Shown here: positions 1 through 64,000 of the stretch, piece after piece
How the letters are laid out: the number at the start of each line of letters is the position of its first letter
Position numbering within the stretch: position 1 is the first letter of the stretch
Assembly (NCBI GenBank): GCA_031181145.1
Contig: JAPSLB010000013.1
Span: 1 to 64,000, forward strand
Length of the DNA stretch: 64,000 bases
DNA from: Microvirga sp.
GTDB taxonomy: Bacteria > Pseudomonadota > Alphaproteobacteria > Rhizobiales > Beijerinckiaceae
Direction: 5' to 3'
Made by a program: the position numbers and the translations under genes
The notes under the pieces: model-generated
What the model was told of the DNA's origin: nothing
What the model saw: only the letters and a program-made list of their open reading frames with translations
Database searches by the model: none

Positions 1-918
1 AGACCTTCGCCTCGAAGCGCCTGGTGAGCTCGTCCAGCACCTGCGCGCGGCGCATCTTGGCCTGGTTGTCGGCCTCCTGCTCGGCGGCGAGGCGGCGGGC
101 CTCGATGGCGTTGTCCTTGAACACCTGGACGGCGTTCGCCATGACGCCGATCTCGTCGCGGCGAGCCGTGCCCTCGACCGTCACGTTCAGATCGCCGTTG
201 GCGAGGCTGCGCATGTTGGCGACAAGTTTCTGAATGGGGCGGGAGATGCTGCGCCCCAGACCGAACGCGATGGCGATCAGAATGAGCGCCGAGACGCCGA
301 CGAAGGCAAGGAACAGGTTTCGGTAGGTGGCATTGATGACGGCAAGGTCATCGATGTACATGCCTGCCGCCACGACCCATTCCCACTGAGGAACGGAGAC
401 TGCGTACACGGTCTTCGGAGACGGCACGGTCTCGTTCAGCTTCGGCCAGAAGAAGTCCACGAAGCCGCCGCCCTTCTTGCCGGCTTCGACCTGCTCGCGG
501 GTGACGTAGGTTCCGTTGACGTCTTTCACCTCGGAGAGGTTCTTGCCTTCCGTGTCCTTGTTGGGATGCATGACGACGAAGTTGGTGTAGTCCAGCACCA
601 CGAAGTAGTCGTTCCCGTTGTAGCGCATCGTGCGCAGGGCATCGGCCGCGCGCTTCTTCGCCTCCTCGACCGAAAGTTCACCTTTCCGGGCGAGCTCCTG
701 ATAGCCTCCGATGAGGGTGGTGGCGGTCTGGGCGAGGCTCTTCAGCTCCGCCTGCTTCCGCTCGAGCAGGAGGCTGGAGATCGTGAGCGACCCGTAAATG
801 GACAGCCCTATCAAGGCGAGAATGCCGAAGGCCATGCCGGCATAGAAGCGGCCTGCAACTCCGGTGAAGGCATTGGCCCATTTCGAACGGGCGGCGGCAG
901 AAGCGTTTTGAGACATCT
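1..918 (-). CDS. Methyl-accepting chemotaxis protein, N-terminal part (gene runs off the left edge)
   Basis: The minus-strand frame is open from an ATG at 918 to the window edge, giving about 306 residues without a stop. A first membrane segment lies near residues 20-42. A periplasmic region follows, resembling a single Cache sensor (it contains YNGNDYFVVLD and later WEWVVAAGMYIDD, typical of sCache_2). A second membrane segment lies near 200-222. A HAMP-like linker (RPIQKLVANMRSLANGDL) and the start of a helical cytoplasmic region come next. The methyl-accepting signalling domain itself would lie outside the window. Family knowledge makes this a membrane chemoreceptor or energy-taxis sensor signalling to CheA; the ligand cannot be inferred. 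A PAS or kinase output instead of an MCP domain cannot be excluded because the C-terminus is missing. Confidence 0.85.
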
Positions 919-1067
919 CATCCTCATCGTCGCGCCGAAGTCACCAGGGCGCGCGCGCATTCACAATTCGATGAGAAAGTAACCGGCGAGGCTTGCCTGG
1001 GGATGGCGCGGGACACGATCCTGCCACGGAGACGGCTAACCTGATGCCTGCCTGCCGTCGGCGGGGC

Positions 1068-1964
1068 CTAGAGAACGACGATCCCGGCGTGCTTCGCCTT
1101 GTTGTCGGGCTCCACATGGATGGTGATGAGAGCATCCTCGATTTCGCCCTTCAGCGCACGCTCCAGGCGGTCGCAGATGTCGTGCGCATCCGTCACGCTC
1201 ATGCTGCCGGGGACGACGAGGTGAAAGTCGATGAAGGTCATCTTGCCCGCATGCCGCGTGCGCAGGTCGTGTGCCTCGATGGCGCCTTGCGCATTGATGG
1301 AGATGATCTCCCGCACCCGCGAGAGGGTCGCCTCGGGCAGGGCCTCGTCCATGAGGCCGCCGACGCTTTCCTTGATCAGGCCCCAGCCGGACCAGAGAAT
1401 GTTGACCGCGACGAAAGCCGCGAGAACGGGATCGAGCCAGGCCCAGCCGGTCACGGGCACGAAGACGAGGCCCACGATGACCCCCGCGGAGGTGACCACA
1501 TCGGTCATCAGGTGACGCCCGTCGGCTGCAAGGGCGGGGGAGCGCAGGCGGCGGCCCTGGCGAATGAGGATCCACGACCAGGCGCCGTTGACGGCGCTAG
1601 CCGCCGCATTGACGGCAAGGCCCATGGCGGGGGCGTCGAGCATCCTGGGGGAGAGGAATCCGAAATAAGCCTCCCGCAGGATCATCAGGGCCGCCACGAT
1701 GATCAGCACGCCCTCGAGAACGGCGGAGAAATACTCCACCTTGTGGTGGCCGTAGGGATGATTGGCATCGGCGGGTGCTGCGCTCACCCGGACGGCCATG
1801 AAGGCCGCGATCGCCGTCACCACGTTGATGATGCTCTCCAGCGCGTCCGAATAGAGCGCAATGCTCCCCGTCAGGTGATAGGCGGCATATTTGAGCGCAA
1901 AGACGAGAGCTCCGACGAATATGCTGCCGATGGCAAGCTTTTGAATGCGACTCATGGCTGGCAT
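1068..1964 (-). CDS. Cation diffusion facilitator (CDF) family efflux transporter
   Basis: A roughly 298-residue membrane protein of the CDF family, which exports divalent metals (Zn, Fe, Mn, Co, Ni) by proton antiport. Visible features are the family N-terminus with YSDALESIINV in the second membrane helix, the HPYGHHKVEYFSA loop, and the HLMTDV metal-site motif (HxxxD) in helix five. The C-terminal cytoplasmic domain carries the FIDFHLVVPGSMSV and DICDRLE signatures. In helix two the usual second Asp of DxxxD is replaced (D-A-L-E-S), as in many alphaproteobacterial members, so substrate prediction from E. coli FieF is unsafe. Two ATG codons (1964 and 1955) are possible starts; neither has a strong ribosome-binding site. 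It stands alone between the chemoreceptor and the cyclase. Confidence 0.9.
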   Translation of the reverse strand: MPAMSRIQKLAIGSIFVGALVFALKYAAYHLTGSIALYSDALESIINVVTAIAAFMAVRVSAAPADANHPYGHHKVEYFSAVLEGVLIIVAALMILREAYFGFLSPRMLDAPAMGLAVNAAASAVNGAWSWILIRQGRRLRSPALAADGRHLMTDVVTSAGVIVGLVFVPVTGWAWLDPVLAAFVAVNILWSGWGLIKESVGGLMDEALPEATLSRVREIISINAQGAIEAHDLRTRHAGKMTFIDFHLVVPGSMSVTDAHDICDRLERALKGEIEDALITIHVEPDNKAKHAGIVVL

Positions 1965-2066
1965 CGACAAACGGGGCGGCTGGACGGAAGAGCCGCCGTT
2001 ATAGTGACTGCGCCTCCCAGCGCAAGCCGTTCATTTTACTTGCAATTCGCTCGCAAAAGCGGGCGC

Positions 2067-4040
2067 TCAGCGCGACATCCCGCCGATCTTGCCCATGAGC
2101 GTCCGGTAATAGCCTGCCAGGGACGGGGCAAGCGACCGGCAGCGCACGACGAGGCCGAGTGCCTCGGTCCGCTTTCCTTCGCGGAGGTTCTCGAGAGCCT
2201 CCGCATGCAGCCGTGAGAGTTCCGCAACGGCAGGATCGCGGCGCTGCGAAGCGGATGCCACGACGGTGAAGATGGCCGATTCCGTTGCGCGCCCGCGGAC
2301 GGCGATGCGGTCGAGCTCGATCAGCACGTAATCGTCGCGCACGGCCTCGGCCGTCGCGGGGCCGAGGATCAGCGAGACATTGTACTCCTTCGACAGGCTC
2401 TCCAGGCGCGAGGCGAGGTTCACCGCGTCGCCGAGCACCGAATAATCGTAGCGCCAGCGCGAGCCCACATTGCCCACCACGCAATCGCCCGTGTTGATCC
2501 CGATGCCGACCGCGAACTGGGGTGCGCCTTCGCCTTCCTCCTGCCGCAGGGCGGTATTCAGCACGGTGACGGCCTCCATCATGCGCATGGCCGCGCGCAC
2601 TGCGCGCCGGGGATGATCGGGGCTCGGCAGAGGGGCGTTCCAGAACGCCATAATGCAATCGCCCATGTACTTGTCGATGGTGCCGCCTTCCGCGAGCACC
2701 GCTTCGGAGAGCGGATCGAGCAGGCGGTTGATGAGCGCGGTCAGCCGCTCGGGCTGGTCCTTCAGGGTTTCCGACAGGCTGGTGAAGCCGCGCACGTCGC
2801 AGAACAGAACCGAGAGGTTGCGCCGCTCTCCGCCGAGCCTGAGCGCACCCGGATCGCGCGCGAGCTCCGCGACGAGATCGGGCGAGAGATAGCGCGAGAA
2901 GGCCTCCGACACTGCCTGGCGCAGCTGCCGTTCGCGGGCATAGTCCAGGCCGAAGCGTGCGCCGAACACCGCGAGCGCCGCCGCGGCAGGCAGAACAGGC
3001 GGCGCCCAGATGCGTCCGAAGCGCAGCGCGAGCCATGCGAGCGCAAAGAGGAACACGATCATGAACAGGGCTGCGAGCCCGGTGCGCCAGGTCACGCCGC
3101 GAATGGACAGAGCCGCTGCCCCGCAAGCGGCCGCCACGAGGAGGGCCAGCACGGCGATGCGCGGAATGGGGACGACGAAGAGATCGTGGCGCAGGTTGTC
3201 GAGGATCGTCGCCTGCACCTCCACCCCGGCCGTGAGTTCCCCCGTGGTCAGCGTATAGGCCGTGGGGAAGGTATCGGGCGCGCCCGCATCGGCGGAGGTC
3301 GCAGCCTTCAGGCTGAGTCCCACGAGGACGATCTTGTCCTTGAACCGTCCGGGTTGCAGGAATGTCTCCGGGTCGAGCGCCTGGTAGTAGGAAACGGTCG
3401 GATAGCTGCGGGCGGGCCCGAAATATTGAATGAGAGCGCCCTCGGGCGGAGGCTGCGCAGGCTCTCCGGCTACGCGCAGGATTTCGGCCGCGAAGCCGTC
3501 GGGCTGGGTCGGCATCTGGCGCAGATACACGTCCCCATCGGGAGCGACCGAAGCGACGCCAGGAACCGCGCCCGCATCGAGAAACGGATCGATCGGATTG
3601 ACGCGGGTAATCTGAACGCCGTGATCGAGCTTCGTCGAGACATCATCCGACGCCAGCACCACGTCCGGCCCGAGGGCTGCCGCAAATCGCCTGTCGGCTT
3701 CCTCCGTCGAAGGCTCGGAAAAGATGATGTCGAAGGCGACGACCTTGGCGCCCGCCGCGCGCAGACGCTCCGCGAGCCTGGCGTGGAGTTCCCGCGGCCA
3801 CGGCCAGCGTTGCCCGATTTCGGAGAAGGACGGCTCGTCGATGGCCACGACCTCCACGGAGGCCCGAGGGCGTGGCGGCACGATGATCGAGAGGATGTCG
3901 AAGATCTTCGCTTCCACCAGCTTGAAAGGCGGGAAGAAGACGAGCGGCGTCAGAAGAGCCGCGACCAGCCCCGCCATGACGAAGTGCCGCCAGTACGGCT
4001 CTCCGGTCTGGACGCGTAGGGCCGAGGCGGGAGCGCTCAC
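2067..4040 (-). CDS. CHASE2-domain adenylate/guanylate cyclase (class III)
   Basis: A 657-residue membrane cyclase. After a short N-terminal anchor (around residues 22-40) comes a CHASE2 extracytoplasmic sensor, about 45-290, with the family hallmarks VVAIDEPSFSEIGQRWPWPR and AFDIIFSEPS. Three membrane helices follow (about 300-390), then a class III catalytic domain (about 400-580) with the metal-binding CDVRGFTSL, the KYMGDCIMAFWNAP segment and GINTGDCVVGNVG. Together these indicate ATP (or GTP) to cyclic nucleotide. The GTG at 4040 is chosen because it begins two bases after the stop of the upstream FecR/TPR gene, implying translational coupling; the open frame continues further upstream but there overlaps that gene. 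The pairing suggests the barrel protein and the cyclase work as one sensing unit. Confidence 0.92.
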   Translation of the reverse strand: MSAPASALRVQTGEPYWRHFVMAGLVAALLTPLVFFPPFKLVEAKIFDILSIIVPPRPRASVEVVAIDEPSFSEIGQRWPWPRELHARLAERLRAAGAKVVAFDIIFSEPSTEEADRRFAAALGPDVVLASDDVSTKLDHGVQITRVNPIDPFLDAGAVPGVASVAPDGDVYLRQMPTQPDGFAAEILRVAGEPAQPPPEGALIQYFGPARSYPTVSYYQALDPETFLQPGRFKDKIVLVGLSLKAATSADAGAPDTFPTAYTLTTGELTAGVEVQATILDNLRHDLFVVPIPRIAVLALLVAAACGAAALSIRGVTWRTGLAALFMIVFLFALAWLALRFGRIWAPPVLPAAAALAVFGARFGLDYARERQLRQAVSEAFSRYLSPDLVAELARDPGALRLGGERRNLSVLFCDVRGFTSLSETLKDQPERLTALINRLLDPLSEAVLAEGGTIDKYMGDCIMAFWNAPLPSPDHPRRAVRAAMRMMEAVTVLNTALRQEEGEGAPQFAVGIGINTGDCVVGNVGSRWRYDYSVLGDAVNLASRLESLSKEYNVSLILGPATAEAVRDDYVLIELDRIAVRGRATESAIFTVVASASQRRDPAVAELSRLHAEALENLREGKRTEALGLVVRCRSLAPSLAGYYRTLMGKIGGMSR

Positions 4041-4042
4041 CC

Positions 4043-7000
4043 TTAGAACCGTGCCTTCACGCCGGCCGCGAAGGTGCGGCTCGGTCCGGGAATGTTCGGC
4101 GCGACCTGGAATTCCTCGTCGAACATGTTGAGCACGCTGAATTCCATGAGGAGCCGCCGATCCGGGGTTTCCCACGTCAGAGATGCATCCGCCGTCCAGT
4201 AATCGTCGAGTTCCGCGCCTGCGAGCTCGCCGGTAAAGTCGCCCACATAGGTGGCCGCCACGGTGAGCTTGATCCGGCTCGGATGGACGAAGGTGACGCC
4301 TGCTCGCGCGAAGTTGCCGGCGATCAGCGGCACGTCGCTGCCGCGCCCGGCTTCCGAGAGCACCTCCGTGGATTGCGTGCCGACGGTGCCGAAGACGCCG
4401 ATGCCATGGGTGAGCCAGAGGTTGGCTGTGGCCGACACCCGTTCGATGCGCGCCTTCTCGATGGAGAGGCGGTCGAAGGTGTTCGGAATGCCGATGTCGA
4501 GATCGTCCGCGTCCTGCCGTTGATATTCGAGAGCCGTGAACAGATAGGGCGACCATTCCGCATCCCAGCGAAGGGCGAGCGTGTCGATCCGTCCGCCGAG
4601 GGCGAGCGGCAGCGTGTTCGGCACGAGCCCCACGGTCGTGACGGGCGAGAGCGTATAGGCGAGCGGCATGAGGCCGTCGCTGCGATAGGCGGCGCGCAGC
4701 CAGTGTCCCTCGAAGGGCGAGATGCCGATTCCGATGCGCGGGGCGACCATGCTGTCGTCGCTGAAACCGGTGTCCAGGGCCGTGCGCTGGATCCCGGCCT
4801 GGGCCTCGAACCAGTCGGAGGGACGCCAGAACAGGTCGGCATAGAGGCGGCTCGCCTTGAACGTGGCGTCGGATTCCTCGTCGATGGGGATGGACGTGTA
4901 CTCGCCGGTAGCGGCGTCGAAGAGATAGGTCAGCCCCTCGGCGCTGCTGAACGTGCGCCCGCGTTGCGCCTCGAAACCGTAGCGAAGGGTGAAGTCGCCG
5001 AACCCGATGGTGTGAGCCAGGGCGGCCGCCACGCCCTCGGTTCGGATGCGCTCCCTTTGCTGTCCTCCCAGGATCAGGGTGGGAGAGAGCGTCAGGGCCA
5101 GATTCGAGAACCGATCGTTGACGATGCGCTGGCCGAAGATGGCTGCGGTGAGGACGTTCCTGTCGCTGAAGCTGTGGCTCCAGCCGGCGCCGCCGAGCAC
5201 GGAGGTCGTGTCCTCGGTGCCGTCGAAGAGCCGCGTGGGCGTGCGGATGCTTGCAATGCCCGGCGCCTGATCCGCCGCCGCCCCGAACAGCACGAACCGA
5301 TCCGCCGCCGACGGGGCCGAGCCGATGAAGAAGGACCCGTTGGTCGCTTCCTGCCTGTCGATGGTCGCGCCGTTTTCGGCCAGAGCGCGATTCGCGGTCA
5401 GGGAGAAGGAAGTGGGAAGCGGCTCGTTGGAATAGCCCTGGACATTCGCTTCCGCCTCCCAGCCGATATGGCCGTCGCGGGACAGCAGCCCTCCGCCGAT
5501 CTCGGCGTCGATGAAGGGGCGGCGGATGAGGTCCAAGCGCCCGATGCGGCCGGAAACCGCGAGCGGATCGAAGAACAGGCCCTGGAGCGTCAGGTTGAGG
5601 GTCGTCAGGTCCGCGCCCACGCCGGTTTCGATGGTGGAGACATCGGGCCGAGCCGTGAACAGGGTGGGCCGGTCGACGGCGGCCTGGTCGAAATAGCTCG
5701 AAGCGTTGAAGGGATCGAACACCCGGTCGCCGTAGAAGCGCGACCACTCGTTCAGGTTCAGGAAGCGATAGGCCTGGGCCGGGTACGAGCCACCATCCTT
5801 GTTCACCGCGAGACCCGCGAAATCGCCGCCGCGCTGACGGTAGCGGCGCAGAGTCTCGCGGGCGGCGAGCACCGCCCGGTCCGCCTGATACTGATCGATG
5901 GCGATCGCCGTGCGCGCGCTCGATACCACTGGATCGTTGGGATCGAGCCGGTCTGCATTGTCGAGGGCCTGATCGGCGAGTTCCTCGTCGCCGTTCTGGT
6001 AATAGGCCGCCGCCGCCATGAGCAGGCCCTGAGACCAGGCGGGATTGGCTGCGGAGCCCGCGAGAATGGCCTCGATCGCCCTGTCGGTCTCGCCCTTCTG
6101 CAGGAGATAGCGGCCGCGGGCGACATAGGCGACATGGAAGCCGGGATCGAGGGCGAGCGCCTTGTCGATCAGGGCACCCGCTTCCTCGACGCGGTTCTGG
6201 TCGAGCAGAAGGATCGCGAGATTGGCGTAGGAGACGGGGCTTCCCGGATCTTCCGCGATGGCTCGGCGCAGGGCTTCTTCCGCAGCGAGAGGACGGTCGC
6301 GGCCGGATTCGAAGAGGCCGAGGCTGTTCCAGATGCCGGAATTGCCCGGTGCGATGGCGGCCGCCTTGCGCAGGGCCTCCACGGCGGCGTTCACCTCGCC
6401 GTCGATGTCGCCCCGGATGTTGCTGTCGGCGGCGATGACTTCCGGATCCTCCGGATCGATGGCTTTCGCCCGGGCGATGGAGGCGCGCATCTCCTCGCGC
6501 CGGTTCAGGGCGTAGGAGACCTGTGCCGACATCACCGCGATGCGGACGTCGCGCGGAAAGCGCTTTTCCGCGGCCTTCAGCACCTCGGCCGCCGCGTTGA
6601 GGTCCTGGCGGAAGGCCACCACATAGGCATGGGCCAGCGCGGCAAGCGGTTCATGGGCGGACCCCTCGGGCTCGGGGTGCACGCGCTTCGGATCGGCGAG
6701 CGACTGGGCGATGTAGCGTCCGTAGGCGGCAATGACCCGCCGCTTCGCATCGACGCCCCGTTCGGCCCTGCCGAAGAGCGCGGCCGCTTCCGACCAGCGG
6801 TGCTGCGATCCGAGCAGGGTGGCCTCCACCAGATCGGCGCGGGCGCGCTGCGCGGCGCTCAGGCTCCCTGCGCGCGCCTCGGCGAGAGCCTGGGCGGCCA
6901 CGGCGCGCCCGTCGAGAACAAGGGCCGTCTCGGCAAGGCTCAGCCAGTCTTCCGCGCTGCGTTTCTCAGCCGATATGCCCGCGACCCGTGCCCGCTCGGC

Positions 7001-7678
7001 CCGCAGGGCCGGGCCGCTCAGCGGCGAGACCGGCATGGAGGAGAACGTATCCCGCAGGCTCAGATAGAAGAGCATCTGCTCCCGGTCTTCGGAATTCGTG
7101 AGCACGAACTTTGTCGGCGCCTGACCGATGGAGGCCACCGCGCCCTCGCCCTGACGCACCACCACGGAGCCTTGCGCATTGCGCAGCTCCACCACGCCTT
7201 CGAGCACCACGAGAGAGGTGCGCCCGCCCTCGACGGACAGCGACCAGTCGGTGCCGCGGATGGCGGCTACCGCCGCGGGGGTTTTCACATCGACCCCCGA
7301 ACCGCCGCGTGCGGCGCGCGCCCAGATGCTGCCTGCGTCGAGACTGAGCGCGGTCGTGCCGCTGCCGATCCCCGCTACGTCGTTCACGGTCAAGGTGGAG
7401 TTGCGGCCGACGCGGATCTGGGTCCGGTCGGCAAACAGGATCGCCAGATTGCCGATGGCATTGGTGCGCAGCACGTCGCCGCCGATGACATCCTGCCGAA
7501 TCTGCGCCGCCCGCCAGAGATCCTCGCGGACGAAGCGCAACTCCTCCCCGCCCTTGGCCGCCACGATCGAGCCTACGGCGGGAAGCGGCCTGGGAATGGG
7601 TGTCTGCGCATGAGCCTCGGCCAAGCACAGGACGAGAGAGCTTGCGGCAGCCAGAAGCCGAAAGGGAGGGACAGCCAT
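4043..7678 (-). CDS. FecR-domain/TPR protein with C-terminal outer-membrane beta-barrel
   Basis: A 1211-residue secreted protein. A Sec signal peptide ends near AEAHAQ (about residue 25). A FecR-like beta domain spans about 45-190, with the family motifs GGDVLRTNAIGNLAILFADRT and VAAIRGTDWSL. A run of TPR repeats spans about 235-620 (for example SYANLAILLLDQNRVEEA and AYVARGRYLLQKGETDRA). From about 655 to the end the sequence alternates polar and hydrophobic residues and ends AGVKARF, with a terminal Phe as in outer-membrane barrels. No plug domain or TonB box is recognised. The likely location is the outer membrane with periplasmic FecR and TPR parts. FecR domains classically relay signals in the periplasm; here the partner is probably the CHASE2 cyclase two bases downstream. 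The ATG at 7678 gives a sensible signal peptide. The function itself is unknown. Confidence 0.85.
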   Translation of the reverse strand: MAVPPFRLLAAASSLVLCLAEAHAQTPIPRPLPAVGSIVAAKGGEELRFVREDLWRAAQIRQDVIGGDVLRTNAIGNLAILFADRTQIRVGRNSTLTVNDVAGIGSGTTALSLDAGSIWARAARGGSGVDVKTPAAVAAIRGTDWSLSVEGGRTSLVVLEGVVELRNAQGSVVVRQGEGAVASIGQAPTKFVLTNSEDREQMLFYLSLRDTFSSMPVSPLSGPALRAERARVAGISAEKRSAEDWLSLAETALVLDGRAVAAQALAEARAGSLSAAQRARADLVEATLLGSQHRWSEAAALFGRAERGVDAKRRVIAAYGRYIAQSLADPKRVHPEPEGSAHEPLAALAHAYVVAFRQDLNAAAEVLKAAEKRFPRDVRIAVMSAQVSYALNRREEMRASIARAKAIDPEDPEVIAADSNIRGDIDGEVNAAVEALRKAAAIAPGNSGIWNSLGLFESGRDRPLAAEEALRRAIAEDPGSPVSYANLAILLLDQNRVEEAGALIDKALALDPGFHVAYVARGRYLLQKGETDRAIEAILAGSAANPAWSQGLLMAAAAYYQNGDEELADQALDNADRLDPNDPVVSSARTAIAIDQYQADRAVLAARETLRRYRQRGGDFAGLAVNKDGGSYPAQAYRFLNLNEWSRFYGDRVFDPFNASSYFDQAAVDRPTLFTARPDVSTIETGVGADLTTLNLTLQGLFFDPLAVSGRIGRLDLIRRPFIDAEIGGGLLSRDGHIGWEAEANVQGYSNEPLPTSFSLTANRALAENGATIDRQEATNGSFFIGSAPSAADRFVLFGAAADQAPGIASIRTPTRLFDGTEDTTSVLGGAGWSHSFSDRNVLTAAIFGQRIVNDRFSNLALTLSPTLILGGQQRERIRTEGVAAALAHTIGFGDFTLRYGFEAQRGRTFSSAEGLTYLFDAATGEYTSIPIDEESDATFKASRLYADLFWRPSDWFEAQAGIQRTALDTGFSDDSMVAPRIGIGISPFEGHWLRAAYRSDGLMPLAYTLSPVTTVGLVPNTLPLALGGRIDTLALRWDAEWSPYLFTALEYQRQDADDLDIGIPNTFDRLSIEKARIERVSATANLWLTHGIGVFGTVGTQSTEVLSEAGRGSDVPLIAGNFARAGVTFVHPSRIKLTVAATYVGDFTGELAGAELDDYWTADASLTWETPDRRLLMEFSVLNMFDEEFQVAPNIPGPSRTFAAGVKARF

Positions 7679-7766
7679 GATGTCTTCTGTGATAACGTGT
7701 CGTGATCCTGCAGGCCCAAGCTTAGCAGGTATGCGGCAGGATCAAAGCCGAATCAATCGGCATGGT

Positions 7767-7824
7767 ATGTGCTCAAAAGCACATGACACATTCCCTTAGG
7801 GGAGATGCATGCCCTTAGGGGAGA
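7767..7824 (-). promoter_or_regulatory. Inverted and direct repeats upstream of the FecR/TPR/barrel gene
   Basis: The 180-base gap between the response regulator and the FecR gene contains a perfect inverted repeat, ATGTGCT-CAAA-AGCACAT (7767-7784). It also contains two exact copies of CCCTTAGGGGAGA at 7793-7805 and 7812-7824, spaced 19 bases start to start. Each copy is itself nearly palindromic. The arrangement looks like operator DNA for the FecR-cyclase pair; the binding protein is unknown. Confidence 0.5.
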
Positions 7825-7858
7825 GACATGGGGATCGCAGGGCCAGGAGAAACGGGCC

Positions 7859-8296
7859 TCAGGAGGCGACCGCGCGCCGGGCCATGATCAGTTTCTGCTT
7901 CAGGTCGTTCTGGGCGAAAGGTTTCTGGAGGACCGGGCGATCGCGGAAGGAGTCGCGGATCCCTGCGCTGCCGTATCCTGTCGAGAAGACGAAGGGGATC
8001 GACCGCTGGGCCAGGGCCTCGGCCACGGGATAGATGGGCTCGCCTGCGACGTTCACGTCGAGGATGGCCAAGTCCACCTGCTCCCGGGCGACGGCGTCCA
8101 AGGCAGCCGAGAGGCGCGCGGCCGGGCCGATCACTTCGCAGCCGAAGTCGAGCAGCATGTCTTCCAGCAGCAGGGAGATCGCCGCCTCGTCTTCCACCAC
8201 GAGGATGCGCAGCCCGTTCAGATCTCCGTCGCTCGTCACGCTATCGGTCACGTCTTTACTTTCTTTCACGCCAGTCGCCGCATGATGGGCATTCAC
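7859..8296 (-). CDS. Single-domain response regulator (receiver only)
   Basis: A roughly 145-residue protein that is essentially one receiver domain. It has the acidic pocket (ILVVEDEAA), the phosphoacceptor Asp in LAILDVNVAG, the conserved Ser/Thr in VFSTGYG and the Lys in LQKPF. There is no output domain. Receivers of this type in Hyphomicrobiales often act as phosphate sinks or as partners of HWE-type kinases. The upstream GTG at 8296 keeps a 25-residue polar leader; GTG codons at 8269 and 8251 are equally possible, and no strong Shine-Dalgarno decides. It is co-directional with the FecR/TPR-cyclase pair 180 bases downstream and could be part of the same system, although the repeats in the gap suggest a separate promoter for that pair. 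Confidence 0.88.
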   Translation of the reverse strand: MNAHHAATGVKESKDVTDSVTSDGDLNGLRILVVEDEAAISLLLEDMLLDFGCEVIGPAARLSAALDAVAREQVDLAILDVNVAGEPIYPVAEALAQRSIPFVFSTGYGSAGIRDSFRDRPVLQKPFAQNDLKQKLIMARRAVAS

Positions 8297-8489
8297 AGCA
8301 CCGGATCCGGGTCCGAGTGCCTGCGAAGGCCATGCCGGGAATCAGAGGGTTCTACCATTCCTGCACGGGGGTGCAAAAGCCGACGGCAACCCTTCAGAGT
8401 CCCGAAGCTTTATCATTTCGTTGATCTTAGAGCAGCCTCCTGCAATTGCCTAGGTCCCGAAAGGCTTGAATTTGTTGGATAAAGCAATA

Positions 8490-9449
8490 GTGAGGTCCAG
8501 GCTTGTCACGGCTTTCGTGCGACTCTTCGCCTTAGCCCTGATTGGGACCTTCCTCCATGCTTCGAGCCTGGCCCAGGACCAAGCCCCCGTGGTGGTCGCC
8601 TCCAAGGCCGATACCGAGGGCGCGCTGCTCGCGAACCTGATCGCCCTTGTGCTCGAGCGGGAGGGAATTCCCGTGGAACTCCGGGTGCAGATCGGACCAA
8701 CCCAGAAGGTCCGCTCCGCCCTTTTGTCCGGCGAGATCGATCTTTACCCGGAATATACGGGCAATGGGGCCTTCTTTCACGGAACGGGCGGCGACCCGGT
8801 CTGGAAATCGTCCGAAAAGGCCTTCGACAGAGTCCGGCGGCTCGATGCCCAACGCCATGATCTCGTATGGCTCGCCCGGGCACCCGCCAACAACACGTGG
8901 CTGATCGCTGTCCGGGGCGATGTAGCCCGGCGGGATGGCCTGACCACCATGGAGGATTTTGCTGCGGCGGTGAGGCGCTCGGCAGATCTCAGGCTGGCGG
9001 CCTCGGTGGAATTCGTGGAAAGCCCGGCCGCCCTTCCATCCTTCGAGAGAACGTACGATTTCCGGTTTCCTCGGGAGAGGATCGTCACTCAGCCGGAAGG
9101 GGACACGATGAAGACCATGCGCGCGGCGGCACGAAATGCCGGCGGCGTGAACGCCGCGATGGTTTATGGAACGGACGGCGCCATCGCCGCCTTCGACCTC
9201 GTGGTGATGAAGGACGTCAAGGGCGCCCAGATCGTTTATGAGCCCGCTCCGGTGATCCGCGCTGTGACCCTGCGGCAGTATCCGAAGATCGCCGAGGCGC
9301 TGCACCCGGTCTTCGACTCCCTGACGACGGCGAAACTCCAGGCGCTCAATGCGGAGATCGTCATCGAGGAGAAGCCGGCGCGGGATGTCGCCGTGCGCTA
9401 TCTCGACGGGCTGAGGGCAGCCAAAGCGGGCTCGCGAACTTCGCCTTGA
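8490..9449 (+). CDS. Orphan osmoprotectant (glycine betaine/choline type) ABC substrate-binding protein
   Basis: A roughly 319-residue periplasmic binding protein of the OpuAC/YehZ (OsmF) family. A signal peptide with hydrophobic core ALALIGTFL ends near SLAQ. Family motifs are ASKADTEGALLANL, GEIDLYPEYTGNG, the PANNTWLIAVRGD segment and MVYGTDGAIAAFDL. It is clearly paralogous to the binding protein at 12350. There is no permease or ATPase beside it, so it may feed the importer encoded 4 kb away. No ATG is available: possible starts are TTG 8466, 8472 and 8475 and GTG 8490. GTG 8490 gives the most typical signal peptide. It is divergent from the response regulator upstream. Confidence 0.88.
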   Translation: MRSRLVTAFVRLFALALIGTFLHASSLAQDQAPVVVASKADTEGALLANLIALVLEREGIPVELRVQIGPTQKVRSALLSGEIDLYPEYTGNGAFFHGTGGDPVWKSSEKAFDRVRRLDAQRHDLVWLARAPANNTWLIAVRGDVARRDGLTTMEDFAAAVRRSADLRLAASVEFVESPAALPSFERTYDFRFPRERIVTQPEGDTMKTMRAAARNAGGVNAAMVYGTDGAIAAFDLVVMKDVKGAQIVYEPAPVIRAVTLRQYPKIAEALHPVFDSLTTAKLQALNAEIVIEEKPARDVAVRYLDGLRAAKAGSRTSP

Positions 9450-9564
9450 GGCTTGCCTGCATCATGCATTCTCCTCGATACTCGGGGCATGTTCAGTCGA
9501 TCCGCCCTCCTGTTTACCTATCGTCATCTGCCGCAGGATCCCAGGCTCGCGTCGGAGCGGGATC

Positions 9565-10311
9565 ATGGCTAGACGAGGGACCAAGGCGCCCATCCTCATT
9601 GTCCTGCATCAGGAACATTCGACGCCCGGGCGCGTCGGACGCCTGCTGGCGGAGCGCGGGCACCGGCTCGATATCCGCCGTCCCCGTTTCGGGGACCCGC
9701 TCCCCGAAACGCTCGCCGACCATGCCGGTGCGGTGATCTTCGGCGGTCCCATGAGCGCCAACGATCCGGACGATTTCATCAAGGCCGAGATCGATTGGAT
9801 CGGCATTCCCCTGAAGGAGGGCAAGCCTTTCCTGGGGCTGTGTCTCGGCGCGCAGATGCTCGCCCGGCACATGGGGGCCGGAGTCTGGCAGCATCCGGAA
9901 GGGCGCGCCGAGATCGGCTACTACCCCCTCGTGCCGACCGAAGCCGGCGAGCGCCTGAGCCAAATCTGGGGCGTCCCCTGGCCGAGCCATGTCTATCATT
10001 GGCATCGCGAGGGGTTCGATTGCCCCCCCGGGGCCGAGACCCTCGCCACGGGCGACGACTTTCCGACGCAGGCCATCCAGGTCGGCGGCAATGCCTTCGG
10101 CCTCCAGTTCCACCCGGAGGTCACGCACGCCATGATCTGCCGCTGGACCGTCGTTGCGGAAGAGCGCCTGTCCACACCCGGCGCGCAGGACCGCATCCGC
10201 CAACTCGACGGACGGTTCCGGTACGATCCGCATGTCTCTCGCTGGATCGACCGGTTTCTCGATCATTGGCTCGATGAACCGCCCGTGGCGAAAACAAGAG
10301 CCAGAGCTTAA
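9565..10311 (+). CDS. Class I glutamine amidotransferase-like protein
   Basis: A 248-residue stand-alone class I GATase. The nucleophile Cys lies in PFLGLCLGAQM, the oxyanion strand in VIFGGPMSAND, and the His-Glu pair in LQFHPEVTH, so the Cys-His-Glu triad is complete. Such stand-alone proteins resemble the GMP-synthase GATase domain and gamma-glutamyl hydrolases of the PuuD/YfeJ kind. They usually hydrolyse glutamine or a gamma-glutamyl amide, but the acceptor here is not predictable. The ATG at 9565 has a good ribosome-binding site (GGAGCGGGATC). It lies tail to tail with the ScfR-like regulator, overlapping it by a few bases at the stop codons. Confidence 0.85.
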   Translation: MARRGTKAPILIVLHQEHSTPGRVGRLLAERGHRLDIRRPRFGDPLPETLADHAGAVIFGGPMSANDPDDFIKAEIDWIGIPLKEGKPFLGLCLGAQMLARHMGAGVWQHPEGRAEIGYYPLVPTEAGERLSQIWGVPWPSHVYHWHREGFDCPPGAETLATGDDFPTQAIQVGGNAFGLQFHPEVTHAMICRWTVVAEERLSTPGAQDRIRQLDGRFRYDPHVSRWIDRFLDHWLDEPPVAKTRARA

Positions 10312-11741
10312 GTCGCGTCGAATTCGAAGGGCGAGATGCCGCGTTTCATCTCGTCGACGATGAGCGCGTGCATCATGGGCGGGGCCGCGCGCTGCGGGCA
10401 GGCGACGCGCTCGCACAGGCGGCAATTGATGCCGATGGGCGTGGCGTCGGCCGCCGCGAGGTCGAGGCCGCGCGCATAGACCAGGCGATGGGCGTATTTC
10501 AGCTCGCAGCCCAGGCCCACCACGAATTGTGGATCGGGCATGCCCCAGGGATTCGAAGCCCGCTTGACGGCGCGGGCCATGGAGAACCAGCGCGAGCCGT
10601 CGGGCAGCTCGACGATCTGGGTCGCCACCTGTCCCGGGGTCTTGAAGGTGGAGTGCAGGTTCCAGAGCGGGCAGGTGCCGCCGAATTGCGAGAAGGGGAA
10701 ACGGCCCGAGGAGAAACGTTTCGACACGTTGCCCGCCGCATCGACGCGCACGAGGAAGAACGGTATACCGCGCGCGCCGGGCCGGGCGAGGGTCGTGAGG
10801 CGGTGCGCTATCTGCTCGAAACTCGCGCCGAAGCGTGCGCCCAGCACCTCGACGTCGTATCCGAGGGCTTCCGCCGCGGCGTGGAACTTGCCGTAGGGCA
10901 TCATGAGCGCTCCGGCGAAGTAATTGCCGAAGGAGACGCGCAGCAAACGACGCGCCGGACCGTCCGTGGGTTCGAGCTTGGCGGCCAGTGCGTCGATGGT
11001 CGAGCGCATCTCCGCGAAGGCGAGCTGATAGGCGGCCTGGAAAGTACGCCCGGACGGATCGACGAGTTCGGAGATCAGGAGCTGGCGGCGATGGTGATCG
11101 TAGCGTCTCAGGTTGTCCGACATCACGTCGATGGGCATGACGCGCACGCGGATGCCGTGCTTGGAGCGCAGGCGCTCTGCGATGGCGAAGAACGGTTCGT
11201 GCCCCGTGACGGCCAAGTCGGAAGCCAGCGCCTCGGCCGCCTCGTCCAGATCCGGAAAATGATTCCTGGCCTCGTGGATCAGTTCGCGAACCCGGTCCAC
11301 CGGGTTGATCTGCGGCGCATCCTCGGCGCGGTCGCGGTCGTTGAGGCTGGGGGTGACGGCCTCGCGCGCGCCGCGCATGGCCTGATAGGCGCGGTAGAGG
11401 CGATTCACGGCATCCACGAGAGAGGGCGCGTTCTCGATGGTCTCGCGCAGCTCGATGCGTGAGACCGGCGCGCTGCGAAAGAGCGGATCGGCGAAGATCT
11501 CCTCCAGCTCCGAGACCGTGCGCTCGTGATCGTCGTTGGCGAATTCGCGCGGATCCAGAGAATAGGCATGGGCCAGACGGATGAGTACTTGCGCGGTGAT
11601 AGGACGCTGATTGCGCTCCATGAGGTTCAGATAGCTGGGCGAGAGCCCGAGTTCCTCCGCCATGCGGGACTGGCTCAGATTGAGCTCCCGGCGCAGGCGC
11701 TTGAGGCGCGGACCGACGAAGAGTTTTCTGCTCTCATCCAT
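10308..11741 (-). CDS. ScfR-type (short-chain fatty acyl) XRE-family transcriptional regulator
   Basis: A 477-residue regulator with an N-terminal XRE helix-turn-helix (about 10-65; RLKRLRRELNLSQSRMAEEL, then SPSYLNLMERNQRP). A central IrrE/ImmA-like region follows (around HHRRQLLISELVDPSGRTFQAAYQLA). The C-terminal domain is Cys-containing (CPLWNLHSTF, INCRLCERVACPQR). This is the architecture of Corynebacterium RamB and Rhodobacter PccR (ScfR family), which respond to acyl-CoA status and control the glyoxylate bypass or propionyl-CoA assimilation. The start at ATG 11741 places the HTH at the N-terminus; the frame stays open upstream but that part is AT-rich and unlike protein. Its promoter shares the word TTTACAGCTT with the aceA promoter, so aceA is a likely target. 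Confidence 0.9.
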   Translation of the reverse strand: MDESRKLFVGPRLKRLRRELNLSQSRMAEELGLSPSYLNLMERNQRPITAQVLIRLAHAYSLDPREFANDDHERTVSELEEIFADPLFRSAPVSRIELRETIENAPSLVDAVNRLYRAYQAMRGAREAVTPSLNDRDRAEDAPQINPVDRVRELIHEARNHFPDLDEAAEALASDLAVTGHEPFFAIAERLRSKHGIRVRVMPIDVMSDNLRRYDHHRRQLLISELVDPSGRTFQAAYQLAFAEMRSTIDALAAKLEPTDGPARRLLRVSFGNYFAGALMMPYGKFHAAAEALGYDVEVLGARFGASFEQIAHRLTTLARPGARGIPFFLVRVDAAGNVSKRFSSGRFPFSQFGGTCPLWNLHSTFKTPGQVATQIVELPDGSRWFSMARAVKRASNPWGMPDPQFVVGLGCELKYAHRLVYARGLDLAAADATPIGINCRLCERVACPQRAAPPMMHALIVDEMKRGISPFEFDAT

Positions 11742-11751
11742 TGTGCATCTT

Positions 11752-11785
11752 TTTACAGCTTTACTTGCTTCGTGTTGTCGGGAAT
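11752..11785 (-). promoter_or_regulatory. Candidate autoregulatory site of the ScfR-like gene
   Basis: The AT-rich leader just upstream of the regulator start holds TTTACAGCTT (11752-11761), followed at once by TTAC, and a further TTTACA near 11785. The ten-base word recurs exactly in the aceA promoter at 25839-25848. Autoregulation is common for RamB/PccR-type proteins; binding here is inferred. Confidence 0.45.
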
Positions 11786-11959
11786 TTACAATGCTACTTT
11801 TCTTCCGAAATCTGGCATTGAAACAAAGGCTTCTTCTGGAATTATAACCATAAGACGCCTCGCTGATGCATAGAGATTGTGGCTCTGCGGGGTGCTTTGT
11901 CAACGGATGTAAATACAGGAAGTGGGACGGTGGTCCCCTCGGTCATACGGAGAACGGCC

Positions 11960-12169
11960 ATGCAAAAGACTCGTTTCTGGGTGGTGGGCGGTGAATACAC
12001 CTCCTGCGAATGCGAATCCCTGGTTCACGGCACTGAGCGTGTCGTCGGCCCCTTCGAGAACCGCACCGAGGCCGAGCGCACTTGGCGCATCCTGTCCGAG
12101 GATCACCGTCCGCAGGCCCAAGTGCGCTTTACCATTGCCCAGGAGCCTCCGTCGGGCCTAAGCGCCTGA
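11960..12169 (+). CDS. DUF4170 domain-containing small protein
   Basis: A 69-residue soluble protein with the DUF4170 pattern: FWVVGGEYTSCECESLVHG near the N-terminus, ERVVGPF in the middle and a C-terminal VRFTIA strand. DUF4170 proteins are short, widespread in Alphaproteobacteria and of unknown function. The ATG at 11960 is used rather than the upstream extension because family members begin shortly before the WVVGG motif. It is divergent from the ScfR-like regulator, with a 218-base shared promoter region that is unusually AT-rich. Confidence 0.8.
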   Translation: MQKTRFWVVGGEYTSCECESLVHGTERVVGPFENRTEAERTWRILSEDHRPQAQVRFTIAQEPPSGLSA

Positions 12170-12349
12170 ACAGCCGACAGATCTTCCCGCACTCGCGTCC
12201 ACCGCCGTCACGGGCCGGCGGTGGACGAAAGGCTTCGTGACACGAAATTTTTATCGCCAAGGCCGGGACTCGGAAGCCCTCCCTCTGCTTAAATCGGGGA
12301 CGTGACCTAGAAATAGCCCTGGTGTGCACGCTTATGCCGAGGGGGAAAC

Positions 12350-13264
12350 ATGAGGCCCGTTCTGAAGATTCTTGCGGCCGTTCTGGCCTTGAGCCTGGCA
12401 GCCCTGGGCCCGGCCGGGGCGGACGTCGTCGTCTCCTCCAAGATCGACACGGAAGGATCGATCCTGGGCAACATGATCCTGCTCGTCCTCGAGGATAGCG
12501 GTATCGAGACCCAGGACAGGATTCAGCTCGGCGCAACCCCGGTGGTGCGCAAGGCCATCACCGCGGGCGAGATCGACATCTATCCCGAATATACGGGCAA
12601 CGCGGGCTTCTTCTTCAACAAGGCGGACGATCCGCTCTGGAAGGACGCGGCCAAGGGATACGAGACCGCCAGGAAGCTCGATTACGAGGCCAACAAGATC
12701 GTCTGGCTCGATCCTTCGCCGGCCAACAACACCTGGGCCATCGCGTTGCGCAGGGATGTGGCGGAGGCCAACAAGCTCACGACGCTCTCCGACTTCGGCA
12801 AATGGGTCTCGGAGGGCGGTGAGGTGAAGCTCGCGGCCTCCGCAGAGTTCGTGAATTCCGAAGCGGCCCTGCCATCCTTCCAGAAGGTCTACGGTTTCAG
12901 GATGAAGCCGGAGCAGCTCATCGTCCTCTCCGGCGGCGACACGGCGGCGACGATCAAGGCGGCGGCCGAGAGGATCAGCGGCGCCAATGCCGCCATGGTC
13001 TACGGTACCGATGGCGGCATCGCGCCGTCGGGCCTCGTGGTGCTGGAGGACGACAAGGGCGTGCAGCCGGTCTACGCGCCGGCGCCCATCATTCGCGAGG
13101 CGGTGCTGAAGGACAATCCGAAGATCGCAGATATCCTCAAGCCCGTCTTCGCATCCCTCGACCTGACGACTCTTCAAGGGCTGAACGCCCGCGTGCAGGT
13201 GGGCGGCGAAGCGGCGAAAGCCGTCGCAGCCGATTACCTGAAGTCGAAAGGCTTCATCAAGTAA
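12350..13264 (+). CDS. Osmoprotectant ABC transporter substrate-binding protein (OsmF/YehZ-like)
   Basis: A 304-residue periplasmic protein with a cleavable signal peptide (LAAVLALSLAALGPAGA) and an OpuAC fold. Recognisable segments are SSKIDTEGSILGNM, GEIDIYPEYTGNAGFF, PANNTWAIALRRD and MVYGTDGGIAPSGLV. It binds quaternary-amine compatible solutes such as glycine betaine or choline by family membership; the ligand is not proven. It is the first gene of the importer, with a strong ribosome-binding site (GAGGGGGAAAC) before ATG 12350. The permease, ATPase and second permease follow. It is closely related to the orphan binding protein at 8490. Confidence 0.92.
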   Translation: MRPVLKILAAVLALSLAALGPAGADVVVSSKIDTEGSILGNMILLVLEDSGIETQDRIQLGATPVVRKAITAGEIDIYPEYTGNAGFFFNKADDPLWKDAAKGYETARKLDYEANKIVWLDPSPANNTWAIALRRDVAEANKLTTLSDFGKWVSEGGEVKLAASAEFVNSEAALPSFQKVYGFRMKPEQLIVLSGGDTAATIKAAAERISGANAAMVYGTDGGIAPSGLVVLEDDKGVQPVYAPAPIIREAVLKDNPKIADILKPVFASLDLTTLQGLNARVQVGGEAAKAVAADYLKSKGFIK

Positions 13265-13324
13265 GCGGCCGACACTTCACGTGAAGCAGACGGCAGGTTG
13301 GCCAAGGAAAGACCAAGGTTCGAC

Positions 13325-14527
13325 GTGAGTTCCACGGCATCAAGGACAAACACGTTCGGCGTGGTTCCGCCGCGCCCCGCGCTCTCCCTCGACCATCTGG
13401 GGTTTGCGATTGCCGTTCTCATAGGCGTCGCGCTCTTCGCTGCTCCATTCGCCACGTATCGGGCCACCCGCATCGCGTCCGGCGAGGCGCGCCTCCTGAT
13501 CGAGGCGCTGCCCATTGCCATGGCGGCCGCTCTCGTGCTCGTGGCGCTCGGCGTCGCGATCGGAGCCGTCCTCGTGCGGGATCCCCTCAGCCGCCTCGGC
13601 TCCGCCGTGATCGGTCTTGCGGTCCTTCTCCCCTCTCTCGGCCTGTCCGCAGGATACCTGACACCTGCGGACAACACTTTCGCCCGCGTGTCGCCTTCGC
13701 TCGGGTTCTGGCTGCTGAGCCTGGCGTTCTCGCTGCTCGCCGTCGATGCCCTGGCACGCATGAGACTCGGACCCTATGGGCGGCTCACGGCTTTGGCCGT
13801 CGGCGTGAGCGCCTTGGCGCTTCTGCTGCTCTCCGGCATCTGGGACGATCTCTCGATCCTCAGGGAGTATTACACCCGCGCCGACAGCTTCTGGCGTGAG
13901 GCGCGACAGCACCTCCTGCTTGCCTCCGGCTCCATGGCTGCCGCGTGTCTCCTCGGCGTTCCGCTCGGCATCGTCAGCCACCGGCTGAGAACGCTCCGGA
14001 TCGCGGTGATGCAGGGTTTGAGCATCGTGCAGACGGTCCCGAGCATCGCCCTGTTCGGCCTTCTCATGGCACCGCTGGGCGCCATCGCGGCCAGCGTGCC
14101 GCTCGCTGCGGCCTTGGGCATCAAGGGGATCGGCGCCGCGCCCGCGTTCATCGCGCTGTTTCTCTACGCGTTGCTTCCCATCGTCGCCAACACGATTGCC
14201 GGATTAAGTCAGGTTCCCTCAGCCGTCGTCGACGCCGCGCGCGGCATGGGCATGTCGGCCCGGCAGCGGCTGGTGGATGTCGAGATGCCGCTCGCCCTTC
14301 CGGTGATCCTCGCCGGCATCCGCATCGTGCTGGTCCAGAACTTCGGCCTTGCGACCGTGGCGGCGCTGATCGGTGGGGGAGGCTTCGGCACCTTCGTCTT
14401 CCAGGGCATCGGCCAGACGGCCATCGACCTGGTGCTGCTGGGGGCAATTCCCACGGTTGCGCTCTCCTTCGCCGCGTCCATCGTTCTCGATGCGCTGGTC
14501 GATCTCTCCAAGGGAACGCCAGCATGA
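13325..14527 (+). CDS. Osmoprotectant ABC transporter permease with extended N-terminal membrane region (YehY-like)
   Basis: A roughly 400-residue inner-membrane permease. The N-terminal half (to about residue 190) has several extra hydrophobic helices (for example AIAVLIGVALFAAPF and AVIGLAVLLPSLGLSAGYL). The C-terminal half is a standard binding-protein-dependent permease with the EAA-type loop VVDAARGMGMSARQRLVDVEMPLALPVI. This two-part layout is typical of YehY, one of the two permeases of the YehZYXW/OsmF system. GTG 13325 has AAGG eight bases upstream and is preferred over TTG 13298. It overlaps the ATPase start by four bases (ATGA). Confidence 0.9.
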   Translation: MSSTASRTNTFGVVPPRPALSLDHLGFAIAVLIGVALFAAPFATYRATRIASGEARLLIEALPIAMAAALVLVALGVAIGAVLVRDPLSRLGSAVIGLAVLLPSLGLSAGYLTPADNTFARVSPSLGFWLLSLAFSLLAVDALARMRLGPYGRLTALAVGVSALALLLLSGIWDDLSILREYYTRADSFWREARQHLLLASGSMAAACLLGVPLGIVSHRLRTLRIAVMQGLSIVQTVPSIALFGLLMAPLGAIAASVPLAAALGIKGIGAAPAFIALFLYALLPIVANTIAGLSQVPSAVVDAARGMGMSARQRLVDVEMPLALPVILAGIRIVLVQNFGLATVAALIGGGGFGTFVFQGIGQTAIDLVLLGAIPTVALSFAASIVLDALVDLSKGTPA

Positions 14528-15462
14528 TCGAGATCGATCGTCTCACCAAGCGCTACGGCGCCACCCTCGTGGTTGACGATGTCTCGTTCGCGGTCGAGGA
14601 AGGCACACTCGCGGTCGTCGTCGGCACGTCGGGCGCGGGCAAGTCGACGCTGCTTCGCATGATCAACCGGCTGGTCGAGCCGAGTGCAGGGCGCGTGCTC
14701 ATCGACGGAGAGGATACGCGCGCGATCCCGGAGGACGAGCTGAGACACCGCATCGGCTATGTCATCCAGGGCTATGGCCTGTTCCCGCATCGCAACGTCG
14801 CCGACAACATCGCTACCGTGCCGCGCCTGCTCCGATGGGACAGCAAGAAGGTCGCCCAGCGCGTGGAAGAGCTGCTCGATCTGTTTCAGCTCGAACCGGC
14901 GGAGTTCGCCCACAAATTCCCGCATGAATTGTCGGGCGGCCAGCAGCAGCGGGTCGGCGTGGCGCGGGCGCTGGCTGCGCGGCCCGCGCTCCTTCTGATG
15001 GACGAGCCGTTCGGAGCCCTCGATGCGGTGATCCGCTCCAAGGCCCAGGACGATCTCCTCGCCATCCAGCGCCGGTTGGGGACCACGATCGTTCTCGTCA
15101 CGCACGACATGAACGAGGCCTTCCGTCTCGGCGACCGGATCGCCGTCATGGATCAGGCCCGCCTTCTGCAATATGCGACACCCGCCGAACTCCTGATGCG
15201 CCCGGCCGACGACTTCGTGGAGCGTCTCGTGGGATCCGCGGAGCGGCCCTTCCGTCTGCTCTCCCTGATCAGGGTGCAGGAGGCTCTCGAACCGGGGCAT
15301 GCCGAGGGTGAGCCGATAGCGGCTTCCGAGAGCCTTCACGACGCGCTTTCGCGCCTTCTCTGGACAGGGCGCAAAGCTCTTCCGGTGGCCGATGCCTCCG
15401 GTGCGCTCATCGGTCAGGTCAGCGTCGGCGGCATCCTGCAGCGCGGGCGTCCGCTCCCATGA
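14524..15462 (+). CDS. Osmoprotectant ABC transporter ATP-binding protein
   Basis: A 312-residue ABC ATPase with Walker A GTSGAGKST, Q-loop VIQGYGLFPH, signature LSGGQQQRVGVARAL, Walker B LLLMDEPFGALD and switch His in VLVTHDMNEAF. The last 60 or so residues resemble one CBS-like module (ALPVADASGALIGQVSVGG), as in OpuCA/YehX/ProV-type ATPases, where CBS modules can sense ionic strength. It powers uptake through the two flanking permeases. ATG 14524 overlaps the preceding stop by four bases and its own stop overlaps the next start, so the importer genes are translationally coupled. Confidence 0.95.
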   Translation: MIEIDRLTKRYGATLVVDDVSFAVEEGTLAVVVGTSGAGKSTLLRMINRLVEPSAGRVLIDGEDTRAIPEDELRHRIGYVIQGYGLFPHRNVADNIATVPRLLRWDSKKVAQRVEELLDLFQLEPAEFAHKFPHELSGGQQQRVGVARALAARPALLLMDEPFGALDAVIRSKAQDDLLAIQRRLGTTIVLVTHDMNEAFRLGDRIAVMDQARLLQYATPAELLMRPADDFVERLVGSAERPFRLLSLIRVQEALEPGHAEGEPIAASESLHDALSRLLWTGRKALPVADASGALIGQVSVGGILQRGRPLP

Positions 15463-16211
15463 CACCGGCTTCCTTCGTCCGGCTGACCGCACTGCTCGTG
15501 CTCGCGGCCTTCATCGCGATGCCGCAGGTTTTTGCGTTCCTCTTCGAGCCTTTGATCGCTCCCGGCGCACCGGCGATCTACAATCAGGGCAGCCTGCTCG
15601 TGCTGACGCTCCAGCATCTGCGCACGGTGTGTCTGGCGACGATGGTGAGCACCGTTCTTGCCGTCGCGCTCGGTATCTTCGTCACCCGTCCAGCGGGAGC
15701 CGAATTCCTTCCGCTTTCGCGCAGCCTCGTGAATATCGGGCAGACCTTTCCGCCGATCGCCGTTCTCGCCATTGCCGTGCCGCTCGTGGGCTTCGGTGAG
15801 AAGCCCACCTTCATCGCATTGTTTCTCTACGGTCTGCTGCCGATCTTCGAGAACACGCTGACGGGATTGACCCAGGTTCCCTCGCCGACTTTGGAGGCGG
15901 CGCGAGGCATGGGCATGAACGCGCGGCAGCGCCTCGTGCAGGTGGAGCTTCCGCTCGCGCTCCCCGTGATCCTTGCGGGTATCCGCTTGTCCGTCATCAT
16001 CAGTCTGGGCACCGCGACCATCGGCTCGACGGTTGCCGCCAAGGGGCTCGGCGAGGTGATCATCGCAGGCCTGCAATCGAACAACATCGCTTTCGTCCTC
16101 CAGGGCGGTTTGGTGGTTGCGCTGCTCGCGGTTCTGATCCACGACGGATTGGTGCTGGTCGAACGGGTCGCCGCCAGAAGGCTGGGCGGCTCCCTGAATG
16201 AGGTGTCATGA
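15459..16211 (+). CDS. Osmoprotectant ABC transporter permease (YehW-like)
   Basis: A 250-residue inner-membrane permease with about five or six hydrophobic helices and the EAA loop TLEAARGMGMNARQRLVQVELP. It is the compact partner of the larger permease at 13325 and completes the heterodimeric membrane channel. Both ends overlap neighbours by four bases: the upstream ATPase, and the downstream heme oxygenase at 16208. The second overlap is the join between a transport cluster and a light-sensing cluster. Confidence 0.93.
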   Translation: MTPASFVRLTALLVLAAFIAMPQVFAFLFEPLIAPGAPAIYNQGSLLVLTLQHLRTVCLATMVSTVLAVALGIFVTRPAGAEFLPLSRSLVNIGQTFPPIAVLAIAVPLVGFGEKPTFIALFLYGLLPIFENTLTGLTQVPSPTLEAARGMGMNARQRLVQVELPLALPVILAGIRLSVIISLGTATIGSTVAAKGLGEVIIAGLQSNNIAFVLQGGLVVALLAVLIHDGLVLVERVAARRLGGSLNEVS

Positions 16212-16774
16212 CGCTGCTTGAACGACTGAAAGTCGAAACCAGGCCCGCACATGACCGGATCGAGGCCGCAATGGAACTCGGCCGCTGCATCGCCAGCCGC
16301 GACGCATACAGAAGCCTGCTGATCCGGTTCTATGGCTTCCATAGTGCCTGGGAGCGTTCGGCGGCAGCGGCCGCGCCGGACAGGACCTTCTTCGAAAGCC
16401 GGTGCAAGACGAGGCTTCTCGTCAGGGATCTTGTCGCTCTGGGGCTTGGGGAGAACGAGATCATCCGTTTGCCGCAATGCGATCCTCTCATGCCTCTATC
16501 GAGTTCCGCGGCCGTGCTCGGGAGCATGTACGTGGTGGAGGGATCCACGTTGGGCGGTGCGATCATCGCCCGCCAGGTAGAGCGGAACCTCGGATTCGAC
16601 GGACAGACAGGCTGTGCCTATTTCAGGGGCTATGGGAGAGACAGCGCCGTCATGTGGAAGCAGTTCGGCGCCATGCTTCTGGAGGCGTCCTCTCCCGAGA
16701 CCGAGGTCGTGATCGTCGCGGCGGCGCAAGAAACCTTCCGCGTCATGCATGACTGGCTTTGCGAGGCTCCATGA
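16208..16774 (+). CDS. bphO: Biliverdin-producing heme oxygenase (BphO)
   Basis: A 188-residue heme oxygenase. The proximal His lies in KVETRPAHDRIEAA near residue 15, and the distal helix segment is LGSMYVVEGSTLGGAIIAR, which matches the GSxxGG-type bend over the heme. It cleaves heme to biliverdin IX-alpha, CO and iron, supplying the chromophore for the bacteriophytochrome encoded next. The start overlaps the upstream permease by four bases and its stop overlaps bphP by four bases. A bphO-bphP pair is the common arrangement in proteobacteria, which supports the assignment. Length is usual for BphO. Confidence 0.93.
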   Translation: MTLLERLKVETRPAHDRIEAAMELGRCIASRDAYRSLLIRFYGFHSAWERSAAAAAPDRTFFESRCKTRLLVRDLVALGLGENEIIRLPQCDPLMPLSSSAAVLGSMYVVEGSTLGGAIIARQVERNLGFDGQTGCAYFRGYGRDSAVMWKQFGAMLLEASSPETEVVIVAAAQETFRVMHDWLCEAP

Positions 16775-19008
16775 ACAAAGGGCCGCAAGAGATCGACCTG
16801 ACCGCCTGCGACCGGGAGCCGATCCACATTCCGGGCAGCATTCAGCCCCACGGTCTCCTGTTCGCCCTCTCCCGGGCGGACATGACCTTGACGCATGCGA
16901 GCGCCAACATCGCCGCGGTTTTGGGGATCGATCCGGCGTCGATTCTCGAGAAGCCTTTCCACGAGGTGCTTTCCGGGATCGCCGCGCAGCTGGGAGCAGA
17001 CGTCGCCGAGCCCGTTCCCGTGGGAACGGCACGTTACCTCCGCACCGTCATTCTGCAAACGGATAGGGGCGAGAGGGCCTTCGATGCCGTGGTTTCCTGT
17101 TCGGATGGGCACGTGCTCCTCGAACTGGAGGCGGTGCCCGAGGACACCGCTTCCAGCATCGAGACGCTCTATTCCGCCCTGCGCCGCTTCGTGGAGGAGT
17201 TGCACCTGGCTTCCACGGTCGACCGGCTCTGTCATCTGGCGGCCCAGGACATTCGCCGCATGACCGGCTTCGACCGGGTGCTCATTTATCGCTTCGACGA
17301 GCACTGGAACGGCACCGTGATCGCAGAGGATCGGAACGACGCCCTGCCGTCCTACCTCGATCTGCGCTTTCCCGCCTCCGACATCCCGGCTCAGGCGCGG
17401 GAGCTCTATCGCCGCAACCGGTTACGCATCATTCCCGACGCGAACTACACCCCCGTGTCGATTCAGTCGCACGATCCCGCGCCGCTCGACCTGAGCGATT
17501 CGGTGCTGCGCAGCGTCTCGCCCGTGCATCTCGAATACATGCGCAACATGGGCACGCCGGCTTCCATGTCGATCTCGATCCTGAGGGGCGATGCGCTCTG
17601 GGGATTGATCTCCTGCCATAACAGCGAGCCCCGGCGCGTCTCGCTGCCCACGCGCAATGCCTGCGATTTTCTCACCCGAATCCTTTCGCTGCAGCTGGAG
17701 GCGCGGGAGAATACTGCATTGGCCGATGCCCGCGTGCGGCTGGGGGCCGTACAGGCGCGCCTTCTCGCCCATATGGCGGGGGAAAGTTACTTCATCGACG
17801 GCCTCGTGACCCATCCCGACGACCTGATGCTGCTGGCCGGCGCGCAAGGCGCTGCCATCGTGACGGACGAGCATTGCTGGCTCCTCGGCGGAACACCCAA
17901 GGAAGCCGACGTCAAGGCGCTCTATGCCTGGCTTTCCGAGCACCACCAGGAGGATGTGTTCGCCACGGATCGGCTCGCGGAGCTCTTTCCCGAAGCGCAA
18001 GGCTATGCGGACAAGGCAAGCGGTCTCCTCTCCATTTCCATCTCGAAGGCGCGTTCGAGCTACATTCTCTGGTTCCGTCCCGAACTCGTGCAGACGGTCA
18101 AATGGGGAGGCAATCCGGAAAAGCCCGTGCGGGAAGAGGCCGGAACCTCAGGGCTTCATCCCCGGCGCTCCTTCGAGATATGGAAGGAGACGGTGCGCGG
18201 GCGCTCGGCGGCCTGGGATCGCAGCGCGATCGAGGCGGTGAAGGAACTGCGCAATGCCATCGTCGGCATCGTGCTGCGCCGCGCCGAGGAGCTGGCGAAC
18301 CTGGCCGAGGAGTTGCGCCGGTCGAACAAGGAACTCGAAGCGTTCTCCTATTCGGTGTCGCACGATCTGCGCGCGCCGTTTCGCCATATCGTCGGCTATT
18401 CAGAGCTCCTGAAGAAGCAGGAATGGCCCGATTTGTCGGAACGGGGCAAGCGTTACATCGATACGATCATCGAGGCGGCCTATACCGCCGGCACGCTCGT
18501 CGACGATCTCCTGCGCTTCTCTCAGATGGGCCGCATGGCGCTCAAGCCTCGCTCCGTGGAGGTGAGGGAACTCGTCGAGGACATCCGGCAGAAGCTCGCC
18601 CTCCCGACGGGAGGCCGCCGGATCGAGTGGATCGTCGGTGATCTGCCCGCAATCGTGGCAGATCCGGTTCTCATCCGGCTCGTCTTCGAGAATCTTTTGG
18701 ATAATGCCGCCAAATATTCCCGGATGCGGGATACATCGCGTATCGAAGTGGGTTCCTATCGCGATAACGGGGAGATCGTCTTTTTCGTGCGCGACAACGG
18801 CGTCGGCTTCGATATGAAATATGTCGACAAGCTGTTCGGTGTTTTCCAGCGCCTCCACCGCGTCGAGGAGTTCGAGGGAACCGGAATCGGGTTGGCCAAT
18901 GTTCGCCGCATTGTCGAGAGACATGGGGGACGCAGCTGGGCCGAAGCTCAGCCTGACAAGGGTGCAACCTTCTATATTGCCCTGCCCGAGAGCGAAGGAG
19001 CGGCTTGA
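16771..19008 (+). CDS. bphP: Bacteriophytochrome histidine kinase
   Basis: A 745-residue red/far-red photoreceptor kinase. The biliverdin-attachment Cys is residue 13 (DLTACDREPIHIPG). The PAS domain (about 20-125) has SIQPHGLL. The GAF domain (about 140-320) has the PASDIPAQAR motif near 201-210. The PHY domain (about 325-510) includes the tongue PRRSFE. HisKA has phosphorylatable His about 531 in SVSHDLRAPF, and the HATPase ends with GTGIGLANVRRIV. All chromophore-pocket landmarks are present, so it should bind biliverdin and switch between Pr and Pfr. The start at 16771 is preferred over an in-frame upstream codon because it overlaps the bphO stop. The Rcp1-like regulator follows with a one-base overlap and is the likely phosphorylation target. 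Confidence 0.95.
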   Translation: MNKGPQEIDLTACDREPIHIPGSIQPHGLLFALSRADMTLTHASANIAAVLGIDPASILEKPFHEVLSGIAAQLGADVAEPVPVGTARYLRTVILQTDRGERAFDAVVSCSDGHVLLELEAVPEDTASSIETLYSALRRFVEELHLASTVDRLCHLAAQDIRRMTGFDRVLIYRFDEHWNGTVIAEDRNDALPSYLDLRFPASDIPAQARELYRRNRLRIIPDANYTPVSIQSHDPAPLDLSDSVLRSVSPVHLEYMRNMGTPASMSISILRGDALWGLISCHNSEPRRVSLPTRNACDFLTRILSLQLEARENTALADARVRLGAVQARLLAHMAGESYFIDGLVTHPDDLMLLAGAQGAAIVTDEHCWLLGGTPKEADVKALYAWLSEHHQEDVFATDRLAELFPEAQGYADKASGLLSISISKARSSYILWFRPELVQTVKWGGNPEKPVREEAGTSGLHPRRSFEIWKETVRGRSAAWDRSAIEAVKELRNAIVGIVLRRAEELANLAEELRRSNKELEAFSYSVSHDLRAPFRHIVGYSELLKKQEWPDLSERGKRYIDTIIEAAYTAGTLVDDLLRFSQMGRMALKPRSVEVRELVEDIRQKLALPTGGRRIEWIVGDLPAIVADPVLIRLVFENLLDNAAKYSRMRDTSRIEVGSYRDNGEIVFFVRDNGVGFDMKYVDKLFGVFQRLHRVEEFEGTGIGLANVRRIVERHGGRSWAEAQPDKGATFYIALPESEGAA

Positions 19009-19457
19009 TGCCGGAACTGAAACCGATCCTGCTGGTCGAGGACAACCCGAAGGATCTAGAGCTGACCCTGGCCGCTCTGGAGCAGAGTCAGCTCGCCAAC
19101 GAGGTTGTGGTGGTCCGTGACGGCGAGGAGGCGCTCGATTACCTCAATCGGCGCGGCGCGCACGCGAACCGCAACACCAGCGATCCCGCCGTGGTCCTGC
19201 TCGATCTCAAGCTCCCGAAGATCGATGGGCTCGAGGTGCTGGAGAAGGTGAAGGCGGATCCGCACCTGAAACAGACACCCGTGGTGATGCTCACCTCCTC
19301 CCGGGAGGAGAGCGACCTGGTCAGCAGCTACGAGCTCGGCGTCAATGCTTTCGTGGTGAAGCCTGTGGGCTTTCGTGAATTCTTCGACGCGATCCAGGAC
19401 CTCGGCGTGTTCTGGGCCATCCTCAACGAGCCGCCGCCGCGGCGGGCCGATTCCTAG
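19008..19457 (+). CDS. Rcp1-like response regulator of the bacteriophytochrome
   Basis: A 149-residue receiver-only protein of the phytochrome-partner type. It has acidic pocket ILLVEDNPKD, phosphoacceptor in VVLLDLKLPKIDG, Thr/Ser in VVMLTSSREESD and Lys in FVVKPVGFREF. The extended loop with RRGAHANRNTSDP and the C-terminal GVFWAILNEPPP tail are typical of the Rcp1 family. The ATG at 19008 overlaps the bphP stop (TGATG). It has no output domain, so it presumably passes the phosphoryl group to another protein or acts by protein contact; the kinase-receiver hybrid encoded next is a candidate. Confidence 0.93.
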   Translation: MPELKPILLVEDNPKDLELTLAALEQSQLANEVVVVRDGEEALDYLNRRGAHANRNTSDPAVVLLDLKLPKIDGLEVLEKVKADPHLKQTPVVMLTSSREESDLVSSYELGVNAFVVKPVGFREFFDAIQDLGVFWAILNEPPPRRADS

Positions 19458-19465
19458 GGGCGAGC

Positions 19466-20515
19466 ATGGACCGAACGGCCGCCCCCCAGTCCAGCCGCAC
19501 GCTCCGCATCCTTCTCCTGGAGGACAGCGCGCTCGATGCTGAGCTGGTGACGGAGGCCCTGGCGTCGTCGGGCCTGGCTGTGGCGATCGAGCGGGTCGTT
19601 CTGGAGGAGGATTTCGCCGCGGCGCTCCACAGCGATTCATGGGACCTCGTGCTGGCTGACTATCTCCTGCCCGGCTTCGATGGACTGAACGCTCTTGCCC
19701 TGGTCCGGGAACGCTTTCCGGAACTGCCCTTCGTCTTCGTCTCCGGCGCTCTCGGAGAGGAGGTGGCCGTAGAGGCGCTCAAGCGGGGCGCTACGGATTA
19801 CGTGCTCAAGGACCGGCTGGGCAGGCTGCCGGTCACGGTTCTACGGGCGCTTGCCGAAGCCCGGGAGCGGACCGAGAAGCGTCAGTCCCAGGAAGCCCTG
19901 CAGAAGCTCCTCGACGAGCGGACGGCGCTTCTGCACGAACTCGATCACCGCGTGAAGAACAACCTGCAGCTTCTCCTGTCGTTGATCGGCATCGAGATCC
20001 GCCATGCCGAAGACGAGGCGACGGGCCGGGTGCTGGAACGGATGCGGGAGCGCCTCCAGGCCCTCGGTGCGGCCCATCGCGACCTTTATGACGGAAACGG
20101 ATCGTCCCGGTTCGACGTGAGCAGCTTCGCGCGGGGCCTTTGCGAAGAGCTGACGGCAACCGTCGCTCATCTCACGATCGTCCCGGAATTCGATGTGGAG
20201 GTCATCGAGGTAAAGGCCGCCAAGGCTGCGCCCATTGCGCTTCTCTTCAACGAGATCGTCGTGAACGCGCTTACCCATGCCTTCAGGGAGCGGCACGGCA
20301 AGCTGAAGCTCGCCATGCGGTTGCGCGATGGCCGGCTGCTTTTCCAGCTGTCCGACGATGCCTTTAGTCCCGAGGAAAAGCAGGCCGCTCGGGAGGGCGC
20401 CTCCGGAACTGTGCTGAAAGGGTTGGCGCGTCAGCTCGATGCGAGCGTCGAGTGGCCGAGGGAGGATCCGAAGGTTCTTGTCCGTGTCGTGATGCCAGTC
20501 CAAGATCTCGGCTGA
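19466..20515 (+). CDS. Receiver-HWE/HisKA_2 hybrid histidine kinase
   Basis: A 349-residue cytoplasmic protein with an N-terminal receiver (about 12-130; ILLLEDSALD, LVLADYLLPGFDG, FVSGALGEE, YVLKDRLGR). A HisKA_2 dimerisation region follows, with the phospho-His near 161 in HELDHRVKNNLQLLLSL, then an HATPase with LLFNEIVVNALTHAF. Soluble receiver-kinases of this kind in Alphaproteobacteria often feed the PhyR-NepR-EcfG general stress pathway. Here the phytochrome branch could act on its receiver. The gap to the upstream response regulator is eight bases and a good ribosome-binding site precedes ATG 19466. Confidence 0.9.
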   Translation: MDRTAAPQSSRTLRILLLEDSALDAELVTEALASSGLAVAIERVVLEEDFAAALHSDSWDLVLADYLLPGFDGLNALALVRERFPELPFVFVSGALGEEVAVEALKRGATDYVLKDRLGRLPVTVLRALAEARERTEKRQSQEALQKLLDERTALLHELDHRVKNNLQLLLSLIGIEIRHAEDEATGRVLERMRERLQALGAAHRDLYDGNGSSRFDVSSFARGLCEELTATVAHLTIVPEFDVEVIEVKAAKAAPIALLFNEIVVNALTHAFRERHGKLKLAMRLRDGRLLFQLSDDAFSPEEKQAAREGASGTVLKGLARQLDASVEWPREDPKVLVRVVMPVQDLG

Positions 20516-20516
20516 C

Positions 20517-22661
20517 ATGCACGATATGGACCGTCCCGCAATTGGAGCAAGGCCGCCCAGACCGGATCCCGTTCTCTGGTCGCGGACATCGTTGCGCCAG
20601 GTGCTTTGGGCGCTCGTGTTCGCGCTGACGCTGCCGGCTGTCCTGATCGCCGCCGCAGGGTTCTATTCGGGCTACCGCGCCGAGCGCGAGACCATGGATC
20701 TGCGCCTTCAGGAAACGGCCAGGGCCTTGAGCCGGTCAATCGATCGCGAGATCGAGAAAAGCGAAATGGCCCTGCGGGTGCTCGCTCTCTCTCCCCATAT
20801 CGCCAATGGCGATTTTGCCGCTTTCCACAAGCAGACGCTGGAGGCAGGACTCGCTGGTTCCTCATCGATCTCCTTGATCGAGCCGGGCGGCAAGGTGCTG
20901 CTCAACACGCGCGTGCCCTATGGCTCGCCAGTGCCTGACGGCCGGCGCGAGGGTGTGCTGCTGAAGGTGCAGGAGACCCGTCGTGTCCAGCTGTCCGATA
21001 TTCAGGTCGATCCGGTCACCGGTCAGGTCCTGATTACGATGGGTATGCCGGTCGTCACCGGTGACAGGGTGTCCCATATCCTTTTGGCGGCCATTGATCC
21101 GGGGATCTTCCAGCGGCTCATCTCGGATCAGCGCATTGCCCCCGACTGGAATGCGGCCGTGCTCGACCGGAGCGGGCGCATCGTCGCCCGGTCCCGATCG
21201 CCCGAACGGTTTCTAGGCGAGCTTGCCAACCCTGTCATACGCGACGCCGCGGCTACTTTCTCGGAAGGCAATGTTCAGAGCGTGACGCTCGACGGTATTC
21301 CGGTCCGCACCTATTTCAGCAAGTCGCCCACTTACGACTGGACATTCGTCGTGAGCGTGCCGTACGCGGAGCTCACCGCTTCGTTCCAGCGCTCCTTGTT
21401 CTGGCTCCTGATACTCGCCGGATGCATTCTCATGGGCGTTCTCCTGGCGGCCATTCTCTCGCGCTTCATCGCCAAGCCGGTCGACCGGCTCGTGGCTGCC
21501 GCCCAAGCGCTCGGTACCGGCCGTGACGTCGACGGGACAACGACGCACGTACTCGAGTTCGACACGATTCAGAAGGCTCTGACCGATGCAGCCTCCGACA
21601 TCCGCGAGCAGGAACGGCATCGGGAGGAGGCCCTGGCTCGTATCGCGGAAAGCGAGGCGCGCCTTCGTCTGGCGCTCAATGCGGGTCATCTGGGCTCCTG
21701 GGAGTTCACGCCCTCGACCGGCGCCTTCGTCGCCTCGCCCCAATGCCGCGCCAATTTCGGCCGGAGAGCCGATGAGCCGTTTTCCTATGATGACGTGCTC
21801 GCCGCCATCCATCCCGATGATCGCGCACGGCAGACCGAGGCCGTTGCCCAGGCTCTCAAGAACCGTTCGGATCTTCATGTGGAATACCGTGTCGTCTGGC
21901 CGGATCGCAGTGAACACTGGATCCGTATCAGCGGGCGTGTCCGCGTGGGCCCGGACGGAGGTCTCTCGCTCGTGGGCGTTTCACAAGACATCACGGAACG
22001 GCGGCTGGCCGACGAGCGCCGGGGACTCCTGCTGCATGAGCTCAATCACCGGGTCAAGAACACTCTGGCCACCGTGCAATCCATTGCCGCCATGACGCGC
22101 CGCGCCGCCGAGCAGGGCGATGAGGGCGCCTGGGACGCTTTCCTCGGGCGCGTGCAGGGCTTGGCCAAGACGCATGATCTTCTCACTGCCACTCAATGGC
22201 AGGGCGCTCTGCTGGAAGATGTGTTGAAGAATGAGCTGGAGCCCTATCAGGACGCCATGCGCCAGCGCATTCGTCTGCGCGGCCCGAAGATCAATCTGCA
22301 GCCGAGTGCCGTTCTTGCGCTCGGGCTCGCCGTTCACGAGCTTGCCACCAACGCGACGAAATACGGAAGCCTCACGACGCCGGACGGCAGGATCAACGTC
22401 ATGTGGGCGACCACCCCCACCCTGAATCCGCCCGTGCTGGTCGTGGAATGGGTCGAAAGCGGAGGGCCACCCGTGCAGCAGCCCAGGCGCCAGGGTTTCG
22501 GCACCAGGCTGATTCAACGCGGACTGGCTCAGCAGCTCGGAGGCGAGATCAAACTCGACTTCCAGCCCGAAGGCATACGTTGCGTCATCACCTTCCCGAT
22601 CAAGAACGTGATGGTTGAGACCGAAGAGACGAGCGAGAGCGTCGAGCGATACGCCTCCTGA
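20517..22661 (+). CDS. Membrane sensor kinase: periplasmic Cache, PAS, HWE histidine kinase
   Basis: A 714-residue sensor. The first membrane helix (about 28-50; LVFALTLPAVLIAAAGF) is followed by a periplasmic double-Cache-like region (about 55-290; SLIEPGGKVLLNTR, YDWTFVVSVPYAEL). The second helix is at about 297-322, then a HAMP-like linker. A PAS/PAC domain (about 380-500) carries WIRISGRVRVGPDGG and VGVSQDITERR. The kinase core is of the HWE type, with His about 511 in HELNHRVKNTLATVQS and an ATPase with HELATNATKYGSL. It adds an extracellular chemical input beside the light input. It begins one base after the preceding stop and closes the operon; the ligand is unknown. Confidence 0.9.
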   Translation: MHDMDRPAIGARPPRPDPVLWSRTSLRQVLWALVFALTLPAVLIAAAGFYSGYRAERETMDLRLQETARALSRSIDREIEKSEMALRVLALSPHIANGDFAAFHKQTLEAGLAGSSSISLIEPGGKVLLNTRVPYGSPVPDGRREGVLLKVQETRRVQLSDIQVDPVTGQVLITMGMPVVTGDRVSHILLAAIDPGIFQRLISDQRIAPDWNAAVLDRSGRIVARSRSPERFLGELANPVIRDAAATFSEGNVQSVTLDGIPVRTYFSKSPTYDWTFVVSVPYAELTASFQRSLFWLLILAGCILMGVLLAAILSRFIAKPVDRLVAAAQALGTGRDVDGTTTHVLEFDTIQKALTDAASDIREQERHREEALARIAESEARLRLALNAGHLGSWEFTPSTGAFVASPQCRANFGRRADEPFSYDDVLAAIHPDDRARQTEAVAQALKNRSDLHVEYRVVWPDRSEHWIRISGRVRVGPDGGLSLVGVSQDITERRLADERRGLLLHELNHRVKNTLATVQSIAAMTRRAAEQGDEGAWDAFLGRVQGLAKTHDLLTATQWQGALLEDVLKNELEPYQDAMRQRIRLRGPKINLQPSAVLALGLAVHELATNATKYGSLTTPDGRINVMWATTPTLNPPVLVVEWVESGGPPVQQPRRQGFGTRLIQRGLAQQLGGEIKLDFQPEGIRCVITFPIKNVMVETEETSESVERYAS

Positions 22662-22751
22662 CGCGAGACGGAGGGACGCCTCCCGTCTTGACACCCCCCT
22701 ATCCACCCTGATGGTTGCGGATTCGAGTGCTTATTTGATCCGGGTGATTCC

Positions 22752-24044
22752 ATGATGACGGTGCGGGACAAGATCGAGATGATCCTGGCGCGGCTGACCG
22801 CCCGGGAGCACGACGAGCGGGTTTTCACGAAGATCTATATCGCAGCCGCGCGGGCCGCTGCCGACGCCGCGGATGCGCGCAGGCAGGCGGGAATCTCCCT
22901 GGGGCCGCTCGACGGAGCGCTCGTCTCCATCAAGGATCTTTTCGACGTGGCAGGAGAGGCGACGACCGCGGGCTCCATCGTGCTGCGGGATGCGGCTCCC
23001 GCCGCGCAGGACGCGGTCGTCGTTCACCGCCTGCGGCAGGCCGGGGCCGTGATTCTGGGAAAGACCAACATGGTGGAGTTCGCCTTCTCCGGCCTTGGTC
23101 TCAATCCGCACTACGGCACTCCCGGCAATGCCGTCGATCCCTTGCGGATCCCCGGCGGCTCGTCTTCCGGAGCCGGCGTCGCCGTAGGGGAGGGAACCTC
23201 CGAGATCTCCATCGGCAGCGACACCGGCGGGTCTGTGCGCATCCCCGCAGCGCTCAACGGCGTCGTGGGGTTCAAGCCCACCGCCAAGCGCGTGCCGCTG
23301 AATGGAGCTTTTCCGCTTTCGCCCAGTCTCGATTCCATCGGTCCCCTGGCCCGCTCGGTGCAGGATTGCGCCTTCGCCGATGCGATCATGGCAGGAGAGG
23401 GGCCCCGCAGGCTGGAGGCCTATCCTCTTGCCGGTTTGCGGGTCGGCATTCCCCGCGGGCGCCTGTTCACGCGCAGTGAGGCAATGGTCGAGGAGGCCTT
23501 CGAGAAGGTCCTGAGCCGCCTCTCGCAGGCGGGCGCAAGGATCGTCGATCATGCGCTCGACGATCTGCTGCTCGCCATGCGGGAGACGACGGCGGCAGCC
23601 TCCATCGCGTCCATCGAGGCTTCGGAGATCCACGCGGATTGGCTCGAGAGCCGTTCATCCGAGATCGACCGGCGCGTCCACCACTGGCTCGCGCGCAGCA
23701 GCGCCATTCCGGCCCATGTCTATCTGCGCATGATCCGCCGCCGCCGCGCGCTCGTGCAGGCCATGGATCAGCGCCTCGCGCCCGTCGATGTGGTTGCGTT
23801 GCCGACGACAGCCATCACGGCGCCGCTGATCGCTCCGCTGGAAGCCGATGAGCAGCTCTACAACGAAACGGATGCGCTCATCCTGCGCAACACCCAGGTG
23901 GCCAACCAATTCGACCTGACTGCCCTGTCGCTGCCCTTGGCCGATTGCGAGCGCCCGGTCGGCCTCATGCTGATGGCACGGCACGGCGAGGATGGCAGGC
24001 TTCTGAATATCGGGGTGAGCATCGAGCAGGAACTGCTGCGCTGA
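22752..24044 (+). CDS. Amidase (amidase signature family)
   Basis: A 430-residue amidase-signature enzyme. The Ser-cisSer-Lys triad is visible: Lys near 61 in SIKDLFDV, cis-Ser in the GGSSSGAGVAV loop and nucleophile Ser in SDTGGSVRIPAAL. GKTNMVEFAFSG and GVVGFKPT are further family markers. The length fits single-subunit amidases; no GatB or GatC lies nearby, so it is more likely a catabolic amide hydrolase than glutamyl-tRNA amidotransferase subunit A. The substrate is unknown. It starts 90 bases after the sensor kinase and may have its own promoter. Confidence 0.88.
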   Translation: MMTVRDKIEMILARLTAREHDERVFTKIYIAAARAAADAADARRQAGISLGPLDGALVSIKDLFDVAGEATTAGSIVLRDAAPAAQDAVVVHRLRQAGAVILGKTNMVEFAFSGLGLNPHYGTPGNAVDPLRIPGGSSSGAGVAVGEGTSEISIGSDTGGSVRIPAALNGVVGFKPTAKRVPLNGAFPLSPSLDSIGPLARSVQDCAFADAIMAGEGPRRLEAYPLAGLRVGIPRGRLFTRSEAMVEEAFEKVLSRLSQAGARIVDHALDDLLLAMRETTAAASIASIEASEIHADWLESRSSEIDRRVHHWLARSSAIPAHVYLRMIRRRRALVQAMDQRLAPVDVVALPTTAITAPLIAPLEADEQLYNETDALILRNTQVANQFDLTALSLPLADCERPVGLMLMARHGEDGRLLNIGVSIEQELLR

Positions 24045-24119
24045 TTGGCCGTCCGGGACGATCCGATGAGCTGCACGTTCTATCTCCATCCCGGGAGAAG
24101 AGGAAAGCAGGAAGGACGT

Positions 24120-24509
24120 ATGCGCAGGTTTCACCTTGCTGTCGGCTATGCCAGTCTGGCGCTCGGCCTTGCGGGAATTGTCCTGCCGTTGTTGCCGACG
24201 ACGCCCTTCGTGATCCTGGCTGCATGGTGCTTCGCGCGGTCCAACCCGGCACTGGCCGAACGGCTTTATGAGAATCCCCGCTTTGGCCCTCTTCTGACCA
24301 CCTGGCGCGACCAGCGTGCGATCCCTCTGCGCGCGAAGATCTGCGCGCTCCTGGCGCTTGCGCTGTCCTACGCCATGACCGTTTGGTTGGTTCGAAGCCC
24401 TTACGTGCCTTTCATCCTCGCGGCCGTCATGGGAAGCGTCGGGCTCTACATCGTCACCCGCCCGAGCCCGCGCGGGATCCCGGAGGATCGGGAGGGCGGC
24501 GGCGATTAG
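24120..24509 (+). CDS. DUF454 (YbaN-family) inner-membrane protein
   Basis: A 129-residue membrane protein of the DUF454/YbaN family. It has the hallmark LGIVLPLLPTTPFVILAAWCFARSNP (shown as GIVLPLLPTTPF plus following helix), then NPRFGPLLTTWRDQRAIP and two C-terminal helices. The function is unknown; homologues are small inner-membrane proteins. ATG 24120 has an AAGGA ribosome-binding site and is preferred over an upstream in-frame start that adds a non-conserved tail. It follows the amidase by 75 bases on the same strand. Confidence 0.85.
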   Translation: MRRFHLAVGYASLALGLAGIVLPLLPTTPFVILAAWCFARSNPALAERLYENPRFGPLLTTWRDQRAIPLRAKICALLALALSYAMTVWLVRSPYVPFILAAVMGSVGLYIVTRPSPRGIPEDREGGGD

Positions 24510-24599
24510 AGTATGCTTCGGCGAAGAGGACCCGGGTAGCCGCAAGAAAATGCGACAGGGCCAAACGAGAGAGATGATTCCACGCGAATGGAAACAGCT

Positions 24600-25453
24600 C
24601 TAGACGATGAGGAAGTCGGCTGAGGTCATCTTGAGTCCCGCGGAGAGCTTTGCGACGGAGAACTTGCCCGTGCCGCCGGTGCCGTCGGGATCATAGTAGA
24701 GGAGTCCCTGGGCGGAATCGTAGACGATCCGGTCGGTGGCGTCATGTGCGGCGGCGCCCGTCCAGAACATCGATGATCTCAAGCGGCCCACGGCCCCAAG
24801 AGAGGTGAAGACGTCGTTGTGTAGTCTCTGCCGCTTGCCCCATAGAGCCTGTCGTTCCCGTGATCGCCGACAAGACGGTCGTTATCTGCTCCACCATAAA
24901 GGGTGTCGTTGCCCACGCCTCCGAATACGGTGTCTGCGTGCGCTGTTCCGTGGAGGACATCATTCACCGTCATGAACTGGAGCTGGCCGTAGAGAGGTGC
25001 TTCGCCTGTCCGGATGCCTTTCGGACAGTACTGCGACCAATCGATGCCCACGCTGTGGAGAACGGACGCAACGACCGAATTGCTGTTGAGGTCGCCTCCG
25101 GGAAGTCGCCGATAGACATCGAGGCTGTAGGCCAGGTGGGCGGCATCGATGTTCACGGCGTGCTCGACCATCACCTTCCAGACGTCCTCCGCATTGCGGT
25201 CGCCAAGATCCAGCAGGGTGCGATGCCGCTCCTGAAGCGTATCCGGGCCGCGTCTGTCGGGAGACGATGCCAGATCGGCATTGGCGAGCATCCCGAGACT
25301 CCCGTCCGGCTCCAAGCCGCCTCGGATCACCTTCTCAGACAGGACACGGCCCCGGCCGTCGGTGACGGTCTTCACCAGGTAGAGATGATGGAATTCGCTG
25401 TTGATGCTTCCGATCCCGAGGGGCTTGGCTTCGATGGCGATAACGGTCGGCAT
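24600..25453 (-). pseudogene. RTX-type calcium-binding protein, disrupted by an out-of-frame deletion or frameshift
   Basis: From ATG 25453 (ribosome-binding site GGGAGG) the reading frame encodes a typical N-terminus (MPTVIAIEAKPLGIGSINS). A roughly 110-residue domain and RTX nonapeptides follow (VFGGVGNDTLYGGADNDRL). The frame then reaches GASGRD, leaves register and stops at 24779. The conserved C-terminal module (FWTGAAAHDATDRIVYD, LLYYDPDGTGG, GLKMTSADFLIV) continues in another frame to a stop at 24600. The stretch normally present between RTX repeats and this module is absent, so the simplest reading is a deletion near 24815-24830 that joined the halves out of frame. Intact relatives are secreted by type I systems. 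A shortened product from the first frame might still be made. Confidence 0.75.
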
Positions 25454-25636
25454 GGCAGCCTCCCAGTCTTTCGTGGGCAAGACGATGTTGAACATCGACA
25501 AAGGGGGAGTTTTGGCGCGTCCCGCGCCGAACCTTAAGGCCCGTTGCAAGTAAGCGGTAGAGAAACAGGAAACGCGGAAGGATACGCAGCCACTCACCGG
25601 CGGGATCGGCGATACATGCGCCGGGAATATGAGTAT

Positions 25637-25876
25637 TGTAAGGTCTTTACATCGCGACCCTACGGTCTGTTGCCCCCTTCCTACCGCGCCCTGCCGGGTC
25701 TCGCTGCGGCGCTTCTTCTATCTCTGAGGTCATAGACTTAAGGTGTACGCGGCGAGGGGAAACGGGAGCCGGTCACGCCATGGAGGGGAATTTCCCAAGG
25801 AAAACAAGGTGAGGCTCCTCCAAGCAATTTGTAAATGATTTACAGCTTAACAGAGCCCTGATTGTAAAGCTTCACA
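25637..25876 (+). promoter_or_regulatory. Cluster of TGTAA/TTACA operator-like sites upstream of aceA
   Basis: Three related sites precede aceA. TGTAAGGTCTTTACA lies at 25637-25651 and TGTAAATGATTTACA at 25830-25844; both are TGTAA-N5-TTACA. TGTAAAGCTTCACA, with shorter spacing, lies at 25863-25876. The word TTTACAGCTT at 25839-25848 is identical to one in the ScfR-like gene promoter. The rest of the 505-base gap (25454-25958) shows no open reading frame worth calling. Confidence 0.55.
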
Positions 25877-25958
25877 CCCGGACCTTAACTCGCCTTCCGG
25901 AGCCCGAACGCCCCCGCTAATTCCTCGTTCAACCTGTCCAAAAGCGAGGAATACGAAC

Positions 25959-27548
25959 GTGGCTTATCAAGATCAGATCGCACAGGCTCACCGCGTCATC
26001 GAAGAAGCCGGCACGTGGAACGGCATCGATCCGGAATCGGTCGCGCGCATGCGCCTGCAGAACCGCTTCCGGACCGGTCTCGACATCGCCCGCTACACGG
26101 CGAAGATCATGCGCGAGGACATGGCGGCCTACGATGCCGACCCCTCCCTCTACACTCAGTCCCTCGGCTGCTGGCACGGCTTCATCGGCCAGCAGAAGAT
26201 GATCGCCATCAAGAAGCATTTCGGCTCCACGAAGCGCCGCTATCTCTATCTCTCCGGCTGGATGGTCGCGGCGCTGCGGTCGGAATTCGGCCCTCTCCCG
26301 GACCAGTCCATGCACGAAAAGACCAGCGTTCCCGCGCTGATCGAGGAGCTCTACACCTTCCTGCGCCAGGCAGATGCTCGGGAACTCGGCATGCTGTTCC
26401 GCGATCTCGATGCCGCGCGCAGAGCAGGCAATTCGATCAGGGAGCGGGAGCTTCTCAACGCCATCGACACCTATGAGACCCACATCGTGCCGATCATCGC
26501 CGATATCGACGCCGGTTTCGGCAACGCGGAGGCGACCTATCTGCTCGCCAGGAAGATGATCGAAGCCGGAGCCTGCTGCATCCAGATCGAGAACCAGGTG
26601 TCGGACGAGAAGCAGTGCGGCCATCAGGATGGCAAGGTCACCGTTCCGCACGAGGATTTCCTCGCCAAGATCCGTGCGGTGCGCTACGCCTTCCTCGAAC
26701 TCGGCGTCGATGACGGCCTCATCGTGGCGCGCACCGACTCCCTGGGCGCGGGCCTCACCAAGCAGATCGCCTTCAGCCGGAAGCCCGGCGACATCGGCGA
26801 TCTCTACAACAGCTTCCTCGATTGCGAGGAGATCACGCCGGAGAATTGCGTCAACGGCGATGTGGTCATCAACCGCAACGGCAAGCTCATGCGGCCGAAG
26901 CGGCTGCCGAGCAATCTGTTCCAGTTCCGGTCCGGAACGGGCGAGGATCGTTGCGTGCTGGATTGCATCACCGCCTTGCAGAACGGCGCCGACCTCTTGT
27001 GGATCGAGACAGAGAAGCCGCATATCGAGCAGATCGCCGGCATGGTGGACCGCATCCGCGAAGTCATTCCGGATGCGAAGCTCGTCTACAACAACTCGCC
27101 GTCCTTCAACTGGACCATCAATTTCCGCCAGCAGGTCTACGATGCGTGGGAGAAGGCGGGCAGGGACCTGTCGCAATACGACCGTGCGAAGCTCATGAGC
27201 GTGGATTATGACGGTACCGAACTCGCGAGGGAAGCCGACGAGCGCATCCGCACCTTCCAGGCGGAGGGTTCCAGGCGCGCGGGCATCTTCCATCACCTCA
27301 TCACGCTGCCGACCTATCACACGGCGGCCCTGTCGACCGACAATCTCGCGAAGGAGTACTTCGGCAACGAGGGTATGCTCGGCTACGTGCGCAACGTGCA
27401 GCGCCAGGAAATCCGCCAGGGTATCGCCTGCGTGAAGCATCAGAACATGGCCGGCTCCGATATCGGCGATGATCACAAGGAGTATTTCGCGGGCGAGGCG
27501 GCGCTGAAGGCCGGCGGTGCGCACAACACGATGAACCAGTTCAGCTGA
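25959..27548 (+). CDS. aceA: Isocitrate lyase (long form)
   Basis: A 529-residue isocitrate lyase, which cleaves isocitrate to glyoxylate and succinate at the branch of the glyoxylate bypass. The catalytic Cys is near 220 in DEKQCGH, with SLGCWHGFIGQQKM upstream, DIDAGFGN for Mg binding and the YNNSPSFNWT segment. Its length exceeds the roughly 430-residue E. coli form and matches the longer form common in Alphaproteobacteria and actinobacterial AceA2. GTG 25959 has GAGGA nine bases upstream. No malate synthase gene is in the window. Control by the ScfR-like regulator is suggested by shared promoter words. Confidence 0.95.
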   Translation: MAYQDQIAQAHRVIEEAGTWNGIDPESVARMRLQNRFRTGLDIARYTAKIMREDMAAYDADPSLYTQSLGCWHGFIGQQKMIAIKKHFGSTKRRYLYLSGWMVAALRSEFGPLPDQSMHEKTSVPALIEELYTFLRQADARELGMLFRDLDAARRAGNSIRERELLNAIDTYETHIVPIIADIDAGFGNAEATYLLARKMIEAGACCIQIENQVSDEKQCGHQDGKVTVPHEDFLAKIRAVRYAFLELGVDDGLIVARTDSLGAGLTKQIAFSRKPGDIGDLYNSFLDCEEITPENCVNGDVVINRNGKLMRPKRLPSNLFQFRSGTGEDRCVLDCITALQNGADLLWIETEKPHIEQIAGMVDRIREVIPDAKLVYNNSPSFNWTINFRQQVYDAWEKAGRDLSQYDRAKLMSVDYDGTELAREADERIRTFQAEGSRRAGIFHHLITLPTYHTAALSTDNLAKEYFGNEGMLGYVRNVQRQEIRQGIACVKHQNMAGSDIGDDHKEYFAGEAALKAGGAHNTMNQFS

Positions 27549-27601
27549 GGCCCCAGTCAGGCGAAACCAAGGATCCGCACGCACAGACATCCACCCGGAG
27601 C

Positions 27602-27640
27602 AGGTCGCAGCTTGTTGGCTGCGGCCTGTTCTCCTGTTTG
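27602..27640 (+). terminator. Intrinsic terminator after aceA
   Basis: CAGGTCGCAGC (27602-27612) pairs with GCTGCGGCCTG (27619-27629) around a six-base loop with one wobble pair, followed by a pyrimidine-rich TTCTCCTGTTT run. It would end the aceA transcript before the RND operon. Confidence 0.65.
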
Positions 27641-27739
27641 AAACCTGACAGCCGAACCAGAGCCTCCGTCCGCCGTTGGATAGCAAGACCGAGGCGGGCC
27701 GTTCTCCGGCATGTTCGTTCCGGTCGCCCGGAGGACGAC

Positions 27740-28963
27740 GTGGCCAAGCGCATTCTTCTCATCGCCATCGCCGGTCTGGCGCTTGCCGCTGGCCTTTACG
27801 TCTTCCTGTTTGGTCCTTCCGAGAACCCGCCCGTGCCCCAAACCGGGTCGGTTTCGGCCGCTCCTCCGCCCCAGGTCGGGGTGATCACCGTGCACCCGGC
27901 CGAGGTTCCCTATCCGGTGGAATATGCCGGACGCGTTGCGGGCTTTCGCGATGTGGAGGTGCGCCCGCGCGTCGGCGGTCTCCTGCTCGAGCGCCGGTTC
28001 GAGGAAGGCGCGCGCGTCACGGAAGGCCAGGTGCTCTTTCAGATCGACCCGGCCACCTACGAGGTGGCCCTGAGCCGGGCGGAGGCTCAGTTGCAACAGG
28101 CCCAGGCCGCCCTGTACCAAGCCCAGCAGAATTTCGAGCGCGTCGAGCCACTCGCCCGCCGTGGGGTTTCCACCGACGTGCAGCTCGAAGAGGCCCGCTC
28201 GCAGCGGGATCAGGCTCGGGCCGGAGTGCAGCTTGCCGAGGCGGAGGTCCGAAATGCCAAGCTCAACCTGAGCTACACGACCGTGACGGCGCCCGCGACA
28301 GGGACCACGGGCCTTCAATCCCCTCCGGTCGGCGCCCTCATCCAAGCGCAGCAGACGCTTCTGACCACGATCTCCCAACTCGATCCGGCCTACGTGAACT
28401 TTTCCTTCACGGACGAGGAGGGGCGGGCCTTCCGGGCTCTGAACGAGCGGAGGGAGAGGCCGATCTCCGAGAAGGAGCTGAAGGTCGAGCTGCTCTTCGC
28501 GCAGGAGGCGTCCTATCCTCATCCCGGTCGGGTCGACACTGCCGCTCAGCGGGTCGATCCGCAGACCGGAACGATTCAGGCAAGAGCGATCTTCCCGAAT
28601 CCCGAGAGCGCCCTGCTTCCGGGCCAGTTCGTGCGCGTGCGCATCACCGGAATCACGCTTCCCGATTCCATCGTGGTCCCGCAGCAGGCGGTGAGCCAGG
28701 GGCCTCAAGGCCCGATGATCTATGTTCTGGGCGAGACCGATGTCGCTCAGCCGCGGCCGATCCGGCTGGGGTCTGAGGTCCCGGGCGGCTGGGTGGTGCG
28801 CGAGGGCTTGAACGGAGGCGAAAGGGTGGTCGCCGACGGCGTGATCCGGGTTCGCCCGGGACAGCCGGTCAGCCCGGTGCCGATGCAGGCTCAGGCCCTG
28901 GAAACCACCGGTTCCGCTGCGCCGGACTCGCAGGGCGTTTCGGTGCCGGAGGGACGCCCATGA
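27740..28963 (+). CDS. RND efflux periplasmic adaptor (membrane fusion protein)
   Basis: A 407-residue AcrA/MexA-type adaptor linking an inner-membrane RND pump to an outer-membrane channel. The N-terminal hydrophobic segment is [17 protein letters not shown]. The lipoyl halves lie around [18 protein letters not shown] and [15 protein letters not shown]. The alpha-hairpin contains [19 protein letters not shown], and the beta-barrel region ends with [15 protein letters not shown] 27740 has a GGAGGA box five bases upstream and is preferred over the longer frame, whose first 34 residues are unlike an export signal. Its stop overlaps the pump start (ATGA). No lipobox Cys is seen. Confidence 0.9.
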
Positions 28964-31900
28964 TCTCGAAGTTCTTCATCGACCGTCCGATCTTCGCCTC
29001 CGTCCTGTCCATCGTCATCGTGCTCGTCGGGCTGATCGCCATGCGGATCCTGCCCGTCGCGCAATATCCCGAGATCGTTCCGCCCCAGGTCGTGGTCTCC
29101 GCGACCTATCCGGGAGCGAGCGCCCAGACCATCGCCGAGACCGTTGCCGCGCCCCTGGAGCAGCAGATCAACGGGGTCGAGGACATGATCTACATGCAAT
29201 CGACTTCGACCGGATCGGGCACCATGAGCCTGTCCGTGTTCTTCCAGACCGGGACCGATGCCGATCAGGCGACGATCAACGTCAATAACCGCGTTCAGCG
29301 CGCGACCACGGTTCTGCCCGAGGAGGTGCGGCGGCAGGGCGTGACGGTCACGAAGCGATCCTCTTCGATCCTGCAGATCGTCGCTCTGTCCTCTCCTGAC
29401 AGGCGCTACGACACGATCTACATTTCCAATTATGCGCTGGTGAACGTGATTGACGAACTGCGCCGCACCCCCGGTGTCGGCGATGCCTCGCTCTTCGGCG
29501 CATCGGATTATTCGATGCGGATCTGGCTCAGGCCCGACAAGGTCGCCCAGTACAACCTGACGCCGGGCGACATCGCGGCCGCGATCCGCGAGCAGAACGC
29601 CCAGTTCGCCGCCGGACGGTTCGCGGAGGAGCCGATGCCGGGCCGTCAGGATTTCACCTATTCGGTCACGACGCAGGGGCGTCTCGCGGATCCGCGGGAG
29701 TTCGAGCAGATCATCCTGCGCTCCGACGAGAGCGGCGGGGCCTTGAGACTCAAGGACGTCGCGCGGGTGGAGCTGGGATCCCAGAACTATTCCACCGTGG
29801 CGACGCTCAACGGGGCGCCGACGGTCCCGATCGGCATCTATCTCCAGCCCGACGCCAACGCGCTGGAGGTGTCGACCGCCGTCAATGCCACGATGCAGCG
29901 GCTAGCGCAGCGTTTCCCTGACGGATTGCGCTATGACGTGCCGTTCAATACCACGACATTCATCAAGGTTTCCATCGACGAGGTGATCCGCACCTTCATC
30001 GAGGCCATCGTGCTGGTCGTGATCGTGGTCTTCCTCTTCCTGCAGAACTGGCGCGCGACGCTGATTCCGCTGCTCGCCGTACCGGTTTCCATTGTCGGGA
30101 CCTTCGCGGGCATGTATGCGCTCGGCTTCTCGATCAATCTCCTCACGCTCTTCGGGCTCATCCTCGCCATCGGCATCGTGGTGGACGACGCTATCATCGT
30201 GCTGGAGAACGTGGAACGCATCATGACCACGGAGAAAAAGCCGCCTCGGGAGGCCGCCATTCAGGCCATGCGCGAGGTGAGCGGACCGGTCGTCGCCGTC
30301 GTGCTCGTGCTCTGTGCCGTGTTCATTCCGGTGTCCTTCCTCGGTGGCCTCGCCGGCGAACTCTACAGGCAGTTCGCCGTGACGATCGCCGTTTCGGTGG
30401 TGATCTCAGGAATAGTGGCCCTCACGCTCACGCCCGCCCTCTGCGCGCTTCTGCTCAAGGAAGATCATCGCGAGCCGTGGCGTCCGTTCCGCATCTTCAA
30501 TCGCGGGTTCGACTGGCTGACCAGGGCCTTCACGTCCGGCACGGCGTTCTTCCTGCGCCACGCGGTCATCGCCCTGGTGTTCGTTGCCGCGATGCTTGGG
30601 GCCACGTGGTGGTTGTTCGAGCGGGTCCCGGGCGGCCTCGTCCCCGCCGAGGATCTGGGAAGCGTCTTCGTCGTGTCGATGCTGCCGCCCGCGGCCTCTC
30701 TCGACCGCACGCTCGACATCACCGGCAAGGTAACGGAAGGCGCCATCCAGAATCCGGCTGTCGCCGATGTGGTGACGTTGGCGGGGTTCGATCTGCTGTC
30801 GGGCGCGCAGAAAACCAATGCCGGCGTATCCTTCGTTTCGCTCAAGGACTGGTCCGAGCGCACCGATCCGCGGCTCGACGCCCGCAATCTTGCTCCGTCC
30901 TTCGCGGCTCTCAATGCCAATTTTCGCGACGGGGTCGTGATCGGCTTCAACCCGCCGCCCATCATGGGCCTGAGCACCACCGGCGGGTTCGAGTTTTATC
31001 TTCAGGACCGTTCCGGCGGCAGCCTGGAGAGCTTGGCGCAGGCAGCCCAACGGGTCATCCAGGCCGCCGGCCAGCGTCCGGAACTGACCGGCGTCTCCAC
31101 CACCTTCGACACGGGCGTGCCGCAATACAGGATCGATGTTGACCGCGACAAGGCGAAGGCGCTCGGCGTTCCGATCTCGGCGATCTTCGACACTATGCAG
31201 AGTACCTTCGGCAGCCTGTACGTGAACGATTTCAGCCTGTTCGGGCGTACCTACCGGGTAAGCCTCTCCTCCGAGCCGGAGTTCCGCCATTCGCCCGAGG
31301 ACCTGCGGCATGTATTCGTGCGCTCCAGCAACGGCACCATGGTTCCGCTCAACGTACTTCTGACTACCACGCGCACCGCCGGACCCGACGTGGTGGACAG
31401 GTTCAACGTCTTTCCCGCCGCGAAAATCCAGGGCAGTCCCGCCCCCGGCTTCTCGTCGAGCCAGGCGATCGCCGCCATGGAGCAGATCGTGGCGCAGACC
31501 CTTTCCTCCGACTATTCGATCGGCTGGACGGGCTCGGCCTATCAGGAGCTGCAATCGGCCGGGACCGGATCGCAGGGCTTCCTGCTCGGCATCGTGATGG
31601 TGTTCCTGATCCTGGCCGCGCAATATGAGCGCTGGTCGCTGCCTTTCGCCGTCATCACCGCCGTGCCCTTTGCCGTCTTCGGGGCCATTCTCGCCATCTG
31701 GCTGCGCGGAATCGAGAACGACATCTATTTTCAGGTCGGCCTTGTCACCCTCATCGGCCTGGCGGCCAAGAACGCGATTCTGATCGTCGAGTTCGCAGCC
31801 GAGCGCTACCGCGAGGGAGCCTCCGTCTACGATGCCGCGCTTGAGGCGGCGCGCCTGCGCTTCCGCCCCATCGTGATGACGTCGCTCGCCTTTATCCTCG

Positions 31901-32100
31901 GGGTCGTACCGCTTGCCATCTCGACCGGCGCCGGCTCCGCCAGTCGCCATTCGGTCGGCACAGGCGTCATCGGCGGAATGCTGGCTGCGACCTTCCTGGC
32001 GATCCTGTTCGTGCCCCTGTTCTTCAGGCTGGTGACACGGGAAAGAAAGAGCCGGAAGGAAGTCGCTGCGGCGTCTGCTGCGACATCCGCCGGCGAATAG
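28960..32100 (+). CDS. HAE1-family RND multidrug efflux pump, inner-membrane subunit
   Basis: A 1046-residue AcrB/MexB-type proton-driven transporter. It begins [18 protein letters not shown], carries the helix-four acidic pair in [16 protein letters not shown], and has the duplicated 6+6 helix layout, with periplasmic porter segments such as [15 protein letters not shown] and [11 protein letters not shown]. The C-terminal half has [21 protein letters not shown] and the GTGVIGGML helix. It exports amphiphilic toxic compounds with the adaptor encoded upstream; no TolC-like outer-membrane gene or TetR regulator is adjacent. The start is coupled to the adaptor by a four-base overlap. Confidence 0.95.
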
Positions 32101-32200
32101 CCAAGAGCGAAAGGCCCGGGGAGCAAGGGATCCCGCCCTGCCGGAGCAGCGGCGCGCCTGGGAGAGCTTGTTTGCTGCCCCAGGCCGACACCTCCTCGTC

Positions 32201-32226
32201 GGTCCGACCCGGTCTCAGGTCGGACC
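32201..32226 (+). terminator. Perfect inverted repeat downstream of the RND pump
   Basis: GGTCCGACC and GGTCGGACC form a perfect nine-base inverted repeat around an eight-base loop, 100 bases after the pump stop. No T-run follows, so it is either a weak terminator or mRNA-stabilising hairpin, or an operator. The rest of the 313-base gap to 32413 has no gene. It contains ATACTCCCTAGGTATTAG at 32307-32324, a partly palindromic element about 90 bases before the next start. Confidence 0.4.
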
Positions 32227-32413
32227 TCACCGCATTGTCGATTTCATTCCGGGAGACCGATTTCTAAATGTCGCGTTTCCTTCTGGTTGTTCTTTGGAGT
32301 TAGACCATACTCCCTAGGTATTAGACTGCTTGGCCTATGTCTTGATTAGGTCCGCTGACTGGGTACCCTTGCAGAAGCAACGCGAAGTTTCGCACGCATT
32401 CTGGGGGTAGCGA

Positions 32414-33148
32414 ATGTCTTATGAATCAGCTAGGCGGCCTGCAAATAGCTATGCCCGCCCGTTCAAGGCTGTCCTCATTTCCAAAAATGCATTGATCTGC
32501 ACAGGGATTAAGCATCTTCTCGAGGGGAGTTGCTACAGCATAGGGAGCGTGGCCCCCGATATGGCGGCCCTGCCCAGCCGTTATCCCGATACTGAGCCCG
32601 ATCTGTTCATCATCGACGGAGACGACTGTATCGAGCAGACGCTCGAGACTGTGAGGATCCTGAGAAGCAGGCACGCCACCGCCAGAATTGCAGTGATTGC
32701 CCATGATTACGATCTGAACTTCGTGCGCCTCGGGCATGCGGCCGGAGTGCATGGCTTCTGCTTGTCGGGGAGCAGCCGTGACGTTCTCATCAAGTCTCTC
32801 GAGCTGGTCACGCTGGGCGAGGGTGTACTGCCGCCCGTCGTGATGACCTCACTGCTGAATGAGGGTGCGGCAGCCTTTGCGCCGAAGAGCTTCGATGATC
32901 TTGTTCCCGCGAGGAACTGTTCCGAGGGGCATAAGGTGGCGAAGCTGTCGGCCAGAGAGGCCGAGGTGTTGAGGCATCTCATGGTAGGTGCTGCCAACAA
33001 GGTCATTGCGCGCGAGCTCGATGTCGCCGAGGTGACGGTCAAGGTTCACGTCAAGACGATTCTGAAAAAGATCGGGGCCGCTAACCGTACCCAGGCCGCC
33101 ATGTGGGCCTCTGCGCACCTTCGATCCGTCGATCATCGAGCCGCGTGA
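32414..33148 (+). CDS. LuxR/NarL-family regulator with degenerate receiver domain
   Basis: A 244-residue protein. The C-terminal HTH (about 175-240) is a normal LuxR type: KLSAREAEVLRHLMVGAANKVIARELDVAEVTVKVHVKTILKK (shown in part; key words LSAREAEVL, VKVHVKTIL). The N-terminal receiver-like domain (about 18-135) keeps the Asp strand FIIDGDD. It lacks the acidic pair at the first strand (ISKNAL), the Thr/Ser (VIAHDYD) and the Lys (FCLSGSS). It may therefore act without phosphorylation or respond to another cue. It stands alone with its own promoter region; no kinase lies next to it. Confidence 0.85.
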   Translation: MSYESARRPANSYARPFKAVLISKNALICTGIKHLLEGSCYSIGSVAPDMAALPSRYPDTEPDLFIIDGDDCIEQTLETVRILRSRHATARIAVIAHDYDLNFVRLGHAAGVHGFCLSGSSRDVLIKSLELVTLGEGVLPPVVMTSLLNEGAAAFAPKSFDDLVPARNCSEGHKVAKLSAREAEVLRHLMVGAANKVIARELDVAEVTVKVHVKTILKKIGAANRTQAAMWASAHLRSVDHRAA

Positions 33149-33240
33149 GCGAGGTCCCTCATCTCTGGTAACGTGAGCGCACTGAACCGTCCCGGAAGAT
33201 CCGCCGATCGGGCGGCCTCCCAGTTGCAGATTTCCCGCGT

Positions 33241-33540
33241 TCGAGGTGATCGCCGCCGTTGAGTGAAGCAGGGGCAGGGGCTCGAGATCGGCTGGCCGGA
33301 GCCACCCCTTGGGAAGTCGCATCCGGCGACACTGGAGCCGTAGCGACGGGCAAAGAACCGGGCAGCGCCGCCGATCCCCGAGCCGATGTCGAAAACGGCT
33401 CCCCTGCGGCGAGATCGAGACGCTCCTCAAGGTCGGCAGTGGCCTCATGACCACCGGTGTGGAACTATTGAGCCTGGCCATGATCGCAGCTTCCATGGAA
33501 GCGTGCGAGTAGTGGCGCGCAAACTCTCGATCATCCGTTG
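33241..33540 (-). pseudogene. Remnant of a class I SAM-dependent methyltransferase
   Basis: On the minus strand, pieces of one methyltransferase can be read in successive frames. EFARHYSHASMEAAIMARLN comes first (from about 33530), then LEERLDLAAGEP in a second frame. VFDIGSGIGGAARFFARRYG is in a third; this is motif I of the SAM-binding fold, followed by SSVAGCDF. The order and spacing match the N-terminal part of ubiE-like methyltransferases that start with a HYTHGSLEAAIL-type helix. The C-terminal two thirds are missing and at least two frame breaks separate the pieces. The rest of the 33149-33666 gap shows no supported gene. Confidence 0.65.
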
Positions 33541-33666
33541 TCGTTGCCGTCTCCGCCTACGCAGAGTTCGTGATCGAGCACGCCCATCGCACCAGTCAAC
33601 ACCCCTGGACCCGTGACGCCATGCGACCGGGCTCGATGTCCGCTCTCAGGGCAAACTCAGACACTC

Positions 33667-34134
33667 TCACTGGGATTTGCTGGGGTCATCTGCCGGATTG
33701 ACATAGGTGATCGCAAAGGGCCCCTCCGAATCGATCTGAACGACAGTTTCCGTGCTCATGAAGGCGTAGTGGTTCATTTTGGCTGGAAGATCGACGAAGC
33801 CGCCGCTGCCGAGCCTCTCGGCCTTGGCCTCATCGAGTTTGTCGCCCATACCGAAGTGGAAGTCTCCGGAGATGACGGTGACCCGTTCAGCTGTCGGATG
33901 ATTGTGGGCTGGAATCTTATAACCCGCAGGTGCTTTCAGCCGGATCGTGAATGGACCGCTCTTGCTCGGATCGCCGGACAGAACGGCAAGCTGTGCTCCT
34001 TTAGGCAGAACGGATGGGGCTGCTCCCCACTGCAGTTGGTCAGCCCTCATGGCGTGACCCGCCTTCGGGTCTTGAGCAATCAAGGAGCCTGTGGTGGCAA
34101 GAAACAGCGCAGTCGTAATCATGAGTAGCCGCAT
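33667..34134 (-). CDS. Secreted cupin-domain protein
   Basis: A 155-residue protein with a signal peptide (LLMITTALFLATTGSLIAQ) and a single cupin barrel (about 60-140). Cupin motif 1 is YKIPAHNHPTAERVTVISGD, including two His and a Glu that usually hold a metal, and motif 2 is around DLPAKMNHYAFM. It probably works in the periplasm; substrate and metal are unknown. ATG 34134 is preceded by a near-perfect Shine-Dalgarno (AAGGAGG). It appears to be monocistronic. Confidence 0.85.
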   Translation of the reverse strand: MRLLMITTALFLATTGSLIAQDPKAGHAMRADQLQWGAAPSVLPKGAQLAVLSGDPSKSGPFTIRLKAPAGYKIPAHNHPTAERVTVISGDFHFGMGDKLDEAKAERLGSGGFVDLPAKMNHYAFMSTETVVQIDSEGPFAITYVNPADDPSKSQ

Positions 34135-34280
34135 GACGATCCTCCTTCGACGAACATGCTGATCCAAGCTGGCCTTTCGACCTGGGCCAACTGTCTGGGC
34201 CGGGAGAGGCTAGGTGGAGCCATGCCTTGCTGATGGGGCTCCTGAGGCCGCTCCCGGTCTGCCGTTCGTGGATTTAGCCG

Positions 34281-34343
34281 CTAGGCTGAGGCCCGTCCGG
34301 ATGCCGCAGCAGTCATTGCGGCCATGTTCGGAGGTGGTTCCAT
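34281..34343 (-). CDS. Possible 20-residue peptide ORF with a strong ribosome-binding site
   Basis: An ATG at 34343 follows AAGGAGG at ideal spacing and opens a 20-codon frame (begins MEPPPNMAAMTAAA) ending at TAG 34281. It lies upstream of, and on the same strand as, the cupin gene. It could be a leader peptide, a small protein, or the surviving 5' end of a decayed gene. No relative is recognised. The surrounding 364-base gap (34135-34498) otherwise holds nothing supported. Confidence 0.3.
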   Translation of the reverse strand: MEPPPNMAAMTAAASGRASA

Positions 34344-34498
34344 GCTGAACCTCCTTTCCGAGGAATGTACCGATTTTGTCAGGACCGGCACGCTGCAATC
34401 AAAGCAGCCGGGAAATGCTCTTCCTGTTGGACAATCCTGTCAACCCAAAGGCATCAATTGACATCGAATGAGATGCGGGGCTCAAGCGCTCAGGCAGC

Positions 34499-35905
34499 CT
34501 ACATCAAGACGAAGACCTTCACCTCGTGTTCGACGCCCCGAAGGTCGGCCGGGCGCGGGACCGGGGCAATGCCGCTGACTGTGAGCACGGTGGACACGTG
34601 CGGGTCGTCTACGACTGCACCGGTCGTCAGGATCGCCTGCGTGTCGGCAAGGCTCTGAACCCGCGAGGCGATATTCACCGTCTGCCCGAAGTAGTCCTGA
34701 CGATCATTCAGGGTCACCGCAAGGCACGGCCCCTCGTGAATGCCAATCTTCAGCAGCAGGTCCTCCCGCCTGCGCTCCGCATTCAGGCGACGCATAGCCT
34801 CCTGCATTCGCAGGGCCGCAGCAACCGCGCGTTCAGGCGTGGGGAAGGTAGCCATCACCGCATCGCCGATGGTCTTCACCACGGCTCCGGCCTCGGAGGC
34901 CACGATCTCATGCAACACCCGGAAATGTGCCCGGACGAGATCGAAGGCGGCAAGGTCGCCCACTTGCTCGTAGAGGTTGGTCGAGCCCCTCAGGTCCGTA
35001 AACAGGAACGTCAAGCTCGTGATCTTCAGCCGCTGGTCAATGGCAAGCGTGTCGGTCCGGTAGATGTCCCGGAACGTCTGGTTCGTGAGCAGCCGCTTGG
35101 CTGTGAGGAAGGGCCGACGATGGCCGAGGATGTCATGCAGTTCGTCCCCGGCGATACACACGTTCGGCAGAACCCGACGATCAGTGTGGTTCTCCAGTGT
35201 CAGCCGCAACGGGCCGGGACGCAAGGTGAGGGTCTCATTCGGCGCATGACCCCGGCCGATCACCATCGAGAGGCTTTGCCGCTCCCGTGTGGGCTCCCCT
35301 CGCACGTCGATGAATTGGGTTGCGTGCGTGACAGCGTCGAAGATGATCACGAATTCCGGAGGCAGGTGTAGCGATAGAAAGGCCCGCTCACCAGGTCCAA
35401 GCTCGAGAAACTCCAAAAGCACCTTTGAGAACCGCTCTTCCAGGTTTTCAGGCAGGTCCACGCCCGAACTGAAGAAAATCTGACGGTAGTACTCGAACGG
35501 GGGCAGCCGGTCAGGTTCATGGGCAGCAATGCGGCGTGCCCGTGGACTAACCGTGAAGGTGACCTCGACCATCTCATCGAGGGTGGGCTCATATCCGGCA
35601 GCGCAGAGCGAGCAGTGATACCGGTCCCGGTTGACCGTCTTCAGGGTCGCGCCGGTGTCGAGAACGCCGCCACAGCCGGGGCAGAGCACGTTCCACGCCA
35701 TCTCAAAGGCCCCGATCCGGGCCGCATGCAGGAAGGCGGCGATGGTCTTATCCTCGTCGAGACCGTACTTGGCAGCGAAGGCCAGCACATTGACGCGGTT
35801 GAGGTCCCGGTCCGAGCCGCGGGCGACGAGATGCTCGACTCGGCCCACCACCTGCGGGTCCGCTGCTTGGCGCAAAGCGGCAAAAAGCACGTCCGTTTCG
35901 TTCAT
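34499..35905 (-). CDS. Class III adenylate/guanylate cyclase with DUF5939-like N-terminal region and zinc-ribbon motif
   Basis: A 468-residue soluble protein. The N-terminal region (to about 280) resembles DUF5939. It includes two Cys pairs, CPGCGG and CSLC, that look like a zinc ribbon (about 75-105). The C-terminal domain (about 295-450) is a class III cyclase with the metal-binding LFTDLRGSTNLYE, KTIGDAVMATF and GIHEGPCLAV, then the FGQTVNIASRVQ helix. No membrane segment is seen, unlike the CHASE2 cyclase at 2067. ATG 35905 has GGAGA eight bases upstream; the frame upstream is not conserved-looking. Expected activity is cAMP (or cGMP) synthesis; the input signal is unknown. Confidence 0.85.
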   Translation of the reverse strand: MNETDVLFAALRQAADPQVVGRVEHLVARGSDRDLNRVNVLAFAAKYGLDEDKTIAAFLHAARIGAFEMAWNVLCPGCGGVLDTGATLKTVNRDRYHCSLCAAGYEPTLDEMVEVTFTVSPRARRIAAHEPDRLPPFEYYRQIFFSSGVDLPENLEERFSKVLLEFLELGPGERAFLSLHLPPEFVIIFDAVTHATQFIDVRGEPTRERQSLSMVIGRGHAPNETLTLRPGPLRLTLENHTDRRVLPNVCIAGDELHDILGHRRPFLTAKRLLTNQTFRDIYRTDTLAIDQRLKITSLTFLFTDLRGSTNLYEQVGDLAAFDLVRAHFRVLHEIVASEAGAVVKTIGDAVMATFPTPERAVAAALRMQEAMRRLNAERRREDLLLKIGIHEGPCLAVTLNDRQDYFGQTVNIASRVQSLADTQAILTTGAVVDDPHVSTVLTVSGIAPVPRPADLRGVEHEVKVFVLM

Positions 35906-36250
35906 GGGACGGTCTCCTCGCCTCGCAGGCGGCTGGAGGGAACCAAGCCGTCTTGAGCAGGCCGAGTATACCACGGAGTAGCCTGCTTGAGGGAGACGAC
36001 CTGAGCTTGGTCCGCAGGGCAGCCGGCCACCCTGTCAGGGTGGTGGCTTGGCAGAGGCGCCTCGATCTCCTGCCGCTCGACCAACCGGCTTTGACTCGAC
36101 CCCGCGCCCCACAATCGCTCTGGGGCGATGACGGCATCTGTTTTCTCCAGAACCTCCTGCCCACCAGCGTCCTGCCATGCCCGGCTCAGAATTTGGGGCT
36201 GCCGAGCAGGGCTGGTTTCCACTGTCCCGCGACGGGAAGCGCACAGCGGA
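35906..36250. other. Intergenic gap with no supported gene
   Basis: The 345 bases between the cyclase start and the nitronate monooxygenase stop contain only short overlapping frames on both strands. None has a ribosome-binding site or a recognisable domain. The cyclase promoter must lie here. Confidence 0.5.
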
Positions 36251-37339
36251 TCATCGGCCAATCGCAGACGTGAGCCGGGACAGATGGGCAAGGGCTTCTG
36301 CTCCAAGCTGCCGGGTCAGATCGCCAGCGGGGATACTTCGACCGAGAGCCGCAGCCTGCCCTGACCACAAGGGGGAAAAATCGCCCGATCCGGCCGCTTC
36401 CGCTCTGGCCCGCAGGGGAGCCACCGCTCCAGCCGCAAGCGGAAACTCCGGTGCAAGGTCCGACATAGGGCCGACCTCGCGAACGATGCGGTTGACGATC
36501 CCACGGGCGGGCCGACCGGTGAAGACGTTCGTGAGAACCGTACCGTTGTCCTTCGCAGCCTTGAGGGCCTCGCGATGAAGGGCATTGGCCTTGGCCTCAG
36601 GGCAGAAGAGATAGGCTGTTCCGATCTGCACCGCAGAGGCTCCAAGCGCGAACGCTGCGACGATGCCCCGAGCATCGGCGATACCGCCCGCGGCGATCAC
36701 CGGCACCTTCACGGCATCGACAACTTGGGGCACCAACGCCATCGTGCCTGCCTGGGAGCTGATGTCCTGGGCCAGGAACATGCCGCGATGCCCACCGGCC
36801 TCATAGCCCTGAGCAATGATGGCATCGCACCCATGATCTTCCAGCCACCGTGCTTCATCCACTGTTGTCGCCGAGGAGATGATCTTCGCGCCGGTCGCCC
36901 TGACCCGCTCCAGCAGATCGCGCTCAGGGAGCCCGAAATGGAAGCTGACGACCTCGGGTCCAAATTCCTCCACGAGGTCGCAGATGGTGCTGTTGAAAGG
37001 GGCGCGGGTGGCAGTAGGTACGGGCTCTTGGGGATCAAGTCCGAGTTCGGCGTAGTAGCTCTCCAACCGCCGCTTCCAAGCAGCCTCGCGAGGCGCATCA
37101 GCCTGCGGCGGCTGGTGACAGAAGAAGTTGAGGTTGATGGGCCGCTGGGTCCTCTGGCGAATGATCCCGACCTCGGCCCGCATCTGCTCCGGATTGAGCA
37201 TCGCACAGGGCAGAGAGCCCAACCCTCCCGCCTCGGAGACGGCAATCGCCATCTCGGACCCGACCGAGCCTGCCATGGGAGCCTGGATGATCGGCAACTC
37301 GATTCCGAAGAGGTCCTGAATACGACGATCCTGCCACAT
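36251..37339 (-). CDS. Nitronate monooxygenase (2-nitropropane dioxygenase family)
   Basis: A 362-residue FMN-dependent TIM-barrel enzyme. It has the N-terminal PIIQAPMAGSVGS, the GYEAGGHRG loop with the His typical of class I enzymes, the phosphate-binding VIAAGGIADARGI and LGASAVQIGTAYL segments, and NRIVREVG near the C-terminus. It oxidises propionate-3-nitronate or other alkyl nitronates to the aldehyde or keto acid plus nitrite or nitrate, protecting against nitro toxins. ATG 37339 starts directly at the conserved N-terminus. It stands alone, with no neighbouring nitro-metabolism genes. Confidence 0.88.
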   Translation of the reverse strand: MWQDRRIQDLFGIELPIIQAPMAGSVGSEMAIAVSEAGGLGSLPCAMLNPEQMRAEVGIIRQRTQRPINLNFFCHQPPQADAPREAAWKRRLESYYAELGLDPQEPVPTATRAPFNSTICDLVEEFGPEVVSFHFGLPERDLLERVRATGAKIISSATTVDEARWLEDHGCDAIIAQGYEAGGHRGMFLAQDISSQAGTMALVPQVVDAVKVPVIAAGGIADARGIVAAFALGASAVQIGTAYLFCPEAKANALHREALKAAKDNGTVLTNVFTGRPARGIVNRIVREVGPMSDLAPEFPLAAGAVAPLRARAEAAGSGDFSPLWSGQAAALGRSIPAGDLTRQLGAEALAHLSRLTSAIGR

Positions 37340-37880
37340 GATTTGCTCCTCTGCGGTTCAGATTGTTCCCGCCCTTATAGTCCCTTCTCCGCAGGTCCGG
37401 GAGATTGCCAGGCGCGTATTCTGCCAGCTTAGGGTATTTCGCTCAGATCGAAAGTATAAGTGCCCGCCAGACGTGCTGAAGCATCCTTGGGCTCCTCCAC
37501 CTCGGTGTATCCTCCGGAACATGCGTAACCGCATGCGTCGTGCAACCCGCAAGGAGCAGGAGCCCTGTGACGGGCTCACTCCATTGTGGGGAGGGCAAGC
37601 CAACCTTCGGAAGGGCAGCAGGAACACCATGGAGCGAGTTCACCTCGTTCTGCGGGAGAGGGCTGACCCATGGCCGAGACATTCCGCCGTGACGCATATC
37701 GGGCCGGGGATAGCCATGATGTCCATATGGGACACTGGAGCCGCCAAGGCGCACCATGGTTCTTCGGCTGACTCGCCGCACCGGACACCTTGGACTGGCT
37801 CAACGGACGTTGAGTTGCGAAGGAGGTAATCCGCAAGGACGCGACACGGGTTGGTCCGAATTGGCTAACGTAAGAGAGAC
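37340..37880. other. 541-base gap without a confident gene
   Basis: No convincing gene is seen. On the minus strand around 37443-37600 one frame contains a lipobox-like LLLLAGCTTHAV and another contains AGTYTFDLSEIP ending at a stop. A decayed small lipoprotein is possible, but there is no start codon with a charged N-terminus. The promoter of the small gene at 37881 lies at its right end. Confidence 0.4.
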
Positions 37881-38135
37881 ATGCCCAACTATGATCTTTA
37901 CGTTTGCACCAAACATCGCCGATTGAAATATCCAAGGCGCTTGAACCTTCCAAGCGTCGAAGCCGCACATCGGGTTGCACTGGTGCTGGCCCAGATATTT
38001 CTCGAGGGCAGATCATCTTGGGACGAGTTATCAATCAAGGCTTATGACGATTTCACGATCGAGGCTGTGAATGAGGCCGGTCAGATGGTTCTTATCGTTC
38101 CAAGAAGGTGGTGTGGACCCACCTTGTCCGGCTGA
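37881..38135 (+). CDS. Small hypothetical protein, DUF6894-like
   Basis: An 84-residue protein without signal peptide or membrane segment. The layout (short N-terminal strand, a helix around SVEAAHRVALVLAQIFL, then WDELSIKAYDDFTIEAVNEAG and a closing MVLIVP strand) resembles the small DUF6894-type proteins abundant in Methylobacteriaceae. They end in a similar strand after a D-E-x-G turn. This is a pattern-level match only. Base composition is noticeably more AT-rich than the core genes. ATG 37881 has a purine-rich AAGAGAG upstream. Confidence 0.55.
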   Translation: MPNYDLYVCTKHRRLKYPRRLNLPSVEAAHRVALVLAQIFLEGRSSWDELSIKAYDDFTIEAVNEAGQMVLIVPRRWCGPTLSG

Positions 38136-38316
38136 GAGGCACCACAAGTGCCTCATGCGACGGCTGGAAGAAGGGGAAAATGAGAAGATTGCGGCAGAAA
38201 CAGAAAAATGGACGCACGCGGTAGTTTTTAACAACCCTTATTGTTTTGTGATCCGTTGCAGGAAACATATCTGAGTTGGATTGCGTTTGGTCTTTGAATA
38301 TCGAAAAGGCCATACA

Positions 38317-38736
38317 ATGCGTTTAATCTTATCTGCTGCTGTTGCAGCTCTTGTCGCGCTCCCGATTGCGGCTCATTCTCAGACCGCTAATCAGAATGCC
38401 GGTGCAGGAGCAGGTCTTGCTACTGGCGCCGTAACAGGCGCAATCGTCGGCGGGCCGGTCGGTGCGGTTGTTGGCGGAGCTGTCGGTGCTATCGCCGGTG
38501 GCGCTCTCGCTGCTCCTCAGGCGGCTCAGGTCCAGCAGTATGTCGTAACTCAGGGCACCCCGTCAGTGCGCGTTCAAGAGCAGGTCGTTGTTGGTCAGCC
38601 CTTGCCGCGTCAGGTCGAGCTTTATGCGGTTCCGTCCAATGTCGGTGTGCAGACTCAGTACCGCTACTCAGTCGTGAATGACCGTACCGTGCTTGTCGAT
38701 CCTCACACCCGCCAAGTCATTCAAGTCATTGAGTAG
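38317..38736 (+). CDS. DUF1236-like secreted protein with glycine-zipper segment
   Basis: A 139-residue exported protein. The signal peptide (LSAAVAALVALPIAAHSQ) is followed by a Gly/Ala-rich stretch (about 25-65; GAVTGAIVGGPVGAVVGGAV) that could form a glycine-zipper membrane segment. A DUF1236-type C-terminal domain follows (VELYAVPSNVG, YRYSVVNDRTVLVDPHTRQVIQVI). DUF1236 proteins are common, poorly understood envelope proteins in Hyphomicrobiales. ATG 38317 is chosen over an upstream TTG because it gives a proper signal peptide. A terminator follows at 38759. Confidence 0.82.
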   Translation: MRLILSAAVAALVALPIAAHSQTANQNAGAGAGLATGAVTGAIVGGPVGAVVGGAVGAIAGGALAAPQAAQVQQYVVTQGTPSVRVQEQVVVGQPLPRQVELYAVPSNVGVQTQYRYSVVNDRTVLVDPHTRQVIQVIE

Positions 38737-38758
38737 GTAGACGATCTTAGGTTTCGAG

Positions 38759-38785
38759 AAGGGCGGTCACAGTGGCCGCCTTTTT
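38759..38785 (+). terminator. Intrinsic terminator after the DUF1236-like gene
   Basis: GGCGGTCA (38762-38769) pairs with TGGCCGCC (38773-38780) around a three-base loop with one wobble, immediately followed by five T residues. Confidence 0.8.
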
Positions 38786-39009
38786 CATGTTATGGACAGC
38801 AGGGTTATGAGGCTGGCAGCCAGTAATCAGGCTTTCAAGCGTTCGATCAATCGTCGTTCCCGACAGCCGCTCGACCACTTTGGCAGCGCATCGAATCGCG
38901 AACGATGAATGGAGGCTAAACGGTCTATTCGGTTTCGCTTCAATGAACCTGAGGCAATCTCGTGAGCAATGGGGGCTCGCTGTGAGACGACCCCGTTGGG
39001 AGGGTTCTT

Positions 39010-39426
39010 ATGAGCATTGGATTAAGGAAGATCATCCTTGCTTCTGCTGGCGCATTGGCGCTTACCAGTGCCGTCCAGGCGTCGGAGATCAACATCACGA
39101 TTCGCACCGACGCATATAGTCAGCCTCAGCGCATCGCCGACTACGATGGTGACATGTTCGTGCGTCGCGAATATAGGCGCAGTGATCGTTGGTATGAGGA
39201 TCGTGACCCTGATCGCTACTATGGGCGGCCTGTTCCTGAATGGCGTAGCGATCGGCCTCACCGCGGCGGGTATCGCGGCATCCCGGTTGTGGAGCGGCAT
39301 GAATGGCATGGACCTATCTTTGCTGGGCCACGCTGGGGCTATCGGGATAGCTGCCGGATCATAATCAAGGAGCGTGTGAATCGTTGGGGTGAGATGGTGC
39401 AGGTGCGACGGAAAGTTTGCCGCTGA
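39010..39426 (+). CDS. Hypothetical secreted basic protein
   Basis: A 138-residue protein with a signal peptide (IILASAGALALTSAVQAS) and a mature part rich in Arg, Asp, Tyr and Trp (REYRRSDRWYEDRDPDRYYG). It ends in a Cys-containing strand pair (DSCRIIIKERVNRWGEMVQ and RKVC), so one disulfide is likely. No family is recognised with certainty. The ribosome-binding site GGGAGGG before ATG 39010 is strong. It shares the exported, small-protein character of its left neighbour, but a terminator lies between them. Confidence 0.7.
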   Translation: MSIGLRKIILASAGALALTSAVQASEINITIRTDAYSQPQRIADYDGDMFVRREYRRSDRWYEDRDPDRYYGRPVPEWRSDRPHRGGYRGIPVVERHEWHGPIFAGPRWGYRDSCRIIIKERVNRWGEMVQVRRKVCR

Positions 39427-40191
<765 letters not shown>

Positions 40192-40371
40192 GGTCCGGCA
40201 CAAAGTCCAAGCGGGCCGAGTATTAGGCCTCCTCGCTTCGATCTGTCAATCGGCGAGGGGACGGATCGGCGTCGTCTTTTGGGGGAGAAGGGCCGCTTTT
40301 GAGGGGCTTGCGGGTTGTTCAGCCCCGCTTGGAAGGTTACATGAGCAGCGCCCGATCCCGACAGGTTTCCC

Positions 40372-40671
40372 ATGAGCTCTCTGATTTCCGTCATCCAACT
40401 GGCCCTGCAGCTCTATACCTATTTGATCATCGCCTCGGCGATCTTGAGTTGGCTCGTTGCTTTCAATGTGGTCAATACCCGCAATGACGTGGTCCGCACC
40501 ATCTGGAACTTCCTGGATGCCGTGACGGAGCCGGCCTTGAGGCCGATCCGCAGAATTCTGCCGAATTTGGGCGGGGTCGATATTTCTCCCGTGCTCCTGA
40601 TTCTTCTGATCATCTTCATCCAGAACATCCTGGATCGGCTGAAATACCAGGTTCCGGGCTGGGCGCTCTAA
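40372..40671 (+). CDS. YggT-family membrane protein
   Basis: A 99-residue inner-membrane protein with two hydrophobic segments ([18 protein letters not shown] and [14 protein letters not shown]) flanking the family core [28 protein letters not shown]. YggT proteins are linked to membrane and osmotic homeostasis and typically lie beside yggU/DUF167, as here. It forms a probable operon with the DUF167 gene 12 bases downstream and folD. Confidence 0.9.
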
Positions 40672-40683
40672 CGGGTGCTCCCA

Positions 40684-40998
40684 ATGCCCTGGCGGATACG
40701 TCCCGACGGTCTTGAGATCCGCGTGCGCGTGACCCCGAGGGGTGGGCGCGACGCCATCGACGGAGTGGAGATGCTCTCCGACGGCAAGCCGGTGCTGAAG
40801 GTCCGGGTGAGGGCGGCGCCGGAGGACGGGGCCGCCAATGAGGGCGTGCGGCGCCTGGTCGCCAAGGCGTTGAGGTCGCCCCCATCCAAAGTCAACCTCG
40901 AGGCAGGCGCGACAGCCCGTCTGAAGACATTTCTGATCGCCGGCGAGGGCGAGGTCCTTGCCAGAGACATCGCCGCTTTGACAGGATATAACCCATGA
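40684..40998 (+). CDS. DUF167 (YggU-family) protein
   Basis: A 104-residue soluble protein of the DUF167 family: [15 protein letters not shown] near the start, then [26 protein letters not shown] and a strand around [16 protein letters not shown]. The fold is a small alpha/beta domain of uncertain role. ATG 40684 begins just before the conserved part. Its stop overlaps the folD start by four bases. Confidence 0.88.
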
Positions 40999-41897
40999 GC
41001 GCCACGATCATCGACGGAAAAGCCTATGCGCAGGGCCTGCGGGCCCGCATCGCGAATGCGGTCGGTGACCTCGCGAGGCAGGGCGTGACGCCGGGGCTGG
41101 CCGTCGTGATCGTGGGCGAGGACCCGGCGAGCCAGCTCTACGTGAAGAACAAGGCCCGTCAGACCGTGGAAGTGGGCATGCGCTCCTTCGAGCATGTTCT
41201 GCCCGCCTCCACCACCGAGGCGGAACTCCTCGCTCTGGTGGCCCGACTCAACGCGGATCCCGCCGTAGACGGCATTCTCGTCCAGTTGCCGCTTCCGAAG
41301 CAGATCGACGCGCAGAAGGTGATCGAGGCCATCGACCCGGCTAAGGACGTGGACGGTTTCCATCCCATCAATGCCGGCAAGCTCATGACCGGCGTGCCGG
41401 GCCTCGTCTCCTGCACTCCGCTCGGCTGTCTGCTGCTCATTCAATCGGTGCGTCGCGATCTGGCCGGCCTGAATGCCGTGGTGGTAGGACGCTCCAACAT
41501 CGTCGGCAAGCCCATGGCGCAACTGCTGATCGCCCAGAGCTGCACGGTGACGGTGGCCCATTCGAAGACCCGCGACCTGCCCCAGGTCTGCCGCGAGGCC
41601 GATATTCTGGTGGCCGCCGTCGGGCGGCCCGAGATGGTGCGGGACGACTGGGTGAAGCCCGGCGCCATCGTGATCGACGTCGGTATCAACCGCGTGCCGA
41701 ACCCGGCTGCCGGCGAGGGCAAGACCAGGGTGGTCGGCGACGTGGCCTACGCAGGGGCGGCCCAGGTCGCTTCCGCTATCACCCCGGTCCCGGGCGGCGT
41801 GGGCCCCATGACCATCGCCTGCCTGTTGCGCAACACTCTCGAGGCCGCGTGCCTGCGCCGCGGAATTGCGATGCCGCAGGTGGATTTCGCCGCGTAG
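40995..41897 (+). CDS. folD: Bifunctional methylenetetrahydrofolate dehydrogenase / methenyltetrahydrofolate cyclohydrolase
   Basis: A 300-residue FolD. It interconverts 5,10-methylene-, 5,10-methenyl- and 10-formyl-tetrahydrofolate with NADP, feeding purine and formyl-Met synthesis. The catalytic Lys is in YVKNKAR, the substrate region is [15 protein letters not shown], and [10 protein letters not shown] and the cofactor site [14 protein letters not shown] are intact, as is the closing [11 protein letters not shown] motif. It is coupled to the DUF167 gene by a four-base overlap. Confidence 0.96.
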
Positions 41898-41947
41898 GGT
41901 CTCGGAACGTGCGGGGAGGCTGGTCCGGCTTTTCAGGCGATGGGCCG

Positions 41948-42623
41948 TCAGTTCTCGGCAAAGCAGTAGAACAGGCCCGCTCCGCCGGTGCTCCTTAAAG
42001 CATCCTGACTGCATCCGCCCCGTGTGGGGTGCGAGGCGTTCCAGGATTTCGCCGGCGGCTCCTCGTTGAGGCCCATGCGGTCGTGGTGTCCGACCATTGC
42101 GGCGCCGTCCGTGCCGCTCTTCGTCCAGTTGCCGCAGGTTCGATCCTCGGCCCCTGAGAAGGCGCTCCCGTCCGGCTGAGACCCGGTCAGGATGTCGTGC
42201 TCGTTCGGTGTGTCGCCTCGCCCCTTCACCATCGCACCTGCTTCGGTCAGGGCAGTTTGCTTGTTGAGGTTGTTGTCGGGGCCGTGCAGTTCCGCCACGT
42301 CTCTGGCGATCACGACGCCCTTGGCGTTCTGCCAGGGGCCGCGACCGATCCTGTCACGGGCGTTGACCGCCGCGGCACCGTCGGCGGCCTGAGTGGAGAG
42401 ATAGGCGCGCCACGTCCTTCCGCGGATACCGGCGGCCTCCGCGAGGGACTGACAGTGCCGGTCCGCTCCTTCGAGCCCGCCGAGATCGGCGCCCTTGCCG
42501 GATCCGACACTGGTGACGAAGAAGGTGGTGTCGGGAGAGGCGCCGGTGCCCTGCGCATAGGCGCTCAAGGGGGGGCGCGGCCAGAAGACCCAGGACAGGC
42601 CATAAGCTCTTCATCCTGCTCAT
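41948..42623 (-). pseudogene. Secreted lectin-like protein, frame broken by a seven-G run in the signal peptide
   Basis: The gene begins at ATG 42623 after a perfect AGGAGG box and encodes a signal peptide (MSRMKSLWPVLGLLAAPP). At G7 (42569-42575 on the plus strand) the frame shifts. The mature protein (SAYAQGTGASPDTTFFVTSV onward, about 205 residues, including GRTWRAYLSTQA, DRIGRGPWQNAKG and STGGAGLFYCFAEN) continues to a stop at 41948 in the next frame. With six G residues the signal peptide would join it exactly. The mature part resembles alphaproteobacterial proteins annotated as lectins with conserved Cys and Trp. The break may be a sequencing error, a mutation or phase variation; TTG 42568 could start only an unexported form. 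Confidence 0.75.
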
Positions 42624-42746
42624 TCGTTCCTCCTGTCATATCTCAGCAGACGCGGGACGCTGCTGCCGTGAGGAAGGATTTTCGTCCTTCCTGCGGCGTT
42701 TTGAGGGCGGCGGGCGAATGGCGGGATCCCAAAGTCGTGAACGGGC

Positions 42747-43631
42747 CTAGGGCTTGCGCAGGTGCTCCGCCAGCAGCCGGGCGGAGGGTGGCAGGTCCTT
42801 GAGGGAGCGGATGCAGAGGGTCAGGTCGCGGGCGGCCCAGGAATCGTCCAGGGGAACACTGCTGATCGCCATGGTGCGGGTGGCGGGCTGGGCCGTGGTT
42901 TCGGGCACGATGCCGAGACCGACGCCGGCCTCCACCATGCGGCATACGGCGTCGAAACTCCGGAGCTGCACCCTCAGGCGCAGGGGCTTGCCGATGCGGC
43001 TCGCCTTGCTCGAGAGGAAACGCTGAAGGGCGCTTGCCCTGTCGAGGCCCACGAAATCGTGCTCCAGCACCTCGGCGAAGGCGATGCTGCGACGGGGGGC
43101 GAGGGGGTGCCCCTCCGGGACCACGAGCACGAAGCGGTCGCTGCGGAAGGGATAGGTCTCGAGCTGGCCCGTCTCCACCGTGCCCGCCACGATGCCGATA
43201 TCGCCCACGCCTTCGGCGATCAGCCCCACGATCTCATCGCTCAGTCGCTCCTCCAGGTCGATGGAGACCTGTGGGTGCTTTGCCAGGAACGCGCCCAGGG
43301 CCTCGGGCAGGAACTCGGTCAGCGCGTTGGTGTTGGAGAGAATCCGGATCTGGCCGGCCAGGCCTCCCGTATAGCTGCCGAGATCCTCCTTCAGCTTCTC
43401 GGCCTGGGCCAGGAGCGTGCGGGCGTGCTGGAGGAGGGTTCTTCCGGCTGGGGTCGGGGTGACGCCGGCGCGAGTGCGCAGAAGGAGAGGGGCTCCCAGG
43501 GACTTCTCCATGTTGCGGATGCGGGTGCTGGCGGCCGCAAGGGCCAGGTGGGCCCGCTCGGCCCCATGGGTAATGCTGCCTGCCTCGACCACGTGGCGGA
43601 AGAGGCTCAAATCGGTGAGATCGAATTGCAT
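42747..43631 (-). CDS. LysR-family transcriptional regulator
   Basis: A 294-residue LTTR. The N-terminal winged HTH (about 1-65) reads LSLFRHVVEAGSITHGAERAHLALAAASTRIRNME (in part), and a linker helix is rich in Leu/Ala. A periplasmic-binding-like effector domain (about 90-290) has LSDEIVGLIAEGVGDIGIVAG and VVPEGHPLA. LTTRs usually act on a divergently transcribed neighbour; here that neighbour is sdhC, with a 200-base intergenic region. Control of sdh by it is possible but unproven. Effector unknown. Confidence 0.9.
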   Translation of the reverse strand: MQFDLTDLSLFRHVVEAGSITHGAERAHLALAAASTRIRNMEKSLGAPLLLRTRAGVTPTPAGRTLLQHARTLLAQAEKLKEDLGSYTGGLAGQIRILSNTNALTEFLPEALGAFLAKHPQVSIDLEERLSDEIVGLIAEGVGDIGIVAGTVETGQLETYPFRSDRFVLVVPEGHPLAPRRSIAFAEVLEHDFVGLDRASALQRFLSSKASRIGKPLRLRVQLRSFDAVCRMVEAGVGLGIVPETTAQPATRTMAISSVPLDDSWAARDLTLCIRSLKDLPPSARLLAEHLRKP

Positions 43632-43831
43632 AGGTTTCCTTCGTCATTCGCGAAGGGAGATAAGAATAATTAAAAATTGCGCGTTAAGCGAGCCCGAGGC
43701 ATTCTTCGCCACTGACGAAGTGTGCCTCTTGTGACCATCTTGGGCGGAAGGCGCATTGCGGTGTTCCCGCGCTTCCGATACGAACCATTCCAAACTACGG
43801 GCGATAGTGTCGCCGATCAGGAGTGAAAGCT

Positions 43832-44227
43832 ATGGCTGAGGCGAAAGTGGCCCCGCGGCCCTTGTCCCCACATCTTCAGATTTACCGGTGGAGCTGGACG
43901 ATGGCGATGTCCGTCGCTCACCGTATCACGGGCCTTGCGCTTTATGGGGGCATTGCGCTCTTCGGGATTTGGCTGGTGGCGCTGGCATCCGGACCATCGG
44001 CGTTTGACGCCGTGCAGTGGTTCTTCGGGTCGCCCCTCGGATACCTGATTCTGTTCGGCTATACCTGGATTCTCATGCACCACATGCTCGGCGGCGTTCG
44101 CCACCTGGTGTGGGATTTCGGCCACGGGATGGAAGCCGCTCAGCGCATCAACATGGCCCGTTTCACCCTCGTCGGCTCGGTCGCGCTTACCGTCGCGATC
44201 TGGGTCATCGCCTTCCTCGCGTTCTAA
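43832..44227 (+). CDS. sdhC: Succinate dehydrogenase cytochrome b556 subunit
   Basis: A 131-residue membrane anchor of complex II with three hydrophobic helices. It has the family signature RPLSPHLQIYRWSWTMAMS and SVAHRITGLAL, and the heme-ligand His in LMHHMLGGVRHL. With SdhD it anchors SdhAB and reduces quinone. ATG 43832 is chosen because AGGAG lies eight bases upstream; an in-frame GTG nine bases earlier is less likely. First gene of sdhCDAB. Confidence 0.94.
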   Translation: MAEAKVAPRPLSPHLQIYRWSWTMAMSVAHRITGLALYGGIALFGIWLVALASGPSAFDAVQWFFGSPLGYLILFGYTWILMHHMLGGVRHLVWDFGHGMEAAQRINMARFTLVGSVALTVAIWVIAFLAF

Positions 44228-44237
44228 GGAGAGAGCC

Positions 44238-44654
44238 ATGGCCGACAACAGGGCAGACACCCGCGTTTCCATGCGCACCCCGCTCGCCCGCGTGAAGGGC
44301 CTCGGCGCAGCCGGGCACGGCGTCGAGCATTGGTGGATCCATCGCGTCACGGCGGTGTCCAACATCCCGCTCATCATCTCCTTCGTGATCATCGTCGCGG
44401 CGCTCGCGGGCTCCTCCTATCAGGAGGCAATCGCGATCATCTCGCATCCGCTGGTGGCCATCATCCTCATCCTCGCCGTGATTTCGGTGACGAACCACAT
44501 GCGCCTCGGCATGCAGATCGTCATCGAAGATTACGTGCATGACAAAGGCTACAAGATCGCGGCCCTCATCGCGAACAACTTCTACGCAGTGATCGTCGCG
44601 GTGGCCTGCCTCTATGCCATCCTCAAGGTCAGCCTCGGCCGCATCCTGATTTAA
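44238..44654 (+). CDS. sdhD: Succinate dehydrogenase hydrophobic membrane anchor subunit
   Basis: A 138-residue protein with three membrane helices ([45 protein letters not shown]). It has a His-containing segment before the first helix ([13 protein letters not shown]) and the [20 protein letters not shown] stretch typical of alphaproteobacterial SdhD, including a candidate heme His. It pairs with SdhC to form the quinone site. The ribosome-binding site GGAGAGAGCC precedes ATG 44238, ten bases after sdhC. Confidence 0.93.
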
Positions 44655-44665
44655 GGAACTCTCTC

Positions 44666-46489
44666 ATGGCTCAAGCAACGAATGGCCCGGCCATCAACGG
44701 CAAGGCCTATGACATCATCGATCACACCTTCGACGTGGTGGTCGTGGGCGCGGGCGGTGCGGGTCTTCGCGCCACCGTCGGCTGCTCGCAGGCGGGCTTG
44801 CGCACCGCATGCATCACCAAGGTGTTTCCCACCCGCTCGCATACGGTCGCGGCGCAGGGCGGCATCTCCGCCTCGCTCGGCAACATGGGTCCGGACGACT
44901 GGCGCTGGCACATGTACGACACGGTGAAGGGGTCCGACTGGCTCGGCGACCAGGATGCCATCGAGTATCTGGTGCGCAACGCGCCCGCCGCCGTCTATGA
45001 GCTGGAGCATTGGGGCGTTCCCTTTTCCCGCACGGCGGAGGGCAAGATCTACCAGCGGCCGTTCGGCGGCATGACGACCGAATACGGCAAGGGCACTGCC
45101 CAGCGCACCTGCGCCGCCGCCGACCGCACGGGCCATGCGATCCTGCACACGCTCTATGGCCAGGCGGTGAAGAACCAGACGAACTTCTTCATCGAGTATT
45201 TCGCTCTCGACCTGATGATGGATGCGGAAGGCCGCTGCATCGGCGTCGTGGCGCTCAATCAGTCCACCGGCGAGATTCACCGTTTCCGCGCCCATATGAC
45301 GATCCTCGCCACGGGCGGGTACGGGCGCGCCTACTTCTCGGCGACCTCGGCGCACACCTGCACTGGCGACGGCAATGCCATGGTGCTGCGCGCAGGCCTG
45401 CCGCTTCAGGACATGGAATTCGTGCAGTTCCATCCCACCGGTATCTACGGCGCGGGCTGCCTCATCACCGAGGGTGCGCGCGGCGAGGGGGGCTATCTCA
45501 CGAACTCGGAAGGCGAGCGCTTCATGGAACGCTATGCGCCCTCCGCCAAGGACCTCGCCTCCCGCGACGTGGTATCCCGCTCCATGACCATGGAAATCCG
45601 CGCCGGCCGCGGCGTGGGCAAGAACAAGGACCACATCTACCTGCACCTCGACCACCTCGATCCGAAGATCCTGCACGAACGCCTGCCCGGCATTTCGGAA
45701 AGCGCGAAGATCTTCGCGGGCGTCGACGTGACGAAGGAGCCGATCCCGGTTCTGCCGACCGTACACTACAACATGGGCGGCATCCCGACGAACTATCACG
45801 GCGAGGTGCTCACCTTGAAGAACGGCAACCCCGACACGGTGGTGCCGGGTCTCATGGCCCTCGGCGAGGCGGCCTGCGTGTCCGTGCACGGCGCGAACCG
45901 CCTGGGCTCGAACTCGCTCATCGACCTCGTGGTGTTCGGCCGCGCGGCGGGTCTGCGCTGCGCCGAGATCCTGGAGCCGAATGCCCGTCACGCGGACCTG
46001 CCCAAGGGCGCCGACGAGCTGGCGCTCTCTCGCCTCGATAAGTTCCGCTATGCCAACGGCTCCACGCCGACCGCGCAACTGCGTCTCGATATGCAGAAGA
46101 CCATGCAGAACAACTGCGCGGTGTTCCGCACCGGCGAGATCCTGGAGGAGGGCAAGAAGCTCATCCACGACGTGTGGAGCGCGGCCTCCGACATCAAGGT
46201 CACGGACCGCTCGCTCATCTGGAACACCGACCTGCTCGAGACGCTCGAGTTCGACAATCTGATCGGGCAGGCGGTCGTCACCATGGAAGGCGCGGCCAAC
46301 CGCGAGGAATCGCGCGGTGCGCATGCCCGCGAGGACTTCCCCGAGCGCGACGACAAGAACTGGATGAAGCACACCCTGGCATGGCTCGATGACAACACCC
46401 ACAAGGTGACCCTCGATTACCGCCCGGTGCACACCTACACCATGTCGAACGACATCCAGTACATCGAGCCGAAGGCTCGCGTGTACTAA
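44666..46489 (+). CDS. sdhA: Succinate dehydrogenase flavoprotein subunit
   Basis: A 607-residue catalytic subunit of complex II. The FAD-binding Rossmann motif is [12 protein letters not shown], and the His for covalent FAD is in [13 protein letters not shown]. Substrate-site segments are [22 protein letters not shown] and [18 protein letters not shown], and the C-terminal RPVHTYT is also present. It oxidises succinate to fumarate on the cytoplasmic face. Length and motifs are normal. It lies 11 bases after sdhD. Confidence 0.97.
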
Positions 46490-46505
46490 GGAAGACGGAA
46501 AAACG

Positions 46506-47288
46506 ATGGCTCAGTTCACGCTTCCCAAGAACTCCAAGTACACCGAAGGCAGGACCTGGCCGAAGCCGGCAGGCGCCACCAACGTCCAGGAGTTCCGCAT
46601 CTATCGCTGGAATCCCGACGACGGCGCCAATCCGCGCATCGATACCTATTACATCGACCGGGACGATTGCGGCCCGATGGTTCTCGACGCGCTTTTGTGG
46701 ATCAAGAACAACGTCGATTCCACCCTGACCTTCCGCCGCTCCTGCCGCGAGGGCATCTGCGGGTCCTGCGCCATGAACATCATGGGCAAGAACACGCTGG
46801 CCTGCACGCTGGGCATCGAGGATTGCGAGTCGGATTCGATCAAGATCTATCCGCTGCCGCACATGCCGGTGCTCAAGGATCTGGTGCCCGATCTCACCAG
46901 CTTCTTCGCCCAGCACGCCTCCATCCAGCCCTGGCTGCAGACGGAGACCGCAGAGCCCGAGACCGAGTGGCGCCAGACGCCGGAGGAGCGTTCCAAGCTG
47001 GACGGCCTCTACGAGTGCATCCTCTGCGCCTGCTGCACCACCTCCTGCCCCAGCTATTGGTGGAACGGCGACCGCTTCCTGGGACCCGCGGCCCTGCTCC
47101 AGGCCTATCGCTGGCTCATCGACAGCCGCGACGAGGCCACCGGCGAGCGGCTCGACAACCTGCACGATCCGTTCCGGCTCTACCGCTGCCACACGATCAT
47201 GAACTGCGCCAACACCTGCCCCAAGGGCCTGAACCCGGCGAAGGCCATCGCCGAGGTGAAGAAGATGATGGTCGCGCGGGCCGTGTGA
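46506..47288 (+). CDS. sdhB: Succinate dehydrogenase iron-sulfur subunit
   Basis: A 260-residue electron-transfer subunit. The [2Fe-2S] site is [13 protein letters not shown] with a further Cys in LACTL. The 4Fe-4S and 3Fe-4S ligands are in [16 protein letters not shown] and [17 protein letters not shown]. It carries electrons from SdhA flavin to quinone. Last gene of the sdh operon, with a strong terminator just downstream. Confidence 0.97.
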
Positions 47289-47311
47289 CGCTTCTTTGCA
47301 ACACTTCTTCG

Positions 47312-47337
47312 AAAAGGCGCCTCGTGCGCCTTTTTTT
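47312..47337 (+). terminator. Intrinsic terminator of the sdhCDAB operon
   Basis: AAAAGGCGC (47312-47320) pairs perfectly with GCGCCTTTT (47326-47334) around loop CTCGT, and the T-run extends to 47337. It lies 24 bases after the sdhB stop. Confidence 0.9.
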
Positions 47338-47453
47338 GTCGGTATGGTTCCCATAGTTTCGGGCCACCGGATTCCTTCGGCGCACGCCCGGCTCCTCCGG
47401 ACCGTGCTGCTGAAACCTCGTGCGTCTGGCGACCAAGCAACAAGAGGACCACA

Positions 47454-48038
47454 ATGAAGAGCCCTTTCTGGATCGTGACCGCAACGCTCTGCTCCACGCT
47501 GGCGCTCAGCGCGTGCTCCTCCACGCGCTTCGGCGGACCGTCCATGCGCAGCGCTTCCGCAGCACCTGCATCGCCCGCGCCGATCGAGGCCGTGCCGTCC
47601 GGTCCGGTCGAGTCTGCGCCGCTCGCGCCCATCGAGGGGCAGCCGCTGCCGCCTCTCGCCGGCGCACCCGACCCCCTGGGATCGGAACTGGCGCCCGCTC
47701 CCGGAGCGGAGATCGCCGGATTGCCGCCGGCCGCCGCGCCGGCACCTGCCGCCCCCTCCAGCCGCACGGCGATGGTCGGCAACTGGACCGTTCGGGAGGC
47801 TTCCGGCAAGACCTGCCGCATCCAGCTCTCAAGCTCGCCTGCGCTCGACCTCTACCGGGCTTCCGCCTCGGGTTGCTCCAATCAGGACCTGTCGAAGGTG
47901 AATGCCTGGGACTATCGCAATGGTGAGGTTTATCTCTACCAGACCGGCGGCTCCGTCGCGGCGCGCCTGCGCGGCTCCTCCGCCTCGCTCTCCGGTGTGC
48001 TCGCCAAGTCCGGCGCTCCGCTGTCGCTGGCGCGATAA
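47454..48038 (+). CDS. Omp19-like protease-inhibitor lipoprotein (AprI/Inh domain)
   Basis: A 194-residue lipoprotein. The signal peptide ends in a lipobox (LALSACSS, Cys about 21). A long Pro/Ala-rich linker (about 30-105) follows, then an Inh-type beta-barrel domain (about 105-190) with MVGNWTVREASGKTCRIQL and the pair of Cys (KTCRI, SGCSN). The layout matches Brucella Omp19, a surface or periplasmic lipoprotein that inhibits proteases. A role in protecting envelope proteins is inferred. ATG 47454 follows an AGAGGACCAC stretch. It is followed closely by zapE. Confidence 0.85.
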   Translation: MKSPFWIVTATLCSTLALSACSSTRFGGPSMRSASAAPASPAPIEAVPSGPVESAPLAPIEGQPLPPLAGAPDPLGSELAPAPGAEIAGLPPAAAPAPAAPSSRTAMVGNWTVREASGKTCRIQLSSSPALDLYRASASGCSNQDLSKVNAWDYRNGEVYLYQTGGSVAARLRGSSASLSGVLAKSGAPLSLAR

Positions 48039-48079
48039 TCACGTTGCCCTCCCGTCAGGTGGACGGTATCGGTGAGCCC

Positions 48080-49264
48080 GTGACCGATACCGATTTCCAT
48101 CCGCCGCAATCCATCACCGCTCGCTACGATGCGCTCGTGTCCTCGGGCGCGATCGAGCGCGACCCGGCGCAGGTAAAGCTCCTGCGGCAGCTCGAGGCGC
48201 TGGCCGAAAGCCTCGGCGGTTACCGCCTCGCCCGCAAGCCCAGCGCCCTGGGATGGCTCTTCGGCAAGAAGAATCCGGTCCCGCCGAAAGGGCTCTACGT
48301 CTGGGGCTCGGTGGGGCGCGGCAAGACCATGCTCATGGACCTGTTCTTCGAGGCGCTGCCGGTCAGGCGCAAGCGCCGGGTCCATTTCCACGCCTTCATG
48401 GCCGACGTTCATGAGCGCATTCACGATTTCCGGCAGAAGCTGAAGACAGGCGCGGTGAAGGGGGACGATCCCATCGCTCCTGTCGCCGAGGCCCTGGCCG
48501 CGGAGGCCTGGGTTCTCTGCTTCGACGAATTCACCGTCACCGACATCGCCGATGCAATGATCTTAGGGCGGCTGTTCACGGCGCTCTTCGCCCATGGGGT
48601 CGTGGTGGTGGCCACCTCCAATGTCGAGCCGCAGCATCTCTACGAAGGCGGCCTCAACCGGGCTCTTTTCCTGCCCTTCATTACGCTTCTGCAGGAGCGG
48701 ATGAATGTCGTGAAGCTCGAATCCCGCACGGATTTTCGGCTCGAAAAGCTCGCCGGCGGCCCAGTATTCCACGCGCCTGCCGACGAGCGATCCCATGCGG
48801 CGCTCACCCGCGCCTTCAAGGGCCTGACCGGTCGCGAGCAGGGCAGGCCGGTGACGCTCACCGTGAAGGGCCATCCGGTCGAGGTGCCGCAGGCCGCCTC
48901 CGGTGTCGCCCGGTTCTCCTTCGAGGATCTCTGTTCCAAGCCTCTCGGAGCCGCCGATTATCTCGCGATTGCCGACGAGTTCGAAACGGTCATTCTCGAA
49001 AACATCCCCAGAATGACCTTCGAGCGCCGCAATGAGGCCAAGCGCTTCATCATGCTCGTCGATGCCCTCTACGATGCTCGCGTGAAGCTTCTCGCCTCGG
49101 CCGAAGCCGAGGCTCACGAGCTCTATTGCGCCGACGCGGGCCGCGAGGCGTTCGAGTTCGACCGCACCGTGTCGCGCCTCATCGAGATGCGCTCGGAGGA
49201 GTATCTTGCGCTTCCCCACGGGCGAGACGAGTCCGGCAGTTCGGAGGGGCTGGTCGAGACATGA
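48080..49264 (+). CDS. zapE: Cell division protein ZapE (AFG1-family ATPase)
   Basis: A roughly 394-residue AAA-like ATPase with Walker A GSVGRGKTMLMDLFF, Walker B VLCFDEFTVTDIADAM, the sensor-like VVVATSNVEP and the RRNEAKRFIMLVDALYD segment characteristic of the AFG1/ZapE family. In E. coli ZapE acts at the Z-ring; mitochondrial AFG1 assists turnover of respiratory proteins, which is of interest beside sdh. GTG 48080 is preferred but TTG 48044 is in frame. Its stop overlaps the TetR gene start. Confidence 0.9.
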   Translation: MTDTDFHPPQSITARYDALVSSGAIERDPAQVKLLRQLEALAESLGGYRLARKPSALGWLFGKKNPVPPKGLYVWGSVGRGKTMLMDLFFEALPVRRKRRVHFHAFMADVHERIHDFRQKLKTGAVKGDDPIAPVAEALAAEAWVLCFDEFTVTDIADAMILGRLFTALFAHGVVVVATSNVEPQHLYEGGLNRALFLPFITLLQERMNVVKLESRTDFRLEKLAGGPVFHAPADERSHAALTRAFKGLTGREQGRPVTLTVKGHPVEVPQAASGVARFSFEDLCSKPLGAADYLAIADEFETVILENIPRMTFERRNEAKRFIMLVDALYDARVKLLASAEAEAHELYCADAGREAFEFDRTVSRLIEMRSEEYLALPHGRDESGSSEGLVET

Positions 49265-49893
49265 AGCGGTCACGCGCCTCCGTCCAGCGGATCATGGAGG
49301 CCGATGCTCCGGCGGACAGCCGGCTGCTGACCATCGCCGCCGACCAGCTCAAGCGGTTCGGACCCAGGCACGTGACGGTGGTCGGCATCGCCGATGCCGC
49401 CGGCATGACCCATGCCAATGTGTACCGTTACTTCGCGTCCAAGGCGGCGCTCATCGACGCGGTGGCGGGCCAGTGGCTGCGGCGGATGGAGGCGATCGTC
49501 GCCGACATCGCTGATTCCCCCGATCCGGCGGACGACAAGCTGGAGCGCCTGATCCAGGCTTGGGCCCGCACGCATAGGGAGCTGCTGAAGGAGGACCGGC
49601 ACCTCTTCGACGTCTATTGCTCCGCTACGGAGACCTCCCGGGCCCTCGTTCGCAAGCACCGCTCCCGGATGAGGGTTCTCATCGAGCGCGTGCTGGACGA
49701 GGGCATCGTCACGGGCAAGTTCGATCCTCGGGATCGGGAAAGAGCGCTCGCCTTCATCAGTGACGCAGTCTACCGCTTCATCAACCCCTTGACCGTGCGC
49801 CTGGACGCGGAGGTGCCTCAGGACATTCTGGATCAGCGTCTGGCGGCTATGATCAGGGTCGTCCTCAGGTCTCTCGAACTTGGTACCGTCTAG
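49261..49893 (+). CDS. TetR/AcrR-family transcriptional regulator
   Basis: A 210-residue regulator with an N-terminal TetR HTH (about 18-65; TIAADQLKRFGPRHVTVVGIADAAGMTHANVYRYFASKAALIDAV, in part). The all-helical C-terminal ligand domain (about 75-205) has LFDVYCSATETSRALVRKHR. ATG 49261 overlaps the zapE stop by four bases, so it is co-transcribed with zapE; the longer frame upstream lies inside zapE. Ligand and targets are unknown; mdh is the next gene downstream. Confidence 0.88.
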   Translation: MKRSRASVQRIMEADAPADSRLLTIAADQLKRFGPRHVTVVGIADAAGMTHANVYRYFASKAALIDAVAGQWLRRMEAIVADIADSPDPADDKLERLIQAWARTHRELLKEDRHLFDVYCSATETSRALVRKHRSRMRVLIERVLDEGIVTGKFDPRDRERALAFISDAVYRFINPLTVRLDAEVPQDILDQRLAAMIRVVLRSLELGTV

Positions 49894-49898
49894 TGCAA

Positions 49899-49922
49899 GT
49901 TACATTTTTAGGGAAATGTAAC
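49899..49922. promoter_or_regulatory. Perfect nine-base inverted repeat between tetR and mdh
   Basis: GTTACATTT (49899-49907) and AAATGTAAC (49914-49922) flank TTAGGG, six bases after the TetR stop. It could form a terminator hairpin, though no T-run follows, or serve as an operator. Its TTACA/TGTAA halves recall the aceA sites in opposite arrangement. Confidence 0.45.
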
Positions 49923-49995
49923 AGGAAAATTGGCAGCAGGTGCGCGCCCCTAAGCCCTTGAAGAACATCATGAATTGGCCCTGGTCGAGCCAATG

Positions 49996-50033
49996 GGTTA
50001 ACCAGAACTGCCCCAAAGCCTTGCTGGTTAACC
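49996..50033. promoter_or_regulatory. Paired GGTTAACC palindromes in the mdh leader
   Basis: GGTTAACCAG (49996-50005) and CTGGTTAACC (50024-50033) form a ten-base inverted repeat; each arm contains the self-palindrome GGTTAACC. A short T-run follows. It lies about 90 bases before mdh and may be an operator or attenuator-like hairpin for the TCA cluster. TTAACC is also the CtrA half-site core, but the TTAA spacing is not the standard one. Confidence 0.45.
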
Positions 50034-50089
50034 TTTTGCTGGCTTGAAGCGTCCCCATTTCTGGTGTCAAACAGCGCCACCTTTCATAA

Positions 50090-51085
<996 letters not shown>

Positions 51086-51092
51086 ACGCTGT

Positions 51093-51181
51093 ACGTCATG
51101 GCCGGCCACGCGCCGGCCATCCACGTCTTTAACCGCCACGCCTCCTGGGCGTGGATGCCCGGGCCGGGCCCAGGCATGACG
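51093..51181 (+). repeat. Dispersed palindromic element, copy 1 (between mdh and sucC)
   Basis: An 89-base element bounded by ACGTCATGG and GGCATGACG. It contains GGCCGG-rich palindromic stretches and the word GGCCATCCACGTCTT. A related element lies in reverse orientation at 57620-57711. Its right end runs to within 14 bases of the sucC start, so the sucC ribosome-binding site lies just outside it. Confidence 0.7.
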
Positions 51182-51194
51182 GAGAGGAAAACAT

Positions 51195-52394
<1,200 letters not shown>

Positions 52395-52406
52395 GGTTTC
52401 GAGCTG

Positions 52407-53294
52407 ATGTCCATCCTGATTGACAAGAACACCAAGGTCATCTGCCAGGGCTTCACCGGCAAGAACGGGACCTTCCACTCCGAGCAGGCCATCGCCTACG
52501 GCACCAAGATGGTCGGCGGCACTTCGCCGGGCAAGGGCGGCTCCACGCATCTGGGTCTGCCCGTGTTCGATACGGTCATGGAAGCCCGCGAGGCGACCGG
52601 CGCCGACGCCTCCGTGGTCTATGTTCCGCCGCCGGGTGCGGCCGATGCCATCTGCGAGGCGATCGCCGCCGAGATCCCGCTCATCGTCTGCATCACGGAA
52701 GGCATTCCGGTGCAGGACATGGTGAAGGTGAAGCGCGCGCTCTCGGGCTCCAGGTCGCGCCTCATCGGTCCGAACTGCCCCGGTATCGTCACTGCGGGTG
52801 AATCGAAGATCGGCATCATGCCGGCAAACATCTTCAAGCCCGGCTCCGTCGGCATTGTGTCCCGTTCCGGCACGCTCACCTACGAGGCCGTGTTCCAGAC
52901 CACGAACGAAGGTCTCGGGCAGACCACCGCCGTCGGCATCGGCGGCGACCCGGTGAAGGGCACCGAGTTCATCGACATGCTCGACATGTTCCTTTCCGAC
53001 CCGAAGACCGAGTCGATCATCATGATCGGCGAGATCGGCGGCTCGGCCGAGGAAGAGGCGGCCGAGTTCATCGCCCGGGAAGCCAAGAAGGGTCGCAAGA
53101 AGCCGATGGTCGGCTTCATCGCGGGCCGCACGGCTCCTCCCGGACGCCGCATGGGCCATGCCGGCGCGATCATCTCCGGCGGCAAGGGCGGCGCGGAAGA
53201 CAAGATCGCCGCCATGGAGGCGGCGGGCATCCGCGTGTCGCCGTCCCCGGCGCGCCTCGGCAAGACTTTGGTCGAGGTCCTCAAGGGCCAATAA
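52407..53294 (+). CDS. sucD: Succinyl-CoA synthetase alpha subunit
   Basis: A 295-residue CoA-binding subunit with the N-terminal [19 protein letters not shown], the CoA-site [37 protein letters not shown] and the phospho-His loop in [17 protein letters not shown]. It forms the active heterodimer with SucC, 12 bases upstream. A strong GC-rich hairpin lies ten bases after its stop. Confidence 0.97.
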
Positions 53295-53303
53295 CGAACA
53301 AAC

Positions 53304-53327
53304 GGCCGCCCCGATGTCGGGGCGGCC
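53304..53327 (+). terminator. Strong GC-rich hairpin between sucD and sucA
   Basis: GGCCGCCCCGA (53304-53314) pairs perfectly with TCGGGGCGGCC (53317-53327) around a two-base apparent loop. No U-tract follows directly (AATCAGCTTTT), so partial termination or 3'-end protection of the sucCD message is more likely than full termination. The loop would in practice open by a pair. Confidence 0.65.
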
Positions 53328-53353
53328 AATCAGCTTTTGGATTGTAGGTTGCC

Positions 53354-56314
53354 ATGGCACGCCAAGACGCCAACGAAAACTTCCTGAACACCGCTTTCCT
53401 CTATGGGGCGAATGCGTCCTATATCGAGGAGCTCCACGCACGCTACGAGAAGGATCCGTCCTCGGTGGATGCCGAGTGGCAGGCCTTCTTCGGCGCGCTG
53501 AAGGACGACAAGCAGGCTGTCGAGAAGGCGGCAAAGGGGCCTTCTTGGGAAAAGCCGAACTGGCCGGTTCACGCGAACGGCGAGCTGATTTCCGCGCTCG
53601 ACGGCAACTGGACCGAGGTCGAGAAGGCCGTCGGGGACAAGATCAAGGCGAAGGCGAAGGACAAGGGCGTCGAGATCAGTCAGGCCGACGTGCAGCAGGC
53701 GACCCGTGATTCCGTGCGCGCCATCATGCTGATCCGCGCCTATCGCGTGCGCGGTCATCTCCATGCCAAGCTCGATCCCCTGGACATCAACCCGCGCCCG
53801 AACGATCAGGAACTGCATCCGTCTCATTACGGCTTCTCTGAGGCCGACTGGGACCGCAAGATCTTTCTCGACAACGTGCTCGGCCTCGAGTTCGGAACCA
53901 TCCGCGAGATCGTCGCGATTCTCGATCGCACCTACTGCCAGACGGTGGGCGTCGAGTTCATGCATATCTCCGATCCGGTCGAGAAGGCCTGGATCCAGGA
54001 GCGGATCGAAGGCCCCGATAAGGAGATCACCTTCACGAAGGAGGGCAAGCGCGCCATCCTCAACAAGCTGGTCGAAGCAGAGGGCTTCGAGAAGTTCCTC
54101 GACCTCAAATACACCGGCACCAAGCGCTTCGGCCTCGATGGCGGCGAGTCGCTCATTCCGGCGCTCGAGCAGATCATCAAGCGCGGCGGCACTCTCGGAG
54201 TGAAGGAAATCGTGCTCGGCATGGCCCATCGCGGCCGCCTCAACGTGCTGACCCAGGTCATGGGCAAGCCGCACCGGGCCCTGTTCCACGAGTTCAAGGG
54301 CGGCTCCTTCGCCCCCGATGACGTGGAGGGCTCCGGCGACGTGAAGTACCATCTCGGCGCATCCTCGGACCGCGCCTTCGACGGCAACAACGTTCACCTG
54401 TCGCTCACGGCGAACCCCTCGCATCTGGAGATCGTCAATCCCGTGGTGCTCGGCAAGGTCCGCGCCAAGCAGGATCAGCATGGCTGTACGCCCGACAATC
54501 GCGGCGCGGTCATGCCGCTTCTGATCCACGGTGATGCGGCTTTCGCCGGGCAGGGCGTCGTTGCCGAGTGCTTCGGGCTTTCGGGCTTGCGAGGTCACCG
54601 CACCGGCGGTTGGATTTCCTTCATCATCAACAATCAGATCGGCTTCACCACCGATCCGCGCTTCTCACGCTCCTCGCCTTATCCTTCCGATGTGGCGAAG
54701 ATGGTCGAGGCGCCGATCTTCCACGTCAATGGAGACGATCCGGAGGCGGTCGTGTTCGCCGCCAAGGTCGCGACCGAATACCGCCAGCGCTTCCAGAAGC
54801 CTGTCGTGATCGACATGTTCTGCTATCGTCGCTTCGGCCACAACGAGGGCGACGAGCCGTCCTTCACCCAGCCGCTGATGTACCGCAAGATCCGGTCGCA
54901 TCCCTCGATCACCGAAATCTACACCAAGAAGCTCATCGCCGAGGGTATCGTCACCGAAGGCGAGGTCGAGGAGATGAAGTCGAGCTGGCGCTCGAAGCTC
55001 GACGCCGAGTTCGACATTGCCTCCAACTACAAGCCCAACAAAGCCGACTGGCTCGATGGCCGCTGGTCGGGCTTGAAAGCGGTGCGCGAGGATCAGGACG
55101 ATCCGCGCCGCGGCAAGACCGGCGTGTCGGCCGAGACGCTGCAGAAGATCGGCAAGGCGCTGACCACGGTTCCGGAAGGCTTCCACGTACACCGCACGAT
55201 CCAGCGCTTCCTCGACAACCGCAAGAAGATGCTGGAAACAGGTGAGGGCCTCGACTGGGCCATGGCCGAGGCGCTCGCCTTCGGCTCGCTGCTCGTGGAA
55301 GGCCATCGGGTGCGCCTCTCCGGCCAGGACTGCGAGCGCGGCACCTTCTCGCAGCGCCACTCGGTTCTCACCGACCAGGAGAACGAGGAGCGCTACACGA
55401 ATCTCAACCATATCGACGAGAACCAGGCCCGCTACGAGGTCATCAACTCGATGCTCTCCGAAGAGGCGGTACTGGGCTTCGAGTACGGCTATACCCTCTC
55501 CGAGCCGAATGCCCTGACCCTGTGGGAGGCGCAGTTCGGCGACTTCGCCAACGGGGCGCAGGTGGTGTTCGACCAATTCGTCTCGTCGGGCGAGCGCAAG
55601 TGGCTGCGCATGTCGGGCCTCGTCTGCCTTCTGCCCCACGGCTACGAGGGCCAGGGTCCCGAGCATTCCTCCGCACGCCTGGAGCGTTTTCTCCAGATGT
55701 GCGCCGAGGACAACATGCAGGTGGCCTACTGCTCGACGCCCGCCAACTATTTCCACATCCTGCGGCGTCAGCTGAAGCGCGACTTCCGCAAGCCGCTGAT
55801 CCTGATGACGCCGAAGAGCCTGCTGCGTCACAAGCGCTGCACCTCAACGCTCGCCGCGATCTCGGAAGGGACGTCCTTCCACCGCGTCCTCCAGGACGAT
55901 GCTCAGGCGGGCCGCGACGGCATCAAGCTCGTGAAGGACGACAGGATCCGGCGCGTCGTGATCTGCACGGGCAAGGTCTATTACGATCTGCTCGAGGAGC
56001 GCGAGAAGAGGGGCATCGACGATGTTTATCTGCTTCGCGTCGAACAGCTCTACCCGTTCCCGGCCAAGTCACTGGCAGCCGAACTCGCCCGCTTCAAGAA
56101 GGCTGACGTGGTGTGGTGCCAGGAGGAGCCAAAGAACATGGGCTCCTGGGGCTTCGTCGAACCCTACCTCGAATGGGTGCTCAAGACGGCAGGCTCCAAA
56201 GTGGACCGTCCGCGCTATGCGGGCCGGCCCGCTTCCGCCGCGACCGCGACCGGCATGATGTCCAAGCACCTCACCCAGCTGCAGGCATTCCTCGACGAGG
56301 CTTTCGCGGCGTAA
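53354..56314 (+). CDS. sucA: 2-Oxoglutarate dehydrogenase E1 component
   Basis: A 986-residue thiamine-diphosphate enzyme that decarboxylates 2-oxoglutarate and succinylates the E2 lipoyl group. The N-terminal helix for E2 contact is NTAFLYGANASYIEELHARY. Other landmarks are the ThDP/substrate segments LGMAHRGRLNVL and HGDAAFAGQGVVAEC, the metal motif HVNGDDPEAVVFAA, and FGHNEGDEPSFTQPLMY. The C-terminal half has LPHGYEGQGPEHSSARLERFLQ (in part). Length is normal. It follows sucD by 59 bases including the hairpin. Confidence 0.97.
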   Translation: MARQDANENFLNTAFLYGANASYIEELHARYEKDPSSVDAEWQAFFGALKDDKQAVEKAAKGPSWEKPNWPVHANGELISALDGNWTEVEKAVGDKIKAKAKDKGVEISQADVQQATRDSVRAIMLIRAYRVRGHLHAKLDPLDINPRPNDQELHPSHYGFSEADWDRKIFLDNVLGLEFGTIREIVAILDRTYCQTVGVEFMHISDPVEKAWIQERIEGPDKEITFTKEGKRAILNKLVEAEGFEKFLDLKYTGTKRFGLDGGESLIPALEQIIKRGGTLGVKEIVLGMAHRGRLNVLTQVMGKPHRALFHEFKGGSFAPDDVEGSGDVKYHLGASSDRAFDGNNVHLSLTANPSHLEIVNPVVLGKVRAKQDQHGCTPDNRGAVMPLLIHGDAAFAGQGVVAECFGLSGLRGHRTGGWISFIINNQIGFTTDPRFSRSSPYPSDVAKMVEAPIFHVNGDDPEAVVFAAKVATEYRQRFQKPVVIDMFCYRRFGHNEGDEPSFTQPLMYRKIRSHPSITEIYTKKLIAEGIVTEGEVEEMKSSWRSKLDAEFDIASNYKPNKADWLDGRWSGLKAVREDQDDPRRGKTGVSAETLQKIGKALTTVPEGFHVHRTIQRFLDNRKKMLETGEGLDWAMAEALAFGSLLVEGHRVRLSGQDCERGTFSQRHSVLTDQENEERYTNLNHIDENQARYEVINSMLSEEAVLGFEYGYTLSEPNALTLWEAQFGDFANGAQVVFDQFVSSGERKWLRMSGLVCLLPHGYEGQGPEHSSARLERFLQMCAEDNMQVAYCSTPANYFHILRRQLKRDFRKPLILMTPKSLLRHKRCTSTLAAISEGTSFHRVLQDDAQAGRDGIKLVKDDRIRRVVICTGKVYYDLLEEREKRGIDDVYLLRVEQLYPFPAKSLAAELARFKKADVVWCQEEPKNMGSWGFVEPYLEWVLKTAGSKVDRPRYAGRPASAATATGMMSKHLTQLQAFLDEAFAA

Positions 56315-56378
56315 AGTCGCGAAAGCTCTCACCCCTTCCCCGGGCTTAAAGTAAGCTCAGACAAAGACTAGAACGATC

Positions 56379-57608
56379 ATGGCAACCGAAATCCGCGTAC
56401 CCACTCTCGGCGAATCCGTTTCAGAGGCCACCATCGGCCGCTGGTTCAAGAAGCCCGGCGATCCCGTGAAGGCCGACGAGCCTGTTCTCGAGCTCGAAAC
56501 CGACAAGGTCACCCTCGAAGTCAACGCACCCGCGAGCGGTACTCTCGGCGAAATCGTGGCGAAGGACGGAGAGACCGTGTCCCCGGGCGCAGTGCTCGGC
56601 TCCATCGTCGAAGGAGGCGCCGCTGCTTCCACCCCCGCCGCAGCCCCCAAGGCCGAAGCCCCTGCGACTGCTGCGGCCCCGGCTCCCGCTGCCCCCGCTC
56701 CGGCGGCTCCCGGCGCCGCCAAGGATCACGGCCCGGCCGTGGCCCGTCTCGCCGCCGAAAGCGGCGTGAATCCGGCCAATGTCGGCGGCACCGGCAAGGA
56801 TGGCCGCGTGACCAAGGGCGACATGCTGGCTGCCATCGCGACCGGCGGCGCCGCTCCAGCGCCTGCCGCTCCGGTTTCGGTCCGCTCACCCTCCGCTCCG
56901 GTCGATGCCGAGCGCGAAGAGCGCGTGAAGATGACGAAGCTGCGCCAGACCATCGCGCGCCGCCTCAAGGACGCGCAGAACACTGCCGCCATGCTCACCA
57001 CGTTCAATGACGTGGACATGAGCGCCGTCATGTCGCTGCGCAGTCAGTACAAGGACATCTTCGAGAAGAAGCACGGCACCAAGCTCGGTTTCATGGGCTT
57101 CTTCACCAAGGCCGTGATCCAGGCCCTGAAGGACGTTCCGGCAGTCAACGCCGAGATCGACGGCACGGACATCGTCTACAAGAACTACTACCACATCGGC
57201 ATCGCGGTCGGCACCGAGAAGGGCCTCGTGGTTCCGGTGGTGCGCGACGCGGATCTGCTTTCGGTCGCCGGCATCGAGAAGACCATCGCCGATTTCGGCC
57301 GCCGCGCCCGTGACGGCAAGCTCGGTATCGACGAGATGCAGGGCGGCACCTTCACCATTACCAACGGTGGCATCTACGGTTCGCTCATGTCGACCCCGAT
57401 CCTCAACGCACCGCAATCCGGCATTCTCGGCATGCATCGCATCGAGGAGCGCCCGGTGGTCCGTAACGGTCAGGTGGTCGTGCGCCCGATGATGTATCTC
57501 GCGCTCTCCTACGATCACCGCATCGTCGACGGCAAGGAAGCCGTGACATTCCTCGTGCGGATCAAGGAGGCCCTGGAAGATCCGGCCCGCCTCGTTCTCG
57601 ACCTGTAA
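56379..57608 (+). CDS. sucB: Dihydrolipoyllysine succinyltransferase (2-oxoglutarate dehydrogenase E2)
   Basis: A 409-residue E2. One lipoyl domain (about 1-76) carries lipoyl-Lys 43 in [10 protein letters not shown]. An Ala/Pro-rich flexible linker (about 78-112) follows, then a peripheral-subunit-binding domain (about 113-150; [15 protein letters not shown]). The catalytic acyltransferase domain (about 180-409) has [13 protein letters not shown] with active-site His and Asp. It transfers succinyl to CoA and forms the complex core. It is followed by the second copy of the dispersed element. Confidence 0.97.
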
Positions 57609-57619
57609 GCAAAACACCT

Positions 57620-57711
57620 CGTCATGCCCGGCCCCGTGCCGGGCATCCCGCCCTCTATGCCGGGCGGCCGTCCTAAGACGTGGATGGCCGAGATATGCCC
57701 GGCCATGACGT
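57620..57711 (-). repeat. Dispersed palindromic element, copy 2 (between sucB and lpd, inverted)
   Basis: A 92-base element whose reverse complement shares the ends and several internal words of copy 1 (51093-51181): ACGTCATGGCCGG, CGGCCATCCACGTCTT, GGATGCCCGG and GGCATGACG. The two copies thus stand in opposite orientation and bracket sucC-sucD-sucA-sucB. Confidence 0.7.
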
Positions 57712-57728
57712 CCAAGGGGATAACTCCC

Positions 57729-59126
57729 ATGTCCTACGATCTCATCGTCATCGGCACCGGCCCGGGCGGCTACGTGGCTGCCATCCGGGCCGCGCAGCTC
57801 GGCCTCAAGACCGCTGTCGTCGAAAAACGCAAGGCCCACGGCGGCACCTGCCTCAACGTCGGCTGCATTCCCTCGAAGGCGCTGCTCCATGCGTCGCATA
57901 TGTTCGAGGACGCGAAACACTTCGCCGATCTCGGCATCGGCGTCAGCGCGCCGACGCTGGATCTGCAGAAGATGCAATCCTTCAAGCAGGAGGGCGTCGA
58001 TGGGAACACCAAGGGCGTCGAGTTCCTGCTGAAGAAGAACAAGATCGATGCCTTCCACGGCATCGCGCGCATTGCCGCGGTCGGTCAGGTCGAAGTGACG
58101 TCGGAGGACGGCTCCAACCAACTCCTGGAAACTAAGAACATTCTCATCGCCACGGGTTCGGACGTGACGCGTCTGCCCGGCATCGAGATCGACGAGAAGG
58201 TGGTGGTGTCCTCCACAGGCGCCCTCGAGCTCGAGAGCGTGCCGAAGCATCTCGTGGTCATCGGCGCCGGCGTCATCGGTCTGGAGCTCGGCTCGGTGTG
58301 GCGCCGCCTCGGTGCCGAGGTCACCGTCGTCGAATATCTCGACCGCATCCTGCCCGGCATGGACGCCGAGGTTGCCAAGAACTTTCAGCGCATCCTGTCC
58401 AAGCAGGGCTTCGCGTTCAAGCTCGGGGCGAAGGTCACCGGCATCGAGAAGACCGGCAACGGTGCGACGCTCACCTACGAGCCTGCTGCCGGCGGAGCCG
58501 CAGAGACCATCGAGGCTGATGTCGTACTCGTCGCGGTGGGCCGCGTGCCCTATACCCAGGGCCTTGGCCTCGACCATTTGGGCGTCCAGCTCGACAACCG
58601 CGGACGGGTTCAAACGGACGAGCATTTCGCAACCAACGTCACCGGGATCTATGCCATCGGCGACGTGATCGCCGGTCCGATGCTCGCCCACAAGGCCGAG
58701 GACGAGGGCGTCGCGGTGGCCGAGATCATCGCCGGCAAGGCGGGCCATGTGAACTACGACGTGATTCCGAGCGTGGTCTACACGTTCCCGGAGGTCGCCT
58801 CCGTGGGCAAGACCGAGGAAGAGCTGAAGGCGGCCGGCATCGCCTATAATGTCGGCAAGTTCCCCTTTACGGCGAACGGTCGGGCCAAGGTGAACCGCAC
58901 CACGGACGGATTCGTGAAGATCCTGGCGGATGCGGCCACCGACAAGGTTCTCGGCGTACACATCATCGGCCCCGAGGCCGGCAACCTCATCCACGAGGCT
59001 GCCATCGCCATGGAATTCGGCGCCTCGTCGGAAGATATGGCCCGCACCTGCCATGCGCACCCGACGCTTGCCGAAGCTGTGAAGGAAGCGGCACTCGCAG
59101 TGGAGAAGCGCGCCATCCATATGTAA
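57729..59126 (+). CDS. lpd: Dihydrolipoyl dehydrogenase (E3)
   Basis: A 465-residue flavoprotein disulfide reductase. It has FAD-binding [13 protein letters not shown], the redox disulfide [13 protein letters not shown], the NAD-binding [15 protein letters not shown], the second FAD motif [17 protein letters not shown] and the catalytic His-Glu pair in CHAHPTLAE. It reoxidises the E2 lipoyl group. ATG 57729 has GGGGATA upstream and starts at the conserved N-terminus; an in-frame upstream start would place the repeat element inside the protein. Last gene of the TCA cluster. Confidence 0.96.
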
Positions 59127-59135
59127 TATGGCTTC

Positions 59136-59759
59136 ATGGCAAAACTCCACTTCCTCTACTCGGTGATGAATGCGGGCAAGACCACGCATCTCCTGCAGGT
59201 TCGTCACAACTACATCGAGAACGGCGGCCACGTGCTGCTGTTCTCCAGCCCCATCGATGACCGCTGCGGCGTCGGCAAGGTGAAATCGCGCATCGGCATC
59301 GAAGCCGATGCGATCGTTCTGAGGAGGAACGACGCCATCGACGCCATCGTGGCGGCCGAGCACGCCAGGAAGAAGGTGACGGCGGTCCTCATCGACGAGG
59401 TGCAGTTCATGACGGCGGACCAGGTCCGCCAACTCGCCTGGATCGTCGACGAGCTCGGCATTCCGGTCATGGCCTATGGGCTCAAGAACAACGTCTACGG
59501 CGCGTTGTTCAGCGACGCCATCGTGACAATGATGGCCCTGGCCGATGACTTCCAGGAAATCAAACAGCTCTGTCATTGCGGCCGCAAGGCCACGATGATC
59601 CTGAAATTCGACCCCTCCGGAGAGCCCGTGCGGTCCGGCCCAGTGATCGAGATCGGCGGCGAGAGCCGCTACGTCTCCGTCTGCCGTCCTCACTGGACGA
59701 AGGGCGATATCGGCCCTGCCGCGCGCCAGCTCCTGGCGCGAGCCGTCGCCGCCGAGTAA
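59136..59759 (+). CDS. tdk: Thymidine kinase (type II)
   Basis: A 207-residue kinase of the small tetrameric bacterial/poxvirus type. The P-loop is YSVMNAGKTTHLL, the Walker B-like strand VLIDEVQFM contains the catalytic Glu, and the lid has AYGLKNNVYGALF. Zinc-ligand Cys are in LCHCGRKA and SVCRPHW. It salvages thymidine to dTMP. It starts nine bases after lpd and may be read from the same transcript, an uncommon pairing that probably only reflects gene packing. Confidence 0.92.
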   Translation: MAKLHFLYSVMNAGKTTHLLQVRHNYIENGGHVLLFSSPIDDRCGVGKVKSRIGIEADAIVLRRNDAIDAIVAAEHARKKVTAVLIDEVQFMTADQVRQLAWIVDELGIPVMAYGLKNNVYGALFSDAIVTMMALADDFQEIKQLCHCGRKATMILKFDPSGEPVRSGPVIEIGGESRYVSVCRPHWTKGDIGPAARQLLARAVAAE

Positions 59760-59766
59760 ACCCACC

Positions 59767-59934
59767 GTCCCGGACGAAGCGGAGCGCAGATCCGGGATCG
59801 TATGACCTGGCAAGCACCGCCATCCCGGCGAAGGCCACGATCCACAATGGCGACGGCCTTCTAGCGCATCGTGCGGAAAAGTGGACCCGGTTTTCGCTGA
59901 CGCGGCCCTTCGGGTCCGCTCCAGACGATGCGCT
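59767..59934. repeat. Intergenic repeat DNA typical of Hyphomicrobiales
   Basis: The 305-base gap after tdk has no gene. It contains GC-rich imperfect palindromes (CCCGGA and TCCGGGA near 59770-59800). It also contains a perfect ten-base inverted repeat, AGCGCATCGT (59863-59872) with ACGATGCGCT (59925-59934), enclosing the word GTGCGGAAAAGTGGACCCGG. That word recurs between genes in many Hyphomicrobiales genomes by recollection; no other copy is in this window. Confidence 0.6.
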
Positions 59935-60064
59935 CATTCAAGAAGGGAGCATCGGACCCTCTGTCCATCACATGTCGTCACCAGCCTTGGGCTCCTGAAC
60001 TCGCGGCAGGCGGCCTGGCCTGACCCCGAATCGGCTCACGCCGTCCGGAATGATGCGCGGGCGC

Positions 60065-61045
60065 TTACTTCACCCGCGCCCGCGGATGCGCGGCATCGAA
60101 GGCGTCCATCAACCGCGCCGCATCGACCTTCGTGTAGAGCTGCGTGGTCGAGAGCGAGGCGTGGCCCAGCAATTCCTGGATGCCGCGCAGATCGCCGCCC
60201 CTGGCGAGAAGATGCGTGGCGAAGGAATGGCGCAGGGCATGGGGCGTCGCGCTGTCGGGCAGGCCGAGGGCGCCGCGCAGTTCCTCCACCGCCATCTGGA
60301 TGATGCGCGGCGAGAGCGGGCCGCCGCGCGCGCCGAGGAAGAGCGGGCCTTCCGGCGGGATCGCATAAGGGCAGAGGTGCAGGTACTCCTCCACGGCCCG
60401 CTGGATCGCCGGAAGCACGGGAACGCTGCGCACCTTGCCGCCCTTGCCGGTCACCGTGATCGAATCGACGCCGCTGACAGGCGCGTCGCGGCGCTGAAGG
60501 CCGAGCGCTTCGGAAATACGCAGGCCCGCGCCATAGAGCAGGGAGAGCACGGCGGCATCGCGCGCCAGGATCCATGGTTTGCGGTCCTCGGACGCGCGCG
60601 CCTCCTTGTCCGTCACGGCCACGGCGGACGAGGCGGAGAGGGGGCGCGGCAGGTTCTTGTCCGTCTTCGGACTGCGAATCGCCGCAAAGGCCGAGGCGGT
60701 GCCGTGGCCTTCACGTTCCAGGTAGCGCGCGAAGGAGCGAAGCGCCGAGAGCTGGCGCATGAGAGACCGGCTCCCGACCGCCTTCATGCGGCGGGAGGCG
60801 AGAAAAGAGCGGATGTCGAGGGGCTTCAGGCCGAGAATGGCTCTGATGCTCGGCTGTTCCCCCAGGTGCTGCGTGAGAAAAGTCAGGAACTGGCGGAGGT
60901 CCCGGGCATAGGCCTCCACGGTCTTGGGCGACAACCTGCGCTCCTTGGCGAGTGATGTGAGCCACGCCGTCACCTCCCGGCGGGTATCCTCCGCGCCGGG
61001 CAGGACGAGGTCGATCTCTGAAGGTTGCGTCTTTGCCGTTGCCAC
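60065..61045 (-). CDS. xerC: Tyrosine recombinase XerC
   Basis: A roughly 326-residue site-specific recombinase that resolves chromosome dimers at dif with XerD. The N-terminal SAM-like core-binding domain (about 25-115) has SPKTVEAYARDLRQFL. The catalytic domain has the first Arg in GAGLRISEAL, Lys in GKGGKVRSVPV, HxxR in PHALRHSFATHLL, the His in LLGHASLSTTQ and nucleophile Tyr in LYTKV. GTG 61045 is used; TTG 61075 would add ten residues. Assignment as XerC rather than XerD rests on the position beside priA and general similarity. Confidence 0.9.
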   Translation of the reverse strand: MATAKTQPSEIDLVLPGAEDTRREVTAWLTSLAKERRLSPKTVEAYARDLRQFLTFLTQHLGEQPSIRAILGLKPLDIRSFLASRRMKAVGSRSLMRQLSALRSFARYLEREGHGTASAFAAIRSPKTDKNLPRPLSASSAVAVTDKEARASEDRKPWILARDAAVLSLLYGAGLRISEALGLQRRDAPVSGVDSITVTGKGGKVRSVPVLPAIQRAVEEYLHLCPYAIPPEGPLFLGARGGPLSPRIIQMAVEELRGALGLPDSATPHALRHSFATHLLARGGDLRGIQELLGHASLSTTQLYTKVDAARLMDAFDAAHPRARVK

Positions 61046-61112
61046 AGGCGGATTATTGCCCTTCGACCTTGCCAAAAGATGAAAGTTCGAACCTGTTGGC
61101 CTTTGAAACGAA

Positions 61113-61772
61113 ATGAAATTTAACTCGGCGCAGAGACTCAGGAGGCTTCACTTGAACGGCGTAAGAACACCCGTGCCGGGAGCCGCAGGCTATGCAGAGG
61201 CTGCGGACTCGTTGATCGAATCATACGAGAGCATCAGCTTCGAGGCGATCTACGGGCCTCTCCTCGACCTTCTCCCGCAGGTCGGCCGGGCCTTGGATAT
61301 CGGCGCGGGAACCGGTCGCGACGCGGCGGCGCTGGCCCTCAAGGGGTTTCGAGTTCATGCCGCCGAGCCGACGGCCGAACTGCGTGCGCATGCCCGCAGG
61401 CTCCACCCCTCACCCGCAGTCACATGGATCGACGATGCGCTGCCCGACCTCGCAGGGCTTCAGGCCGAGGCTATCCGTTTCGATCTCATCCTGATGACGG
61501 CGGTGTGGATGCATCTCGACAAGGATGAGCGCGAGAGGGCGCTTCCGAGAGTCGCGGAGCTTCTCGCTCCGGGCGGTCGCTTGTTCATGACGGTGAGAAG
61601 GGGGCCCGTTCCTCCGGGACGTCGTATGTTTCACGTCCCGACAGACGAATTGATCGCCGCGGCAGAGGCAATTGGCCTCAGGGTTCTGCGGAGCTTTGGC
61701 ATTTCCGACATGCTGGGTCGGCGGGATGTCAGTTGGACCATGCTTGCCTTCGAGAGGGAAAATCGGGTCTAA
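61113..61772 (+). CDS. Class I SAM-dependent methyltransferase
   Basis: A 219-residue methyltransferase with motif I in ALDIGAGTGRDAAALA, a post-I acidic residue in HAAEPTAEL, motif II near DLILMTAVWMHL and motif III around LAPGGRLFMTVRRG. The substrate is unknown. It is divergent from xerC and followed 39 bases later by priA on the same strand. ATG 61113 sits in an AT-rich stretch; a later start is possible because the first 25 residues precede the conserved core. Confidence 0.82.
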   Translation: MKFNSAQRLRRLHLNGVRTPVPGAAGYAEAADSLIESYESISFEAIYGPLLDLLPQVGRALDIGAGTGRDAAALALKGFRVHAAEPTAELRAHARRLHPSPAVTWIDDALPDLAGLQAEAIRFDLILMTAVWMHLDKDERERALPRVAELLAPGGRLFMTVRRGPVPPGRRMFHVPTDELIAAAEAIGLRVLRSFGISDMLGRRDVSWTMLAFERENRV

Positions 61773-61811
61773 GCATCAGCCGATGCACTTGATGGACCTG
61801 TTTGCTCCCTG

Positions 61812-63974
61812 ATGGCCGCCAAAATCGCCGATGTCCTCATCCCGCTGGCGCTGGACACGGCCTATTCCTACGCCGTTCCGGATGGCCTCTCGCTCGAGGA
61901 AGGCGACGTGGTGCAGGTGCCGCTCGCGACCCGCGAGGTGGCGGGCGTGGTCTGGTCGCTGCGCGAAGGGCAGGGGGCCAATTTCAAGAAGGTGACGGGC
62001 GTCCTCGAAGGGCCGAACCTGTCGCCCAAGATGCGCAAGTTCATCGATTGGGTCTCCTGGTACACGCTGTCGCCCAAGGGCTCGGCCCTTGCCATGAGCC
62101 TGAAATTTCCCGATCCGGATCGGACGGAGGTCGTGCGCGTGGGCGTCAGGCTCACCGCGAACCGGCCCAAGCGCATGACGCCCGCGCGGCAGAAAGTGAT
62201 CGAGGTCGCGCAGGACGGTGTCGTGCGCCTGAAGAGCGAGCTCGCGCATGCGGCCGGCGTCAGCAACAGCGTCATCGACGGGCTGATCGACGAAGGCGTG
62301 ATCGAGACATTGTCCCTGCTCCAGGAGACGGTGGCCGGGCTGCCGAACCCCGGTTTCGGCGACACGGAGCTCTCGGACGGGCAGCGCGATGCGGCCGGTG
62401 CGCTCGCGGCCGCCATGCGCGAGGAGCATCCGCCCGTGATCCTGCTCGAAGGCGTCACGGGCTCCGGCAAGACGGAGGTCTATTTCGAGGCGGTGGCCGA
62501 GGCGGTTCGTCAGGGCAGGCAGGCTCTCATCCTGATGCCGGAAATCGCGCTCACCGCGCAGTTCCTCGACCGGTTCGCCGCGCGCTTCGGAGTGAAGCCC
62601 GCCACCTGGCATTCAGGGGTGACGGGCCGCAAGCGCGAACGGCTCTATGCCGCCATAGCATCGGGGGATGTGAAGGTGGTGGCGGGGGCGCGCTCGGCCC
62701 TGTTCCTGCCTTACGCGGATCTGTCGCTCATCATCGTCGATGAAGAGCACGAGACCGCCTACAAACAGGATGACGGCGTGCATTACCACGCCCGCGACAT
62801 GGCGGTGGTGCGGGGCAAGATCGAGGGTGCCATGGTGGTGCTGGCCTCGGCCACGCCCTCCATCGAGAGCCGCGTGAACGTGGAGCGCGGGCGCTACCGC
62901 CACGTGAAGCTGCCGGAGCGTTTCGGCGGTCGTTCCATGCCTCAGATCCGCGCCGTGGATCTGAGGCGCGAGCCAATCCCGAAGGGCCGCTGGCTCTCGC
63001 CGACCCTCGTCGCTTCCGTGGAGGAGACCGTGGGGCGCGGCGAGCAGGCGCTGCTCTTCCTCAACCGGCGCGGTTACGCGCCGCTCACCCTCTGTCGGGC
63101 CTGCGCTCATCGCTACGAATGTCCGAACTGCTCGGCCTGGCTCGTGGAGCATCGCTTCCGGCGCTCCCTTGTGTGCCATCATTGCGGCCATGTGGAGCGC
63201 ACGCCTCAGGCCTGCGTGGAATGCGGCAGTTTCGATTCGCTTGTGCCCTGCGGCCCTGGCGTGGAGCGGATCGCCGAGGAGGTGACGGAGCTTTTCCCCG
63301 AAAAGCGCTCCATCGTGCTCTCCAGCGATTTCCCCGGCGGCACCGAACGGCTGCGCACGGAACTGGCCGCGATCGCTGCGGGTCAGGTCGATATCGTCAT
63401 CGGCACCCAACTCGTGGCGAAGGGCCACAACTTCCCGCTCATGACCCTCGTCGGCGTGCTGGACGCCGATATCGGCCTTACCTCGGGCGACCCGCGGGCC
63501 GCCGAGCGCACCTTCCAGATGCTGCAGCAGGTCACGGGCCGTGCCGGGCGCGGCGAGAAGCCGGGGACGGCCCTCGTTCAGACCTGGCAGCCGGACCATC
63601 CGGTCATCGCCGCCCTGGTGTCCGGCGATGCGGAGCGGTTCTACGAGGAGGAGACCCGCGTCCGTGAGATGGCGGGGCTGCCCCCCTTCGGACGGCTTGC
63701 CTCTCTGATCGTATCCGCAGAGGAGCGGGAGGTGGCCGAAGCCCATGCCCGGGCCATGGCCATGGTGACCGAGCCTCCTCCCGGGGTCATGGTGCTCGGC
63801 CCCGCCGAGGCGCCGCTTGCTCTGATCCGAGGACGTTATCGCTACAGGCTTCTGGTGAAGACGGAGCGGGAGGTCGACCTCCAGGGCTATCTGCGCTCTT
63901 GGCTGGCCCGCTGTCCGAAGGTGCGGGGCAATACCCGGGTCACTATCGACGTGGATCCTCAGAGTTTTCTTTGA
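61812..63974 (+). CDS. priA: Primosomal protein N' (replication restart helicase PriA)
   Basis: A 720-residue superfamily 2 helicase that reloads the replisome at stalled forks. The N-terminal DNA 3'-end-binding domain (about 1-105; ADVLIPLALDTAYSYAVP) precedes helicase motifs: Walker A GVTGSGKTEVYF (about 212), DEEH in IIVDEEHETAYKQ and VLASATPSIES. A zinc-binding insertion has paired Cys (CRACAHRYECPNC, CHHCG, CVECGSFDSLVPCG). Motif VI is QVTGRAGRGEKPG. Complete within the window, ending 26 bases before the right edge. The gene after it is not visible. Confidence 0.96.
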   Translation: MAAKIADVLIPLALDTAYSYAVPDGLSLEEGDVVQVPLATREVAGVVWSLREGQGANFKKVTGVLEGPNLSPKMRKFIDWVSWYTLSPKGSALAMSLKFPDPDRTEVVRVGVRLTANRPKRMTPARQKVIEVAQDGVVRLKSELAHAAGVSNSVIDGLIDEGVIETLSLLQETVAGLPNPGFGDTELSDGQRDAAGALAAAMREEHPPVILLEGVTGSGKTEVYFEAVAEAVRQGRQALILMPEIALTAQFLDRFAARFGVKPATWHSGVTGRKRERLYAAIASGDVKVVAGARSALFLPYADLSLIIVDEEHETAYKQDDGVHYHARDMAVVRGKIEGAMVVLASATPSIESRVNVERGRYRHVKLPERFGGRSMPQIRAVDLRREPIPKGRWLSPTLVASVEETVGRGEQALLFLNRRGYAPLTLCRACAHRYECPNCSAWLVEHRFRRSLVCHHCGHVERTPQACVECGSFDSLVPCGPGVERIAEEVTELFPEKRSIVLSSDFPGGTERLRTELAAIAAGQVDIVIGTQLVAKGHNFPLMTLVGVLDADIGLTSGDPRAAERTFQMLQQVTGRAGRGEKPGTALVQTWQPDHPVIAALVSGDAERFYEEETRVREMAGLPPFGRLASLIVSAEEREVAEAHARAMAMVTEPPPGVMVLGPAEAPLALIRGRYRYRLLVKTEREVDLQGYLRSWLARCPKVRGNTRVTIDVDPQSFL

Positions 63975-64000
63975 GCCTGACGGCGACGGTCGCGCCCGGC

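Follow-up and report, generated by a model that had tools for sequence, protein, structure and literature searches.

A predicted betaine importer and a bacteriophytochrome relay form a conserved gene run, probably one operon, in Microvirga

In the Microvirga sp. window (64,000 nucleotides, the whole stretch of DNA that was analysed), the genes of an OsmF/YehZYXW-type importer run directly into those of a bacteriophytochrome relay, giving nine genes, all on the plus strand, between 12350 and 22661. From the gene layout and its conservation we consider that this run is probably a single Microvirga operon driven from upstream of osmF, in which case the importer and the relay would be made together. 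In agreement with a single operon, the overlapping or abutting junctions of the run are conserved in relatives.

The sequence-only reading had described nine same-strand genes with tightly coupled junctions, and this was confirmed by the ORF coordinates and by Pfam, which backs every gene assignment in the run. The importer comes first, with osmF/yehZ for the substrate-binding protein (12350–13264; OpuAC, 185.1 bits), the permease gene yehY (13298–14527, TTG start; BPD_transp_1), the ATPase gene yehX (14524–15462; ABC_tran) and the permease gene yehW (15459–16211; BPD_transp_1). It is followed by bphO, encoding a heme oxygenase for biliverdin synthesis (16208–16774; Heme_oxygenase, 55.2 bits), bphP, encoding the bacteriophytochrome (16771–19008; PAS-GAF-PHY-HisKA-HATPase domains), and genes for a single-domain receiver (19008–19457; Response_reg), a receiver-HisKA_2 protein whose ATP-binding half is weak (19466–20515; Pfam and motif alignment) and a dCache-PAS-HWE histidine kinase, a predicted membrane sensor (20517–22661; Pfam and residue alignment). 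The junctions are, in order, a gap of 33 bases, overlaps of 4, 4, 4, 4 and 1, and gaps of 8 and 1. At the yehW-bphO junction (16200–16211, plus strand), a ribosome-site-like GAGGTG run lies within the end of yehW and is followed by the ATGA overlap.

The importer is of the OsmF/YehZYXW type and is predicted to take up betaine. Its gene order is Z-Y-X-W, with two permeases and one ATPase, and the OsmF product scores 517.6 bits against the equivalog NF049931 (cut-off 400), the sole NCBIfam model to pass its own cut-off among the proteins of the run; it is also near the solved structures 5teu, 5uve and 4nd9 and the OsmF structure 4wep. The window encodes a second OsmF-like protein at 8466–9449. 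YehX reached 296.6 bits with a proV-like NCBIfam model, below the 326.6 cut-off, and its C-terminal tail has a sub-threshold CBS match only (12.8 bits vs 24). All four components are identical in type to those of Escherichia coli YehZYXW (OsmF), which stands alone. The E. coli importer is reportedly sigma-S dependent, going by the title of a 2004 paper by Checroun and Gutierrez, and a paper on E. coli YehZYXW calls it low-affinity and non-osmoregulatory in its title. The earlier label of compatible-solute importer needs care given this last title.

Among the light-signalling proteins, BphO has a His15 that does not vary among 17 aligned sequences and is present in all 39 sequences aligned within the genus. 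BphP combines PAS-GAF-PHY with a histidine kinase and displays the biliverdin Cys before PAS together with PASDIP and PRxSF, which we take to be bacteriophytochrome motifs; this chromophore Cys, both motifs and the H-box residues are retained in 38/38 sequences aligned within the genus. Its score against the NCBIfam BphP equivalog NF041576 is 369.6 bits, below the cut-off of 1040, and by its domains and solved relatives BphP is a predicted bacteriophytochrome, not the equivalog named by that model. The single-domain receiver, presumably Rcp1-like, retains its phospho-acceptor Asp in all 38 aligned genus sequences, as does the 19466 protein its receiver Asp and DHp His (38/38). The latter protein had been read as a receiver-HWE kinase; the receiver part stood, while the HWE part did not, with HisKA_2 at 65.7 vs HWE at 35.0 bits and no WxE. 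In the alignment, two non-genus relatives have WxE and glycine motifs that are absent from it, and HATPase_c_2 (25.3 bits) is under its 27.4 cut-off. The 20517 protein is an HWE kinase by its HWE_HK match (96.9 bits), with the His in 35/35 aligned sequences and the W and E of WxE, which we assume to be the HWE kinase motif, each in 34/35; among solved structures it is closest to the blue-light-activated histidine kinase 6ph4, presumably the Brucella LOV-HWE kinase. Weaker likenesses were seen between the kinase half of BphP and the LvrA model (200.5 bits, far under the cut-off of 1200) and between the receiver of the 19466 gene and LvrB (107.5 bits, far under the cut-off of 500; solved chain 8vc9); from the model names we take LvrA and LvrB to be a kinase pair of Leptospira.

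The permease-bphO junction, whose absence from close relatives would have spoken against the sequence-only reading, is widespread in the genus. In a census of 48 Microvirga genomes, a yehW-like permease is present in all 48 (in G305 at 37% identity only) and bphO in 41, and bphO directly follows yehW in 39 of these 41, a linkage tighter than expected by chance. The two genes overlap by 4 bases in 33 of the 39 and are separated by 67–108 bases in the other six (67 in G122, 80 in G274, 101 in G142). The bphO-bphP overlap is found in 38 of the 39 linked genomes, the yehX-yehW overlap in 45/46 genomes, and all nine genes are present at 50% identity or more in 35 of the 39; contig ends cut the run in G299 (inside bphP), G311 and G315, and in G142 the dCache-PAS-HWE gene was not matched at the 50% threshold. 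The dCache gene of G320 looks truncated, the matching named locus L089 giving two short pieces only, and bphP of G237 has an in-frame stop. Copies of bphP with at least 59% identity, found in 40 of the 48 genomes, all adjoin the importer, 39 with bphO in between and G070 without it. Two genomes have bphP only elsewhere, namely G230 (52%), where importer and light genes are apart, and G305 (40%), which has a different importer. G070, G230 and G305 are points against a single operon, as is a possible promoter in the gap of the six deep-branching genomes. Six of the 48 genomes (G183, G196, G209, G244, G269 and G284) keep the importer with no bphO or bphP match at the thresholds used. The flanking gene order is also conserved across the genus, so that adjacency alone is weak evidence for shared function.

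Importer and light genes are congruent in their descent. Trees of the importer (46 genomes, G305 and G315 left out) and of the light genes (38 genomes), from which proteins with an internal stop were dropped, have 26 of 35 splits in common, a number that never exceeded 2 in 200 label shuffles, and no conflict was found among splits with support of at least 0.95. The overlap genomes form one clade with support of 1.0 in both trees, and the overlap is kept by 32/32 light-gene carriers of this clade in the importer tree, the 33rd, G315, being outside that tree. G183 falls within the same clade, its importer being followed by an amidase with no light gene at the locus. The light genes would already have stood behind the importer before the two main importer clades, one with the overlap and the other with the gap, diverged, and the junction may have changed from gap to overlap; both roots are midpoint roots, so gains and losses are a matter of inference.

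The fusion of importer and light genes had been called unusual, and within the samples examined it was indeed met in one genus only. A scan of named bphO loci gave at least 80, with 17 from Microvirga and 63 others among the matches listed, several of the 63 with short upstream flanks. None of these 63 shows the yehW-bphO junction among the matches listed, nor an OsmF, YehY or YehW match beside bphO once matches below 50 bits are dropped; generic ABC ATPase matches to the YehX query lie near some of them, and several other genera are listed with bphO-bphP-receiver units that lack OsmF, YehY and YehW matches at their side. The family sample held 51 non-genus bphO genomes, with the surroundings examined in four. 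In the order sample (E-value cut-offs of 1e-40 for bphP and 1e-35 for yehW), importer-light adjacency was found in none of the 26 genomes holding both genes, and the two lie within 12 kb in two of them: divergent with one long ORF between in G614, and separated by several unrelated ORFs but on the same strand in G361. We rejected these two as independent linkages in other families and regard them as probable coincidence.

An explanation that keeps the single operon but removes its meaning is that the light genes merely profit from the importer promoter, with no functional tie between light and betaine. The importers devoid of light genes in 6/48 genomes and the light cassettes devoid of importer in other genera (among the matches listed) agree with this, as does a run in which no DNA-binding domain points back at the importer. 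It accounts less well for an overlap retained in every light-gene carrier of its clade, within which bphP is never detached from the importer apart from the contig end in G299, and we regard it as possible but rather unlikely.

A promoter-like conserved block, TCTG, 18 bases and CCTA(A/G)AA, lies upstream of osmF (12284–12312, plus strand) and may be the promoter that drives the run. It is conserved across 45 aligned upstream regions of the genus, 27 of which have the strict form TCTG-N17-19-CCTA(A/G), and is also present in the light-gene-free genomes G209, G284, G244 and G269; it resembles neither a sigma-70-like nor an EcfG consensus. We rejected the motif as a regulon-wide signal (2 own-genome matches vs 5 for a reversed control pattern), and likewise an EcfG-type promoter at osmF: GGAAC-N15-19-CGTT, which we take to be the EcfG consensus, occurs in the window only at 39455, with 2.06 expected by chance. 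Its absence near osmF is a further point against a single operon.

A strong promoter or terminator within 15459–16771, which would have separated the two halves, finds no support in the sequence. No sigma-70-like site was detected in 12000–22800, osmF included, by a scan blind to other promoter types, and three terminator-like matches were observed where shuffles gave 6.8. One of the three is a stem of 5 pairs on the plus strand at 15523–15536, near the yehW start. Two abutting transcription units, with a bphO promoter inside yehW, would fit the gap of the deep-branching relatives and a peak of fourfold-site conservation at yehW codons 81–100 (z +3.0; BphP reaches +3.8). Yet conservation in the last 25 yehW codons is average (0.58 vs an overall mean of 0.58, in 9 columns only), and in 20 of the 33 overlap genomes the junction carries a ribosome-site-like GAGG inside yehW, which makes this arrangement unlikely.

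If a promoter upstream of osmF drives the run as one operon, the importer and a complete red/far-red relay would be carried on the same transcript. The heme oxygenase would make biliverdin and BphP would sense light, phosphate may be relayed by both the single receiver and the receiver-HisKA_2 protein, and the dCache-PAS-HWE kinase could add an outside chemical signal. The output would most likely act in trans, the importer promoter not being acted on directly. A plausible target is the PhyR-NepR-EcfG general stress pathway, which might ready cells for drying; G000:C45:34493-35261 holds a cluster of a PhyR-like gene, NepR and a sigma-like gene, and we put this route forward tentatively. Pfam matched no DNA-binding domain in any protein of the run; co-expression is thus a claim at the level of sequence, and control of solute uptake by light a guess.

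The sequence-only reading had suggested that, within such an operon, light quality sets osmoprotectant uptake via the relay, which appears doubtful for a run with no DNA-binding output, an osmF with no EcfG consensus and an importer whose E. coli homologue is non-osmoregulatory by paper title. In its favour are the conserved genomic fusion and the bacteriophytochrome of Pseudomonas syringae, which raises water-stress functions ahead of drying according to excerpts of PMC12573638 and PMC12627116. It is similarly improbable that anticipation of drying is hard-wired in full, with relay and betaine importer as one light-tuned regulon in one operon, dawn light loading compatible solute before water loss and the dCache kinase gating by an outside chemical cue. 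The converse suggestion, that the importer supplies a compound needed by the light pathway, has adjacency alone in its favour and is highly improbable, as biliverdin is made from heme, OsmF belongs by its family match with glycine betaine binding proteins, and the bphO-bphP-receiver units of several genera have no importer match nearby among the matches listed.

For P. syringae, earlier work has already reported a bacteriophytochrome through which drying is anticipated, as light-anticipated water-stress tolerance (Hatfield 2023, as described in excerpts of PMC12573638 and PMC12627116). There, bphP1 is cotranscribed with bphO, without a clear candidate receiver (PMC5654926, excerpt); the heme oxygenase-bacteriophytochrome operon and the proposed anticipation are shared with our reading of Microvirga, but the excerpts mention no importer. 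In Ramlibacter tataouinensis, a soil bacterium from a semi-arid region, excerpts of PMC6848086 describe a putative hmuO-bphP1-BRR-BHK operon whose gene order matches that in Microvirga, from heme oxygenase through bacteriophytochrome and CheY-like regulator to an atypical hybrid kinase; losing this kinase has an effect like that of losing BphP, and the authors tie light to drying. In contrast to Microvirga, neither an importer nor a dCache-PAS-HWE gene is mentioned for this operon in those excerpts, and the strain is reported to have neither BCCT betaine transporters nor ABC systems of the opu type (PMC3164672, excerpt). For Brucella, a LOV-HWE kinase is described, as is the phosphorylation of PhyR under light (PMC8092228, excerpt), which recalls the HWE kinase, the 6ph4-type relative and the proposed route to PhyR, although the sensor is a blue-light LOV domain instead of dCache-PAS. 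The importer-bacteriophytochrome run itself was not found in the open-licence literature searched, where reports in subscription journals could be missed.

As most of the genus keeps the arrangement, the importer-light run may be a hard-wired link between light sensing and preparation for drying. For the bacteriophytochromes of non-photosynthetic soil bacteria, whose role is still little understood, a genus-wide run gives a concrete and simple test case, with natural controls supplied by the genus itself in the form of gap genomes, overlap genomes and importers without bphO or bphP. Altogether, the run bears on whether bacteria other than Pseudomonas also link the sensing of light to protection against water stress.

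In order to evaluate the proposal of a sequence-only reading that a compatible-solute importer is coupled to a bacteriophytochrome pathway, we examined the nine same-strand genes at 12350-22661 (+), in the order osmF, yehY, yehX, yehW, bphO and bphP, followed by genes for a single receiver, a receiver-HisKA_2 protein and a dCache-PAS-HWE kinase, the last ending at 22661. From 5' to 3' the junctions are a gap of 33 bases, overlaps of 4, 4, 4, 4 and 1 bases and gaps of 8 and 1, exactly as first described, and Pfam agrees with the gene assignments across the run. As an observation the importer-light run is confirmed, and comparison with relatives makes it stronger than one window allows.

A yehW-like permease was found in 48/48 genus genomes (at only 37% identity in G305), bphO in 41/48 and bphP in 42/48. 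Immediately after yehW we observed bphO in 39 of 41 cases, the exceptions being G230 and G305; in these 39 the junction is a 4-base overlap (33/39) or a gap of 67 to 108 bases (6/39). The other light-gene junctions past bphP measure at most 30 bases in 37/38, 38/38 and 36/37 cases, while that to the downstream amidase gene flanking the 3' end is highly variable (31 measured, median 99). At locus L059 (genome G070) bphP directly follows yehW, and the genome gave no bphO match at the applied cut-off. The highest bphO identities among the matches listed (61-85%) belong to 17 loci, all Microvirga; the yehW-bphO link is seen, among these matches, at 17/17 Microvirga loci and at 0/63 loci outside the genus. 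In an order sample of 377 genomes, matches to bphP and to yehW both pass the applied cut-offs in 26 genomes besides the window's own, and none of the 26 has them adjacent; in two, outside the genus (L153 in G614, L154 in G361), an osmF importer and a different bacteriophytochrome lie within 12 kb of each other.

Trees of the importer and of the light genes have 26 of 35 splits in common, label shuffles giving at most 2, with zero conflicts among splits with support of at least 0.95. In both trees the overlap genomes group as a single clade (support 1.0). In the importer tree it holds 33 genomes, 32 with the overlap and G183, which lacks light genes at the locus and in which yehW is followed by the amidase gene; the gapped genomes and the remaining genomes without light genes fall outside. 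These patterns are most simply explained by a light block that lay behind the importer before the clades split, was co-inherited, and was lost several times with the importer retained; the change likely went from gap to overlap, a direction resting on midpoint rooting. Across 40 genomes, every bphP copy of at least 59% identity adjoins this importer. Since the importer is kept without light genes and these bphP copies all lie beside it, the pattern fits, rather than proves, light genes relying on the importer's promoter; flanking gene order, likewise conserved in the genus, has to be weighed alongside.

We then considered expression signals. Some 35-70 bases ahead of osmF lies a block with genus-wide conservation, genomes without light genes included, and with a strict form in 27/45; the block is unlike both sigma-70 and EcfG promoters, and its strict form shows no enrichment in the genome. 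Scanning 12000-22800 gave no sigma-70-like site (1.3 expected) and three weak terminator-like matches (6.8 expected), of which one, at 15523 (+), falls inside yehW. Over its last 25 codons yehW shows fourfold-site conservation equal to the overall mean (0.58, 9 columns); a peak (z +3.0) lies at yehW codons 81-100. A GAGG ribosome-site-like run lies within the yehW end in 20/33 overlap genomes. Co-expression of importer and light genes is likely, and to that extent the earlier interpretation is supported; its other part, that light would control osmoprotectant uptake, is a hypothesis. Two of the rival readings are themselves variants of a single operon, so the odds of the competing explanations overlap.

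The osmoprotectant part cannot be presumed, because Lang et al. 2015, in their title, describe E. coli YehZYXW as low-affinity and non-osmoregulatory. OsmF itself exceeds the NCBIfam equivalog cut-off (517.6 vs 400 bits) and has OsmF 4wep among its solved relatives. A second OsmF-like binding protein, encoded about 3 kb upstream of osmF (8466-9449, +) with no permease gene adjoining, scores slightly below that cut-off (376.6 vs 400 bits); its gene has matches at the equivalent place in several relatives, fragmented in locus L065, and the product may be an alternative binding protein serving the same permease. Besides, a small DUF4170 gene (11921-12169, +) lies directly upstream of the osmF promoter region, and a ScfR-type regulator with HTH, IrrE-like and short-chain acyl-CoA regulator domains (10311-11741, -) is divergent from the run. 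In many relatives, a match about 30% identical to the isocitrate-lyase family gene, here at 25959-27548, sits between regulator and osmF. The window also holds a protein with RTX calcium-binding repeats (24779-25597, -) and a large gene pair (2067-7678, -), putatively, by eye from translations, a CHASE2-type adenylate cyclase and a FecR/TPR/outer-membrane-receptor-like protein.

BphP displays PAS-GAF-PHY-HisKA-HATPase domains and aligns over almost its full length to solved bacteriophytochromes, at a score under the NCBIfam BphP cut-off (369.6 vs 1040). BphO matches heme oxygenase in Pfam and, weakly, two solved heme oxygenases, with no match among NCBIfam models. The BphP Cys, PASDIP motif and phospho-acceptor His and the receiver Asp residues are conserved in 38/38 aligned sequences, and the heme-oxygenase His in 39/39; judged from these residues, the light relay looks functional. 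The gene at 19466 is HisKA_2, not HWE, with a weak ATP-binding half; in the kinase half of its product (19910-20515, +) the glycine motifs are absent in Microvirga and present in two relatives outside the genus (loci L156 and L157), and the product is possibly a phosphotransfer protein instead of a kinase. Since none of the nine run proteins has a DNA-binding domain match, the relay output would most likely act in trans. This genome (G000) holds, clustered at G000:C45, genes for a PhyR-like protein, for NepR and for a sigma-like protein, and a Brucella light-sensing HWE kinase is reported to feed PhyR (excerpts of PMC8092228); on both grounds, the general stress response would be the most economical guess for the output. 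In Ramlibacter, a mutant in a hybrid kinase at the matching position is reported to resemble bacteriophytochrome mutants (excerpts of PMC6848086).

The importer and light units are each already known, and their combination was not found in the open-licence papers searched. Light-anticipated drying is not a new ecological idea, since in P. syringae a bacteriophytochrome is reported to anticipate drying (Hatfield 2023, cited from excerpts of PMC12573638 and PMC12627116). What is new in Microvirga is the possible hard-wiring of such anticipation to an importer.
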